Assembly (NCBI RefSeq): GCF_009727055.1
Contig: NC_052353.1
Location: 49,289,926 to 49,353,925 of the forward strand
DNA: 64,000 bases
Source of the DNA: Benincasa hispida
Taxonomy: Eukaryota > Streptophyta > Magnoliopsida > Cucurbitales > Cucurbitaceae
Reading direction: 5' to 3'
Position numbers and translations under genes: made by a program. Below, one piece after another: positions 1-64,000 of this stretch; position 1 is the stretch's first letter; every line of letters begins with the position of its first letter. The notes beneath the pieces are model-generated. The model had not been told where the DNA came from. It saw nothing but the letters and a program-made list of their open reading frames with translations, and made no database searches.

Positions 1-656
1 AACGAGGAAGGCACTATGCTTTGAGAAGTGAAGCAAAGCGATGATGTCCTTATCCGTGCTAACTCTACTGGATTTTACCCTGCCATTCATAATTTGTAAT
101 GGGTGCTTTGAAACAGAGGTTGGAGCTATTGCCCATCTCAAATCATCGCCCCATTGCTTACTTCAGCTATACTCTTTCGGCAAGAGCGAGGTTTCAAATC
201 AATTTATGATCGTGAATTGAATGAATGGTTTGTGGTATTTGGCTATATAAAAAAATGATTATATTTATTGTTGGGATTGAAAGTTTACACTGTGATAGCT
301 AATTAGAGGCTATATAATTCTTCGTTGGAACAGCGAGAAAATCGAACCTCAGTATCATTTGGCAAGCATAAATCCTTTGAATCCAAAAACATAAACTCTT
401 ATATCAAAAATGAAGAAAATAGATAAAGAATAGACACTGTTGGGTGCATCGTTTGATTGTATTAGAATAGGCATCATTTATTATAAATTAGAAAGATTCC
501 CGTAGCCCAACCAATGGGCATCCCAAATGCAACCAATTGGAGCTCTAAATTGTCTGATGAAAATTGATCAAGACTTTGATTTAATTTCTCAAGGATTACA
601 AATGGCAGATCAAATTAAATTGAAAGATAAATGCTTCCTCAATATTTTGGCTATCC
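1..656. other. AT-rich stretch without recognisable gene
   Basis: I see no open frame, RNA gene or clear transposon signature here. The base composition is AT-rich like the decayed copia element that follows, so this is probably old repeat or intergenic DNA. Confidence 0.4.
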
Positions 657-829
657 TGTGTTATAGATATATATTATAATTTCATATGTATAAAGTCGTC
701 CATTTATCGTAATTTTGTATATCCTATACTAAGGTTCATCATTCAACCTATATTGTATTATATAGTATAATTCTTTTGTCTAAAATAAATGATAAGAATA
801 TTCCATTCTCTGAAAAATACAGAATTACA
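657..829 (+). repeat. 5' LTR of the decayed copia element
   Basis: It resembles 3979-4147 over its length, notably in the block with ATAAATGATAAGAATATTCC against the right-hand TTAAATGATATAGAAATATTC. It starts TG, ends CA and is followed at once by the primer-binding site. Confidence 0.7.
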
Positions 830-842
830 TGGTATTAGAGCA
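830..842 (+). promoter_or_regulatory. Primer-binding site, iMet tRNA type
   Basis: TGGTATTAGAGCA differs by one base from the standard plant copia site complementary to the 3' end of initiator Met tRNA. It would prime minus-strand DNA synthesis. Confidence 0.75.
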
Positions 843-2459
843 TTCTTTGATTTTAGGGTTTTAGAAATATTCTTTGGCGGCTTGTGAGTTAAGAGTTTGA
901 GATTGGTCATCAACTATGAGTAGCTGGTTATGTCGAACAACTGCACCTCAAAGGAAGAAGCACTACCGTACTGTCCGCCTCTCTGGCGTTGCTGTTCATT
1001 CGAATCAGCCACACGTGAGGTACACGCACAGCCAGAATCAAGTCTGTTCCATATCGCCCAACGTGCCAACGTGTGGGATGCCCTAGGCCATTTTCTTCGC
1101 TTCTATCGGTTGGGTTGTCTCAATAGTTGCCATTTTCTGGTCAATCTGTGCCTTTGGTTCTACACATCTACTTGAGTGTGTATGGCTGTTTAGAAAAATA
1201 TACCCTTTTGTTCCTAATGATGTTTGTACAATGTTTGTCTAAATTTGGGGCTTGTTTTGTCTCTTTGGTTTACCTTCCTTTTTTCGATTCTCATTTGTTT
1301 AAGAGTTCTCTTGTGGGATCGGTGTGTTTAGTATCTTTATTGTGAAATGAAGCATATGAATTGTATCCGAATGTAATTCCTTAGCATCAAAGATAACAAA
1401 ACATAAGTTAAATGGAGCTAATTACCATGTATGCATTAATGCAGCGATTTAATTTTATTTACTTAGTACTTATATGGATGATCATGTGTACTAAGAACCC
1501 ATGCCCAAGATGAAAGAAAAAGGGTTGAATTCGATGATGTGATGCTCGAATTTTCTTCAGATTAAGAATTCAGTTCAGAGTGAGACTATTGCTTTCGTCG
1601 TAAGAATCATCGTAATTCTCGTAAGGAACTCTTAAGAGTTCTTAAATTTTGTACTCGGCGAAAAGAACTAACATCCATCGAAATGTTTAAAGTTTGTTGC
1701 AACTTGATAATCTTGTAGCCATGATCTTTCCGTTGGTAAAAATCTTCAGTTGTCAAACAAGATTAGTCAATGTTTAGAGTATCCCGTTCATCGGTTATCA
1801 TGCCTTTAGACGAGCAGTGGCTCAAGTGTAATTCGAAGGATACTAGTCTGTGGTTGAGTTAAGCACGCGGATCAAATGATTGTTTGAAGGAATGGATCGG
1901 TGGTCCTTTATTCGAGGGTAGGACAGTCTGGGTGGGAAGCGATAAAGTCCAAATTGGTTAAAATAAGGGAAATGATCTTGGTTTATAAGGGAGGATAAAA
2001 ACATATCTTTCAAATGGTATAGAGGCCTTTTGGGGTGGTTCCAAAAGCAAAGCCATCATGGTTTATAACCCAATATGAGGACATACAATATCATTGTGGA
2101 TGATATGTGGAGGTCTAATGTCCCCACAAAAATTGGTATGCCAGAGCCAATGCATCGTTAGTAAAAGTCCTCGTTGTCGAATCTAAGATGTAGCATATGT
2201 TCAGAAGTAGCCGTTTCGTGTTGCCCTCCTCCTTCCCGATTTGACTTTAAAAGTAAATGCACTTGTACTTACCTCTATTTCTACATTATTTCTATGATCG
2301 GCTTGTCTCGCCCACTTATTCCTTCATTATCTAATCTCTGATCCATCTCTATTCTTCAACCTGTTTCATTAGAAGCTTTTATCTCATTCTAAGGTGGCGT
2401 AGTGCAATTGATTTAAAGAGGATCGACTGCTTTGGTATGATAATAGGTACTTAGCAAAT
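843..2459 (+). pseudogene. Degraded gag to integrase interval of the copia element
   Basis: By position this should encode gag, protease and integrase of the copia element. I cannot read any continuous domain. The short open frames at 930-1345 do not resemble gag. Heavy decay and probable deletions explain the shortfall in length. Confidence 0.4.
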
Positions 2460-3860
2460 TTTAATCTCGTGTCCGAACAGGAAAGAGGCTATTAGGATGT
2501 AAATTGGTTTTGCTATACAAAGTCAATCCTGACGGAATATGTGGCTTCAGTTGAAAGGCTCGTCTTGTTGCCAAAGGTTTATGCCCAATTTATGGGAACT
2601 AGATTATTCTAATATATTTATCGTCTCATTGCTAAATTAACTTCCACTCTATCCTATTTTGTCCATGGTGGCTTACTCTCACAATTGGCCTTTGCATAAC
2701 TCGACATTAAGAATGTTGGTTTCATTGCATCGGTGATCTTCAGGAGGAATTGACATGGAGCAACCACCTGGGTTTGTTGCGCAGGGGGAGAGTGATAAAG
2801 TGTGTCCCGTCTTCGAAAATCTTTGTTATGGACTAAAACAAGAGTCCTTCGTGCATGGTTTGGTAAGTTTTAAGTCAAAAGCACTTGAATGTTTGATATG
2901 AAAGAAAAAGTGCTTCTTGAAACATTCTGTAATCCTATCAACAATCTACAAAATATGTGTAATTACTTGCTTAATGTGTATGTTGACGATAATCGTTATC
3001 ACTAAAATGATATATCAGTATATCTTTCTCAAGTACTTATCCCTCAAGGTTCAATTGTCATACTAAAGATTTGGGACAATTGAAGTATTTCCTGGGTATT
3101 GAAGTAACAAGAATCTGTCACAACGGAAATATGTACTTGAATTTATTGTCACCGAAGAACTAGGAAAACTAGGAGCCAAAACCATGTAGTACTCCGATGA
3201 ATTACCAAAATTTGCAACTTGCTAAAGAAGGAGATATTTAATTAAAGACATGAAAGATATAAGAAGAATTATTGGAAAGTTTGAACTATTAACAGTGACA
3301 CGACCAATATTGCTGTATTCTGTTGAGTATTAGTGAGTTCAATTTATGTCTTCTCCTTCAGCTGGATCATTGGCCTATCAGTAGAACAAATTCTATATTT
3401 ATCTAAAAGCTGCACCTGACAATGGATCTTTTTATATAAAACGATCATGAATCATACAAGGATTATATGTTTTCAAAATGCAGAATGGGCCTAAATCTCG
3501 GAGAGGAATAGGAATCAAACCTCTAAAGAAATTATGTTTGTAGGAGGAAATATGGAAAGTAAGAAACAAAATGTAGTTTCTTTCGTTCGAGTAGCTACAT
3601 CAGAATATAGACTATGACACAGAAAGATCTGTGTTGAAATAAGTGTTGAAATCAATCAACTATTACTGAGATGGGTTTCAGTATTACGAAATGCCAGTAA
3701 ATTATGATGTGATAATCAAGTTTCAACTGTCACAATTGCATCCCGATGTCTTCAGTGTTCTTGTGGAGACTAAACATAATTGAAGCGAATTGTCAAACTT
3801 TTGTTCACTGATAAAATACAAGAAGGGTTAATATCTCTATAGGATATGTGAAACTGGGAA
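2460..3860 (+). pseudogene. Copia reverse transcriptase and RNase H remnant
   Basis: RT copies the element RNA into DNA, and RNase H removes the RNA strand. Although frames shift often, blocks can be read in order on the plus strand. Around 2740-2870 are MEQPPGFVAQGESDKVC and CYGLKQ, the usual copia motif. VYVDDN at about 2976-2993 is the catalytic YVDD. KDLGQLKYFLGIEVTR follows at about 3064-3111, then a SQRKYVL block. RNase H blocks include a DADW-like site and the VGGN...KKQNVV stretch near 3470-3600, then a CDNQ-like block near 3710. Multiple stops and frameshifts make it non-functional. No other gene family explains these blocks in this order. Confidence 0.8.
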
Positions 3861-3978
3861 ACAGTTGGGAAATATCGATTTGAGACCAAAAGCTATAGAA
3901 TGGAGGCAAGAATAAAGCTATCTATTCAACAAGTGAGCCATTTGATTGACATATGTATTGCTCTTTACTTGAAGGGGA

Positions 3979-4147
3979 TGTTTATAATATATATTTAAAT
4001 TAATATGTACAATAGCCGTCTTTTATTCGAAATTTTTTGCTATATTCCCTAGATTTAGGGTTTCTCATACCTAATATTATCACTGTTATCTTTTGTCTAA
4101 TTTAAATGATATAGAAATATTCATTATCCAAAAGTTATGAGTTTGCA
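3979..4147 (+). repeat. 3' LTR of the decayed copia element
   Basis: It begins TGTTTATAAT just after the purine tract and matches 657-829 imperfectly. The divergence between the two LTRs is high, pointing to an old insertion. Confidence 0.65.
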
Positions 4148-4792
4148 CTTCAACAATATTATTCACTTCTCAAAAAATTAGAGGTAAGCACAAACTGTGT
4201 CAAATTTCAGTCTTGAAAATTGCTAAAAGTGAACTACATTTGAAACATAGCATTTTATTATTAAAAATATAACCAAGGACATTGCACTTGAGAGAATGTA
4301 AAAGTCTCAAGGGCGGAAAGGGACAACCAAACACTAGAGGATCTCATTAAACTACAATGACTCAATAACGAAGGTTAACTGTCGTGAGGTCACAAAAATT
4401 AGAACAACTTCCACTAAAATGAGTATTCAAATTATAGATATTATTAGATTGAAAATATCATATTCACGCAAATTCATCTGGTAGCGAATTAAGCACTAGC
4501 GAGCTTCTATGCTAGATAATGAACGCTACTACGATTGTATGTGCAGTTGAGAGTGGGTGGTCACCGACACGGCGCCCCCTCTTGACACTCCAAACAGTGG
4601 ACTTCTATTCTTCGTTCTGTGTGAATTACAAGGGTAACCTTATGTAAGCGATGAAAGAGTCACAAAACCCAACAACAAGAATGGTTGTGACCAAATAATA
4701 TATCAATCATTCCTATTTTCCTAAAGACCAATACAGAGTTGCATAAAGCTGCGATGCAGTGTGACGAAACGGAGTGACAACCCACCGAACCA
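4148..4792. other. Unassigned stretch
   Basis: No gene, RNA gene or element boundary is recognisable. It separates the copia remnant from the first Athila-type LTR pieces. Confidence 0.35.
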
Positions 4793-5870
4793 AATAATCT
4801 CTAAGCCCTATCTCTTGCTTATGGCCGATCTAATCTCACTCTCTTGAAGTCTAGATTCTAACTCTAGCTCTCCTCGAGTTCCATTAGGTTCTTTCTTTAG
4901 ACTCTCTCTCGAGGGCTTTAAAAGGGGTGTTGGGCACAAACATAAAAGCAAGACAAAGACACATGAACGTGGTAACGCAAGGTTTTTACTAATCGCCTAA
5001 GTGAAACAACGCATACAGTACTTAATGCACCACACCCTTACCCTCTCGGCGTTGAATTTTTGCTGACTTCACCTTATGACAGCAATGCGTTAGCCTATAG
5101 ACAGGCAATTGCATGCAGCTTCACACTAAAGGCAAATAAGGTTACCACATCTCGCGTAATGCATCATCTCGGTAGTTCGCTACCATGCTTCATATCCCTA
5201 ATCCCATTCATGACTAAGTAACGCAATACCCACGCAATCCCACTAAGTTATTGCAATGAAAGAAAGATGCTAAGCAAGAAAGATGGAGATGAAGTCAAGA
5301 AAAAGAGAAATGCTTGAAGAACCAATTGTATTAAATTTCTTTAATTCCAAATGTTTACAATACTAATATAAGAAAATGATCGCATTAGTTTGTGTTGACT
5401 AGGGTTGCCCTTGCGATCATTCTTAAGTTTTGCAATGAAAACATCTTCGCATTTAATCCATTTTCCCACACATTTATTTCATGTCAAGGTTTGTCGCATC
5501 TTTACCTTTCATGCATATTCTCATTGCATTGTCTGTTAGATAGAAGTAGGAGTAGGATTAACGTAGTAATATCCCCTTCATTCTTTTATTCAACCGCTGC
5601 ATGCACAATCACCGCAAACATATAGTTACAAGTCCCTGTGTTCAATCTCGGATTACTCGAGAAACTTGCATTCATGTTATACTTGGTGTGAATGCAAGAA
5701 AACTTGTGGCAGGACGCATGGTCATCGCATACATTCGTTAACGAAATTTTCATTCCAACGCATGACCATCGATGCATGACTATCAACGTATATCTTAGGA
5801 ACATGCATCGCATAATGCGTCGATGGGATTTGGTTGTCGAGTAAAATTGATTTCCAATTTCCATGCATCA
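4793..5870. repeat. Fold-back of Athila-type LTR fragments
   Basis: The left arm (about 4793-5385) is the reverse complement of part of the Ath-A right LTR around 40100-40640; for example the stretch at 5150-5225 mirrors 40194-40265. The right arm (about 5390-5870) is in direct orientation to the same LTR at 40790-41225 and ends in a normal LTR terminus (CATGCATCA). The arms are therefore neighbouring pieces of one LTR type joined head to head, showing an inversion or two opposite insertions. The right arm carries a well-preserved copy of the U5 hairpin module at 5665-5698. Confidence 0.65.
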
Positions 5871-6497
5871 CGCCACCACTCTTCTCTTGCTCTACCGTAA
5901 AATGGAAAAGAAAGCTATGAATAGGAGCAACTAGTTAACTCGTCAACTGATCAACCCCTTTTCTGAAGAATGCACTTGGTATTTATAGGGTATCAATGGT
6001 GAAAGGCGACTTCTCTCTCCCGGTTGTACAAATGGGACAGCTTTAATTCCTGATTGATGCACCAAATAATTATCACCGATAAAGCTGAATGTACTTCGTG
6101 ATCGTTATCGGTTGTCAATTTAATTTGGATCCGACTGTCATCAGCTTTTTGTCCCATCACTCTTAATTATCCTTTCACCTGGATGCGCCCACCATGTTGC
6201 ACTGACCAAGTTGTAACGATTCTTCTGGGGCGAATGTTTGCGAGCAAGATCAATGCAAAGCCTTGTGGTGAAGTTGCGCTCGACCAATGAATTCCTATGA
6301 TCGCAATCTTTGCATTGCATTAACGCATATTCTGCACAAAAATATAAAGATCAACTGTTCTAATGCGTTGGATGCATGCAGCTGCAATATTATAGATTTT
6401 ATGCTTAATGGATGCAATTTAATCATATTTCATCAACGCAATCCAACATTGTTTAAGAACTTAGCACTATGATAACGTGCATTTCTGCCCGTTATCA
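5871..6497 (-). repeat. 3' LTR of Ath-F, U3 portion only
   Basis: On the minus strand it starts TGATAACGGGC right after the purine tract and forms the terminal hairpin at 6471-6496. It matches the right-hand LTR at about 14400-14616, including the GGTATTTATAGGG promoter block and the AATGGGACAGCTTTAATTCC block. Its outer end is cut by the fold-back LTR piece ending at 5870. Confidence 0.7.
5980..5987 (-). promoter_or_regulatory. TATA box in Ath-F 3' LTR
   Basis: TATAAATA on the minus strand, in the same place as in the opposite LTR (14499-14506). It would be the Pol II promoter of the LTR. Confidence 0.5.
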
Positions 6498-6510
6498 CAC
6501 CCCTAAATTT
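6498..6510 (-). promoter_or_regulatory. Polypurine tract of Ath-F
   Basis: AAATTTAGGGGTG on the minus strand abuts the LTR start. The related elements have AAATTTGGGGGTG at the same place, the usual plus-strand primer of this clade. Confidence 0.7.
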
Positions 6511-6830
6511 AAACAATGCTTGTAAGCTAAAGATTCCTTTAGCAAGTCCACTGCAAAGTTCTTTTCCTATATTTCTCAAGGATACTTCATTCAAGTCCTA
6601 TATACTAGAATTTTCTTAAGTCTTATTCAAGTCTCTTCCTAAAATATTTCTAAGACTTAGGGATTGCAAGCTTAACTTTCAAAAGGACTTTACTAAATTT
6701 CAGAATATCACATGATTTATTTAAAAAAAAAAAATAAAAATCCTCCAGGGTGTCAAATGATTCATCCTTGCACAAAAATTTTCTTTATTGCTATTTTTTT
6801 TCTGACCTTGTGCTGATCCGAGTGCCTTGC

Positions 6831-7013
6831 CTTCGTTTTGGCTTACCCCTACGGGTGTCATGCGGACATCCAACTACTAGCAATGCACTCTTTCTTAGAC
6901 TAAACTCATACCGATTTGGCATTGGAGTTGTAGTCATTGATTTATGCGTTGATCCTGGTGACTTACTTTCGTTTTGGCTTGCCCCCACGTGTGTCAAGCG
7001 GACATCCAACTAC
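6831..7013 (-). repeat. Twin 46-bp box of Ath-F
   Basis: Two copies of one motif (6831-6877 and 6968-7013), about 137 bp apart, read on the minus strand as GTAGTTGGATGTCCGCATG up to AAGCCAAAACGAA. The same pair is found in the same place in Ath-A, Ath-B and both tandem units, although surrounding sequence differs. Function unknown. Confidence 0.75.
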
Positions 7014-7039
7014 AGGTAAGTGCCTTTCACAACTTAACT

Positions 7040-7132
7040 NNNNNNNNNNNNNNNNNNNNNNNNNNNNNNNNNNNNNNNNNNNNNNNNNNNNNNNNNNNNN
7101 NNNNNNNNNNNNNNNNNNNNNNNNNNNNNNNN
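7040..7132. other. Assembly gap (93 N)
   Basis: A run of N in the 3' non-coding region of Ath-F. Confidence 0.99.
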
Positions 7133-7940
7133 GCATTTAATTGGGGGTGAGCTATTTATTTCGCTTTGCTATAAATATGTATATATAATATATATATATT
7201 ATATATATATATATATATTATGCTTTTGAAAATAACAACTCCATATAATTCGCAATGGGAAACCATATTTATAAACATAGAATGCATTGTAAAGAGAGTT
7301 TGAAAGAAAGCTAGCAAACCCCTAACTTCTAGAAATATTTCATGAGGCGACTATCTTAAGATTAAGTTGACTCTAATATATGCGGAAGAGATAGAAGCAT
7401 AATTGTCATCATTGAAATCATACTTGGCAAAGAAACAGAATGCGGTAAACTACTAAATTTATCTATGTCAAATGATTGTGGTGATTAAAGAGGATGCGGT
7501 GCTAAAACTTTGAAGACTAAAATGCAATGTGATAGCGCAAAATTGGAAATAAAGATGAGGAAGAGTACACCCCCAATTTTTGCGTTGTCGCCCGCATTGT
7601 ATTGGCGCATCCATCTTTGCGGTGATCTCTCTTCTTTGGGTTGCAGTGATGGACTAAGATAAGTGCTTCTTCGCGTAACATCTCCGCAATCCAGCGCCTC
7701 GATCATTGTAAGAAAAACAAAGAGAGGGTCGAATTATTTTAAACAAAATAAAAAATCGTTATCGCAATTTTTTTTTTGTTGAATAACGATAGTGATAGTA
7801 GAATAAGGATAAATCAGAATTGAAAAGATAGTGAAAATTCCAAGTATGGAGAAAAGAGTTGAAGACTTGAGGTTTCTCAAAACTTGCGTCCCTGATAAGT
7901 TGCGATCATTTGATAACACAGGGACCACCTACTTCCTTCT
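7133..7940 (-). other. Ath-F region between integrase and 3' boxes
   Basis: No recognisable ORF. It contains a TA-rich microsatellite at about 7180-7220. Ath-F lacks the Transposase_32-like ORF that Ath-B carries; the space here is too short for it. Confidence 0.5.
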
Positions 7941-9143
7941 TCATTCAAAGTCTCTTAGTTCCACGGAGTCGACTTGGTGATGCCAGTCTTCTCCATGGTA
8001 TGCCTTTACTCGCTGCCCATTGACTTTGAATACGTTGGTTCCATCGTCATTTGATAATTCCACCGCGCCATGCAGAAGTACTTGTCGAATTATGAATGGT
8101 TCGGACCAACGTGACTTTAGCTTTCCCGAGAAGAATCCCAGATGTGAATTGAAAAGCAAGACTTTTTGCCCGACTTGGAGGTTCTTACCGCATATGCATT
8201 GATCATGCCAACGCTTGGTGTGCTCTTTATAAATCTTCGCATTTTCATATGCGTTGTTCCTCCATTCTTCTGGCTCGTCCAGTTGCATTTTTCGCGCTTC
8301 CCCTGCCTTCTTCAAATCAAAATACAACTTCTTTACCGCCCATAGTGCCTTATATTCCAGCTTCAAAGGCAAGTGACACGCCTTACCAAATACCAGTGCA
8401 TAGGGGGACATACCTATGGGTGTTTTAAATGCGGTCCGATATGCACACAATGCATCGTCAAGATTTTTTGCCCAGCCTTTCCATGAAGGCTTTACTACCT
8501 TCTCAAGTATCAATTTAATTTCTCGATTGGACACTTCAGCTTGACCATTCATTTGCGAATGGTATGCGGTGGCCACTTTGTGGAGGATATTGTACTTGCA
8601 CAATAGCTCATTGATATTGTGATTGACAAAGTGTGATCCTTCATCACTTATGATGGCATGGGGAGTGCCAAAACGATTGAAAATATTTTTCTTCAAGAAC
8701 TGGGAGACTACTGCCGCATCACTTGCGGTGCATGTGTTGCCTCTACCCACTTGGAGACATAGTCGACACTAATAAAATATAGTTCTTACCATTCGAAGGG
8801 GGGAATGGTCCCATGAAATCAATTCCCCAAACGTCAAATAGTTCCAGCTCCAAGATAGTGTTCATTGGCATTGCGTTCTTCCATAAAATGTTGCCTGTGC
8901 GTTGACACTGATCACATTTCATTGCGTAGTCAGCTGCATCCTTGAATAATGAAGGCCAAAAGAATTCACTTTGCAAAACTTTGGTTGTACTACATTGCCC
9001 TCCAAAGTGCCCTCCATATGGCGAATCGTGGCACTGTGACAATATGCGTTGTTGAGCAGCATTTGGTACACATAATCGAATGATTTGGTCTGCACCTCTT
9101 TTATACAGATTCGACTCATCTCAATAATAGTGTCTGCATTCAT
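7941..9143 (-). pseudogene. Integrase of Ath-F (one frameshift)
   Basis: Integrase inserts the DNA copy into the genome. On the minus strand the H2C2 zinc module comes first (near 9040-8900: CHDSPYGGHFGG with CDQCQRTG downstream). The catalytic core follows: first Asp in WGIDFMGPFPPSNG, second Asp in [10 protein letters not shown], and Glu in [14 protein letters not shown], so the DDE triad is visible. A C-terminal block with [11 protein letters not shown] resembles the GPY/F module of Ty3/gypsy integrases. The core shifts frame near 8750-8770, so the reading is split between two frames. The 269-aa downstream part is otherwise open, which suggests this is the youngest pol segment here. The stop falls just after 7941. 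Confidence 0.88.
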
Positions 9144-9164
9144 TCTTGAGCTTCTTCTGTTGAT

Positions 9165-10340
9165 GATATATTTAGAAATATAGAGTACCCTTAAAATTTC
9201 AAAAAATATTGAATATATTTTTATCCTTGAGATTTGAAATTTGTTTTAAATTTGATACTAGTTAATTCAAACAATATTAACACACTCTTAAACCTCGAAT
9301 TTTCATATAAATACTCACTTTTAAATTTTTTTAATTTAGTAGTATTAATATGCTTAATTAAGAAAGGAATTTAATAATATATAATTAAACTAAATTTCAC
9401 AACTTATTTATCTCATTCTTCTATTAAATTAATTTTAAAATTTTACTTCATGAATAATTTTAAAATTAATTAATTAAGATATTAACAAAAAAACTAAATG
9501 AGTATTTAGATGAAAATCAAGATTAAAAGTGTAAAATTTAATTATCTAGAAGGCTAAATTGAAAACGAAAACATTCAAAATCTAATAGTAAAAATTGTAG
9601 CAATGTTTGAAATCCTATATAACTGAAAGAGTTAAAAATCAAACTCAAAACTTAAAGTTAAAAAATGTAACAAATTGAGAAATTAGAAACTAAATAGAGT
9701 GAGAATTAAGACCAAAAAATGTAATATTTTTGTTTTCCACCACTAAAGTCTTCTTCTATGTTAAGAGAACACTGAATTTTTCAAAATTTGTGGAAGGCGT
9801 TTTGGAAAAATTTGTAGAAGAGAAAAATATTAAATAATAATCAATAATCAATATTAGTTTTCCAAATTAAAAGCATCAGGTCGTCTCTTCACATCTCTTA
9901 TAAGAATTTTACTACATCAAAAATTGGATAAGAGACTTCTTATAAGTATTACCCTATATACAAGAGAAATTCAATGCATGAAAATATTATACTACTGGAG
10001 TCATTGAGAATGTATGCAAGATCGCACATATAACACTCCTATTGGAACGTGCATCTAACGATCATACATAGAGGCAATTACGGCATATGGACGGCAAAAT
10101 AAAAACGAATGTCCTATTTTTAAGTTTTGGGGCCCCCAGCGTTTTTTTTTTTTTTTGGGGGGGGATTTTGGGGGGATTGGGTCTGTCTATGATCTTCAAA
10201 AGAGCTATATAATACTAATGATTTAATTTATTATCCGGCATACCCATTACAAAATCAAGTAGAAATCATTCGCTTGCTCTAGATGCTGTGTCCACATATG
10301 AATTGACTGAAATGGCAAAGAAAGGAATTAATTCTTTCTT
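9165..10340. other. AT-rich stretch replacing RT C-terminus and RNase H
   Basis: This lies where the rest of RT and RNase H should be, but I can read neither. It is very AT-rich up to about 10080, then has poly-T followed by poly-G (10142-10170). It may be an insertion into Ath-F or a wrong scaffold join; the gap at 10359 prevents a decision. Confidence 0.45.
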
Positions 10341-10358
10341 TGTGGGGCATTCCAACAG

Positions 10359-10472
10359 NNNNNNNNNNNNNNNNNNNNNNNNNNNNNNNNNNNNNNNNNN
10401 NNNNNNNNNNNNNNNNNNNNNNNNNNNNNNNNNNNNNNNNNNNNNNNNNNNNNNNNNNNNNNNNNNNNNNNN
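10359..10472. other. Assembly gap (114 N)
   Basis: A run of N within the RT region of Ath-F. Confidence 0.99.
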
Positions 10473-10950
10473 CATTCAACTTGCGGTCGTCCATGCATAT
10501 GCGCCATCTAGTGATGGTTCTTTGTGGTTTTAATTCATTGTTCTCATTTGGAACTGCCGTCATTCCGCCCTTCTTTAGCACACATTGCACGAGGCTGACC
10601 CACGTGCTATCTGCTATGGGATAGATAATGCCTGCATCCCGCCACTTGATAATCTCCTTTTTGACGACCTCCTTCATCGCAGGGTTAAGTCTACTTTGAT
10701 GTTCAATTGTTGCTTTGTGGTCGTCTTCAAGACGAATGTGGTGCATGCAGTACGTAGGGCTAATTCCTCTGATGTCAGTGAGTGTCCAGCCAATTGCTCG
10801 CACATATTTCTTGAGAATGCTCATCAATGCATTCTCTTGATCTTCGCTGAGCGAAGAGGAAATTATCACTGGCAGCTTCTCATTCTGCCCCAGAAATGCG
10901 TACTTCAAATGGGTTGGTAGGGTTTTCAGTTCCAGTGTTGACGGTTTCAT
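10473..10950 (-). pseudogene. N-terminal reverse transcriptase of Ath-F, cut by gap
   Basis: On the minus strand this reads as the start of a Ty3/gypsy RT: an LKYAFLG block, then GWTLTDIRGISPTYCMHHI, the KKEIIKWRDAGIIYPIADS block with WVSLVQCVLKKGG, and RWRICMDDRKLN just before the gap. These are the first conserved RT blocks before the catalytic YxDD, which would lie in or beyond the gap and is not seen. It is open over about 160 residues. Its upstream neighbour is an acidic linker and then the protease. Confidence 0.85.
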
Positions 10951-10980
10951 GAGGAAAGGTTGTGTTGTTTTTCTTTCTTC

Positions 10981-11250
10981 TTACGTTGCGATCATTTCTT
11001 CTTCTTTGTTTGTTTTTGCTACGATCGCATTGCAGGCAGCTACGGATGCATTGGCATCCTCTTCCTCACACTCTTCATCAAACTTTTCTTCTTCAATCAA
11101 ACTCAAGTCATCATCAGAATCTTGCAGGTCTTCCTCATCCGAAAGTTTCATGGCACGAATTATATTAAATTTGAGCTTCTGTCCGTTTATACTCAAAGTG
11201 ATTTCTCCCTTGTGCACATCAATTTGAGCATGACCCGTTGATAGGAAAGG
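10981..11250 (-). pseudogene. Acidic linker between protease and RT of Ath-F
   Basis: About 78 residues with a strongly acidic centre (DEEDLQDSDDD, EEEKFDEECEEE). Such acidic linkers between protease and RT are common in Athila-type polyproteins. No catalytic motif is seen. Confidence 0.55.
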
Positions 11251-11517
11251 TCACACCAAAATGATGGGCACATCTTTGTCCGCTTCATAGTCTAGAATGA
11301 TGAAGTCAGCTGGCAAAATAAATTTATTAATCGTGATCAGCACATCCTTCACCTTACCTTCTAGATGAACCAGGGATCTGTCAGCCAATTGGAGAGTCAC
11401 TGACGTGAGCATAAGTTTCCCCACATTTAATTGTCTAAAAATTGATAGCGGCATCAAATTTATGCTGGCCCCCAAGTCACACAAGGCTTGCCCAATATAG
11501 AGTCCTCCTAGAAGCAA
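11251..11517 (-). pseudogene. Aspartic protease of Ath-F
   Basis: A retroviral-type aspartic protease that would cleave the polyprotein. The active-site block reads ALCDLGASINLMP, with Asp-Leu-Gly in place of the commoner Asp-Ser/Thr-Gly, a form often seen in Athila-type elements. Downstream are QLADRSL and VKDVLITI, then FIILDYEADKDVPIIL, which matches the usual second half of the domain (D-F-x-x-L-D followed by P-I-I-L-G). The frame is open for 88 residues. The Leu at the second active-site position could be ordinary for this clade. Confidence 0.82.
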
Positions 11518-12184
11518 GGAATAGTGAAGCTCCCAGGATCGCTCATCTTCGGTGGGATAATGGATTTGGAACTTTATGTTAATGCCACCGTGGCAAATTT
11601 TCCAATGCCTCTCTTCTTAGTTACCATGTCCTTCAGAAACTTGGCATAGGCAGGCATTTCCTTAATCGTTTCATTGAAAGGAATGTTACATGTAATTGCT
11701 TTAACATAGATAAGAAGCGTTGGTATTGTACCTCTTCGTTTTTCTTCTTCCTTAATCTTTATGGGAAAAGTGGTAACTGAACTTTCACGGTTCCCATTTC
11801 ATTTGACTTTGAGGTCGACGCAACTTCAGGTTCCACTACTTCATTTTCTCTTTTTTCTTTTTGCGTTACCATAATCTCAGGCTCCATTGCGATGGAAGTT
11901 GTTCTACTCTAATCCTTCTTTTCTCCCTCCATAGTCTTTACATTGCACAATATCACAACCTGACATTGCTTCTTACCTGATCCCTGGGTTGCGTGGAAGT
12001 TCGGTAGAACTTGGCAACACCTCTTGCAGTCTACTTTTCAGCTCATTCACAATCTGGCCCATTTGCAATTCGAGGTTGCGGATGGACGTAGCCTGACTTT
12101 GAAGCACTGTCTCGTTTTTCTCTATGTACTGCTTCAACAGACTCTCTACATGATAGAAATTTCATTTGAGGAAGTCTTTAGTAG
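11518..12184 (-). pseudogene. Degraded gag-protease linker of Ath-F
   Basis: By position this should hold the gag C-terminus and pre-protease linker. Only broken frames are visible on the minus strand, so I assign no domain. Confidence 0.4.
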
Positions 12185-12719
12185 NNNNNNNNNNNNNNNN
12201 NNNNNNNNNNNNNNNNNNNNNNNNNNNNNNNNNNNNNNNNNNNNNNNNNNNNNNNNNNNNNNNNNNNNNNNNNNNNNNNNNNNNNNNNNNNNNNNNNNNN
12301 NNNNNNNNNNNNNNNNNNNNNNNNNNNNNNNNNNNNNNNNNNNNNNNNNNNNNNNNNNNNNNNNNNNNNNNNNNNNNNNNNNNNNNNNNNNNNNNNNNNN
12401 NNNNNNNNNNNNNNNNNNNNNNNNNNNNNNNNNNNNNNNNNNNNNNNNNNNNNNNNNNNNNNNNNNNNNNNNNNNNNNNNNNNNNNNNNNNNNNNNNNNN
12501 NNNNNNNNNNNNNNNNNNNNNNNNNNNNNNNNNNNNNNNNNNNNNNNNNNNNNNNNNNNNNNNNNNNNNNNNNNNNNNNNNNNNNNNNNNNNNNNNNNNN
12601 NNNNNNNNNNNNNNNNNNNNNNNNNNNNNNNNNNNNNNNNNNNNNNNNNNNNNNNNNNNNNNNNNNNNNNNNNNNNNNNNNNNNNNNNNNNNNNNNNNNN
12701 NNNNNNNNNNNNNNNNNNN
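12185..12719. other. Assembly gap (535 N)
   Basis: A run of N inside gag of Ath-F. Confidence 0.99.
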
Positions 12720-13315
12720 AGTAGCCCATTATGCGGACAATCCTGGACCAACCTTTTAAACCTCGCCCAAGCGTCGCTGAGCGATTCGTCTATATCTTGT
12801 TCAAAATTTGTAATAAGCTTCCTTTGTCTTATGTTCTTGGTAGGTGGAAAATACTTTTTCATGAATTTCTCCACTACCTACTCCCAAGAAGTAATCTCTC
12901 CTGGTTCGAGCGAATAAGCTCATTTCCTAGCCTGATCACAGAGAGAAAACGGGAACAACGTTAGTCGAATTTCTTCAACAAAGATGTTCGGGAACACAAA
13001 AGTATTGCAGATTTCAATAAAACTTTAGAGGTTGGCGTGCGGATCCTCACCACGCCTTCCTCTGAATTGACTCGCAGTCTGGATAATCTGTAGCATCACC
13101 GGTTTCATTTGCCAATAGAATCGGATTCGCCATGACATTGTTATCATTTGGTGCTCCACCTCCAGGCTGCCCCACCATCTCTTCTTTATCGGATTGTGGT
13201 TGCTGTTGGCGGTCTCGTAGTCTTCTTCAAAATGTTCTCTCAATCTCCGAGTCGTAGTTCACCAGAGATTGAGAGTTCTATAAATAAATCACAAAAATTA
13301 CCATTAACAACTATT
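12720..13315 (-). pseudogene. Gag of Ath-F, N-terminal half, broken
   Basis: Gag forms the particle and binds element RNA. On the minus strand two blocks match gag of the neighbours: EMKPVMLQIIQTA with RRGEDPHANL (about 13160-13027) and KKYFPPTKNIRQRKL followed by FKRLVQDCPHNGL (12874-12720). In the plus-strand copy at 42755-43071 the first block reads EMKPVMLQMIQTA with GEDPHAHL. Frames shift between the blocks. The C-terminal half is in or beyond the gap. The element's primer site follows directly on the right, as expected for a gag start. Confidence 0.78.
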
Positions 13316-13324
13316 TTTCCGAAG

Positions 13325-13342
13325 TCCCCAGCAACGGCGCCA
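13325..13342 (-). promoter_or_regulatory. Primer-binding site of Ath-F, tRNA-Asp type
   Basis: TGGCGCCGTTGCTGGGGA on the minus strand, one base away from the usual tRNA-Asp complement. It sits six bases from the LTR end, as in all relatives here. Confidence 0.85.
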
Positions 13343-13348
13343 AAAACT

Positions 13349-14616
13349 TGATGCGTTATTTTATTAAGTGGAAATATGGATGATATGTGTTGATGGAATT
13401 GCGTTGTGTACTCAAGTTTCCCCAGCGAAATTGAAGTGTAAATTCCTCTGAGTTTCTTGGTAAGTCCAGGGTCGAACACAAGGACTTATGAAAATAGTTG
13501 CGTTGGTGATTTTTATGAAGACTTGAGGTAACCAGTTAAATAAAAAAATCGTTGGGTTTGTTTTTTGCGTTGATGAAAATAAATAATGAATGCAGCGGAG
13601 TTTGAAAAGATTTGGTAAATGGGAAATATGATGAATATGCAGTGAACGGGTTGAAAAAAGTTTCGGCTAACACTCCTTAGAATGTGTTCATGCTTTGCGA
13701 TCACGCAACTTGCATACAATAGTAAACCACCTCTCAGCGTGAATGCTATGGCTTCTAAGGCTAGAACGCATGCGATTAATATGCGATAAGTCTACAGGGT
13801 TTACACATAAACCTCTATCTCTATTTATGCGATGACAACATGACATTCACACAAATATGCGACCACATAATATCATTCCCATTCCTAAGATGCATGCGAT
13901 GCAAGTTGACAAACAAAGCTTATCTCTAAGTCCATATCTCTTATTTATGCAAGCCTAATCTTGCTCTTTCGAGTCCAGATTCTAACCTAGCTCTCTCGAG
14001 ACATTATGTTCTTTCTTTAGATTCTCTCTCGAGTAACTCTAAAGGGTATTTTGCACAGCATAAAACAAGGAAAGCAAGCAATGAACTTCCTAGGACATGT
14101 TAGCTTAGTTCTTCTCAACCCATTCAACTAATTTAGCTACTCATGTGTATTAAGATAGTGAACAGATGTAGAAATAGAACTTTCATTAAATAGATATGAA
14201 GATGAAGTACAAAATAACAATGCAAGTATAGTAAAGAGCTTGGTAGCAATTTATTGCTGCCAGGCGTTTACACTATTTCTACTCATGCTCTACAGATATT
14301 CTCGCTCTCGCGAGAGTTGGCCCGCTCTCTGCTCTTACGCTCCAAGGTTTTCTCTCTCGAGTTGCCTTGGGCGATCTCCGACACACCTTCTTCCTTGCGT
14401 CCGCCTTAAAAATGGAAGAAAACTATGGACAGAGGCGTGAACTTGTAAAGTGATGAAGTAATCGACCGCTTAACCCCTTCTTTGAAGAGTGCATTTGGTA
14501 TTTATAGAGTTTCCATGGTGAAAGTCGGCTTCTCTCTCTCGGTTGTATAGATGGGACAGCTTTAATTCCTGATTGACGCGCTGGATGATTGTTACCGATA
14601 AAGCTGAATGTACCTT
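13349..14616 (-). repeat. 5' LTR of Ath-F, outer end truncated
   Basis: On the minus strand it ends AACGCATCA next to the primer-binding site. It carries a degraded GTTCGACC box near 13470, the TATA box at 14499-14506 and blocks shared with 5871-6200. The U3 start is missing: homology stops near 14616, where a copia LTR fragment begins. It is also the reverse complement of much of the Ath-G LTR at 41231-42517. Confidence 0.72.
14499..14506 (-). promoter_or_regulatory. TATA box in Ath-F 5' LTR
   Basis: TATAAATA on the minus strand inside the LTR. It is the probable transcription start region of Ath-F. Confidence 0.5.
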
Positions 14617-15305
14617 GACCGACCTTATATTCAAATGTGATTTGAATTTCAAGAAAATGAATGTGGATTCATGCTCGGGAGGTCAAAATTAGGCAACACG
14701 AAAAAAATCATAAAAAGTCAAATGTTGACTTTTTAGTCAAAGTTTGACTTTGACCAAATGACTATTTTGCCCTTTGACTAAAGTTAGTGGGAAAATCCAA
14801 ACTTTTTTTGGATAATTCCACTAACAAAATAGTGGGCTAGGTGTTGGCTTATAGTTGAGACATTAAGCCCACTAAGATAGTGGATTATAAGTGTTGGGTT
14901 TTTATGGATTTGGTTCATGCAATTGTTGCATGATTTCTTATATAAAATGGGCTTTCATTTTTGGATTAAAGAGTTTTGCCAATTTTGCCAAATAGTTTTT
15001 CAAAATTTGGCTAAAAAAAAGGGAAAACCCAAAACTAAAATTCCATCTTATTTTTTCCCATCTCTTCTCTCTCTCGATTTCTTGCTCCACCGGGTCCCAC
15101 AACCCCATTCTGAGTCCAGGGGATAGTACGTCAACTCTAGTGGTGGTTCGAAAGAGTTCGGGTCGAGATTCAGCGAGCAGAAGCGATTTTCGGGAGCTTT
15201 AAAAGTAAGATTTAATTTATATTTTTTCCTCATGAAGTTTTTTTTAGTTTAAACGCAATTAGAGTGTAATTAGATCCTAATTCCGCTGCGTATGTCTCGT
15301 GTTCC
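14617..15305 (+). repeat. Copia LTR fragment (Cop-D type)
   Basis: It is the reverse complement of the inner part of the Cop-D LTR (about 43525-44215), including the stacked TTGACTTTTTAGTCAAAG blocks, the GCCCACTA block and the CTGGGTCCCACAACCC block. Both ends are truncated and no coding part is attached. A shorter piece of the same LTR is at about 21855-22155. Confidence 0.75.
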
Positions 15306-15625
15306 ATTACGGGGCTGCCTCGGGACCAATTTTTGTGAGTGAACTTCCGGCGGGCAAAAACGCGAAAACGTACCCAGGGGTTAAGAACAAATGAAAAACA
15401 TATGTATGGCAAACGATTTTGTGAACGGAGCCCTTTTGGGCCCAAGTAGGCTATTGGGCCCGGCGGGGCTTACCGGGCCCAATTTTGTGTGCGAACTTTT
15501 CGACGGGCGAAAATGCGAAAACGGACCCAGGGTTCAGAACGATGAAAAAAAGCTATGCGCCAGATGGTTTGCTGAACAGAGCTCATTTGAGGCCCAATGG
15601 CTATCGGGTTAGGCGGGGTGCCCGG
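15306..15625. repeat. GC-rich 155-bp satellite, left half
   Basis: Two units of the repeat described at 20073-21007. They begin with GGGGCTGCCTCGGGACC and include AACTTCCGGCGGGCAAAAAC and the GGGCCCGGCGGGGC block. The array stops exactly where the Gyp-C LTR begins. Confidence 0.8.
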
Positions 15626-17508
15626 TGTCTACACACCTCTCCCAAGCCGTAAACCCCAAGACTGGGAGGGATGTGTGAGAGTGACTATATAGCATCCTAA
15701 GACAATACTCATGCTCAATATGTCCCCCATGTCTCTATAAATTTTTAATAGGTTACAACATTTCCCCTATCTATCTATACATATAATTAAATTTTCTCTC
15801 TATTCTTTGTTACATGGTCTGAGTGTGCCCGAGAGTTTACCAAATCTTGAGATGGTGTGGTGGAGTGGTGGACTCCTCTTCGAACGCTCCGCTTTGCTAC
15901 CTGGGCGGGGTGGGGGGGATATAAGAAAACATTTGGAAAACATGAGCTAATAAGGCCAGTGAGTGGTATATTTTCTTATAAACGAAACTTTGATTTATCA
16001 AAAATAAACTTTTGGGGAAAACAACATGCAATCAGAAACACATTAATACCATTTCAAATTCATTCCCTCAGCCAAGCCGTTGAATCATTTCCTGTTAATG
16101 GCCAACTACTGTCAACACAACAACACAACGACAATTTTATGGAAACTTTCCCTATACTCCATTTTCCCGCCAATGTGCACATCGACCATTTCTTTCTTGC
16201 TAGTTATGCTTAGGTAACTTGGCCATATTTTCTCGTCGGTCGTCACCGACTATCATTTCCCGCCGACTGAAGCCGACCATATTTTCCCGCCAAGTACCCT
16301 TTTCAAGCATACTAACCATTTCCCGGGTATAATTCTAGTTTCCATCATAATATAACATGCAATATCACGATAATCACAACAGAAATCATGCATCCCTACC
16401 CATGCACATTTGACATTACCCTCTACGTACAAGGCTCATATATACATATACATACATAAATAAAAAAAACACATAGTAACCACTCACCGTCAGGAAATCC
16501 TCCTAATGCAATTTACTCGTAAATATCTTCCCTACTAAGACCAAATTGGAATTTGAGCAGCACCTCCTTCGAATTTCCTTCCTTCTAGACCAACGGCAGC
16601 CTATTCACTAAAAACTCACTCTCTCTATAGGATTTTTACTACTGGAATTTGTTTTGGAATGAGTTTAACTTTCAGGCGGGGCCTCTTATTTATAGCTGTT
16701 CTGAGCTCCTTTCTATGCAACAACTCACCATACAAATGGCTTCTTCTTAAGCTACCCACGCTAACTTAGACTAACCGAACTTTGAGTTGTCTAATTCTTA
16801 GTTCGTCAACCAAAATTACCTTAATTTGCATGTAATCTTAGCCGTACACTACTTCTTTAAGTCTTCCTGCATAAAATCTCCCTTTGCCACATCAACCACT
16901 TAATTTTCGAATTAATTATCCAAATTATTAATGAACGCGTCTAGCCCCTTTAAAATGCATCCGTCTGTTCAATCTCGCTCTCTCCACTCTCGTGGCTCTC
17001 GCTCTCTCTGACTTTCTCGATGGTTCTGCTCTTGTGGCTCTCGCTCTCTCCCACTTTCTCGCTGGCAGATCTCGCTCTCTCCTACTTTCTCGTTCAAACT
17101 CTCGTTCTCTCTCATTTTCTCGCTCAAACCAATCTCACTCTCTCCCATTCTCTTGCTCAAACCAATCTCGCTCTCTCCCATTCTCTTGCTCAAATCAATC
17201 TCGCTCTCTCCCATTCTCTCGCTGCCTCCACTCTCGCTGGTGTCGCTCTCTTCAAACTCGCTGGTGTCACTCTCTCCTATTTTCTCTTCACTCTTGCTTG
17301 GCATCACGCGTAGGACAGTTGTTTCGTCCAACGCTTCCATCACCGCATGCCCTTCGTAACACGTAGACAATACTTAAACCATTGCGTTATTCCATACTTA
17401 AATTCATTTATCTTGGTTTTCTTGCATCTAAATTCCTCATAATTTTATTATCTATACATTTTATATCCTATTTTCTCATGCCTTCCAAATTAAGGTTAAG
17501 GTATTATA
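15626..17508 (-). repeat. 3' LTR of Gyp-C
   Basis: It shares ordered blocks with S1: CCAGTGAGTGGT, TTTATGGAAACTTTCC, CCCGCCAATGTGCACA, the CGTCACCGACTAT region and CCACTCACCGTCA. Its minus-strand start (TATAATACC) abuts a purine tract. Inside it, 16970-17240 is a 33-bp CT-rich minisatellite. Confidence 0.7.
16970..17240. repeat. 33-bp CT-rich minisatellite
   Basis: At least four tandem copies of a unit like CTCTCCCATTCTCTTGCTCA plus 13 bases. On the minus strand this makes an 11-residue peptide repeat (KRMGESEIGLS), which explains the open frames on both strands here; I do not regard them as genes. Confidence 0.8.
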
Positions 17509-17520
17509 TTTACCACCCAT
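17509..17520 (-). promoter_or_regulatory. Polypurine tract of Gyp-C
   Basis: ATGGGTGGTAAA on the minus strand, next to the LTR. It follows a TTTCGAGGACAAAATTT block, a sequence seen before the tract in many plant gypsy elements. Confidence 0.55.
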
Positions 17521-17599
17521 TAAATAAAATTTTGTCCTCGAAATTTGAACTGACAATATTTTATACCCACATTTTATTGATTGAATGAGTACAATTACA

Positions 17600-18772
17600 T
17601 ACCTAGCTTCTACTCTAATCCTCTAAGATTTTCTTTTTCCCTTTCTCAGCATCAAGCATATTTTCTTCCCTAGTCTGTGTTATTCCGTTTATTTGTCCAA
17701 TCGTCTTTTTTCCCATTTCATCTCTTCTTCCTCCAACACTACCTTCTTCCCTTGTAGTTGTTGGCTTCATTCCCTGGTTGTTTCTTTGTTGTGTATTTTT
17801 GGCTTCCAAATTCATCAACTGGGGACATCCTCGTTTAAAGTGCTCTGGTTTGTTACAATTATAACATGTACGTATTCGTCCTTGGGTTTTCTCCCAACAT
17901 CTTCCCCAGCGATACTGGTTATAGATTGTGCATCTAGGTTTCTGGTTTATACTGGCCATCGACTCCTTTATCAAATTTTCATGTTCGGAGTCCGCTCTCG
18001 TACCTGCAATTCCTTTCTTTTTCCATATACTTCTTCCTTTCGCCACCAACTCATTAAGAATTCTTTTTCCGGTCCTACTTCTTCCGCCGTTAAACTTCTT
18101 TCTATTCGCATTGCAACTTCTGTTAATTTTGAAAACTCTCCCCATTCTCTGCGATTGCTGTAATAGGAGTTTGAATTTCTTGTTTCAATCCGGTCTCAAA
18201 CCTTCGACAGTGTTCCTTTTCATCCGCTACTATGTTTAAAGCATACTTAGATAATTTTGTATACTTTAGTTCATACTCTGTTATAGTCATGCTTCCCTGC
18301 ATGAGCGTAGGAATTCATCTTGCTTCATATCCCTGTATGATCGGGGATAAAATCTTTCGAAAAATGCTCTTCAAAACTCCTCCCAACATATTTCCTCTTG
18401 ATTGGCTCTCCTATTCTTTAGTAGCTTCCACCAATCTTCTGTTTGTTTTTGCAGTAAGAATGTGGCAAGACTTACCTTACGGTTTTCATGGTATCTCATC
18501 ACCTGAAAACATTTTTCTAGTTGGTTCATCCAAGCTTCTGCGTCTACAACGTCTTTGGTTCCTTCAAAATTTGTGACTCTCAAAGCTTTTAACCGTTCTA
18601 TCCCATATTTGTTTTCGGGATCAGGTTGTATATGTTCTAGGCTCGCCTAAAGTCGTTGGGTAAATTTGTCCATTTGTTCCTCCTCTCTAGATTTTTCCTT
18701 TGGATGGCTCGAGGCACTTTCACTCTCGTTTCCGGAAGGTTGCCTTGTTCTACGTTTCCCACTTCTCAGCAT
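17600..18772 (-). pseudogene. Gag of Gyp-C, broken
   Basis: A Ty3/gypsy gag on the minus strand. A likely start at 18772 reads MLRSGKRRTRQPSG. The capsid core follows at 18583-18371 (VDAEAWMNQLEKCFQVM, then LATFLLQKQTEDWWKLL), resembling gag of plant chromovirus-type elements. Near the C-terminus (about 17880-17830) is a zinc knuckle CYNCNKPEHFKRGC with CX2CX4HX4C spacing, which would bind element RNA. Stops and frameshifts break it between the blocks. No protease or RT follows before the LTR, so the polyprotein ends after gag. Confidence 0.8.
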
Positions 18773-18889
18773 TTTGTCTACAATCATTCACATATAAATT
18801 AGACATATGTTGTTAACATACTATTTTTATTTATGAACATTGTTGCTATTTACATTACTAGTTTTCTTCAGTCTACATAGTTACTTGTT

Positions 18890-19308
18890 TACTCGTTCTC
18901 TGGTAGTCGTAAGTTTTCAAAGTTAAGGCGCATCCTCTCGTTTCTCCATACACACCTTTCTTGAACATGTCCTATTTCCTTACAGAAAATACAAAATTTA
19001 TAGGATTCCGTGTTGTTAGAGTCATAGGTGGGTTGTTCCTCAAATTCAATCACGATACGTCAAGGAATATCCTTCTTTGCTGCACACGCCCATTCTTGGT
19101 CCACCATCAGTTCAGGAAATATGTTGTTACTTCCTGAACTCGAACCTCCGGCCAGTTCTCGTTGATATTTTTCCTGAATCTCTCTTGTTTTTCTCTGAAA
19201 AGTATAACAATTTTTGCGGATATGGCCAACCTTGCCACACCCATAGCAAATTCTGGTCCCTTTCAGACACAGACTGCTATGATTTTTATCACATTGTGGA
19301 CATCCCAT
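18890..19308 (-). pseudogene. Extra zinc-knuckle ORF upstream of Gyp-C gag
   Basis: On the minus strand this ORF starts MGCPQCDKNHSSLC and has a second finger CYGCGKVGHIRKNC (CX2CX4HX4C) within its first 35 residues. After one stop near 19060 the same frame continues to a third finger, CIFCKEIGHVQERC, near 18995-18955. It lies between the primer-binding site and the gag start, where gypsy elements usually have only leader sequence. The fingers resemble the tail of a gypsy gag, so this may be a fused gag end from another element. A separate nucleic-acid-binding protein is the alternative. Broken as it stands. Confidence 0.6.
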
Positions 19309-19824
19309 GTTAGCTCAGGATTCCACCAAATTCGCGTTGTTTAAGGTAATAGTGTTATTATTCACACTATCTTTAGATTTTTCAAGGTTATCCCCTGGGT
19401 TAGCATCGCGGGTCCCATCTTGCGTTCTAGAGTCGTTCCCCCACCAATTTCTTTCGCTCAGATCCATTTCCTACAGTAGACATTTTTCAGGTTACTACTT
19501 ACTAGTTATTTTCCACTTCTCCCTTTTTCCCAGGATTTCCTATGTCCACCCACTATATTTTTTTCCTAACCTCTTTTTGATTTAATTCTAGGTTTTCCTA
19601 GTATAGTTTATCATACTTATGTTTTTTCTTTTAAGGTGGTGACTTACCCTAACTTTTCTTACTTGGCTTTTCCTACCTTAGGTAGGCCTTTTCCTGAGAC
19701 CGTCGTGGCTCTAAACTTATCCCTTTTATTATATATTTTTGTCTTATTTTCCTAGATCCCATTTATGCCTAGGCTAGACTCAACTTTCATTTTCATTCCT
19801 TCCCCAAGTTTTACGTAAACCTTT

Positions 19825-19836
19825 GCTCTGATACCA
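19825..19836 (-). promoter_or_regulatory. Primer-binding site of Gyp-C, iMet type
   Basis: TGGTATCAGAGC on the minus strand is a perfect iMet-type site. It is not beside the LTR but about 73 bp inside it. A decayed second copy (near 19895-19906) adjoins the LTR, so the primer region looks duplicated. Confidence 0.7.
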
Positions 19837-19909
19837 AGTTGGTATCAACTTAAACTTTATACTCAATCTCCTCCCAGGTGTTACGTATACCTTTTCTTTA
19901 ATACCAAGT

Positions 19910-20072
19910 TGTCACACCCTCTCCCAAGTCGTAAACCCCAAGACCGGGAAGGGAGCGTGAGAGTGACTATATAGCATCCTAAGACAATACTCATGTTCAA
20001 TATGTCCCCCATGTCTCTATAAATTTTTAATAGGTTTACAACATTCCCTCTATCTATCTATACATATAATTA
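19910..20072 (-). repeat. 5' LTR of Gyp-C, truncated
   Basis: It matches 15626-15790 closely (TCTCCCAAG, GTGACTATATAGCATCC, CAATATGTCCCCCATG). Homology ends at ATAATTA, followed by satellite sequence. Confidence 0.75.
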
Positions 20073-21007
20073 GGGGCCCCAAATGGCTATCAACTTTTGT
20101 GCGTGAACTTTCCAGTGGGCGAAAACGCGAAAACGGACCCGGGGGTTAAGATCGATGAAAAAAAGTTGTGCACTAGAAGGTTTTGCGAACAGAGCTCAGT
20201 AGAGGCCCTAAATGGCTATCACGCCTGGCGGGCTGCTCCGAGGCCCAATTTTTGTCCGCAAACTTTCCGGCGGGCGAAAACGCGAAAACGGACCCAGGGG
20301 TTAAGAACAATGAAAAATAGTTGTGCGCCAGACGGTTTTGCGAACGGAGCTCATTTGGGACCCCAAATGACTATCGGGCCCAGCGAGGCTGCCCCGGGTC
20401 CCACATTTTGTGCGCGAACTTTCCGGCGGGCGAAAACGCGAAAAAGAACCCAAGGGTTAAGAACGATGAAAAAAAGTTGTGCGCCAGATGGTTTTGCGAA
20501 CAGAGCTTATTTAGGGCTCCAAATAGCTATTGAGCCCGGTGGGGCTGCCCTGGGCCCAATTTTTGTGCGCGAACTTTCCGGCGGGCGAAAACGCGAAAAT
20601 GGACCCAGGGGTTAAGAATGATTAAAAAAAGCTGTGCACCAGAAGGTTTTGCGAACAGAGCTCATTTGGGGCCCCAAAAGACTATTGGGCCCTGCAGGGT
20701 TGCCCCTGGGCCCAATTTTTGTGTGCGAACTTTCCGGCGAGCGAAAATGCGAAAATGGACTCAGGGGTTAAGAACGATGAATAAAAAGCTATGAAACAGA
20801 CAGTTTTTTTAACAGAGCTCATTTGGGGCCCCAAATGACTATCGGGCCCGGCGGGGCTGCCCCGGGGACCAATTTTTGTGTGCGAACTTTTTAGCGGCGA
20901 AAACGGACCCAAGGGTTAAGAATGATGAAAAAAGCTTTGCGTCAGACGGTTTTACAAACGTAGCTCATTTGAGGCACCAAATGGCTATCGGGCCTGGTGG
21001 GGCTGCC
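20073..21007. repeat. GC-rich 155-bp satellite, right half
   Basis: About six tandem units. The block GGCCCCAAATGGCTATC recurs at about 20076, 20203, 20360, 20515, 20670, 20828 and 20971, mostly 155-158 bp apart. Each unit also has AACTTTCCGGCGGGCGAAAA, GGACCCAGGGGTTAAGAA and CAGACGGTTTTGCGAAC. The GC content is far above the AT-rich surroundings. Few stops occur, giving a 172-codon open frame at 20097-20615, which is a by-product of the repeat. Confidence 0.88.
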
Positions 21008-21385
21008 TAATAACTGGCAGAAATGCACGTTATTACAACGCAAAGATATAAAACAATGTAGGATTGCGACAGTAAAAATATGTAAAATCGTGTCCAAAAG
21101 CATTAAGTTTAGAACATTGCGATCGCATTCGTCCATCGCATTAAAGCAGCTAATTTACGTATTTTGTGCAGGAAAATGCGTTGGGGCAAGGCAGAATTGT
21201 GATCCAAGAAATCCAGCATCCGAGCGCATTAAAAGATTGCGACCACAAGGCTATTCGATCATATGCGTTCGCGAATATTTGCTCAAGAAAGTAGCCGTAT
21301 ATCGAGGTGAAAGCTTAAAAAATCATGATGGGACAGAAAGCCGATGACGGTCGAATCCTTTTTTAGTTGACAAGCCATTAACGAC
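21008..21385 (+). repeat. Ath-G LTR, first part
   Basis: It starts TAATAACTGGC (first G changed to A) and folds into the terminal hairpin at 21008-21035. It is interrupted at 21385 by Ath-A and resumes at 41231. The five bases ACGAC (21381-21385) are the target site duplicated on both sides of Ath-A. Confidence 0.75.
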
Positions 21386-22275
21386 TGATGACATGCAAAA
21401 ATGCATGTCATCTTAGGTCTTTTATTTAGAATTATGAAGACTGTTAAGCAGAATATGCGATAATTATGTTAGGAATTCATGAGAAAATGAGCTTGTGGCA
21501 TTCAGCATTGAGAATCTTGGCTAACCCATTATTATGTGTTATTATGCGTGGCTATTTTTGTAGCTGACATAAGAAGTGGACGCAAATGCGGAAGCCGGAC
21601 TACTGCATAGACGACCGCATGCGGAGAAACTCTCCATCGCAAAGGCGAATGCATACGAACAATGCATGGGTGTTGTGGTGATCAACCGCAAGCGTCCATC
21701 GCATAGGAGTTGCGATCGTCAAGCAATTGCAATCATCGTGTAGAAGTTGTGGTATTAAGCGAATGCAGTCACTGCACGATTGTGGCTACACGATAACATA
21801 AACTAGTGGGATGAACGCAAGGTTGGTGGAATGAATGCGTCAATGCATATCTCTTTCCTATCAACGCGTCATCCCAAAACCAAAAATTTCATTTTTTCCC
21901 ATCTCTTTCTCTCTCTCGGTTTCTTCATCCACTGGGTCCCACAACCCGGTTCTGAGTCTGGAGGATAGTAGGTCAACTCTAGTGGTGATCCAAAAGAGTT
22001 TGGGTCGAGATTTAGCGAGGAAAAGCATTTCAAGAGCTTCAAAGGTAAGTTAATTACTGTTTTTCCTTCAATTGCATGCATCTTTTCCTTTAAATTAAAA
22101 GCAATTAGAGTGTAATTAGGTCCATATTCCGCTGCGTATGTCTCGAGTTCCATCACGCATGACCACCAACGCATGATAATCAATGAATACTTTAAGAACA
22201 TGCATCGCATATTGCGTTCATTTAATTTTAGTTATCAAGTCCTCGACGATTTGGTAATCTAAATTTCCATCATCA
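21386..22275 (+). repeat. Left LTR of Ath-A, chimeric
   Basis: The head (to about 21850) matches the right LTR head at 36520-37000. The tail (about 22155-22275) matches 41155-41225. The middle 1.5 kb found in the right LTR is absent and replaced by about 300 bp of Cop-D-type LTR. Total length is 890 bp against about 2048 bp for the right LTR without S2. Confidence 0.78.
21855..22155 (+). repeat. Copia LTR fragment inside Ath-A left LTR
   Basis: It matches 15035-15313 and the reverse complement of about 43525-43785 (CACTGGGTCCCACAACCCGG, GGTAAGTTAATTACTG, AATTAGAGTGTAATTAGG). Confidence 0.78.
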
Positions 22276-22281
22276 AGTTTT

Positions 22282-22299
22282 TGTTGCCGTTGTCGGGGA
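22282..22299 (+). promoter_or_regulatory. Primer-binding site of Ath-A, tRNA-Asp type
   Basis: TGTTGCCGTTGTCGGGGA, three mismatches from the consensus, six bases after the LTR end. Confidence 0.7.
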
Positions 22300-22912
22300 C
22301 TTGGCAGCTAATTGTTTGTTGAGTTTTGTGTCTCTACAGGCAACCTTTTTGTCTTGGGAGTATTGTAACTTGTTGATAACTTGCAGAAATACAAGTTATT
22401 TATGCTGCCTTATCTAGATATTGCGGCCAAAAGAGAAGAAATATGCGCCAATTGTATGAAAATTAGCTTAGAAAGACAATAATTCTGAATTATCGCAATT
22501 ACACCCACTAACATCATTAAGATGGAAGAAAAGGAGATTTCTACTCTGTTTTGCAGGAAACCAAGTCACCGCTTGCGATCAAGGCTCAACGAGAAACTGA
22601 ATGACGCATCTCTGTCACATTGCGCTTGTCAATCAACAATGAAGACGATTAATGCAATGACGGTGCAATGCGACAGTCGATCCAGAGCTGACTTTCAACC
22701 GCATGCGGTAATAAAAACAATACCGCATGTGAACACTCGATCGAAAGATGCAGTTGAGCAACGAAAATGCGGAGGATTGTGCCACGTGTATGCCTAACGG
22801 TAGTGCAGATTTGACGGTCTGATTGCATAACAGAAGGAATAATATCCCTCCATCTTCGAAATGTCCATAACAACAAGTGGGGACCACAAAGTCGGAGTCA
22901 AAGATCTTCACC

Positions 22913-22920
22913 TATAAATA
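22913..22920 (+). promoter_or_regulatory. TATA box in Ath-B left LTR
   Basis: TATAAATA in a block (CACCTATAAATACCCCATAG) that is also kept in the right LTR and recognisable in the tandem LTRs. Confidence 0.55.
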
Positions 22921-24020
22921 CCCCATAGAATTCACAGAAAAAGGATATATACGGGGCTAATTGTTGCTATTATATTGAGAAAAAAGGCTGAGCTGAGTGT
23001 TAAACTGAAGAAATCCAGGAAGAAGAAGTGACAAGGCCAAGAGGTGAGTTTTAGTGTTAATCTGCCAGATCCCCGCCGCGAAGCTCTATACTCAGATCCT
23101 TGCTACTGGTTGAGCAAGCCTGAGAGGGAAGCTCATCCTTCCACACGATCCATCCATTCCGGCAAGCAAATCTCCATCCAAATCGGTGTCGAGATGTTGG
23201 CACTTGTTTGTATTTTCTTCCATCTCTTTTCATCATTGCATCTCATCTTCTTTATCTCTTCATTCACACACCATGTATCAGACGCTAAATAGATATATTG
23301 AATGTCTCGATCGTTTTCATTACTACTTCTCTGTCTATTTCCGTTCCTCCGTTTATCGTTTTCTTCATGAAGTGTTCTTAATCCCCTGGTAGTCAATATG
23401 AATTAAACGAGTACTAAATCTGTGTTAAAGAGATAATTGTGTTTAGCTAGGGCATGCTAGACGGAATCTTCACCTGTGAGAGCAGAAGTGAAGATGTTAT
23501 TCTAATCTATCGAGAGAAGGTCAGAAGAATGCGTTAACTAGAGCGAGAAGTACTTCCAGATATGGAAGCAACCTTGCGTTCATTACGTTTGTCTCTATTT
23601 CACCACAGACATGTGGGAACGCGGCTGATCACTGAAAGGTGTACGCTAAGGGAAAAATGGAACCGTACTTATGACTTTAATGCAATTAAGGAGCTTGCGA
23701 TGTTTATATTAGTTATCTTTCTCTTTTTGCTTCATACATAAGACTTTCCATCGCATCACATGATCTGTGTATAATCTTCATAGCCAGCCTTGCCCTCAGT
23801 ATTTTGTATCATGCCACCTGTATCTTGTACCATCTTAGCTTAGGTTTACTGCAGTTTATTTTATTATCCCATTTTTACTGCTTTCCTTTACTTTATCGCA
23901 ACTTTATATACTTGTACACAAATACTTTTATTAAATTGAAAAACCTAGTCGCATGTATCACAAGCATAATGCAATAACCTCAAACAGTCCCTGTGTTCGA
24001 CCTCGAATCACAGCGAGAAA

Positions 24021-24054
24021 CTTGCGGTGAAATTATACTTGGTTTCAACGTAAG
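24021..24054 (+). promoter_or_regulatory. U5 stem-loop, Ath-B left LTR
   Basis: Stem arms CTTGCGGTGAAA and TTTCAACGTAAG around the loop TTATACTTGG. It lies just after the GTTCGACC box and 143 bp before the LTR end. See findings. Confidence 0.65.
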
Positions 24055-24203
24055 GAAACTTGTGACAATGCACAACATACTACAAGAACATTGTTAATTA
24101 ACGCAAATCTAGAAGTAATATCACATGGACTTGTATCATGCATCATATATCGTAGTGCGTGTGCTTAAAATAGAAATAATAAAAATTCTGTCCAACAAGT
24201 TTA

Positions 24204-24221
24204 TGGCGTCGTTGCCGGGGA
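24204..24221 (+). promoter_or_regulatory. Primer-binding site of Ath-B, tRNA-Asp type
   Basis: TGGCGTCGTTGCCGGGGA, one mismatch from the tRNA-Asp complement, six bases after the LTR. Confidence 0.85.
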
Positions 24222-24317
24222 AGTGGTTAACGGTTTATTGTTTGAGTGTGTTTGTTGTATTTGCAGGACAGATCTCATTGTACTGGTTGTTCAACATGGA
24301 GAGCAGCTTGACGATTT

Positions 24318-25800
24318 ATGAGTACTGGTGCTGAACCAGAATTCAAAGTTGACCCTGAGATCGAGCATACCTTTCGCACATAGGCTTGTCAGAATCGAAT
24401 TAGGCGTAAGAAGGCAGCAAGCATGGCGGACAATAACGATAATGCGATTCTTGTAGTAAATCAAGAAGCTGTGAGGCCAGTGCAGGATTCTGCTTTCCTT
24501 GCTGCTGACCGTAACATCCTCATAAGGAATTATGCGGCACCCAACTTATATGATTTTTCGCTTGGGATTTCGAGGCCTATTGTTGAGGAGAACGCAAGGT
24601 TCGAAATAAAGCCAGTCATGCTACAAAAGATCCAGAATGCAGGGCAATTTGGGGGTCTGCAAGGTGAAGACCCACATGCCCACTTGACCAGCTTTGTCGA
24701 AATGTGCGGTAACTTCTCATTACCAGGTGTAACCCTGGAGAGTATAAGACTATATTTATTCCTTTACACCTTTTAGATGAAGCCAAGAGGTTGGCTCACT
24801 CACTAGAGCCAAAGAGATCACATCATGGGATCAATGGAGCGATTCATGAAGAAGTTCATCCCACCGGCCGTCAATAAAAAGAAATGAAAAGACGTTTTGA
24901 ACTCAAGCAGGTGAAGAATGAGACCCTGAGCACCCCCTGGGTACGATTTAGAAGATTGGTGAAAAACTGCCCGCATATCAAGATCCCGGATTGCGTTTTG
25001 ATGGAGACCTTTTATAACGGCCTGAATAGATCAACGCAGGTTGTTGCTGATGCCTCCACGGCAGGAGGATTTATGGACAAAATGTATGCTGAGGCTAAAG
25101 TCATTCTTGACCGCATATTGTGGAACATGGATGACTGGATTGATGATGGCTATGGAGGCTGAGGCGCCGAAAGAAGAAAGAATGAAACTGTCATTGTCCC
25201 TGCGGAGACAATGACCACGTTGGCTGCACAGATGGTCGCGGTGACCTCCATCCTCCAATCGATGGCAATTAATCAAGGATCCATCTCCCAAAAATCAGCA
25301 CAACCCGCTGCATCGACTCAAGTGGCCACAATAAGTAGCGTTAATTGTGGGGGGCTCATGTAGCAGAAAATGTGCCCATCGAAATCTCTAAGCAAGTATG
25401 CGCCATCCAGAATAACCCCTTCAGCAACACCTATAATCCTGGCTGGAGAAGCCATCCAAACTTTGGTTAGGGAGGTAATCCCAACCAAGGGGACCAATCA
25501 ACCATCAAGGTAGCGGACGAGGGATTCCATCTTTTTTCACCAAAATTCAAATCAAGGGCAGTCGAGACAGTCGCATCACTAGCAACCCTCATCTTCTAAC
25601 ACTTCTGAAAGCTCTTTGGAGACCCTGTTGAAGTAATATATGGATAAAAACGACGCAGTGATGCAAGCGCAGGCGTCTTCAATTAGAAATTTGGAGATCC
25701 AGGTGGGCCAGCTGGCTTTCGAGTTGAGAAGCAGAGCACCAGGAACGTTGCCCAGCAATTCAGAAGCCCCGAGATCTATAGGAAATGAGCAATGTCCCTA
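24318..25800 (+). pseudogene. Gag of Ath-B, broken
   Basis: Gag would package the element RNA. A start at 24318 reads MSTGAEPEFKVDPEIEHTFR, then a stop. A second stretch (24423-24776) has NYAAPNLYDFSLGISRP, EIKPVMLQKIQNAGQFGG, GEDPHAHLTSFVEMCGNFS and LYLFLYTF. A third (24884-25162) has WVRFRRLVKNCPH, LMETFYNGLNRSTQ and NMDDWIDDGYGG. The zinc-knuckle region near 25340-25380 is decayed. The end (about 25690-25790) still reads QVGQLAFELRSRAPGTLPSN, the usual gag tail of Athila elements. Several stops and frameshifts make it inactive. The closest copy in the window is 53955-55429. Confidence 0.88.
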
Positions 25801-26770
25801 GGACATTGGGCAGGCAAGTAGGACTTCCTGAAGATGTGGATTGCACTCATTCAAGAAACGCATCTGTCGGTCCATATCTCACCACTATGTTGAATGCTTT
25901 CTTAAATTCCTGTCTCTTTGAATTCTTGAATTTTATCTTCACTTGCTTATTTAATTCATTCTTGACTTTATGAATTTAATTCTTCATTTATTTCCTTGGC
26001 ATTTATTTCTGTATAATCTTTAATTCTTTAAGCTTTTCTGTAATTAATGCGTTGAGCTTTAAATGGTGAATGATTGAGTAATAAAGAAAAATTTATTGCC
26101 GCAAGTCATAGAACTTGCGTTGATGAAGAAAAAAAATAATAAATAAAAATAATATCATATAATCAATCGGTATGTAAGGCAATAATGGACGCATCTTAAA
26201 CCAATAAGATGCGCTTTGCGTTCACCCAACTCAACTGTATTGAGCTGAGGGGTGTGTTGCACTTGTATATGCCCTTTGCCCGTCCTTAGCTAAATGCACT
26301 ATGTTGAGGTATCCTCCAGAAATGTGTTTGGTTAAGGGGTGTGTTATGGGGATGTATGCATTGTTGCCCGTCCTCTGCGAAGATGCATTTGTGTTGGTGA
26401 GCACATTGGGTTAATCTTTTATCTTGCGTCCATTCGAATAAAATATTAAAGAAAATTCTTTTTGTATTGTGGGGATGTCCAATCGTTTTGTATTCCAAAG
26501 TAATGATGATTCGATAGACGAAAGGACATTTTTTTTTTCTGAAATTCCATAAATGAGGGAAGTCGAACGACGTGGCTTTTGAGTGTCTCGAGGCCTGTCG
26601 CCGCAAAAATTTCATTGGGCGCACTACGGCCCAACCTATAAATAGAACCCTTACCTCATTTTGGAAATGTTACCTAATCTTTGCAATCAGAAATCCTAGC
26701 GCCTTAGCATACAAACTTCCTTCTTCCTCAGCATCCCAGCGTTTTACCAGTTCTTCCGAGCTTAGCTTCC
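25801..26770 (+). other. Spacer between gag and second ORF of Ath-B
   Basis: Non-coding, and homologous to 55640-56592 in the tandem array. It includes 60-bp direct repeats at 26218-26450. There is no trace of pol. Confidence 0.6.
26218..26450. repeat. 60-bp direct repeats
   Basis: Degenerate units starting GCCCGTCCT or GCGTTCACCC, with AAATGC and AGGGGTGTGTTG blocks. One unit is partly deleted compared with 56013-56255. Confidence 0.65.
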
Positions 26771-29736
26771 ATGGCTAACCAAACTTCCAACCACTCTGCT
26801 TTACCATCCACCCCTACCTCTGACCAAGTAGCCATGCGAGAGGCAGAATTTCTGGCTGCCAATCGCAGACTCGCCGCCTAAGCCCACGCTGTCCCCAGAC
26901 TCACTGGGAGAGCCCGGAGAAACCCCTAGGCCGTTAGACCTCTTCTGTTCAAAAGGGGAGGAAGCACTGAAAGCATACTTGCTCCAACACCTGTCGTCTC
27001 AACTGAGAGTGAAAGGAAGAGACATGATGATATGAAGGTGTTTGGAAACATTCTGAGTAACCTAGAGCTAGGAGGTGGACTACTCGAGGTAGGGGTTATA
27101 AATCAACCACTATCTACAGCAGAGGAGACAGTGGTAGTGACGGAAGGAGTGGTGGAAGAGGAGGTAGTGGTGACTGAAGAAGAAACCGGAAGAGGTGTTC
27201 TGGCCTCAGAGATTCCCGAGGTGACTGTCAATACAAAAGTCTATGACGGATCTTCCAGAATTGCAGAGGAAGAGATTGCAGTGGAGGAGGCCAAGGAGGC
27301 TGAAGTTGCGTTGGAAACCCCTGACGTTGCATTAGAGGAGGTTGTAGGGGAGGCGCAACTAGAAGTGGCTGAGAAGAAAAATAAGAAGAAGAAAAACAAA
27401 GGAAGGAAGGCTAGAGAGGCTAAATCTTCCCATCATCGCAAGGAGAGAAAGAACAAAGAGAAAAAGGATGATGATGAAGATGAGGAGGCTAAGAAGGAAA
27501 GAAAGAAGAAGGAGAAGGAAGAAAAGAAAATGCAGCAACATGAAGAGAGGCGCCTAAAAAGAGCAGAAGAAGAAAAGCAGAGGGCTGCGAGCCCATAGAA
27601 GGATGGAAAATCAACCTCTGTGAGGGAGGATAGGGGGGAAACGACACAGTTGATGGAATCGGTGCAACCCGAAACAACGCAAAAGGTTGCAACCGATGAA
27701 GGAGAAGAAGCAGAAGGAACCCCCCTGATGCAGCGTCGCAGGGAGAATGCACCATAAGGGTCCACTATTGACCCGCAAAGATTAATTATCGCGATGGAAG
27801 AAAAAGAAAGAAAAAGAAAAGAAGAGGAGGAAAAGTAAGAAAAGATGGAGAGGGGAAAGCTCATCATCGCAGAAGGAAATAAAAGAAGAAAATTGGAGTT
27901 CAAAAAAATGCGAAGCAATAATAAGCTTGCAAGACTTGAAGAGATATGGAGGTGCAAGGAGGAACAGCATCTGTTGCTGGACTTTGAGCAATTTGAAGAA
28001 TAATTTGTGAGGGAAGAACAAGAAGAAGAAGAAGAAGAGAGAAGGAAAAAGGAAGAAGAGGAGAGGACATTGTTGGAAGAGAAGGAGAAAAAGCGCGAAG
28101 CTAATATGCGGCGCTTAATGAAGAAAAATAGCAAAGAACTCGCAAGCGCGAGAAGGAGGAACAACGCAAAGAGTGGGAGAAGAAACAAAGACAAGAAGCC
28201 TGCCTTGCATTGACTAAGGAAAAAGGCAAGGAAATCGCAGAGAGCAGCGAGCCCGCATCGGCCAGGAAGCATTCATTAAAAAGAAAGGAGAATGATGACA
28301 TGTTGATTGAGATGGGCTTCTATCCTACACCGACACCACTACCTGACCTCATCATGAGCGTGATTGTGGAACATGGGTGGGACACATTTTGCCAGTGCCC
28401 ATTCATCATTGTGCCTCAGGTGGTGAGACTTCTACTGCGGGCGTCTACATGGAAAAAGGGATACGGTGACCTTTTAAAGAGAAATAGTATCCTTCAACGC
28501 AAGGAACATCAATGAAATATATTAGGTGAAGGACAACCCTGATGCATCAGGGAACAAGATTATTTATGATCCCACAGAGCAACAGATGGAAGATGCGCTG
28601 AGGGTATTAACGCAACCGGGGATGAAGTGGTCGGTTTCGCTCAAAGGCATCCACACCCTTGAGTCCAAGTCCTTGCTTCCGGAGGGAAGGCTTTGGGTTT
28701 ACCTGGTCAAGAAGCGGTTGATCACAACAACACATGACAAAACTATATCAAGGGATCGGGTCATGGCCGCGTACTGCATCGCATGCGGCATTCCTATCAA
28801 CGTAGGCTAGTTGATCGCAAGGTAGATCAGATCATTGGTGGGGCATATTTGAGGGCAATACTTCTTCCTATGGATCGTTTCAAGTCTGTGCCTATCTATG
28901 GGCGTAGGCATTGATGAGGAGCCCATGCCAGAAGTCCACATCCTCATCAACATCAAAATCTTGAGGCTACTCCTCAAAGACTCTCCATACTACCCCGAGC
29001 TGCCAGCAAAGAGGCCCGCGATTGATTTGAATGCGCCGCAAGAGCCCAGGCAAAAAAGACGATGTGGAGAAGATAAGGGAAAAGAAAGGGTTCAAGAGTC
29101 ACCAACGCAAGATCCAGAACCTACGAACCTTCTTCCCTTAGTCATTCACCCTCCAAGTCCTCCTAGCCTACCCGCACCACCTTTTTCTCCACTACACGAA
29201 CATTTTACCAATCTCCTCCTTGTCCAAACCTCCTCACCTGTTTACCTAGCAGCCCCACCTTCACTAATAGCATCATCACCGTAACCCCCCATTCCACCCC
29301 TGCAAGTTGATGACCCACACGATTTGGGTGAAGGCACTTCTACCAAACCCCAAAACGATGCTGGCGAGACATCGCAGGCACAACCCTCCATCATCTCCAT
29401 GGCTACTGAGTTAGCAAAAATGAGATCCCTCTTCTCTCAACAACAACAACTTTTCTCTCAACAACAACACTTCTTCAACCAAAGATTTGAAGTGGTAATG
29501 GAGCAGATGCTGCCACATCAAGAGAGGCACTGATCAACATGCTGCGCAACATTTATAAGGTCCATATGAACCAAAGACTGATTGTGGAGCGTAATCAAGA
29601 GTACTTCAACTTTCTCACTGTATATCTTCATGGTCCAATGGTACCTCCACATCTCTGGCAACACTTAAATTTTGAAGAAGCTCCTCCAGCACCACCTCAA
29701 AATCCTCCTCCAGACCCGCCAGCCCTTCAGCAATAA
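26771..29736 (+). pseudogene. Transposase_32-like ORF of Ath-B, broken
   Basis: From the ATG at 26771 (MANQTSNHSALPSTP) one frame is followed to 28213 despite several stops. The N-terminal part ends in a long Lys/Glu-rich coiled coil (27360-28190). A central domain (about 28260-28810) reads EMGFYPTPTPLPDLIMS, VEHGWDTFCQCPF, KDNPDASGNKIIYDPTEQQM, then LWVYLVKKRLI and TISRDRVMAAYCIACGIPI. This order resembles the putative plant transposon domain (Transposase_32), known from plant retroelements; function unknown. The C-terminal part has NLNAPQ-like and Pro-rich stretches and a Gln-rich run (29440-29500). Two or more frameshifts (about 28200 and 28500) and stops break it. The family assignment is from memory of the domain, not a search. 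Confidence 0.72.
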
Positions 29737-30186
29737 TCCTCTCATATTTTTTTCTTTTGTCTATGCGACCATTATGTATTCTTTTCCATTCATTTATTCT
29801 TTGATGAGTTAAATCTATTCTTTGATTCTTGTACAGGCACAAATTTTGTATTGCGTTAATTTGTAATTATTTGTATACTTTGTTAATATTCAATACAATT
29901 GAGTACATATTCATTCCTTTCTACCTATGCCTTTTTCTTTATCATCCTTTGTCAATATTTGCGATGTTTTATTCTTTTATTGTTGCGTTATTCATTGCGC
30001 TGCCATGATGTAATATATGTTTATACTTAGAAACATTTCTCGTACTTTGTAAATTCTGACCAACACTTAGTTAATTCTTAGTTTAGCAGTACTTTACCTT
30101 TTATCTTTCAATGTTCTGCTCAAACCTTCTTTTTGAAATTTTTATTCTAAGTGTTTTTCTAGTCTATCCAAAAAATGCAATGAGGA
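29737..30186 (+). other. Ath-B 3' non-coding region, first part
   Basis: Non-coding, homologous to 59480-59900. It is interrupted by solo LTR S1; GAGGA at 30182-30186 is the duplicated target. Confidence 0.65.
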
Positions 30187-30394
30187 TGTCACACCCCCTC
30201 CCTAGCCTTAACCCCCAAGACCGGGAAGGGAACGTGAGGGTAAACCAGTAGTATTCCAAGACAACATTTAAATTTAACATTCCCCCCATATCTATTAAGG
30301 ATTTCAACATGTTTACAACACTCTATCTATCTTTCATACACATAGTTTAATTTCCTATATTCTTTATTACATGATTCGAGCCGTGCCCTGAGAA

Positions 30395-30432
30395 CTGTCT
30401 CTTATACACATCTAGATGTGTATAAGAGACAG
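30395..30432. other. Nextera mate-pair junction adapter (artefact)
   Basis: CTGTCTCTTATACACATCT followed directly by its reverse complement AGATGTGTATAAGAGACAG is the Tn5 mosaic-end junction used in mate-pair libraries. At this place the related Gyp-C LTR has about 110 bp of other sequence (15830-15940), so the adapter has replaced genomic DNA in the assembly. Confidence 0.96.
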
Positions 30433-31919
30433 GTGTGAGCTATTAAACCCAGTGAGTGGTTCTTTTAAAATAATAATCACTTTGCAAATCATATTTTCTG
30501 GAAATCAATCACATAATCATAATTCCAGTATAATTTATGCATGATCATGTATATGTTCATTCAATCAACATTATCTAGTCCCATGCTATACGTGGCATGC
30601 TCATATCATGGACACATTATCAATCATCATAACTTTTTATGGAAACTTTCCTATAACCCACTTTTCCCGCCAATGTGCACACCGACAATTCTTTATCCCG
30701 CTAGTCATGCTTAGGTACTTGACTATATTCCCCTCCGGTCGTCACTGACTATTATTTCCCACCAACCGAGGCCGACTATATTTTCCCACCAAGCATCTTT
30801 TGTTGAGCATGCTAACTATGTAATCTGGGTATAATCTCAGTTTCCATAGAAATTTCACAAACAATATCATGGCAATCATCATAACATCATAAGCATGTAT
30901 TTTGCACTTACATATGCATTTATTCACATATCAAGCATAAAGCTAAGTAAACACTCACCGTCAACAAGTTTTTCCACTAAAATCACCTTCAGACTACCTT
31001 TTTTAGAATTCCTCCATATCAATGGAAATTCTTCAATTAATGCTTATTATATCAATAAATAGTGTCAAACTTAGCCAAAATATCATTATATATTGAAAAC
31101 ACCAGCTTACCCTACTCAAAATTAGCCAAAATACCAAAGTTAGCCTCTTTAGAGGTTATTTGGACCAAGATAAGCAGTTGGGCGTTAGCCAATAGGCAGA
31201 GTGGGTATGTTGTGCCACACAAGGGCTAGCGCGTTTGGGCATGCGTTGGGCGTGATGCGCCGCACGGGGAAGGTAGCTGCATTGGGCTAGCGCACGGGAT
31301 GCGTCAAGCGATGCGCGTGCAGACGGACGGATGGACGCAAGGCGTGGGCTGGCTGTGCGTCTAGCTGCCTCAATGCCTCACCAATGCAACCTTGTTTCTT
31401 TTGATCTCCAATCAACTTGGCAGCCTAATAACTCAAACGTCACTCTCTAAATATGCTCTCAACACACGATTTAGGTGCTAGTATGAATGACTTCCCCTTG
31501 CCCAACTCCCTTATTTATAGCCATTTCAAACTCACCTCATGTTGACAACACAACTCCCATTTGTCTCACTTTAGAGCTACCAACATTCAGTCTACCCAGC
31601 CTATCCTTAGCCTAGCCTTGAGTTGTTCTCCTTCCAGCTTGCTAGCCAAAATCCCTTTTGTTGCATGAAATCTCCTTCACCCACCTCATGCTTGGGTGAT
31701 AAGACTTCAATTTGCATGAAATCTCCTTTAGCCACCTCCGACTTGAATATTATGTGATCTTCCTTTTGCCACCTAAATCCCTTAAATACCTCACATATTT
31801 TTCTACTTACATTGTTTAAGTCTTATATTCGTATACCCTTGGCATTCTTCCTTGAAGTTTTCCATCAATTAGCCTCACCTTTTATCCTTAACACATAGCA
31901 ACTCACCTTTCCTTCATCA

Positions 31920-32370
31920 AAGTTCAACTTAGCCAACGCATGAGTTAATCATCACCAACGCATAGGGTGGCCGCTCATCCTCGATGCATGGCTTGCTAAG
32001 TGTGCTTGCTCGGCCTATTAGGCATGAACGGATGGTGCTGACCATCGACGCATGGTGTGCTGCCTAGAAGCTTGCGCGCTTGCTCGGCCGCATGGGCATG
32101 CTCGGCCACTTGCCCGTTTAACGCATAGGCAGGGCGTTCATCGACGCATGGGCTGCGCGCTTGGCACATGGCCTATGCGCTTGGCCTCATCTAGATGTGT
32201 ATAAGAGACAGCGCTCGACTCATAGGCAAGGTGCTCAGCATATCTGCTCGACACATGGGCTGCTTGCTTGGCCTCGATGCATGGCCTGTGCACTTGGCCT
32301 CGACGCATGGCTGGCGCGCCTAGCATGCTCACTTCGATGCATGCTTGCTGCCCGTGTCCTCATGTATGCC
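31920..32370. repeat. Degenerate GC-rich repeat in S1
   Basis: Many short variants of CGACGCATGGCC and GCGCTTGGCC in loose tandem order. The open frames here are repeat by-products, and one is seeded by adapter sequence. Confidence 0.6.
32188..32211. other. Partial Nextera junction adapter (artefact)
   Basis: CATCT followed by AGATGTGTATAAGAGACAG. In translation it gives HLDVYKRQ, a peptide well known as an adapter artefact in protein databases. Confidence 0.95.
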
Positions 32371-32599
32371 TTTGCGTTGGTTGTGTGCAACCCTTAGCCA
32401 TTTTTCAAGTCTTCTAGCTTCCATTCTCCATGCCTTCTTGCGTCCAACATGTTTTAAGCCCTTCATAGGTGTTTGGATTTTGGTCACCTTTTTGGATAAT
32501 TTTGATGTTTTCCTCCCTTTGTTCCAATATCCTTACTTAGAATTTTTCTTCTCTATTTAACTTCCCACTTTAGATTTAATGTTAGGGTCTTATAGAGGA

Positions 32600-33316
32600 C
32601 CTTGCTCATCTTTAAATTTGGGGGTGGGGAAGGTCTGAGCAGATAAGATCAAGAATATGTAGTATTTAAGAAAATACGTTCATTTTTCATCAAAAAAAAA
32701 AACTTTATGCAAAATTCCAATGTCAGCGCAAGGGAAATCCTTAAAAAATGTTCCCAACCTGATAAGAGTTTAGTTGTGAAAGGAGTCTGCTCGTAGTTGG
32801 ATGTTCATATGACACCCGTAGGAGCAAGCCAAAACGAAGGTGGGTTTCCAAGAACAACGCAATAAAAGAGAAAATAAAAGAGTGTAAGAGACAACTCCTC
32901 TGATTATCATGAGTTAAAGTTGAGATTGGCGCACAACCGTAGTTGGATGTTCGCATGACACCCATGGGAACAAACCAAAACGAAGAGTGTAACCATGACA
33001 AACAGTCTCTATTAAATAACACAAAGTTTGACCGTCACATATAGATATATCATGTTGTTTTGACAAAGAAGAGATAAACATTCTATTTTAAAAGAACTAG
33101 AAAGGCATCTTTGAGCAGAATTTTGTTATATAGAAGAATAAAGTAGGGCTTTGTTCAAAATTAGCAAGGATAGAAGGAAATTGCATTGTTAAGTAATGTG
33201 CCTAAGTGTAACATTTGGAGCAGCCAATCGATGCAAAAATATAGGAGAGGAATTTAGCTCTATTGCCTTAGTAGAAGATATGCTTAAGGACAAGCATATA
33301 TCTAAATTTGGGGGTG
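32600..33316 (+). other. Ath-B 3' non-coding region with twin boxes and PPT
   Basis: It holds the twin 46-bp box (32793-32838 and 32939-32984) and the polypurine tract TAAATTTGGGGGTG (33303-33316) next to the LTR. A second AAATTTGGGGGTGG tract lies at about 32612, far upstream, as in int-T1 and int-T2. Confidence 0.75.
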
Positions 33317-35125
33317 TGATAACTTGCAGAAATACAAGTTATTTATGCTACCTTATCTAGATATTGCAACCAAAAGAGAAGGAATATGCACCAATTGTAT
33401 GAAAATTAGCTTAGAATGACAATAATTCTGAATTATCGCAATTACATCCACTAACATCATTAAGATGGAAGAAAAGGAGATTTCTACTCTGTTTTGCAGG
33501 AAACCAAGTCACCGCTTACGATCAAGGCTCAACAAGAAATTGTGCCACGTGTCACATTGTGCCTGTCAATCAATAATGAAAACGATTATTGCAATGACAA
33601 CGTAATACGATAGTCGATCCAGAGCTGACTTTCAGTCGCATTCAGTAATAAAAACAACACCGCATGCGAACACTCGATCGAAAGATGCAGCTGAGCAACG
33701 CAAATGCGGAGGATTGTGTCACGTGTATGCCCAACGGTTGTGCAGATTTGACAGTCTGATTGTATAACAGAAGGAATAATATCCCTCCATCTTCGGAATG
33801 TCCATAACAACAAGTGGGGACTACAAGGCCGGAGTCAAAGATCTTCACCTATAAATACCCCATAGAATTCACAGAAAAAGGATATACTGAATACGGGGCT
33901 AATTGATGCTATTATATTGAGAAAAAAGGCTGAGCTGAGTGTTAAACTGAAGAAATCTGGGATGAAGAAGAGACAAGGCCGAGAGGTGAGTCTCAGTGTT
34001 AATCTGTCAGATCCCCGCCGCGAAGCTCTATACTCAAATCCTTGCTACCGGTTGAGCAAGCCTGAGAGGGAAGTTCATCCTTCCACATGATCCATCCATT
34101 CCGGCAAGCAAATCTCCATCCAAATCGGTGTCGAGATGTTGGCACTTGTTTGTATTTTTTTTCCATCTCTTTTCATCATTGCATCTCATCTTCTTTATCT
34201 CTTCATTCACACACCATGTATCAGACGCTAAATAGATATATTGAATGTCTCGATCGTTTTCATTACTACTTCTCTGTCTATTTCTGTTCCTCCGTTTATC
34301 ATTTTCTTCATGAAGTGTTCTTAATCCCCTGGTAGTCAATATGAATTAAATGAGTACTAGATCTGTGTTAAAGAGATGATTGTGTTTAGCTAGGGCATGC
34401 TAGACGGCATCTTCACCTGTGAGAGCAGAAGTGAAGATGTCATTTTGATTTATCGAGAGAAAGTCATAAGAATGTGTTAACTAGAGCGAGTAGTACTTCC
34501 AGATGGAAGCAACCTTGCGTTCATTACGTTCGTCTCTGTTTCACCAAAGACATGTGGGAATGCGGTTGATCACTGAAAAGTGTACGCTAAGGGAAAAAAC
34601 ATAACCGTACTTATGACTTTAACGCAATTAAGGAACTTGCGATTTTTATATTAGTTATCTTTCTCTTTCTACTTCGTACATAAGACTTGCCATCGCATCA
34701 CATGATCTGTGTATAATCTTCACAGCCAGCCTTGCCCTTAGTATTTTGTATCATGTCGCTTGTATCTTATACCATCTTAGCTTAGGTTTACTACATTTTA
34801 TTTTATTATCGCATTATACTTTATCACAACTTTATATACTTGTACACTTATACTTTTATTAAATTGAAAAACCTGGTCGCATGTATCACAAGCATAACGC
34901 AATAACCTCAAACAGTCCCTGTGTTTGACCTCGGATCACAGCGAGAAACTTGCAGTGAAATTATACTTGGTTTCAACGCAAGGAAACTTGTGACAATGCA
35001 CAACATACTACAAGAACATTGTTAATTAACGCATATCTAGAAGTAGTATCACATGGACTTGTATCATGCATCATATATCTAGTGCGTGTGCTTAAAATAG
35101 AAACAATAATAATTCTGTTCAACAC
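33317..35125 (+). repeat. Right LTR of Ath-B
   Basis: It starts TGATAACTTG and ends TGTTCAACA. A TATA box lies at 33850-33857. U5 stem-loop at 34949-34982 (arms CTTGCAGTGAAA and TTTCAACGCAAG, same loop). Followed by the duplicated target CTTGT. Confidence 0.9.
33850..33857 (+). promoter_or_regulatory. TATA box in Ath-B right LTR
   Basis: TATAAATA in the same context as 22913-22920. Confidence 0.5.
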
Positions 35126-35130
35126 TTGTA

Positions 35131-36519
35131 CGACCAAGTTACAACCAATATTGAAGTGTAGGCGATGCACCGAAAGCCAGTATTGACCCCAAGGTAGAAG
35201 GGCAATCGGTCGCATAAGTTGAAGGTAATTCTAAGCAGATGATGGCCGCATGCGCCCAATAATTTTCGGAAGTTCCAATGGTCAAGGCATCTTGACCTAA
35301 ACAGTTGAGAGAAATCTGCTGCGTGGGAGACTCCTTGCAGTGACAACACTCCAATTTCTCCAAGGACGTCTTCTACTCTATATTTTCCTTGCTTTTATAG
35401 TTTAGTTTATTTTTATTTTTATTGTTATTTTGGATATGCGACTGCTTCCTTGGTTGTGGTGCGTTTGTTTCTTGTAGGTGCAACAATAAGTCTCCTCGGT
35501 GTGCAATAAAATGGAAGAATTCCCTCCATCCTTCAACGTATGGCTTCGATCACGTGAATTCCAACACATGATCGCATGCGTTATTCCGCCTAAGGTTTTT
35601 TCTTGTTATCTTTTATGCATTATCCTTTTGAAATTCTATTTTCCCGATTGCGCTCCTTTGCGATGTTTCTATGATGGTACGTACAATTCACCGCATCTGC
35701 TAACTAAGCATCGCAAGGTGCTCCCTACTTTTATTAGCTTTTTCAAATTTTGAAAGTCTTGAGTTTTATTTTGTGCAAACCTTCGCTCAAACGTTTATTA
35801 CTGCATTCCTGTAATTTTTCTTTTAGCTTTGCGGTGAGAACGCTGCCAACCTCTAAGTTTGGGGGTGGCAGCTATCTCGTAGAATTGTGTTCATTACATT
35901 GCGATCATTTTAAAAAAAGTGAGAATTTTGAGAATAACAACTCCATTGTCAACGCAATATGGAAACTCATGTTGATAAGAGTTAAGTTGTGAAAGGCACT
36001 TACCCGTAGTTGGATGTCCACATGACACACGTGGGGGCAAGCCAAAACGAAAGTAAGTCGCCAGGATCAACGCATAAGTGCAACTTCTCAATCTGGCACA
36101 AGCCAAATCAAGCAAGACAAGAGTTTATTTGAATATGGAACGCAACCGAAGTTGGATGCCCGCATGCCACACGTGGCGGTAAGCCAAAACGAAGAGCGTA
36201 ATCAGGTTCAACGCCGCATTTGAATAAGTCATCGCAAAATTTTGAAGTGTTTTGAATGAACGCATTCTCAAAAGCTAAATGCAAATTTACGATGAATGAA
36301 TAAAAAGTTTTTTTAGCAAAGGCTTGCCGGATATAAACTTAGAAAAAATATTTTTAAAGAAGCAGCCAAAGTGGAGGAGAGCATTGCGACGATGGTTAGA
36401 GGTATGATTAAATTATATTCTGAGAAGCTGGTCATCGCAAAGGAAAGTAAGAAGGTGAGTTAGAATTTCTTAAGTATAATGCATGCTTGAGGACAAGAAT
36501 GATTCTAAGTTTGGGGGTG
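35131..36519 (+). other. Ath-A interior, right part
   Basis: No gag or pol is recognisable. It carries the twin box (36006-36051 and 36148-36193) and a polypurine tract CTAAGTTTGGGGGTG ending at 36519. A further G-rich tract CTAAGTTTGGGGGTGG lies near 35855. Confidence 0.7.
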
Positions 36520-37131
36520 TGATGACATGCAGAAATGCATGTCATCTTAGGCCTTTTATTTAGAATTATGAAGACTGTTAAGTAGAATATGCGGCAATTA
36601 TGGTAGGAATTCATGAGAAAAGGAGCTTGCAGCGTTCAGCATTAAGAATCTCGGCTAACCCATTATTATGCGTTATTATACGTTCAATGTTTTATTTTTG
36701 TAGCTAATGCAGGAAGTGGACACAAACGCGGAAGCCGGACCACCACATAGACGACTGCATGCGGAGAAACTCTCCATCGCAAAGGCGAATGTGTTCGATC
36801 AACGCATGGGTGTTGCGGTAATAAACCGCATGCGTTCATCGCATGGGAGTTGCGCTCGTCAAGCGATTGCGGTCATCGTGTAGAGTTGTGGTATTAAGCG
36901 AATGCGATCATTGTATGATTGTGGCTACACGATAACGCATACTAATGGGATCAATGCAAGGTTGGTGGAATGAACTCATCAACGCATATCTCGAGAAAAT
37001 CAAAAGATGATGTTGACATTTCACCTACCATGCCGTTAGCAGCAGAGATTCAGAAAAGGACTAACGCACTGCGAATGTTGGAATCAGAGCAGTCCATAAA
37101 TGCTGCCAACGATCCAAGCTCTATAAATAGA

Positions 37132-37139
37132 AGTCGCTG
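37132..37139 (+). promoter_or_regulatory. TATA box in Ath-A right LTR
   Basis: TATAAATA in the LTR, shortly before the S2 insertion. S2 separates it from the rest of the LTR. Confidence 0.45.
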
Positions 37140-37222
37140 AGCAGAATTTCAACTTATCCAGGGTTATCCCTGCGATCCAGACAAATGCGTAAGAAGAAAG
37201 CTTGAGATTTCTTCATCTCCTT

Positions 37223-39875
37223 TGTCACACCCCCTCCCAGATTACCCACATAATCTAGAAAGAGGCGTGAAGATGATAAACATCACCTCCCCCGATGACA
37301 TTTAGCATTTTACTAACCAACTTAACCTGCGCTTAAATCTGAATAGTTACACAATAATCCTTTAGTACATTTAATTTCCATTCAGCATATTCCATATTGC
37401 GATATCCACAAACAAGTTTCATAAACTTTCTCTCTCTTGTTATATACAAACCATGAACAAAGTTTAGACACAACGAAAACATTTTCAGACATTACACAAC
37501 AAAACAACTCCTCTTGTCCCGTACTTCCAAAACCATGACACATAAGGTTCGTGATATGCAATCTATTTACATCAGTGCAAGGCCTACAATGTAGCAGGAG
37601 ACTCTTGTCGTGTGGCAGTAAACAACTCAGCGTGTTTCCGGAACTTTAACGCTACCTGGGGGGGAAAACATAAAACATTGAAAGCATGAGCTAATGCCCA
37701 GTGAGTGGTAATTGAATATAAACATAAGTTATCGCTTTCTAAATCATCAATAAAAGTAATTAAATCATTCAATAAAACATTGGCCAAGTATAAAAGATTC
37801 AATAACATCTCAAACACGTGCTAGTAAAACAGTGGCATGATCAACTCTCATAAGCACATTTTAAAGCATTCAATCGTTATAAAGAAAAAAAAAAAAAAAA
37901 ACCACACCAACTCTGTACCCAAATACTCGTTTACAACGGCGGGTTACTCTGGACAAAGAATGCCCCCCACGGTGCAAACCAAATCACAAGGTCATACGTG
38001 CACGCAGAGCTGCCTCAAGGCCAAGCATAGATACCACCACAAGCCCAGGTTACTCTGGACTCCCCAGTATACTCTGGCCACATCTGACCCGGTGGTAGCC
38101 CCCTGATAGCCTGAATGCGCTACAGGCGCAGGTTCCTCTGGACTTTCCGATATACTCTGGCCACATCTGACCCCGGTAGCCCCCTAATCACCTGAGCAGT
38201 ACTACTGAAACACATTCAAGTAGCACGGGAACATAACCATCTCTCGAGTACAAGAATCAGTAGTTTGAAACATTTCACAAACCATTCAACAACCTTGATT
38301 CCACCATCAAGAAGTTTTCATAAAAACCATACAAAATCACAAGTATGTAAACTCTGATTTCAAACTACATTTTGATAAATCAAGATTGTATAAAACCAAT
38401 CGAGAGTTTAGAAATCATGATTTAAAACATTTTTGAAATATCAGTCAAGTAAAACAGATCATGCCATCACATTTCATAAATCATAGCATACTATCATATA
38501 TAATTACTTTCTATATGAAAACATTCGAAAATAAACCACTCACTATCACCGACATGAGCTCCTTGGGTTGTAAGCCTTTCCAACCTCAATTTGACCTGAA
38601 ATAAAGTCCCAAGGTTACTAGACACTCACGATAGGTAAAATCAACCAAAACAGCCATAGTGATTCAATGTACCACTTGAACTCATTTAACACCTAAACAT
38701 TCACATTTTGCTCCTTAAGTCCATTTTCCTCACATCACCCTAAATGGCCCAAAAAACTAGTTTTTAATCTAAAAGTTTCATTCTAGGGTCAAAATATCAA
38801 GAAAATCTTATTGGGATTCAAAAATGCTCAAACACCCAAAATGCTAAAAAACAAGCAATTGGGCAATAGAAATGGGCTTGCGCGCGGGCTGTGGGCATGG
38901 GTGGGCGAGGCTGGCCGTGGTAGGTAGGGCTGAATGAGTTGAGGCGTGCTGAGGGGCACTGGCATGGAAGGAGGCGCACTGGTGGGGCTTGCAGCCTTAG
39001 GGGGTGGCTGGCTTGCTGCTACCCTATTCGAGAAAACACTGGTTTCACTTTAACCAACTTTTAACCAACTTAAAGCAAAAATTTGCACATACTTTCTTCA
39101 TGAAATATGTTAATAAAACTTTAAGCTAATTAACCTCAAAATTAAAGCTCTTAACTCTATTCAAGAGCTCAGAATCTCTCCTGGACTACACCTTACTCGG
39201 ATTTTCCCGTTTTCCCGGGAACATTCACTATTTTCACAATTTCTTTAGTTTTCTGATCCCAAATCTCTCAAGTAGCCCTAGAATAGACTCATAACTCAAT
39301 AAGCTTTAATCTAGTTTAAATATAGAAGCTTTTGCACGAGTATTTTGGGAGAACCATCACATTCTTCAGACCTTAAATTTCTGGCCGAAGCTGCACACTT
39401 TTTTCTCCAATCAAAGTCCTCCACCCAGCTGCTTGTTTGCCCTACTACGTGGCTTTTTATTTATTTTCCTTATCCTTTGTAGCCTTACAAGACTTATCAA
39501 GTTAAATTAATTTTAGATTTTAGCAAATTAATCCAATAATTTTTTTTTAAAAAAAAACAAACAACTTCAATGCCCCTCTCGGCTAACTTGCATTTCCTAC
39601 AAAATTTGTTCTTTCTTTCCTTGTAAGCCTTAGCCAATAACAAATCATGTTCACTATACAATTGCCCAATCATGAAAAATTGTTCCAATAATAAAATGTA
39701 TTAATACATTTCTAAAAGAACTTGCATTTGTTAAGTAATTTCCAACTTTCATTCCAACACTCAAAATTAGAACTTTCTTAGGTCATATAATCCAAGTTAT
39801 TCATTTAGGTACATAAGCTCACTTATCTAGGTTGATGCTAAGAATAAACAAGAGAAAAAGGGACAAGGGCTTACA
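37223..39875 (-). mobile_element. S2: solo LTR, TGTCACACCC type
   Basis: It begins TGTCACACCCCCTCCC, ends GGGCTTACA and is flanked by the exact 5-bp duplication TCCTT (37218-37222 and 39876-39880). It is 2653 bp with no coding interior. The ends resemble S1 and Gyp-C, and it shares the CCCAGTGAGTGGT block, but much of the rest differs, so it is a related rather than identical family. An imperfect tandem block (about 37930-38190) repeats CTCTGGCCACATCTGACCC and GTAGCCCCCT. Confidence 0.85.
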
Positions 39876-41062
39876 TCCTTCCTCCATTCCGAGTGACGAC
39901 CGGAGCCTTCGACCGAAGCTAGATCTCGAGAGGGTCGGTTCCACTGCCCATCCATGGCACCACTGACAGCCTTGACACACATCCACTGGAAGCAAGACAT
40001 TGCATCCAACTGGTTCTTTCATTTTTTCTTCTTTTCTTTCATTGTATTGTAGTGCATTTTGGGATTAAAAAATTAATACATTATGTGTTCAATGCATTTC
40101 TGTGTTTCCTTCGATTCCATCTCTATCTTTCTTTACTTAGCATCTTTAACTTTCATTGCATCACTTAGTGAGATTGCTAGAGTATCGCATACTTAGTCAT
40201 GTGGATTAGAGATATGAAGCATGTAGCAAACCACCGAGAGGTGTGCGTTGCGTGAGTGTTGTGAGAAAACCTTATTTGTTTAGTGTGAACCTGTAGCAAC
40301 GCCTGTCTAGAGGCGGACACAACGCTTGTCTATGAGTAAAATCAGCAACAACTAACTGCTCAGGAGGGTAAGTGGTTGGTCGCATTAAGCATTATAAGCA
40401 AGTATTCACTAAAGATAGGAATAATCTTACGTCAGCCAAGTTTATGCGGTTACGTTGTCTTATGAGTGCATCATTCATCATTTAGGCATACTTGAGAGAG
40501 TAGTCTAAAACCCAAATCTAAGACTCGAGAGAGCGGATTGGAAAGCATAAGCAAGAATGGGGAACTTAGAGATAAGCTTTGTTTGCTATTACACATCGTA
40601 TGCACCCTACGGATAGGATATTGCATGCGTCCAGAAGTAGGATACGGTGGTATACGGCTATCACGCTCATGCGGCGAGAGCACGTGAGCGGGTTATGGAG
40701 GTTTAGGCATAGGCTTCTCGGCACTATCGCATATACATCGCATACATCCTAGAATTAGGCTTAATTGTGTGCAGCATGATCACATAGCTTGCATTGGTTG
40801 AGGTTGCCCTTGCGGTCAAGCTCAGTGTTGCAGTGAAGACATCCTCCCATTTTATCTATTTTTCCATGCATTTACTATGCGTCAACAGTTGTTGTGTCTC
40901 TACCTCTCATTCATACTTCTCATTGCGTTGTCTGATACTTAGGAGTAGGAGTAGTGTTAGCATAGAAACCCTTCCATCATTCTTTTATTCAACCGCCGCA
41001 TACACATTACCGCATAGCATTTATTACAAGTCCCTGAGTTCGACCTCGGATCACCCAAGAAA

Positions 41063-41096
41063 CTTACATTCGCGTTATACTTGGCGTGAGCGCAAG
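41063..41096 (+). promoter_or_regulatory. U5 stem-loop, Ath-A right LTR
   Basis: Arms CTTACATTCGCG and CGTGAGCGCAAG around the loop TTATACTTGG. Confidence 0.6.
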
Positions 41097-41347
41097 AAAA
41101 CTTGTGACAGGAATGCATGGTCAGCGCATACATTCGTTAATTCATAGTTCACTCCAACGCATGACCACCAATGCATGATAATCAACGCATGCTTTAAGAA
41201 CATGCATCGCATATTTCCATCATCAACGACACACTGTAGCAAGTACACTCAACTTTTCGGTGACAATTAATCAGTGCATCAGACAGAGATTTAATGACAT
41301 CCCATCAGTGTAATCATTTGAGAGAAAAGCCTCTTCTCCTTGATCTC

Positions 41348-41355
41348 TATAAATA
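41348..41355 (+). promoter_or_regulatory. TATA box in Ath-G LTR
   Basis: TATAAATA within the second LTR part. Confidence 0.5.
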
Positions 41356-42412
41356 CCGAAGGCCACCATAAAAAACCAGTTTTAGCCATATAGAGAGTTC
41401 ACCATATAGAAGATAGTTAGTCGTTGTTCATAGTTTTCTTACATTTAGAAGGCGAAGGCGAGCGAAGAGAGAAGATGTTGGACGATCGTTTCTGGTTAGC
41501 TCGAGAGAGTGATGGGAATCGTTTAGAACGGAGAGAGGGCCAACTCTTGCGAAAGCAAGAATATTCTTTTGGGTAGAGTAGAGAAAAATGCAGTGTAAAA
41601 GCCTTGAGAAGCAAGAAATTACTTCCAGGCTCCCTATCTTTATTTCCATTGTCATTCTATATTCTGATTTCATTTATAGCATGGAACTTGCATCTTTACA
41701 TCTATTCACTCTCTTTACATCACGTATGAGTAACTAAACCTCTGAATGGGTTGAGAAGCCTTAGCTATCATGACTTAAGATCTTCATTGGATGCGATCAT
41801 CTTGTCTTATGTATGCGTCCATCACCCCTTTAGAGCTACTCGAGAGAGAGTCTAAAGAAATAACCTAGACTTGAGAGAGCTAGGTTAGAATCTAGGCTTG
41901 AGAAAGTTAGATTAGAACTGCAAAAGCAAGAGATAGAAACTTAGAGATAAGTTCTATATGCTAACATACATCGCATGCACCCTAGAAATAGGTTATGGTA
42001 GTATGCGGTCGCCTTGTGTATATGTGTGTCATTCGTCATCGCATAGACAAGAATGGAGGCTTAGACGTAAGTCCTATAGACATCATCATATACATCGCAT
42101 GCGTCCTAAAACTAGGAGCTGTAACATTTGCCTTGAGAGATGATTTACTGTTGTATGTGTGTAGCATGATTGCATAACGTGAACGCAATCTTAGGAAGTG
42201 TTAGCTAAATCCCTTCTCAACCTGTTCCCCTGCATACTCATTGTAACTTTCGTTGTTATTAACTCTTTTCTCAATTCTGCCGCATAGAATCTATACCTTA
42301 AACAAACATACCAACCAACTCATTTTCTTATTTGTCACCGCAAAGAAATCTAAAATCACCGTCGCATATTGTCTCCATAGTCCCTGTGTTCGACCCTGGG
42401 CTTACCAGGCAA

Positions 42413-42444
42413 CCTAGTAGGATTTATACTTGGATCTTGCTAGG
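42413..42444 (+). promoter_or_regulatory. U5 stem-loop, Ath-G LTR
   Basis: Arms CCTAGTAGGAT and ATCTTGCTAGG around the unchanged loop TTATACTTGG. The arms share almost nothing with those of Ath-A or Ath-B yet still pair (two G-T wobbles). Confidence 0.65.
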
Positions 42445-42523
42445 AAAACATGCATGCACAATGCATACATCACCATCACAATATACACCATTATTTCATC
42501 ATATTCACAACGCATCAAGTTTT

Positions 42524-42541
42524 TGGCGCCGTTGTTGGGGA
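42524..42541 (+). promoter_or_regulatory. Primer-binding site of Ath-G, tRNA-Asp type
   Basis: TGGCGCCGTTGTTGGGGA, six bases after the LTR end. Confidence 0.85.
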
Positions 42542-42646
42542 CTACGGTAGTACATATTGTGCTAACGGTAACTTTTTTATTTTCTTTGTAGACTTTCCAT
42601 CTCTGTTCACTGCCTCTCCTTAGGTAAGGGAAGAAGCGGGCATCGT

Positions 42647-43071
42647 ATGAGCGAAGGACAAACTTTTGAGCCCAATTACGACCCAGAGATTGCGAGAACT
42701 TTCCGAAGAAGAAGAAGAAACAGCCACCAACAACAATAAGGGAAAGATCCCAACATGGCGGAGCAACCAGAAGACAGAGCACCAAACACAAATAATATCA
42801 TGGCGAACCCCATCCTCTTGGTGAACGACCGTAATAGGCCCATCGGGGACTATGTGTCGCTCAACCTCTATGATTTCTCACCAATAATCATGAGGCCAAC
42901 TCTGGATGGATCGAGGTTCGAGATGAAACCAGTGATGCTACAGATGATTCAAACTGCCGGACAGTTTGGTGGTAGAGATGGTGAGGATCCACACGCTCAC
43001 CTCTGGAGTTTTATTGAAATCTGCAATACGTTTGTGTTCTCAAACATCTCCGTTGAGGAGGTTCGACTAAC
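42647..43071 (+). pseudogene. Gag of Ath-G, N-terminal stub
   Basis: A start at 42647 reads MSEGQTFEPNYDPEIARTFR, ending at a stop near 42738. A second open stretch from 42755 (MAEQPEDRAPNTNNIM) continues with SLNLYDFSPIIMRPTL, EMKPVMLQMIQTAGQFGG, GEDPHAHLWSFIEICNTF and SVEEVRL. This is the first third of an Athila-type gag, closest to the Ath-F copy. It is cut exactly where an Ath-A-type LTR starts (43072), so the rest of the element is missing. Confidence 0.85.
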
Positions 43072-43516
43072 TGATGACATGCAGAAATGCATGTCATCTT
43101 AGGCATTTTACTTAGAATTATGAAGGTTGTTAGGCAAAATATGCGGCAATCATGATGGGAATTCATGAGAAAATGAGCTTGCGTCGATCAGCATGTTGAA
43201 TCTCAGCTAACCCGTTATTTTGTGTTATTATGCGTTCAATGTTCTATTTTTGTAGCTAAAACAGGAAATGGACGCAAACGCGAAAATTGGACCACCGCAT
43301 AGACGATCGTATGCAGAGAAACTCTCCATCGCAAAGCCGAATGCATCGATCAATGCATGGATGTTGCGGTAATCAGCCGCATGCGTCCATCGCATGGGAG
43401 TTGCGCTCGCCTAGCGATTGCAATCATCGTGTAGAGTTGCGGTATTAAGCAAATGCGGTCATTAAATGATTGCAGCTACGCGACAACGCATACTAATGGG
43501 ATCAACGCAAGATTGG
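43072..43516 (+). repeat. Ath-A-type LTR fragment
   Basis: It starts TGATGACATGC with the perfect terminal hairpin (43073-43098) and matches 36520-36970. It is cut by Cop-D at 43517. The rest of this LTR is not found downstream. Confidence 0.78.
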
Positions 43517-45488
43517 TGTGATTGAATACGAGACATACGTAGCGAAATTAGGATCTAATTACACTCTAATTGTTTTTAATTAAAAGGAAACTAACATGCA
43601 AAATGAAGGAAAAACAGTAAATTAATTTACCTTTGAAGCTCCCAAAAACTGCTTTTCCTCACTGAATCTCGACCCAAACTCTTACGGACCACCACTAAAA
43701 TTGACCTACTATCCCTAGACTCAGAACCGGGTTGTGGGACCCAATGGATGAAAAACCCGAGAGAGAGAAAAGAGATTGAAAATAAGAATGAATTTGGGTT
43801 TGGGTTTTTAATATTTCAGCCCAATTATGAAAACAATTTTTTGCAAAAAATGGGAAAAGTCTTTTATCCAAATTCAAAAGCTCATTTAATAGAAAAAACC
43901 ATGCAACATTTGCATGATCCAAATCCATAAAAACTCAACACCTAGAATCTACTATCTAAGTGGGCTTAATGTCTCCACTATAAGTCAACACCTAGCCCAC
44001 TATTTTGTTAGTGGAATTATCCAATAAAAGTTTGGATTTTCCCACTAACTTTAGTCAAAGGGCAAAATAGTCATTTGGTCAAAGTCAAACTTTGACCAAA
44101 AAGTCAACATTTTGACTTTTTATGATTTTTTCCGTGTTGACTAATTTTGACCTCCCGAGCCTGAATCCGCATTCATTTTCTCGAAATTCAAATCACATTT
44201 GAATATAAGGTCGGTCAAAGTTTGATTTTTTAAAGTCAAAAAGTCAACTCTTTGACTTTTTACATCTTTGACCATTTCCATTATTTCTGAGCTTCCGAAT
44301 ATGAACGTATTCCGATCTTCTTGATATTTAAATCACATTTAAATATTAAGTTGTATTCTCTAAGCTGAAAAATCGACCATTAATATCACATATACTTGTC
44401 GGTTTCTCTCTCTTCACCTAATTCGAACAATTCGAATTATTCTATCATACTGTTCTAAATTTATTCCATATGAGCTAGTAGGGGAACCTAAGGGACTAAA
44501 GATCATGGGCCCCAACAATCTGAGATTAATCGATAAAACTTTTAACCTAATTAATCAACATTTGTTAACTAATGGGTTCATTCCACTAAAGTCCCGTAGT
44601 TGCACTCCCCTCACTGTAGATATAATTGTGTCCATTTGATATAACTATGATTAGTAATTATTCCTTCACAGGTTGTTCGTAATCTCGGCTGGGTCATATA
44701 ACCATTTTACCCCCAAGACTACATCTTGTTCTTAAGTTCCACTGATCCTCTAAATGAATAATTGGTTTAAGGTCCAACCTATAAACCGAACCCTTCTCGG
44801 GCCAAGGAGAGGGTGGGCCCTTGTTTAAGACCTGGATTCAGTACTAAAGGGAACAACCTATCTACCTATCTCTATAAGGGTAGGATGTGAATTCTATCTT
44901 GCATCCTATGTTCCCAGCCTATCCACCTGATCTTACCCCTGAAATGGGAGGCTTATTGGGCCAACGATGATGAGTTGCCCTCACCTATGCAGATCTAAGG
45001 ATAATTCTGCTAGTGAATAGGAGTTCATAGTTAGCTCAGAATTAAGATTAAGTTACCTAGGTCATCAATTAACAAAATAGTCAGTTTTATACATAGAACG
45101 ATATTTAGAACGTAAAAAATGACTATTTCATGGTTCAGTCTTATGCACTCATTGCATAGGATACCTCCACTCACATATCTCTATATGAACGATTCAAGAT
45201 CAACATTCGTTTGTAACTAACTACAAAAGTGGGCCATCTCATAGTGTCCCCAGAAATTAAGGCGCCCAACCTTATTCATATACTATAGACACATTTTGGC
45301 TATATAATTTGAACTTGAGTCCACCTTTATGTCACTACATAAAGTTCAAAACTACGTTAAATAGCCTCAAGGACCTGAGTTTATTGGATTCAAGATTACA
45401 ATTTCAATAACAACTTTATCGAAAAAACAAAACAGAAATGTTTTATTAATTTAACAAAACTACGGTTTTAGGACCATAAAATCCGACA
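43517..45488 (-). repeat. 3' LTR of Cop-D
   Basis: On the minus strand it starts TGTCGGATTTTATGG, after a CCAAGTGGAGTT purine-rich stretch, and ends GTATTCAATCACA. Partial copies in the opposite orientation are at 14617-15305 and 21855-22155. It contains stacked TTGACTTT and AAAGTCAA blocks (44050-44270). Confidence 0.78.
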
Positions 45489-45559
45489 AACTCCACTTGG
45501 ACTAAAACTCCTAGTGGAGTATCACAATGTTGAATTTAAGTGAGAAACATATGAGTACA

Positions 45560-46209
45560 ATAAACATATGAATATAAAAACCAGGGCATATACCCAAAAG
45601 TTTCCCCACTTGTCCTAGTTTAACAAACTTCGTAGACCTATACTTCTGTAGGTGACCTCCAAACACTTTAGCCGTGATGGCCTTTGTAAAGGATCAGTAA
45701 TGTTTTGCTCAGAAGACATCTGGGTTACTACAACGTCTCCACGATGTAACAGATCTCTCAGATCAGATGGTATTTGTGCTCAATATGCTTGTCGCACTTG
45801 TGGCTTCTTGGTTCTCTTGAATTTGCAACTGCACCACTATTATCACAATATAGGGTGATAGGCAGATGCATATTTGGAACAACTTCCAAATCTGTCAAGA
45901 ATTTTCTCAACCATGCTGCTTCCATACTACTTTCTTTGCTGCTTCACATGTAGCTACATATTTGGCTTCCATTGTGGAGTCTGCAATACAGTTTTGCTTC
46001 ACACTTTTCCACACTACTGCTCCTCCATTCAGAATGAACACTGATCCCGATGTAGATTTTCTTGCATATTTATCGGTCTAAAAATCAGAGTCAGTGTATC
46101 TAGTAAGGATCAAATCCTTAGTACCATACACGAGCATGTAGTTCCTCATTCTCCTAAGATACTTGAGGATATTTTTAACGGCAGTCCAATGATCATATCC
46201 AGGATTGGA
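45560..46209 (-). pseudogene. RNase H of Cop-D, broken
   Basis: On the minus strand it follows RT in the same frame after one stop: YDHWTAVKNILKYLRRM, then YTDSDF, KSTSGSVFILNGGAVVW, KSVKQNCIADSTMEAKYVA and further on LYCDNSGAVANSREPRSH. These are the copia RNase H blocks, with the DSDF Asp and the MEAKY Glu visible. Several stops break it. Confidence 0.82.
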
Positions 46210-47550
46210 CTAATACCTACTGACGATCCCTACTGCATAGCTTATGTCAGGTCTAGTACATAACATTGCATACATCAGGCTCCCTACTGTGGAAGCATAG
46301 GGAATGCGTCTCATATCCTCAACCTCTTGAGGTGTCTTAGGACATTGATCCTTTGACAAATGAATTCCATATCTGTAAGGTAACATACCTCTTTTGGAAT
46401 TATGCATCTTATACCTAGACAACATTTTGTCTATATAAGTTGCTTGAGACATGGCTAGTGTTCTGTTCTTGGGGTTCCAAATAATCTGAATCCCGAGAAC
46501 ATACTGCGCATTTTCTAAATCTTTCATTTGGAACTGCGTTGTTAGCCATTTCTTGATGTCAGTTAGGTAACCTACTTCATTCCCAATGAGTAGAATATCG
46601 TCAACATATAAAACTAAGAACACTATAGTAGAATTGACGATCTTCTTGTAAACACAAGGCACGTCAACATTCTGTACAAAGCCATAAGATTTGATCGCAG
46701 TATCAAATCTTATATTCCAAGATCTAGAAGCTTGTTTCAACCCATAAATGGATTTTTGATGCTTACAAACCTTTTGTTCTTGACCCTGTGCAATAAACTC
46801 CTCTGGTTGAGCCATATAGATACTCTCCTCAAGATCGCCGTTTAGAAAGGCTGTCTTGACATCCATCTGTCAAATTTCATAATCATAAAAGGTGGCAATG
46901 GATAAGAGTATTCTAATCGACTTAAGCATGGCAATAGGAGAGAAAGTTTCTTCATAGTCCACTCCCTCTCTCTGGGTATAACCCTTTGCCACGAGTCGAG
47001 CCTTAAAAGTCTGTACTTTACTGGCTTGATTTCGTTTTCTATTGTAGATCCACTTACAACCAATTGGTTTTACATCATTTGGTTGATCTATAAGTTCCCA
47101 GACAAAATTGAAGTACATAGACTCCATTTCGAGGTTCATGGCTTTGACCCACTGATCACGATCCACATTTTTCATCGCCTATTTATAGGTCGATGGATCC
47201 TCTATGCCATCATCAAGTATGATGATTTGTGTTTTTGTTAAACCCAAGTAACGGTCAGGCTGATGAACAACCCTCCCACTACGTTGAGGCATTCTCAACT
47301 CTTGAGAAAGATGTGACTGGCCAGATATACTAGTTTTATTTACCACTTTAGTAGATGAACTAGTTCTATCTGTAGCGTCTTTGGAAATTTCATTCAATAC
47401 TAGTCTACTGCGAGGTTGATGACTTCTTATGTGATCTTTCTCTAAGAATGTGGCATTTGTCGATACAAATACCTTATTCTCTTGAGGATCTAAAATAGAC
47501 CACCTTTTGTTTCTTTTGGATAACTTACAAATAGGCATAGTTTTGAACAA
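46210..47550 (-). pseudogene. Reverse transcriptase of Cop-D, in-frame stops
   Basis: One minus-strand frame runs 47550-46210, interrupted by stops at 47179-47181 and 46870-46872. The first part (47550-47179) is the integrase-RT linker (DPQENKVFVSTNATFLE). RT then reads [67 protein letters not shown] and the catalytic LVLYVDDILLIGN. It ends YASTVGSLMYAMLCTRPDIS. The TGA at 46870 stands where relatives have Trp (EIWQMDVKTAF), and the stop at 46210 where Gln is expected. It is a single-frame, nearly complete copia RT. Confidence 0.92.
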
Positions 47551-48143
47551 CGTTCCAATTTTTTAGGATTTTGCACCAACACGTGTGTGATAACTTGTAG
47601 AAATACAAGTTATTTATACTATTTTATTTAGATATTGCGGCCAAAATAAAGGAAAGTTGCGTCAATTGTATAGAAATTAGCTAAGAAATGCAAGAATTAT
47701 AAATTGTCATCAATACACCCACTAACATCATTGCGATGGTAGAATGGAATGTTTCAAGTCTATTTTGTAGGAAATCAAGTCACCGCATGCGTTCATGGCT
47801 CAAGATAAATTGAATAATGCATCTACATCGCATAGCGCCCATCATTCAGAAATGAATAGACGATCAACGCAATGACGGCGCATGCGACAATCGATCAAGA
47901 GCTAAGCGGTCAACGCAATCTCAACTGCATGCGATAATAAAAAAAAAACAACATCGAATGCGTGTAAATGATCGAAGATGTGAAGAGCAACGCAATTGCG
48001 GAGGATTTTGATGCTTGTACAGCTGACCGCTATGCATTTCTGATGGGATTGATTGCGTAACAGAAGGTATATTCACTCCACCATTTTCGGAACTGCCTTA
48101 ACAATAAAGTGGGGACCACAAGTCAGAGAGTCAAAGCTTAGCC

Positions 48144-48151
48144 TATAAATA
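48144..48151 (+). promoter_or_regulatory. TATA box in LTR-T1
   Basis: TATAAATA in the same context as in Ath-B. Confidence 0.5.
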
Positions 48152-49281
48152 GCTCCAGCCATTCCACTGAAAAAAGGATGCTTGAATACAGAGAAAAGTG
48201 TATATACTGATCTAAGGGAGAGACTGGTTGAGCGACTAATCAGAGTAGATCCGGGAAGAATTAAGAGATAAGGCCGAGAGGTGAGTCTCCGGGCAAAGAA
48301 TTCTTCCGATCCCCACTGTTGAAGCTCTGTACAAAGGTCACCTTTACCAGATGAGCAAGTCTGAGAGGGAAGCTCTTCTGTTCATCCATTCCACATGCCA
48401 GCAAGCAAAACCACCGTCCAGATCTATGTCAAGACGTTGAAACTCTTCTGTATTTGTGTCTATCTCTTCATCATCACATGTATTCATCTTCTTAGTCTAT
48501 CATTCACACCATGTATCAGATGCTTAATTCTATAATTAAATGTTATGATCATTTTCATCTCCATCTCTTTGCCTATTTCCATTCATCCATATTTCACTTT
48601 TTCCACTATGTTTTCTTAATCAATTGGATAATTAGCAATAATTGAGTAAGTAAATTAATTGGGTTAAGGAAATAATTATGTTTAGCTAAAGCATGCTAGA
48701 CGGCAGACGGCATCTTCACCTGTGAGAGCAGAAGTGAAGATGCCATTCTGCCTATCGAGAGAGGGTTGGAAGAATGCGTTAACTAAAGTGAGAAGTACTT
48801 CTAGAGATGGAAGTAACCTTCCGTTCACCACGTTCATCCCTATTTCACTATAGAGATATGGGAACGCGGCCGATCACCGAGAGGTGTACGCCAAGGGAAA
48901 GTGGAACCTTAGTTGTATCTTTAACGCAATTAACAAACTTGCAACATTTGTACTAATTATTCTTTATCCTTCTGATTCATCCATAAAGCCTTGCCATCGC
49001 ATACCACGATCCTTTATATAAACTTCACAGTCAGTCTCGAACTCAGTATCATGTATATCATGTATCTTGTATCCTACATCACATTAGCTTAGGTTTATTT
49101 TCATTGCAATTTATTTTATTAACGCAACTTTAGTTTATCTGCACAATTTTACTTTACCGCAATTTACTGTCCTGTACAAACACACAATCTTTATTAATTG
49201 TAAAAACCGGTCGCATATATCGCAAATGTAACACATTAATGACAACAATCCCTGTGTTCGACCTCGGATTACTCTGAGAAA

Positions 49282-49315
49282 CTTGCGTTGGAATTATACT
49301 TGGTTTCAGCGCAAG
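49282..49315 (+). promoter_or_regulatory. U5 stem-loop, LTR-T1
   Basis: Arms CTTGCGTTGGAA and TTTCAGCGCAAG pair along all 12 positions (two G-T wobbles) around the loop TTATACTTGG. Confidence 0.7.
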
Positions 49316-49646
49316 GAAACTTGTGAGAACGCATAGCATACTACAAGCATTTCATTAATAACGCATACATCTAGAAGTAGTATCGAATAAAGTGTAAATA
49401 AACATAACACAGCATCCACACTCCATCTCCATCTTTCCAAGTCATCAAGTTTATGGCAACATGAGCTTATATCATTCACATTCATATTTGTCCATATCCA
49501 TATAATGCTTATTTAGAGAACATTAAGATTACATTTTTGCATTACAAGTTTATGGTGTCATTGCTGGGGACATGAGTTTGTAGCACATTATCTATCAATA
49601 CAGTGCATGCATAACAAGGAATTAAGATTTTAGAGTTACAAGTTTA

Positions 49647-49664
49647 TGGCGCTATTGCCGGGGA
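49647..49664 (+). promoter_or_regulatory. Primer-binding site of int-T1, tRNA-Asp type
   Basis: TGGCGCTATTGCCGGGGA, two mismatches from the consensus, after the usual AGTTTA. Confidence 0.75.
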
Positions 49665-51370
49665 TTGCTAACGGTTAGTGTCGAGTACTTTTGTGGTATT
49701 TTGCAAGACAAATCTCTTTGTACTGGCTGTTTATCGTGAAGAGCAGTCTGATGGTTTATAAGTACTAGACTTGATCCAGAAATTCTAAGCTGACCCAGAG
49801 ATCAGGTGTATTTTTCGCGTAGGAACACATCAGAACCAAATTAAGCGCTGGACTTTCAAGACCTACGGTTGCGGACAATGCAAGGTTTGAGATAAGGTTG
49901 GTCGTGCTTCAAATGATCTAACATGCGGGACAATTCGGATACAAGGAGAAGACTTGCATGCTCATTTGACCAGCTTCGTAGAAATGTGCAACACATTCTC
50001 CAGACATGGTGTGACTCCCGAAGAAATTAGATTGTATCTCTTCCTATACACACTGCGGGATGAGGCAAAGAGGTGAACAATGTCCTTGATGACATTGTGC
50101 AGGCAAGCTTGACTGCCTGTAGGGGATTCTATTATGGTAACTCTGAAAAATTCTTTCAATCAGCATCTCTATATCTATGTTTATTTGCTTTGTTTACAGC
50201 TTTCATTTACTGCTTTCTAAATTGCGTTATTTACTACTTATTAGAAATAGCCTTTAATGCTTTATGTATTTCCATGTCATGTTTAATTTCTTTAATTTGT
50301 ATGCATTAGTAGCACTGTTCTTAAAATTTCTGTGAATGACTGAATAAAACGATGAACACCGCAAAGTCTTCCAGACTTGCGCTATTGATGAATTCAAAAG
50401 GAAAAAATAAAAATTTATATGCAACGCGATGATGGGTGCATTTCATGATAAAAAATACACTTTGCGTCCCTTATACCCAAATGCATTGCATTGAGGGGTG
50501 TTGTTTCGCTCATATGTATTGTTAGCCCGACCTTAGCGAAAACGAACTATGTTGAGGTAGTGTTGCGCTGGTAGAAATACCGTGTGCCCGTCCTCCAGAA
50601 ATGTGTTGAGTTAAGGGGTGTGTTACGGTGATACATGCATTGTCGCTCGTCCTCAGCAGAAATGTATTTGCGTTAATGGAAGCGTGGTGTTAATTTTTAT
50701 TCGTGCACCCGTCTGAATCAAAAACAAAAGATAATTTCATTCATTATTTTCTAGGTAAAGAAGCTGATTACTTGATTCTTTGTACATGATAAAAGTTTTG
50801 TATTGCGTTAATTGTAATTCCTTGTATACTTAGTTAATTTTTAATACAACTAAGTAATAATTCTTTCAAGTATGCAATAGCCTCTTCTTTATCATCCTTT
50901 TTCAATTATTGTGATGTTCTTGATCTTTTATTTTTGCGTTATTCATTGCGCTGCCATGATGAGTTATATGCATACACTTATAAACATTTCCCACACTTTG
51001 TACTTTCTAACTAACACTTAGTTAATTCGTGGCTATAGCACTATTTTACCCTTTATCCTTCAAAATTCTGCTCAAACCTTCTTTTCGAAATTTTGTCTAA
51101 GTGTTTGTCTATTTTGTCCAAACAACGCAATGAGAACCTTGCGCATCTCTAACTTTGGGGGTGGGGAAGGTCTAAGCAGATGAGATCAAGAGTGTGCGGT
51201 CATTAAGAAAAATGCATTCATTTTTCATCTCAAAAAAAAAATTCAATAAACTCAAATTTCAGCGCAAGGGAAACCTCAAAAACATTACCAACCTGATAAG
51301 AGTTAGTTGTGAAAGGAGTCTGCTCGTAGTTGGATGTTCGCATGACACCCGTGGTAGTAAGCCAAAACGA

Positions 51371-51537
51371 AGGTGGGTTTCCAAGAACAACGCAATATGA
51401 AAAGAAAAAAATGCAAAAGAAAAATAAATAAAAGAAACAAGAGACAACTCCTCNAGGTGGGTTTCCAAGAACAACGCAATATGAAAAGAAAAAAATGCAA
51501 AAGAAAAATAAATAAAAGAAAAAAGAGACAACTCCTC
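51371..51537. repeat. 83-bp duplication around a single N
   Basis: 51371-51453 is repeated almost exactly as 51455-51537, with one N (51454) between. int-T2 and Ath-B have this block only once. It is most likely an assembly join of overlapping contig ends. Confidence 0.88.
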
Positions 51538-51948
51538 TTAAACTCATGAGTTAAAAGTGAGATTGGCACACAACCGTAGTTGGATGTTCGCATGACACTC
51601 GTGGGAATAGGCCAAAACGAAGGGTGTAACCATGATCAATAGTCTCTAATAAATGATGAAAAGTTTGACCACCGCATCCAGATGCATCAAGTTGTTTTGA
51701 CAAGAAGATGTAAACATTCTTTTTAAAACTAGAAAAGCATTTTTGAGCAGAAATTGGTAGTATAGAAGAATAAAGTAGGGCTCTATTAGGAATTTTCGAG
51801 GATAGAAGGAAATTGCGATGTCAAGTAATGTTGCTTAAGTGGAGCATTCGGAGCAACCAATCGACGCAAAATTTAGGATAGGAATTTAGCATTATTGCCT
51901 TAGTAGAAGATATGCTTGAGGACAAGCATATATCTAAATTTGGGGGTG

Positions 51949-53835
51949 TGATAACTTGTAGAAATACAAGTTATTTATACTGCTTTATTTAAATATTGTG
52001 GTTAAAAGAGAGGAAAGTTGCGTCAATTGTATGGAAATTAGCTAAGAAATACAAGAATTATCGTCAATACACCCACTGACACCATTACGATGGTAGAAAG
52101 GAATATTTCAAGTCTGTTTTGTAAGAAATAAAGTCACCGTATGCGCTCATGGCTCAAGAGAAAAAGAACAACGCATCTACGTCGCATTGCGCCAATCATT
52201 CAGGAATGAATAGACGATCAACGCAATGACGGTGCATGTGATGATCGATCAAGAGCTTTGCGATCAACGCAACTTCAACTGCACGCAGTAATCAAAAACA
52301 ACACTACATGCGAGCACACGATCGAAAGATGCAAATGAGCAACGCAATCACAGAGGATTTTGACACGTGTACAACTAACCGTTGTGCATTTTTGACGGAT
52401 TGATTGCATAACAGAAGGAATATTTATTCCACCATTTTCGGAATTTTCATGACAATAAAATGGGGACCACACGACAGAGAGTCAGAGCATTCATCTATAA
52501 ATACCCTCAGAGAATTCGCTGAAAGATATACTTGATATGAGGCTATTTTGATATTTGTATATTGAGAGAGGGACTGATCTGAGTGCTGATCAAAGAAGAT
52601 CCAAGAAGAAAAGAGGCAAGGCCAAGAGGTGAGTCTCAGGGCGAATCATTCCAAATCCTCACCGTGAAGCTCTATACCTTGATCAACTCTACCAGTTAAG
52701 CAAGCCTGCGAGGGATGCTCATCCTTCCATTCACTCTATACGCCGGCAAGCGAATTCTCCATCCAGATCTGTGTTAAGACGTTGGCACTCTTCTGTATTT
52801 GTTTCTATCTCTATCATCAATTGTATCTCATCTTCTTAGTCTAAATCATTCACACATGTATCAAACGCTTGATTCTATAATTAAATGTCATGATCATTTT
52901 CATCTCCATATTTCTGTCTATTTCCGTTCCTCCATTAATCGCTTCCTCCACGATATTTTCGTAATCCCTTGGTAATTAGAATGAATTAAACAAGTAAATT
53001 AATTTGTGCTAAAGGAATAAAGATGTTTAGCAAAAGCATGCTAGACGGCATCTTCACCTGTGAGAGCAGAAGTGAAGATGCCTTTCTGATCTGTCGAGAG
53101 AAGGTTAGAAGAATGCATTAACTAAAGCGAGAAGTACTTCCAGAGATGGAAGCAACCTTGCATTCATTACGTTCATCCTTGTTTCACCACAGAGATGTGG
53201 GAACACCACCGATCATCGAGAGGCATACGCCAAGTGAAAGCAAAACCGTAGTTATATATTTAACGCAATTAATGAACTTGCGATGTTTGTACTAATTATC
53301 TTTTCTCTTTTTTCTTCATACATAAAGCCTTGCCACCACATAACACGATTCTTTGTATAATCTTCACAGTCAGTCTCAAACTCGGTATCATGTATCATGT
53401 AACCTATATCTTTTATCATCATAGCTTAGGTTTACTTTTATCGCACTTTACTTTACTGCACAACTTTATTTTATCGCAATTTTACTTTAATGCATGTTTT
53501 ACTTTATCACATGTACAAACCTCACTTTTATTAAATTGAAAAACCCCGGTCGCATATATCACAAACGTAACACATTAACCAGGCAATCCCTGTGTTCGAC
53601 CTTGGATCACTCCGAGAAACTTACGGTGGAATTATACTTGGTTTCAATTGTGATAAAGCATAGCATACTGCAACTATTTTTTAATACGCATACATCTAGA
53701 AGTAGTATCGCATAAAGTGTGCATGAGCAACAACACAACATAAGATTACCTTTTGCATTACAAGTTTATGGCAATATGAGCTTGTAGCACATCATCATGC
53801 ATGCACATTACGAACGTTCAAATCCCAAGTCATCA
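51949..53835 (+). repeat. LTR-T2
   Basis: It starts TGATAACTTG and ends AAGTCATCA. TATA box at 52496-52503. The U5 stem-loop (53620-53653) is weakened by a small deletion in its right arm. A primer-site relic (AGTTTATGGCAATATG) lies within the LTR at about 53763. Confidence 0.85.
52496..52503 (+). promoter_or_regulatory. TATA box in LTR-T2
   Basis: TATAAATA, same context as the other Ath-B-type LTRs. Confidence 0.5.
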
Positions 53836-53841
53836 AGTTTA

Positions 53842-53859
53842 TGGCGCCGTTGTCGGGGA
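53842..53859 (+). promoter_or_regulatory. Primer-binding site of int-T2, tRNA-Asp type
   Basis: TGGCGCCGTTGTCGGGGA, one mismatch, six bases after LTR-T2. Confidence 0.87.
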
Positions 53860-53954
53860 TTGGTTAACGGTTATTGTTTGAGAATGTTTGTGGTATTTTG
53901 AAGGACAGATCTCTTTGTACTGGTTGTTCAATACGAAGAGCAGTCTGACAGTTT

Positions 53955-55429
53955 ATGAGTATTGGTACCGAACTAGAATTTGTCGTTGACCCAGAGATCG
54001 AGCGTACATTTCGTGCACGGGCACACCAGAACCGAGCAAGGCAAAAGAAAGTAGCTGATATGGTAGATAATAATGATAATGCGGCTCCCGTAGGAAATTA
54101 AGGGGCATTACGGCCAGTGCAAGATCCAGTTTTCCTTGCTGCTGTTCGCAACATTCCCATGAGAAATTATGCGGCGCCCAATCTGTACGATTTTTCACCT
54201 GGGATTTCAAGGCCGATGGTCGAGGAGAACACGAGATTCGAGATAAAGTCGGTCATGCTCCAAATGATCAAGAATGCAGGGCAATTTGGGGGTCGACAAG
54301 GTGAAGACCCACATGCTCAACTGACCAGCTTTGTCGAGATGTGCGGCAACTTCTCAATACCTGGCATTACCCCTAAGGGTATTAGATTATATCTCTTCCC
54401 TTACACCTTGAGGGATGAAGCTAAGAGGTGGGTTCACTCACTGGAGCCAAACGAGATTACTTCATGGGATCAGCTGGTTGAGCGGTTCATGAAGAAGTTC
54501 TTCCCACTGGCTGTCAACGCAAGGCGATGGAAGGATGTGGTGAACTTTGAACAAATGGACAATGAGACCCTGAGCACTGCCTGGGTGCGATTTAGGAGAC
54601 TGGTGAAGAACTGCCCGTATATCGGGATACCCGATTACATCCTGATGGAGACATTTTATAATGGCCTGAACAGATCAACGTAGGTTGTTACTGACACCTC
54701 CGCGACAGAAGGTTTTATGGATAAGACGTATACCGAGGCTAAGGTCATCCTTGACCACATCTTGCGGAACATGGATGACTGGATTAATGATGGTTATGGT
54801 GGCAGAGGCTCCGAAAGAAGAAAGAATGAATCTTCCATTGTCCCTACAGAGACAATGACGACTTTGGCCGCACAGATGGCGGCAGTGACCTCTATACTCC
54901 AATCGATGGCAATCAATCAAGAAGCCATTCCCCAACAATCAGCGCAACCTGCTGCACCGGCTCAAGTGGCCGCAATCAGTTGCATTAATTGTGGATGGGC
55001 TCATATAAAAGAAATGTGCCCATCGAATATCCAACAAGTATGCACCATCCAGAACAACTCCTTCAACAACACATATAATCCTTGTTGGAGGAACCATCCT
55101 AACTTCGGTTGGGGAGGGAATCCTAACCAAGGAGAACTAAGCAACCATCAAGGTGGCAATTCAGGGAATCGGGGAAACCCTCCTCCCTTCCACCATAATT
55201 CTAATCAAGGGTAACAAAGGCAATCGCACAATCAGCAACCCTCATCTTCAAACACCTCTGGAAGCTCATTGGAGGTCCTGCTCAAACAATACATAGACAA
55301 AAATGACGCAGTGATGCATGTGCAGGTGTCTTTAATTCGAAAGGGCAGCTAGCTTCTGAACTTAGAAATAGAGCACCTAGAACGTTGCCTAGCAACTCTG
55401 AATCCCCCGGATCTCATGAAAAGGAGTAA
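53955..55429 (+). pseudogene. Gag of int-T2, three in-frame stops
   Basis: One frame from the ATG at 53955 (MSIGTELEFVVDPEIERTFR) to the stop at 55427 covers a whole Athila-type gag of about 490 codons. Blocks in order: NYAAPNLYDFSPGISRP, VMLQMIKNAGQFGG, LTSFVEMCGNFSIPG, LRDEAKRWVHSLEPNEI, RFMKKFFPLAVNARR, WVRFRRLVKNCPY and ETFYNGLNRST. A zinc-knuckle-like CINCGWAHIKEMC (CX2CX3HX4C) follows near 54980-55020, and the tail is GQLASELRNRAPRTLPSN. Stops interrupt at about 54100, 54681 and 55212; Ath-B has CAA and CAG at the first two, so these are C-to-T changes. There is no frameshift, making this the best-preserved gag in the window. Confidence 0.9.
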
Positions 55430-55622
55430 TGTCCCTGAAGACATTGGANAAGGGTAACAAAGGCAATCGCACAATCAGCAACCCTCATCTTCAAACACCT
55501 CTGGAAGCTCATTGGAGGTCCTGCTCAAACAATACATAGACAAAGAGCACCTAGAACGTTGCCTAGCAACTCTGAATCCCCCGGATCTCATGAAAAGGAG
55601 TAATGTCCCTGAAGACATTGGA
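55207..55622. repeat. Duplicated gag end around a single N
   Basis: 55207-55448 recurs as 55450-55622 (the second copy lacks about 69 bp), with one N at 55449 between. Ath-B has this block once. Probably an assembly join rather than a real duplication. Confidence 0.85.
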
Positions 55623-55639
55623 CAGGAAAGCTGGACCGC

Positions 55640-56592
55640 CTACAGAGGTGTGGATTGTGCTCATTCAAAGAAAGTCATCTTTCGGTCCATATCTCACATC
55701 TATGTTTAAATGCTTTCTTTAATTTCTATCTTTACTTCATTCAATTTGTTTCATGACTTTATTCATTTATTCTTCAATTAACTCTCTTGCATTTATTTCT
55801 GTATTTTCTTTAATTCATGTAACTTTTCTGTATTTAATGCGTTATTCTTTAACCTGGTGAATGATTGAGTAATGAGAAGAAATTTATTACCGCAAGTCAT
55901 AGAAACTTGCGTTGATGAAATAAAATAAAATAAAATGAAATTATAATAAAATAAAACACATTCAGTATGCATGGCGATAATGGATGCATCTTGAACTAAC
56001 AAGATACACTTTGCGTTCACCCAACCCTAATGCATTGCGCTGAAGTGTGTGTTATGCGCATGTGTGTCCTTTGCCCGTCCTTAGTGAAAATGCACTATGT
56101 TGAGGTAGTGTTACGCTGGTAGAAATACCGTGCGCCCGATCCTCCAGAAATGCGTTTAGTTAAGGGGTATGTTGCGGGGATGCATGCGTTGTTGCCCGTC
56201 CTCTACAAAGATGCATTTGCATTGGTGAACTCATTTCGTTAAATCTTTACCTTGCGTCCATTCGAATAAAACATTAAAGATAATTCTTGTTGCAATTTGA
56301 GGAGAACAATCGTTCCGTATCCTAAAGAAATGATGAGCTACAGACGAAAGGATGTGTACTCTGAAACCTCATAAATATGGGGAGTTCAAACAGTGGGCCT
56401 TTTGAGTGTCTCGAGGCCTGCCACCACAACAATAGTGTTGGGCCCACTAAGGCCCAACCTATAAAAAGGACCCCTCCGTCTGTGAGCACACTTTGCCTCA
56501 TTTGCAATCTTAATCCCTAACGCCTCTACATACCGAGCTTTCTTCTTCCCTGAGACCCTAATGTTTTCCCACTTTCTTTAACCTCAGCATCC
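55640..56592 (+). other. Spacer between gag and second ORF of int-T2
   Basis: Non-coding and homologous to 25870-26770. Contains five 60-bp direct repeats at 56013-56255. No pol. Confidence 0.65.
56013..56255. repeat. 60-bp direct repeats
   Basis: Units start at about 56013, 56073, 56134, 56194 and 56253 (GCGTTCACCC, GCCCGTCCT, GCCCGATCCT, GCCCGTCCT, GCGTCCATTC), each with AAATGC and AAGGGGT-like blocks. Confidence 0.7.
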
Positions 56593-59480
56593 ATGGCCGA
56601 TCAAACTTTCCAACCTTCCACTTCACCCTCAACACCTTTGACAGACCAACTCTTCATGCGAGAGGCACCATTCCTTGCTGCTCAACCTCACACTGTTCCT
56701 AGAATCGCTGGAAGACCCCGGTAAAACCCATTAGCCGTCAGACCACTTCAGTTCAAGAGGGGGTAAAGTACTGAAAACACCCCACTCCCAACTCCAGCAT
56801 TCTCCACTAAAAGCAAAAAGAAGAGACGAGGTGACAAGAAGGTATTCGGAAACATTCTGAGTAGCTTGTAGAAAGGAGAAGGACTGCCCGAGGCTGGGAT
56901 TGTAAACCAACCACTACTTCAGAGGAGGCGACGGTGGCGATGACGGAGGAAGTGGTGGTGGCAGAGGAAGTGGTGGAAGAGGAGACAAGGAGAAGCACTC
57001 TAGCCATAAGGGATCCTGAGGAAACTACGCAAGTAGAATCCTATGAAGGACCCATCAGAGTTGCATTGGAGAAAGTCGTGGCAGAGAAGCAACCAGAGGT
57101 GGAAGAGGAGAAAAAAAAGAAAAAGCAGAGCAAGGGAAAAAAGGTTGGAGAAAGTGAGTTATCCCATCATCGCAAAGAGAAAAAGAATAAAGAAAAGAAG
57201 AAGGATGAAGAAGATGAGGAGGCCAAGCTAAGGAAGAGAAAAGAGAAGGAAGAAAGGAAAGAACGCAGCCGTAAGGAAAGGCGCCTGAAGAAGGAAGAAG
57301 AAAAGAAGAAGAGGGCTACAAGCCCAGAGATGGATGGGGAATCCACCTCCCTGAGGGAGGACAAGAGGGAACCAGCACAACCTGAAACAACACAAACTGT
57401 TGCGACTGAAGAAGAAGAAAGAGGAGATGTTACCCCCTTGATGCGGCGTCGTAAGGAGAATGCGTCGCAAGGGTCAACCATTGGCTCGCCAATTTTGATT
57501 GACACATTAGAAGAACAGAAGAGGAGGAAGAGAAGAAGGAAAAAATGGCGCGGGCACAACTCATCATCGCAAAAGGTGATAGAAGAAGAAGATTACAAGA
57601 TGAGGAGGTGCGCTGCAATAATGAAATCTCGAGGATCGAAGAAATAAGGAGGCTCGAAGAGGAGCAGCGCATATTGCTGGCCTCTGAGCAGTTCGAGAAA
57701 GAGTTGGAAACAGAGAAGAGAGAAGAGGAAGAAGAAGAAAAGAAAAAGAAGGCAGAAGAAGAAAGGAGAATGAAAGAAGAGAAGGAAAGGAAGCACGAAG
57801 CCAACAGGCAGCGCTTAAGTAAGAAGAAGGGTAAGGAACTTGCCGAATGAAAGAAGGAGGAACAATGCAAGGAATGGGAAAGAAAACAAAGGCAACAATC
57901 CCACCTTGCGTTGGCCAAGGGAAAGGGAAAAGCAGTCGTAGAGAGCAGCAAGCCCGCATTGGCAAAGGTGCATCCATCAAGAAAGAAAGAGAACAATGAC
58001 TTGTTGATGGAGATGGGCTTTTTCCCTGCACCAACGCCACTACCAGATCTGATCACAAGTGTGATCGTAGAACATGGATGGGACACATTTTGCCAGTGTC
58101 CAGCCATTGTTATTCCAGAGGTAGTGCACAACTTCTACCACGGATGGCTACATGGCACCAAGGATGTGGTGACCATAAAAGGGAAAATGGTGTCTTTCAG
58201 CGCAAGGGACATCAATGAACTATACCAAATGAAGGATAACCCAGATGCATCGGGTAACAAAATCATTGATAATCCCACTGAAGAGCAGATGGAAGATGTG
58301 CTGCGAGTATTAACGCAATCGAGCACTAAGTGGTTGATTTCTTTAAAAGGCATCAAGACCCTGGCGTCCAAGACTCTGCTTTTGGAAGCACGGCTTTGGG
58401 TTTATTTGGTCAAACGACGGCTGATCCCAACTTCTTATGACAAGACAATTTCAAGGGATCGAGTTATGGCTGCATATTTCATTTCGCGGGGCATTCCAAT
58501 CGATGTAGGCCAATTTGATCGCAAGACAAATCAGGGGTTTTGTGGGGCACATAAGAGGGCAGTACTTCTTCCCATGGACGGTTTCAAGTTTATGCCTATC
58601 ACTAGGTGTGGGCATTGATGAAGAGCCAATGGCAGAAGTTCACGGCCTAATAAACGTCAAGATTTTGAGGTTGCTCCTCAAAGATTCCCCACACTGCCCT
58701 GAGTTCCCTTTGAAGAGGCCTAACATTGATTTAAATGCACCGCAAGAGCCCAAGCCGAAGAGACAGCGCAAAGATGTTAAGGAAAAGGAGAAAATCCAAG
58801 AAGAACCAACGCAAGATCTAGAACCCTTGGACCCTTTACCCTTGATAATTCTCCCTCTAAGCCCTCCCGCACAACCTTCTTCTTTCCTTCCTGAGCACTT
58901 TACCAATCTTCTCCTTCCCCCAGATTCTCCAACCGCATATCCAGCAGCCCCATCATCACCTTCAGCATCATCACCGCAACTTCCCCTTCCACCGCCGCAT
59001 GTTGATGACCCACACGATTTGGGTGAAGGCACCTCTACCCAACCCCAAAACGTTGCTGGCAAAACATCGCAGGCACAACCCACTATCGCCTCCCTAGTTG
59101 CTGAGTTAGCAGATATGCGGTCCCTTCTGGCTTAACAACAACAACTCTTCTCTTAATAGCAAGAACTCTTTTCTCAGCAACAAGCCTTCTTCGGCCTGAG
59201 AATTGATGCGGTAATTGAGCGAGTTAATGATTTACAATGCACTGCTAATATGACCAGGCAGGTGTTAATCAATATTCAGCAAAACATTCTTATGATCCAT
59301 CTGCATCAAAGATAGATAGCGGAGCGCAGCCATGAGTACTTTAATTTTTTGACAGCATATCTTCATGGACCCATGGTTCCTTCGCATCTCAGGTAGCACT
59401 TGATTTTTGTAGATGCTCTTCAAGTACCACATCCGAACCCTTCTCCAAACCCCCCTGCTCCTCAACAATAATCTTTCCAT
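56593..59480 (+). pseudogene. Transposase_32-like ORF of int-T2, broken
   Basis: Same layout as 26771-29736. The start at 56593 (MADQTFQPSTSPSTPLTDQ) runs to a stop near 56723. A Lys/Glu-rich coiled coil follows (56934-57647, then shifted to 57545-57850). The central domain (57960-58560) is uninterrupted: EMGFFPAPTPLPDLITS, VEHGWDTFCQCPAIV, FYHGWLHGTKDVVTIKG, MVSFSARDINELYQMK, DNPDASGNKIIDNPTEEQM and TISRDRVMAAYFISRGIPID. A frameshift near 58560-58600 leads into the C-terminal part (LGVGIDEEPMAEVH, then Pro-rich and Gln-rich stretches). The central domain is better kept than in Ath-B. It resembles the Transposase_32 plant transposon domain; its role is unknown. Confidence 0.75.
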
Positions 59481-60616
59481 TCATTTTTTTTATGCGGCCA
59501 TTCTTTTATCTCTATTTCATTCATTGTTTAATTAAATTCTTTGATTCTTTATACAAGCCAAAATTTTTGTATTGCGTTATTGTGATTATTTGTATACTTA
59601 GTTAATTTTCAATACAACTAAGTAGCAATTCTATCTATGTGCCTATGACTCTTCTTTATCATCCTTTGTCAACTTTGCAATATTCTTAATCTTTCTTTTT
59701 ACGTTATTCATTGCGCTGCCATGATGTATAATATGCATTTACTTAGAAACATTTCCCATACTTTGTAATTTCCAACTAACACTTAGGTAATTTGTAGCTT
59801 AGCAATGCTTTACCTTTTACCCTTCCAAATTATGCTCAAACCTTCTTTTTGAAATTTTGTCTAAGTGTTTGTCTATTCTATCCAAACAACACAATGAAGA
59901 CCTTGCGCATCTCTAAATTTAAGGGTGGGAAAGATCTGAGCAGATGAGATCAAGAGTATGCGGTCATTAAGAAAAATGCGTTCATTTTTTGTCTCAAAAA
60001 ACAAAAAAATTCAATAAACTCCAATGTCAGCACAAGGGAAACCTCAAAAACATTCCCAACCTGATAAGAATTAAGTTGTAAAAGGAGCCTGCTCGTAGTT
60101 GGATGTTCGCATGACACTCGTGGGAGCAAGCCAAAATGAAGGTGGGTTTCCAAGAACAACGCAATATGAAAAGAAAAATAAATAAAAGAAATAAGAGACA
60201 ACTCTTCTGAAACTCATGAGTTAAAATAGAGATGGCACACAACCGTAGTTGGATGTTCGCATGACACCCGTGGGAATAGGCCAAAACGAAGGGTGTAACA
60301 ATGATCAATAGTCTCTAATAAATGACGCAAAGTTCGACCACTGCATCCAGACGCATCAAGTTGTTTTGACAAGAAGAGGTAAACATTCTTTTTAAAACTA
60401 GAAAAACATTTTTGAGCAAAAATTTGTAGTATAGAATAATAAAGTATGGCTCTGTTAGGAATTTTCAAGGATAGAAGGAAATTCCGATGTCAAGTAATGT
60501 TGCCTAAGTAGAGAATTCGGAGCAACCAATCGACGCAAAATTTAGAATAGGAATTGAGCATTATTGCCTTAGTAGAAGATATGCTTGAAGCAAGCATATA
60601 TCTAAATTTGGGGGTG
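59481..60616 (+). other. int-T2 3' non-coding region with twin boxes and PPT
   Basis: The twin box is at 60095-60140 and 60245-60290. The polypurine tract TAAATTTGGGGGTG (60603-60616) adjoins LTR-T3. Confidence 0.75.
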
Positions 60617-62522
60617 TGATAACTTGTAGAAATACAAGTTATTTATACTGCTTTATTTAGATATTGCGTTTAAAAGAGAGGAAAGTTGCATCAATTGTAT
60701 GAAAATTAGCTAAGAAATACAAGAATTATAAATTGTCGTCAATACACCCACTGACACCATTGCGATGGTAGAAAGGAATATTTCAAGTCTGTTTTACAGG
60801 AAATAAAGTCACCGTATGCGCTCATGGCTCAAGAGAAAAAGAACAATGCATCTACGTCGCATTGCGCCAATCATTCAGGAATGAATAGACGATCAATGCA
60901 ATGACGGCACATGTGACAATCGATCAAGAGCTTTGCGATCAACGCAACTTCAACCACATGCGGTAATAAAAAAACAACACCGCATGTGAGCACACGATCG
61001 AAAGATGCAAATGAGCAATGCAATCGCGGAGGATTTTGACACACGTAGAACTAACCGTTGTGCATTTTTGACAGATTGATTGCATAACAGAAGGAATATA
61101 AATTCGACCATTTTCGGAATTTCCATAACAATAAAGTGGGGACCACACGGCAGAGAGTCAGAGCATTTAACTATAAATACCCTCAGAGAATTCACTGAAA
61201 TATATACTTGATATGAGGCCATTTTGATATTTGTATATTGAGAGAGAGGCTGATCTGAGTGCTGATCGAAGAAGATCCGAGAAGAAAAGAGGCAAGGCCG
61301 AGAGGTGAGTCTCAGGGCAAATCATTCCAAATCCTCACCGTGAAGCTCTGTACCTCGATCAACTCTACCGGTTGAGCAAAGCCTGAGAGGGATGCTCATC
61401 CTTCCACTCACTCCATACACTGGCAAGCGAATTCTCCATCCAGATCTGTGTCAAGACATTGACACTCTTCTATATTTGTTTCTATCTCTATCATCAATTG
61501 TATCTCATCTTCTTAGTCTAAATCATTCACACCATGTATCAGACGCTTGATTCTATAATTAAATGTCATGATCATTTTCATCTCCATATTTCTGTCTATT
61601 TCCGTTCCTCCATTAATCGCTTCCCCCACGATGTTTTCGTAATCCCTTGGTAATTAGAAGGAATTAAACAAGTAAATTAATTTTTGCTAAAGGAATAAAG
61701 ATGTTTAGCTAAAGCATGCTAGACGGCATCTTCACCTGTGAGAGCAGAAGTGAAGATGCCTTTCTGATCTGTCAAGAGAAGGTTAGAAGAATGTGTTAAC
61801 TAAATCGAGAAGTACTTCCAAAGATGGAAGCAACCTTGCATTAATTACGTTCATCCCTTTTTACCACAGAGATGTGGTAACACGGCCGATCACCGAGAGG
61901 TGTACGCCAAGGGAAAGCGAAACTATAGTTATATCTTTAACGCAATTAATGAACTTGCAATGTTTGTACTAATTATCTTTTCTCTTTTTGCTTCATACAT
62001 AAAGCCTTGCCATCACATAACACGATTCTTTGTATAATATTCACAGTCAGTCTCAAACACGGTATCATGTATCATGTAACCTATCTCTTGTATCATCATA
62101 GCTTAGGTTTACTTTTATCGCACTTTATTTTACTGCACAACTTTATTTTATCGCAATTTTACTTTAACGCATGTTTTACTTTATCGCATGTACAAACCTC
62201 ACTTTTATTAAATTGAAAAACCCGATCGCATATATCACAAACGTAACACATTAACCAGGAAATCTCTGTGTTCGACCTCGGATCACTCCGAGAAACTTAT
62301 GGTGGAATTATATGGTTTCAACGCAAGGAAACTTGTGACAATGCATAGCATACTGCAAGTATTTTGTTAATAACGCATACATCTAGAAGTAGTATCGCAT
62401 AAAGTGTGCATGAGCAACAACACAGCATAAGATTACCTTTTGCGTTACAAGTTTATGGAAATATGAGCTTGTAGCACATCATCATGCATGCACATTACGA
62501 ATGTTCAAATCCCAAGTCATCA
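60617..62522 (+). repeat. LTR-T3
   Basis: It starts TGATAACTTG and ends AAGTCATCA, very similar to LTR-T2. TATA box at 61172-61179. A CTCGGA/TCCGAG stem follows the GTTCGACC box (about 62277-62292), then a U5 stem-loop with an 8-nt loop (62296-62327). Confidence 0.87.
61172..61179 (+). promoter_or_regulatory. TATA box in LTR-T3
   Basis: TATAAATA, same context as the other Ath-B-type LTRs. Confidence 0.5.
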
Positions 62523-64000
62523 AAAGATAAGAATGAAAACGGACTTGAGAGACCCTATCAATTTCTAGAGTTTGCGGAGTTCCGAATCCTATAATACAGC
62601 CCTCCGATTGGTAAGGTCGCTCCGGGGCAGACATGCAGGTGCATTATAGAAATCTCACGGTGCAACCTAATGGAAGAGACCATAGGATGTGTTGACACAC
62701 TTCCTTCTCCCACTTATTATGAACAACTTCCCCTATTCCCCTTGGTATTGACTCATGCAAACACTCTCCAAATGGAGTCCGCTCCCAAGGCGGACCAAAG
62801 CCAAGCATGAATCTCATGGTGTGAACTTTTAGGGACGCTAGAGCTAAAAGTACATTACTTCTCTCCAGCTGAAGTGTTCTAGACGGTTATGGTATAAAAT
62901 ACTTAGCGATACATTTCGGCTAACTAAACATATCCTAAGTCTAGGTGATTCATCCGAGTATAACTTTTATATTGGATTTTTAACCTACGAGGTTTAGGTG
63001 ATAAACAAATTTTATTACCTCACACCGTTCATGCATGCTTATAAAATCGGTTTAACCTAACTCAGATGCCGGCTCGATCTCCAGGTAGTAGGTGTTCCGT
63101 GAACCGTCAAGTTAAAAACCTTCAACCTTAGTCATCTTATCTAACTTTTTGCCAAGATCTTTCTGGGTGAGTTTTCTTGTAACTTCGGTTTTACAAGATA
63201 TCGACCTATTTTCTATGAAGATTGGGATTGCTCGATGGTTAACCCTAAGTGAGCATGCATCTTATCTTTGTCATAGATTTTAGAAGTCTGGGTTATTTTA
63301 TAACAATTATAACCCTAGACCATTCATCTATAACATGCTTCCTTCAATCAAACATGCTTTAATATAACACTTATATTAAAACTAAGCATGCATAGTATAT
63401 ATTTTATAACACTTATAACATATAACAAATGCATGTCACATGCTTTTCCTATGGTGGGTTTTTAAAACTATATGGCATACTATATGCACATATAATCAAA
63501 CAACATTATACATCACATGCATAATAGGTAAACAACACTAAAGTGGACCGATTTTCGCATTAGAAAAAATAAATAACTAATTTATTGCATAAATCAGCAA
63601 CCAACTTCCCGGAACCAGCTTCAAACACTTTGAACCATCTGAAACCGATCAGAAACCACTCGAACCGGCCCAAAAACACCAAAAATCAAGTTGAACCAGT
63701 CAAACCGGCTCAACCAGGTCAAACGGACTGGTCAAGATCGTCTGGACCGACTGTTCAACGCTCGCTGGCACGATCAATGGAGGCACGGGGTTGGTCGGGT
63801 CAAACTGAATGCGCGGGTCGCGGAAGCGGGAGGCGCGTGGGTCACGGGTTGCGGGTTGCAGGCGAACGGCGCACGCAAGGCAGCTTCGGGCTGAGAATCA
63901 GATTAGGTCGCAGAACGGGCTAGAGCATTTCGTCGACAGCTGACGCGCACAGGTTGCTCCAAACCGGGTCGAATTGCGGGCTGCGAGTCGGGTCTGGGAG
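62523..64000. other. Unassigned repeat-like stretch, GC-rich at the end
   Basis: No gene is recognised. 62523-63540 has the look of a non-coding retroelement LTR, possibly minus-strand copia, but I see no matching second copy here. 63580-64000 is GC-rich with short CCGG-type motifs (CGAACCGGCC, AAACCGGCTC) and carries an open frame (63585-63923) of low complexity that I do not call a gene. Confidence 0.35.

Follow-up and report, generated by a model that had tools for sequence, protein, structure and literature searches.

A probable sense-strand RNA hairpin that has a nearly fixed apex and precedes the primer site in LTR retrotransposons of wax gourd

In retroviruses, U5 structures adjoin the primer site, as do the U5-IR stem-loop and U5-leader stem of Rous sarcoma virus and the U5-PBS domain of HIV-1. 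Among plant LTR elements, BARE is of the copia type. Hairpins in U5 and long-range helices close to the primer site are already known in retroviruses. They are known in Ty1 as well, whose 5' leader contains a 7-bp GAGGAGA/UCUCCUC long-range helix within a pseudoknot that is needed for efficient initiation (PMC4974528; partial text). The same source called the RNA structure of Ty3 uncharacterized in 2016. BARE carries packaging and dimerization signals, and a Gag-less relative keeps these cis signals (PMC3735527; partial text); the available portion of that paper mentions neither 'loop' nor 'secondary structure'. A 2025 review of the life cycle of plant LTR elements leaves 'packaging signal', 'encapsidation', and 'dimerization' unmentioned (PMC12786077).

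Here we consider a hairpin, designated HP2, in a 64-kb window (the whole stretch of DNA analyzed) from wax gourd, Benincasa hispida. The genome searched comprises 913 Mb in 1791 contigs (913 Mb is also the size of the published assembly; PMC6856369; partial text), and the analysis covers this one genome and one contaminant contig. We conclude that HP2 is a paired RNA element, probably of the sense strand, which lies upstream of the primer site and has a nearly fixed apex.

HP2 copies and their module in the window

The arm sequences and coordinates of the original prediction agree with the window sequence, as does its statement that TTATACTTGG is common to LTR copies, where it starts on the plus strand at 5677, 24033, 34961, 41075, 42424, 49294, and 53632. 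The window contains 8 exact matches to TTATACTTGG compared to 0.10 expected, and 0 of 100 shuffles reach 8. The eighth match is on the minus strand at 37784 and lacks the surrounding module. Read on the plus strand, 37784-37793 is CCAAGTATAA, the exact complement of the whole loop, which lies outside any module and ≈800 nt downstream of sequence related to 43072-43526. In a search of the window for a cyclization partner of the loop, this plus-strand CCAAGTATAA was the one complement found; it is either a chance match or a long-range partner.

HP2 copies that differ in their arms had been predicted to pair nonetheless. This holds for the copies at 49282, 42413, 24021, 5665, and 34949, which fold clearly (z -4.6 to -6.9), and much less for the copy at 41063, whose fold is weak (z -2.0; Table 1). 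The copy at 42413-42444, said to have arms unrelated to the others yet complementary, does fold (z -6.5), and the versions in LTR-T2 (53620) and LTR-T3 (62296) are weakened as described (z -2.6 and z -0.6, respectively). A scan of the window for anchor and loop added the minus-strand copy with its apex at 13432-13441 to those originally listed.

HP2 belongs to a conserved module that spans ≈75 nt and consists, in order, of a 15-mer anchor, a weaker hairpin (HP1), AAA, HP2, and AAACUUG. Rfam gave 0 matches in the window at the gathering threshold.

Table 1. Positions of HP2, its copies, and the other parts of the module in the window
Feature	Position	Strand	Evidence and remarks
HP2	49282-49315	+	Arms 49282-49293 / 49304-49315, apical TTATACTTGG 49294-49303; RNA fold -18.3 kcal/mol, z -6.9
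HP2 copy	5665-5698	+	z -4.8
HP2 copy in LTR 22374-24197	24021-24054	+	z -5.2; tail 24056-24062; CAAGTTT 24196-24202; primer site 24204
HP2 copy in paired LTR 33317-35124	34949-34982	+	z -4.6
HP2 copy, weaker	41063-41096	+	z -2.0
HP2 copy, unrelated arms CCTAGTAGGAT / ATCTTGCTAGG	42413-42444	+	z -6.5; primer site 42524
HP2 copy, damaged 3' arm, LTR 51949-53836	53620-53653	+	z -2.6
HP2 copy, 2-nt loop deletion, LTR 60617-62523	62296-62327	+	z -0.6, no better than shuffles
HP2 copy, apical TTACACTTCA 13432-13441	13421-13453	-	z -3.8; precedes primer site at 13325 (-)
Anchor TCCCTGTGTTCGACC, module start	49249-49263	+	6597 exact genome copies (3244 + 3353), reversed control 0
Small hairpin HP1 (CTCGGA / TCTGAG)	49263-49278	+	Predicted fold; weak covariation
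Tail AAACTTG, complementary to CAAGTTT preceding primer site	49317-49323	+	Sequence; family counts
CAAGTTT, putative LTR end and spacer preceding primer site	49639-49645	+	Sequence
Primer site	49647-49664	+	2 mismatches against the tRNA-Asp 3'-end complement; tRNA-Asp gene of the Benincasa hispida genome

Primer-site-like sequences complementary to tRNA-Asp (at most 4 mismatches) occur at 22282, 24204, 42524, 49553, 49647, and 53842 on the plus strand and at 13325 on the minus strand. A primer site of the tRNA-Asp type, as in the Athila clade (OTA, Ty3/gypsy), is thus present, and non-chromoviruses use tRNA-Asp among other tRNAs (PMC6317226; partial text). The location of HP2 upstream of the primer site was borne out: the module is present, by script thresholds, in 65 of 70 copies picked by their primer site, and the hairpin lies inside the LTR in the window pairs. 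By eye, the module is recognizable in L173 (loop deleted) and L238 (damaged); no module was found in the stretch searched in L187, L198, and L235. A TATA-like string at a constant distance was not found (at most 2 of 65 copies per 30-nt bin), so that placement of the module in U5 rather than R is putative.

The window holds two LTR pairs. The first (22374-24197 and 33317-35124) and the second (51949-53836 and 60617-62523) have diverged by K2P distances of 0.064 and 0.062, respectively, which correspond to ≈7 million years at the rate of 4.5e-9 given in the wax gourd genome paper (PMC6856369; partial text). No gypsy-type reverse transcriptase was found in the open pieces scanned in the window, which leaves the Athila-like assignment putative. 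An integrase zinc-binding piece (PF17921) with a sub-threshold rve match is located at 7944-9120 on the minus strand. The element at 51949-62523 contains a gag piece (PF03732) at 54102-54680, for which 12 relatives were found, all in Benincasa hispida, and a PF20167 (Transposase_32) piece at 57851-58615, with no reverse transcriptase in the pieces scanned; judging from these sequences, this element is possibly polymerase-less and copied in trans.

Other parts of the window contain a copia-type reverse transcriptase piece at 46213-46869 on the minus strand (PF07727, E 1.6e-39) and a tandem array at 20091-21007, which has ≈155-nt units in about six copies by length that are ≈80% alike and is related to 15310-15623. 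The stretch at 11964-12917, where several long open frames overlap on both strands, resembles repetitive sequence more than genes.

Covariation of the arms and conservation of the apex

Copies for the tests were picked by strings outside the hairpins, and neither arms nor pairing was ever used in selection; the anchor TCCCTGTGTTCGACC overlaps the hairpins by its last base only. The anchor sample comprises 91 copies among 100 matches listed of 6597, all on contig C1, and the second sample comprises the first 70 of 493 matches (254 + 239) to the exact primer-site string. The two samples have one copy in common, and both are the start of match lists and hence non-random, with exact anchors favoring less decayed copies. 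The covariation set holds 163 modules, 158 of them distinct; the window copy at 62296 was dropped, and the minus-strand copy at 13432 is absent.

Event counts come from parsimony on a FastTree tree, which was built from the same 58 columns as were tested, and the null redistributes the changes of each column over the branches. The prediction had named covariation above a phylogenetic null as its check, and HP2 shows it, with 16 compensatory double changes compared to 5.24 (sd 2.3) in the null (as many in 1 of 500 simulations) and 13 compared to 1.62 on internal branches (as many in 0 of 500). Of 117 changes on internal branches, 89 preserved pairing (0.761 compared to 0.455 in the null; 0 of 500), and an earlier sample of 122 modules gave 11 double changes compared to 2.6 (0 of 300). 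The HP2 arms also pair better than slid or swapped arms: slid pairings gave 0 to 5 double changes, and the 158 distinct modules form 9.91 HP2 pairs on average with their own arms compared to 6.67 with arms swapped between copies. At least 9 of the 11 inner HP2 pairs form in 144 of these 158 modules, among which an identical TTATACTTGG sits on 63 different 5' arms. In an APC-corrected G-test against a column-wise null, five HP2 pairs rank at 2, 4, 5, 9, and 10 of 1653 and no pair reaches E<0.05, which we think is caused by a few families that dominate the variance.

Among 1896 HP2 cells, in which inherited changes are counted many times, 289 are G-U and 76 are A-C. Single steps from Watson-Crick pairs lead to G-U 38 times and to A-C 16 times on internal branches, and 87 and 59 times, respectively, on all branches. 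Equal numbers would be expected if mutation of double-stranded DNA were symmetric, and we infer from the excess of G-U that the selected strand is the sense RNA. A DNA-level signal, in which a protein would recognize the LTR through the 10-mer or through a cruciform, would fit a 10-mer that is nearly fixed across modules. We give this explanation almost no credence, since a DNA site would need no covarying arms. Moreover, a single RNA strand is indicated both by the G-U excess and by the minus strand of 49282-49315, which folds less stably (-6.3 kcal/mol, z -2.4, compared to -18.3 kcal/mol).

Templated correction of quasi-palindromes is a known process. Arms could therefore match with no selection on structure if a reverse transcriptase or polymerase slipped in the quasi-palindrome and copied one arm onto the other, and copies with a deleted or damaged hairpin tip do exist (L173; window copy at 62296). 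It is highly improbable that slippage accounts for HP2: such correction would yield perfect palindromes, yet G-U pairs stand in 289 of 1896 cells, ≈4 to 1 over A-C, and the apex, anchor, and tail, which lie outside the arms, are conserved too. The selection on RNA structure proposed in the prediction is supported by the covariation, the better arm pairing, and the G-U excess of HP2, with a G-test that finds no significant pair standing against it, and we regard the HP2 structure as well supported.

HP1 was tried as an equal partner of HP2 and rejected. It was stronger in the first sample (7 double changes compared to 0.88; 0 of 300) and weak in the larger one (6 compared to 2.02, with as many in 6 of 500 simulations and in 13 of 400 in another run), where none fell on internal branches and one slid control reached 4. 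Its cells contain 55 G-U and 57 A-C pairs and hence show no strand-specific wobble tolerance.

The near-invariance claimed for the loop was confirmed in the 122-module set, for which parsimony gives an average of 4.7 changes per loop column compared to 12.1 per arm column, although location of the loops by motif similarity somewhat overstates this conservation. Changes at loop positions 9 and 10 are mostly from G to A (12 and 19 of 158 modules), which keeps a pair with U and is also common in decay. The description as a 10-nt loop holds for the conserved 10-mer and not for its predicted structure: in RNAfold models of the better window copies, U.G, U.G, and A-U pairs close around UACU, which they do not in 13421-13453. 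From this folding, the 10-mer probably pairs further and leaves a YACU tetraloop, so that HP2 may be a 15-bp stem.

These features of the apex bear on dimerization through a kissing loop, one of the functions suggested for the structure. UAUA in the loop is a 4-nt palindrome, and leaders of LTR elements carry dimer signals, as in BARE (PMC3735527; partial text). However, 31 of the 158 distinct modules have C at loop position 4, which gives the non-palindromic UACA, and all apical nucleotides except UACU are predicted to be paired in most window copies folded. Given the UUACACUUGG variant, a palindromic dimer loop is very unlikely.

The tail, the primer-site flank, and a second lineage

In the primer-site sample, 57 of 65 copies have AAACTTG at the tail position, an 8-position window after HP2, compared to 0 of 65, 65, 65, and 64 in four control windows further 3'. 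In the anchor sample, 72 of 91 copies have it there, compared to 0 in the controls. Columns aligned on the tail carry 1.6 to 2.0 bits, which are somewhat overstated because the alignment took the best match, and the following columns mostly carry <0.75 bits (one 1.14). Immediately before the primer site, CAAGTTT is present in 53 of 65 copies. The tail of 54 of 65 copies pairs with the letters before the primer site at 7 of 7 positions (G-U allowed), and the two lie 42 to 467 nt apart. The best complement of these letters is the tail in 58 of 65 copies (ties counted), and 0.5% of trials with shuffled CAAGTTT yield a 7-nt complement within the conserved segments. Partition folding with RNAfold of 62 copies, with the primer site blocked and 3 copies of >420 nt left out, gave mean pair probabilities >0.5 for HP2 in 53 and for the long-range helix in 44 of the 62. 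The long-range helix shows no covariation (own 6.77 compared to shuffled 6.76 of 7).

Pairing of the loop with the CAAGU that precedes the primer site (5 bp) is feasible by sequence but was rejected: it competes with the 7-bp tail pairing, and nested folding, a method blind to kissing pairs, assigns it a mean probability of 0.001. Separately, the LTR end is duplicated in tandem in the window, with CAAGTTTATGG at 49446, 49545, and 49639 and a primer-site-like sequence after the last two, and L194 and L198 likewise have two to three LTR-end units, as if the junction had been copied again.

Our preferred explanation, held with moderate confidence, is that HP2 lies in a U5 RNA domain of tRNA-Asp-primed Ty3/gypsy-type LTR retrotransposons, and that this domain most likely serves replication by presenting the primer site and by recognition of its apex. 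Within the genomic RNA, HP2 would form the apical hairpin of a domain made up of the anchor, HP1, AAA, HP2, and a 7-bp helix, in which AAACUUG just 3' of HP2 would pair with CAAGUUU just 5' of the primer site across a loop of very variable length. This long-range helix would place the primer site beside HP2 for the start of reverse transcription. The apex (U.G, U.G, A-U, YACU tetraloop) may mark the RNA for recognition by the Gag or reverse transcriptase of the element itself. We infer three points here, namely transcription of the domain as drawn, formation of the long-range helix, and the identity of what binds the apex. The folded HP2 RNA seems to be needed for the elements to copy themselves.

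The location of the module in the presumed RNA leader would also fit control of translation or nuclear export instead of replication, and structured export elements are present in the mouse elements IAP and MusD (PMC12786077; partial text). We consider such leader control unlikely, since it explains neither the match of the tail to the primer-site junction nor the presence of a different loop in another lineage.

This second lineage (lineage B) is marked by the variant anchor TCCCTGTGGATCGACC, which has 68 genome matches, 40 of which were examined (L243-L262, L266-L285); a further anchor variant has 58 genome matches. The loop pattern A(C/U)UAACGACA is matched loosely in 36 of the 40, on two main arm sets and shortly before a tRNA-Asp-type primer site. 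The lineage B hairpin forms 6.58 of 8 pairs compared to 1.6 to 3.6 when slid, and swapped arms give 6.07, so that covariation is slight there. A UUUGUUU-type sequence pairs with an AAACAAA-type sequence beside the primer site in 4 of 7 lineage B copies folded (L245, L246, L252, L276) and in L187, and this pairing is missing from L250 (cut short), L272, and L280; shuffles of the A-rich letters pair as well in 10 to 30% of cases.

Lineage B also bears on a contact with the primer, in which the loop or anchor would base-pair with other parts of tRNA-Asp, as in Ty1/Ty3 or the primer activation signal of HIV-1. The anchor contains UUCGA, whose UCGA is complementary to the UCGA of the tRNA-Asp T loop, and Ty1 and Ty3 use such tRNA contacts (PMC4974528, PMC5371799; partial texts). 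Nevertheless, a primer contact appears quite improbable. The longest match to the tRNA-Asp of this genome outside the primer-site duplex is equaled by 43% of shuffled loops and 49% of shuffled anchors, pairing energies with tRNA-Asp are equaled by 20% (loop) and 23% (anchor) of shuffles, and for the C variant of the loop 65% (match) and 27% (energy) of shuffles are as good. A role in priming through pairing of the loop with tRNA-Asp, another of the functions suggested, thus does no better than shuffles. Moreover, lineage B has a tRNA-Asp-type primer site yet another loop, which favors element-specific recognition over tRNA contact.

Lineages in this one genome share the kind of primer site and have similar anchors, different conserved loops (UUAUACUUGG compared to A(C/U)UAACGACA), and paired stems that drift and lie close to the primer site. 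As a tentative extension of the preferred explanation, the apical loop might be a lineage identity tag on a shared chassis, read by the element's own Gag or polymerase. If so, the seemingly polymerase-less elements in the window (22374-35124 and 51949-62523) could be copied in trans.

Relatives elsewhere and known systems

Among the genome contigs searched, one plant contaminant was found. This contig (L202; BMWJ01000030.1) is labeled Streptomyces clavifer, contains plant-like sequence that looks like the end of an LTR retrotransposon, and is contamination in a bacterial genome record. It has an anchor variant, an HP1-like CTGG/CCAG hairpin, and TACACTTG ≈20 nt before the primer site; the stretch matching HP2 folds as ACCCUA-CACU-UGGGGU, and its likeness to the HP2 loop is a candidate homology. 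In viral contigs, 81 stretches contain the 14-mer, one has a loop-like string in an unrelated context, and none has the primer-site string. The module is not described in the available portions of the open-licence literature searched (PMC only, no subscription papers), including PMC10578108, PMC3601003, PMC6317226, PMC3735527, PMC12786077, PMC4974528, PMC5371799, PMC4918200, PMC6856369, and PMC9456015.

LTR elements occupy large parts of plant genomes. A small covarying element offers a direct target for studying how the elements select their own RNA, by what means polymerase-less relatives get copied, and whether RNA tags separate lineages. The module can also serve as a marker in the annotation of U5 and show the orientation of solo LTRs.

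The module may be likened to retroviral U5 RNA in having a putative U5 hairpin shortly 5' of the primer site and a predicted helix that would join U5 to adjoining sequence. It differs in an apex that is nearly fixed across families and in a predicted helix that would use the putative LTR end and spacer, with no sequence relation shown. Ty1 has a 7-bp long-range helix in the primer-site region, comparable to the one predicted here, but belongs to the Ty1/copia superfamily, uses an initiator-Met primer, and has another geometry. Sireviruses share with the module conserved non-coding motifs of plant LTR elements (PMC2829016; partial text), but are also Ty1/copia. Finally, retrozymes resemble the module in carrying a structured RNA inside plant LTRs with Ty3/gypsy-like ends, but that RNA is a hammerhead ribozyme, and their primer site is of the tRNA-Met type (PMC4918200; partial text).
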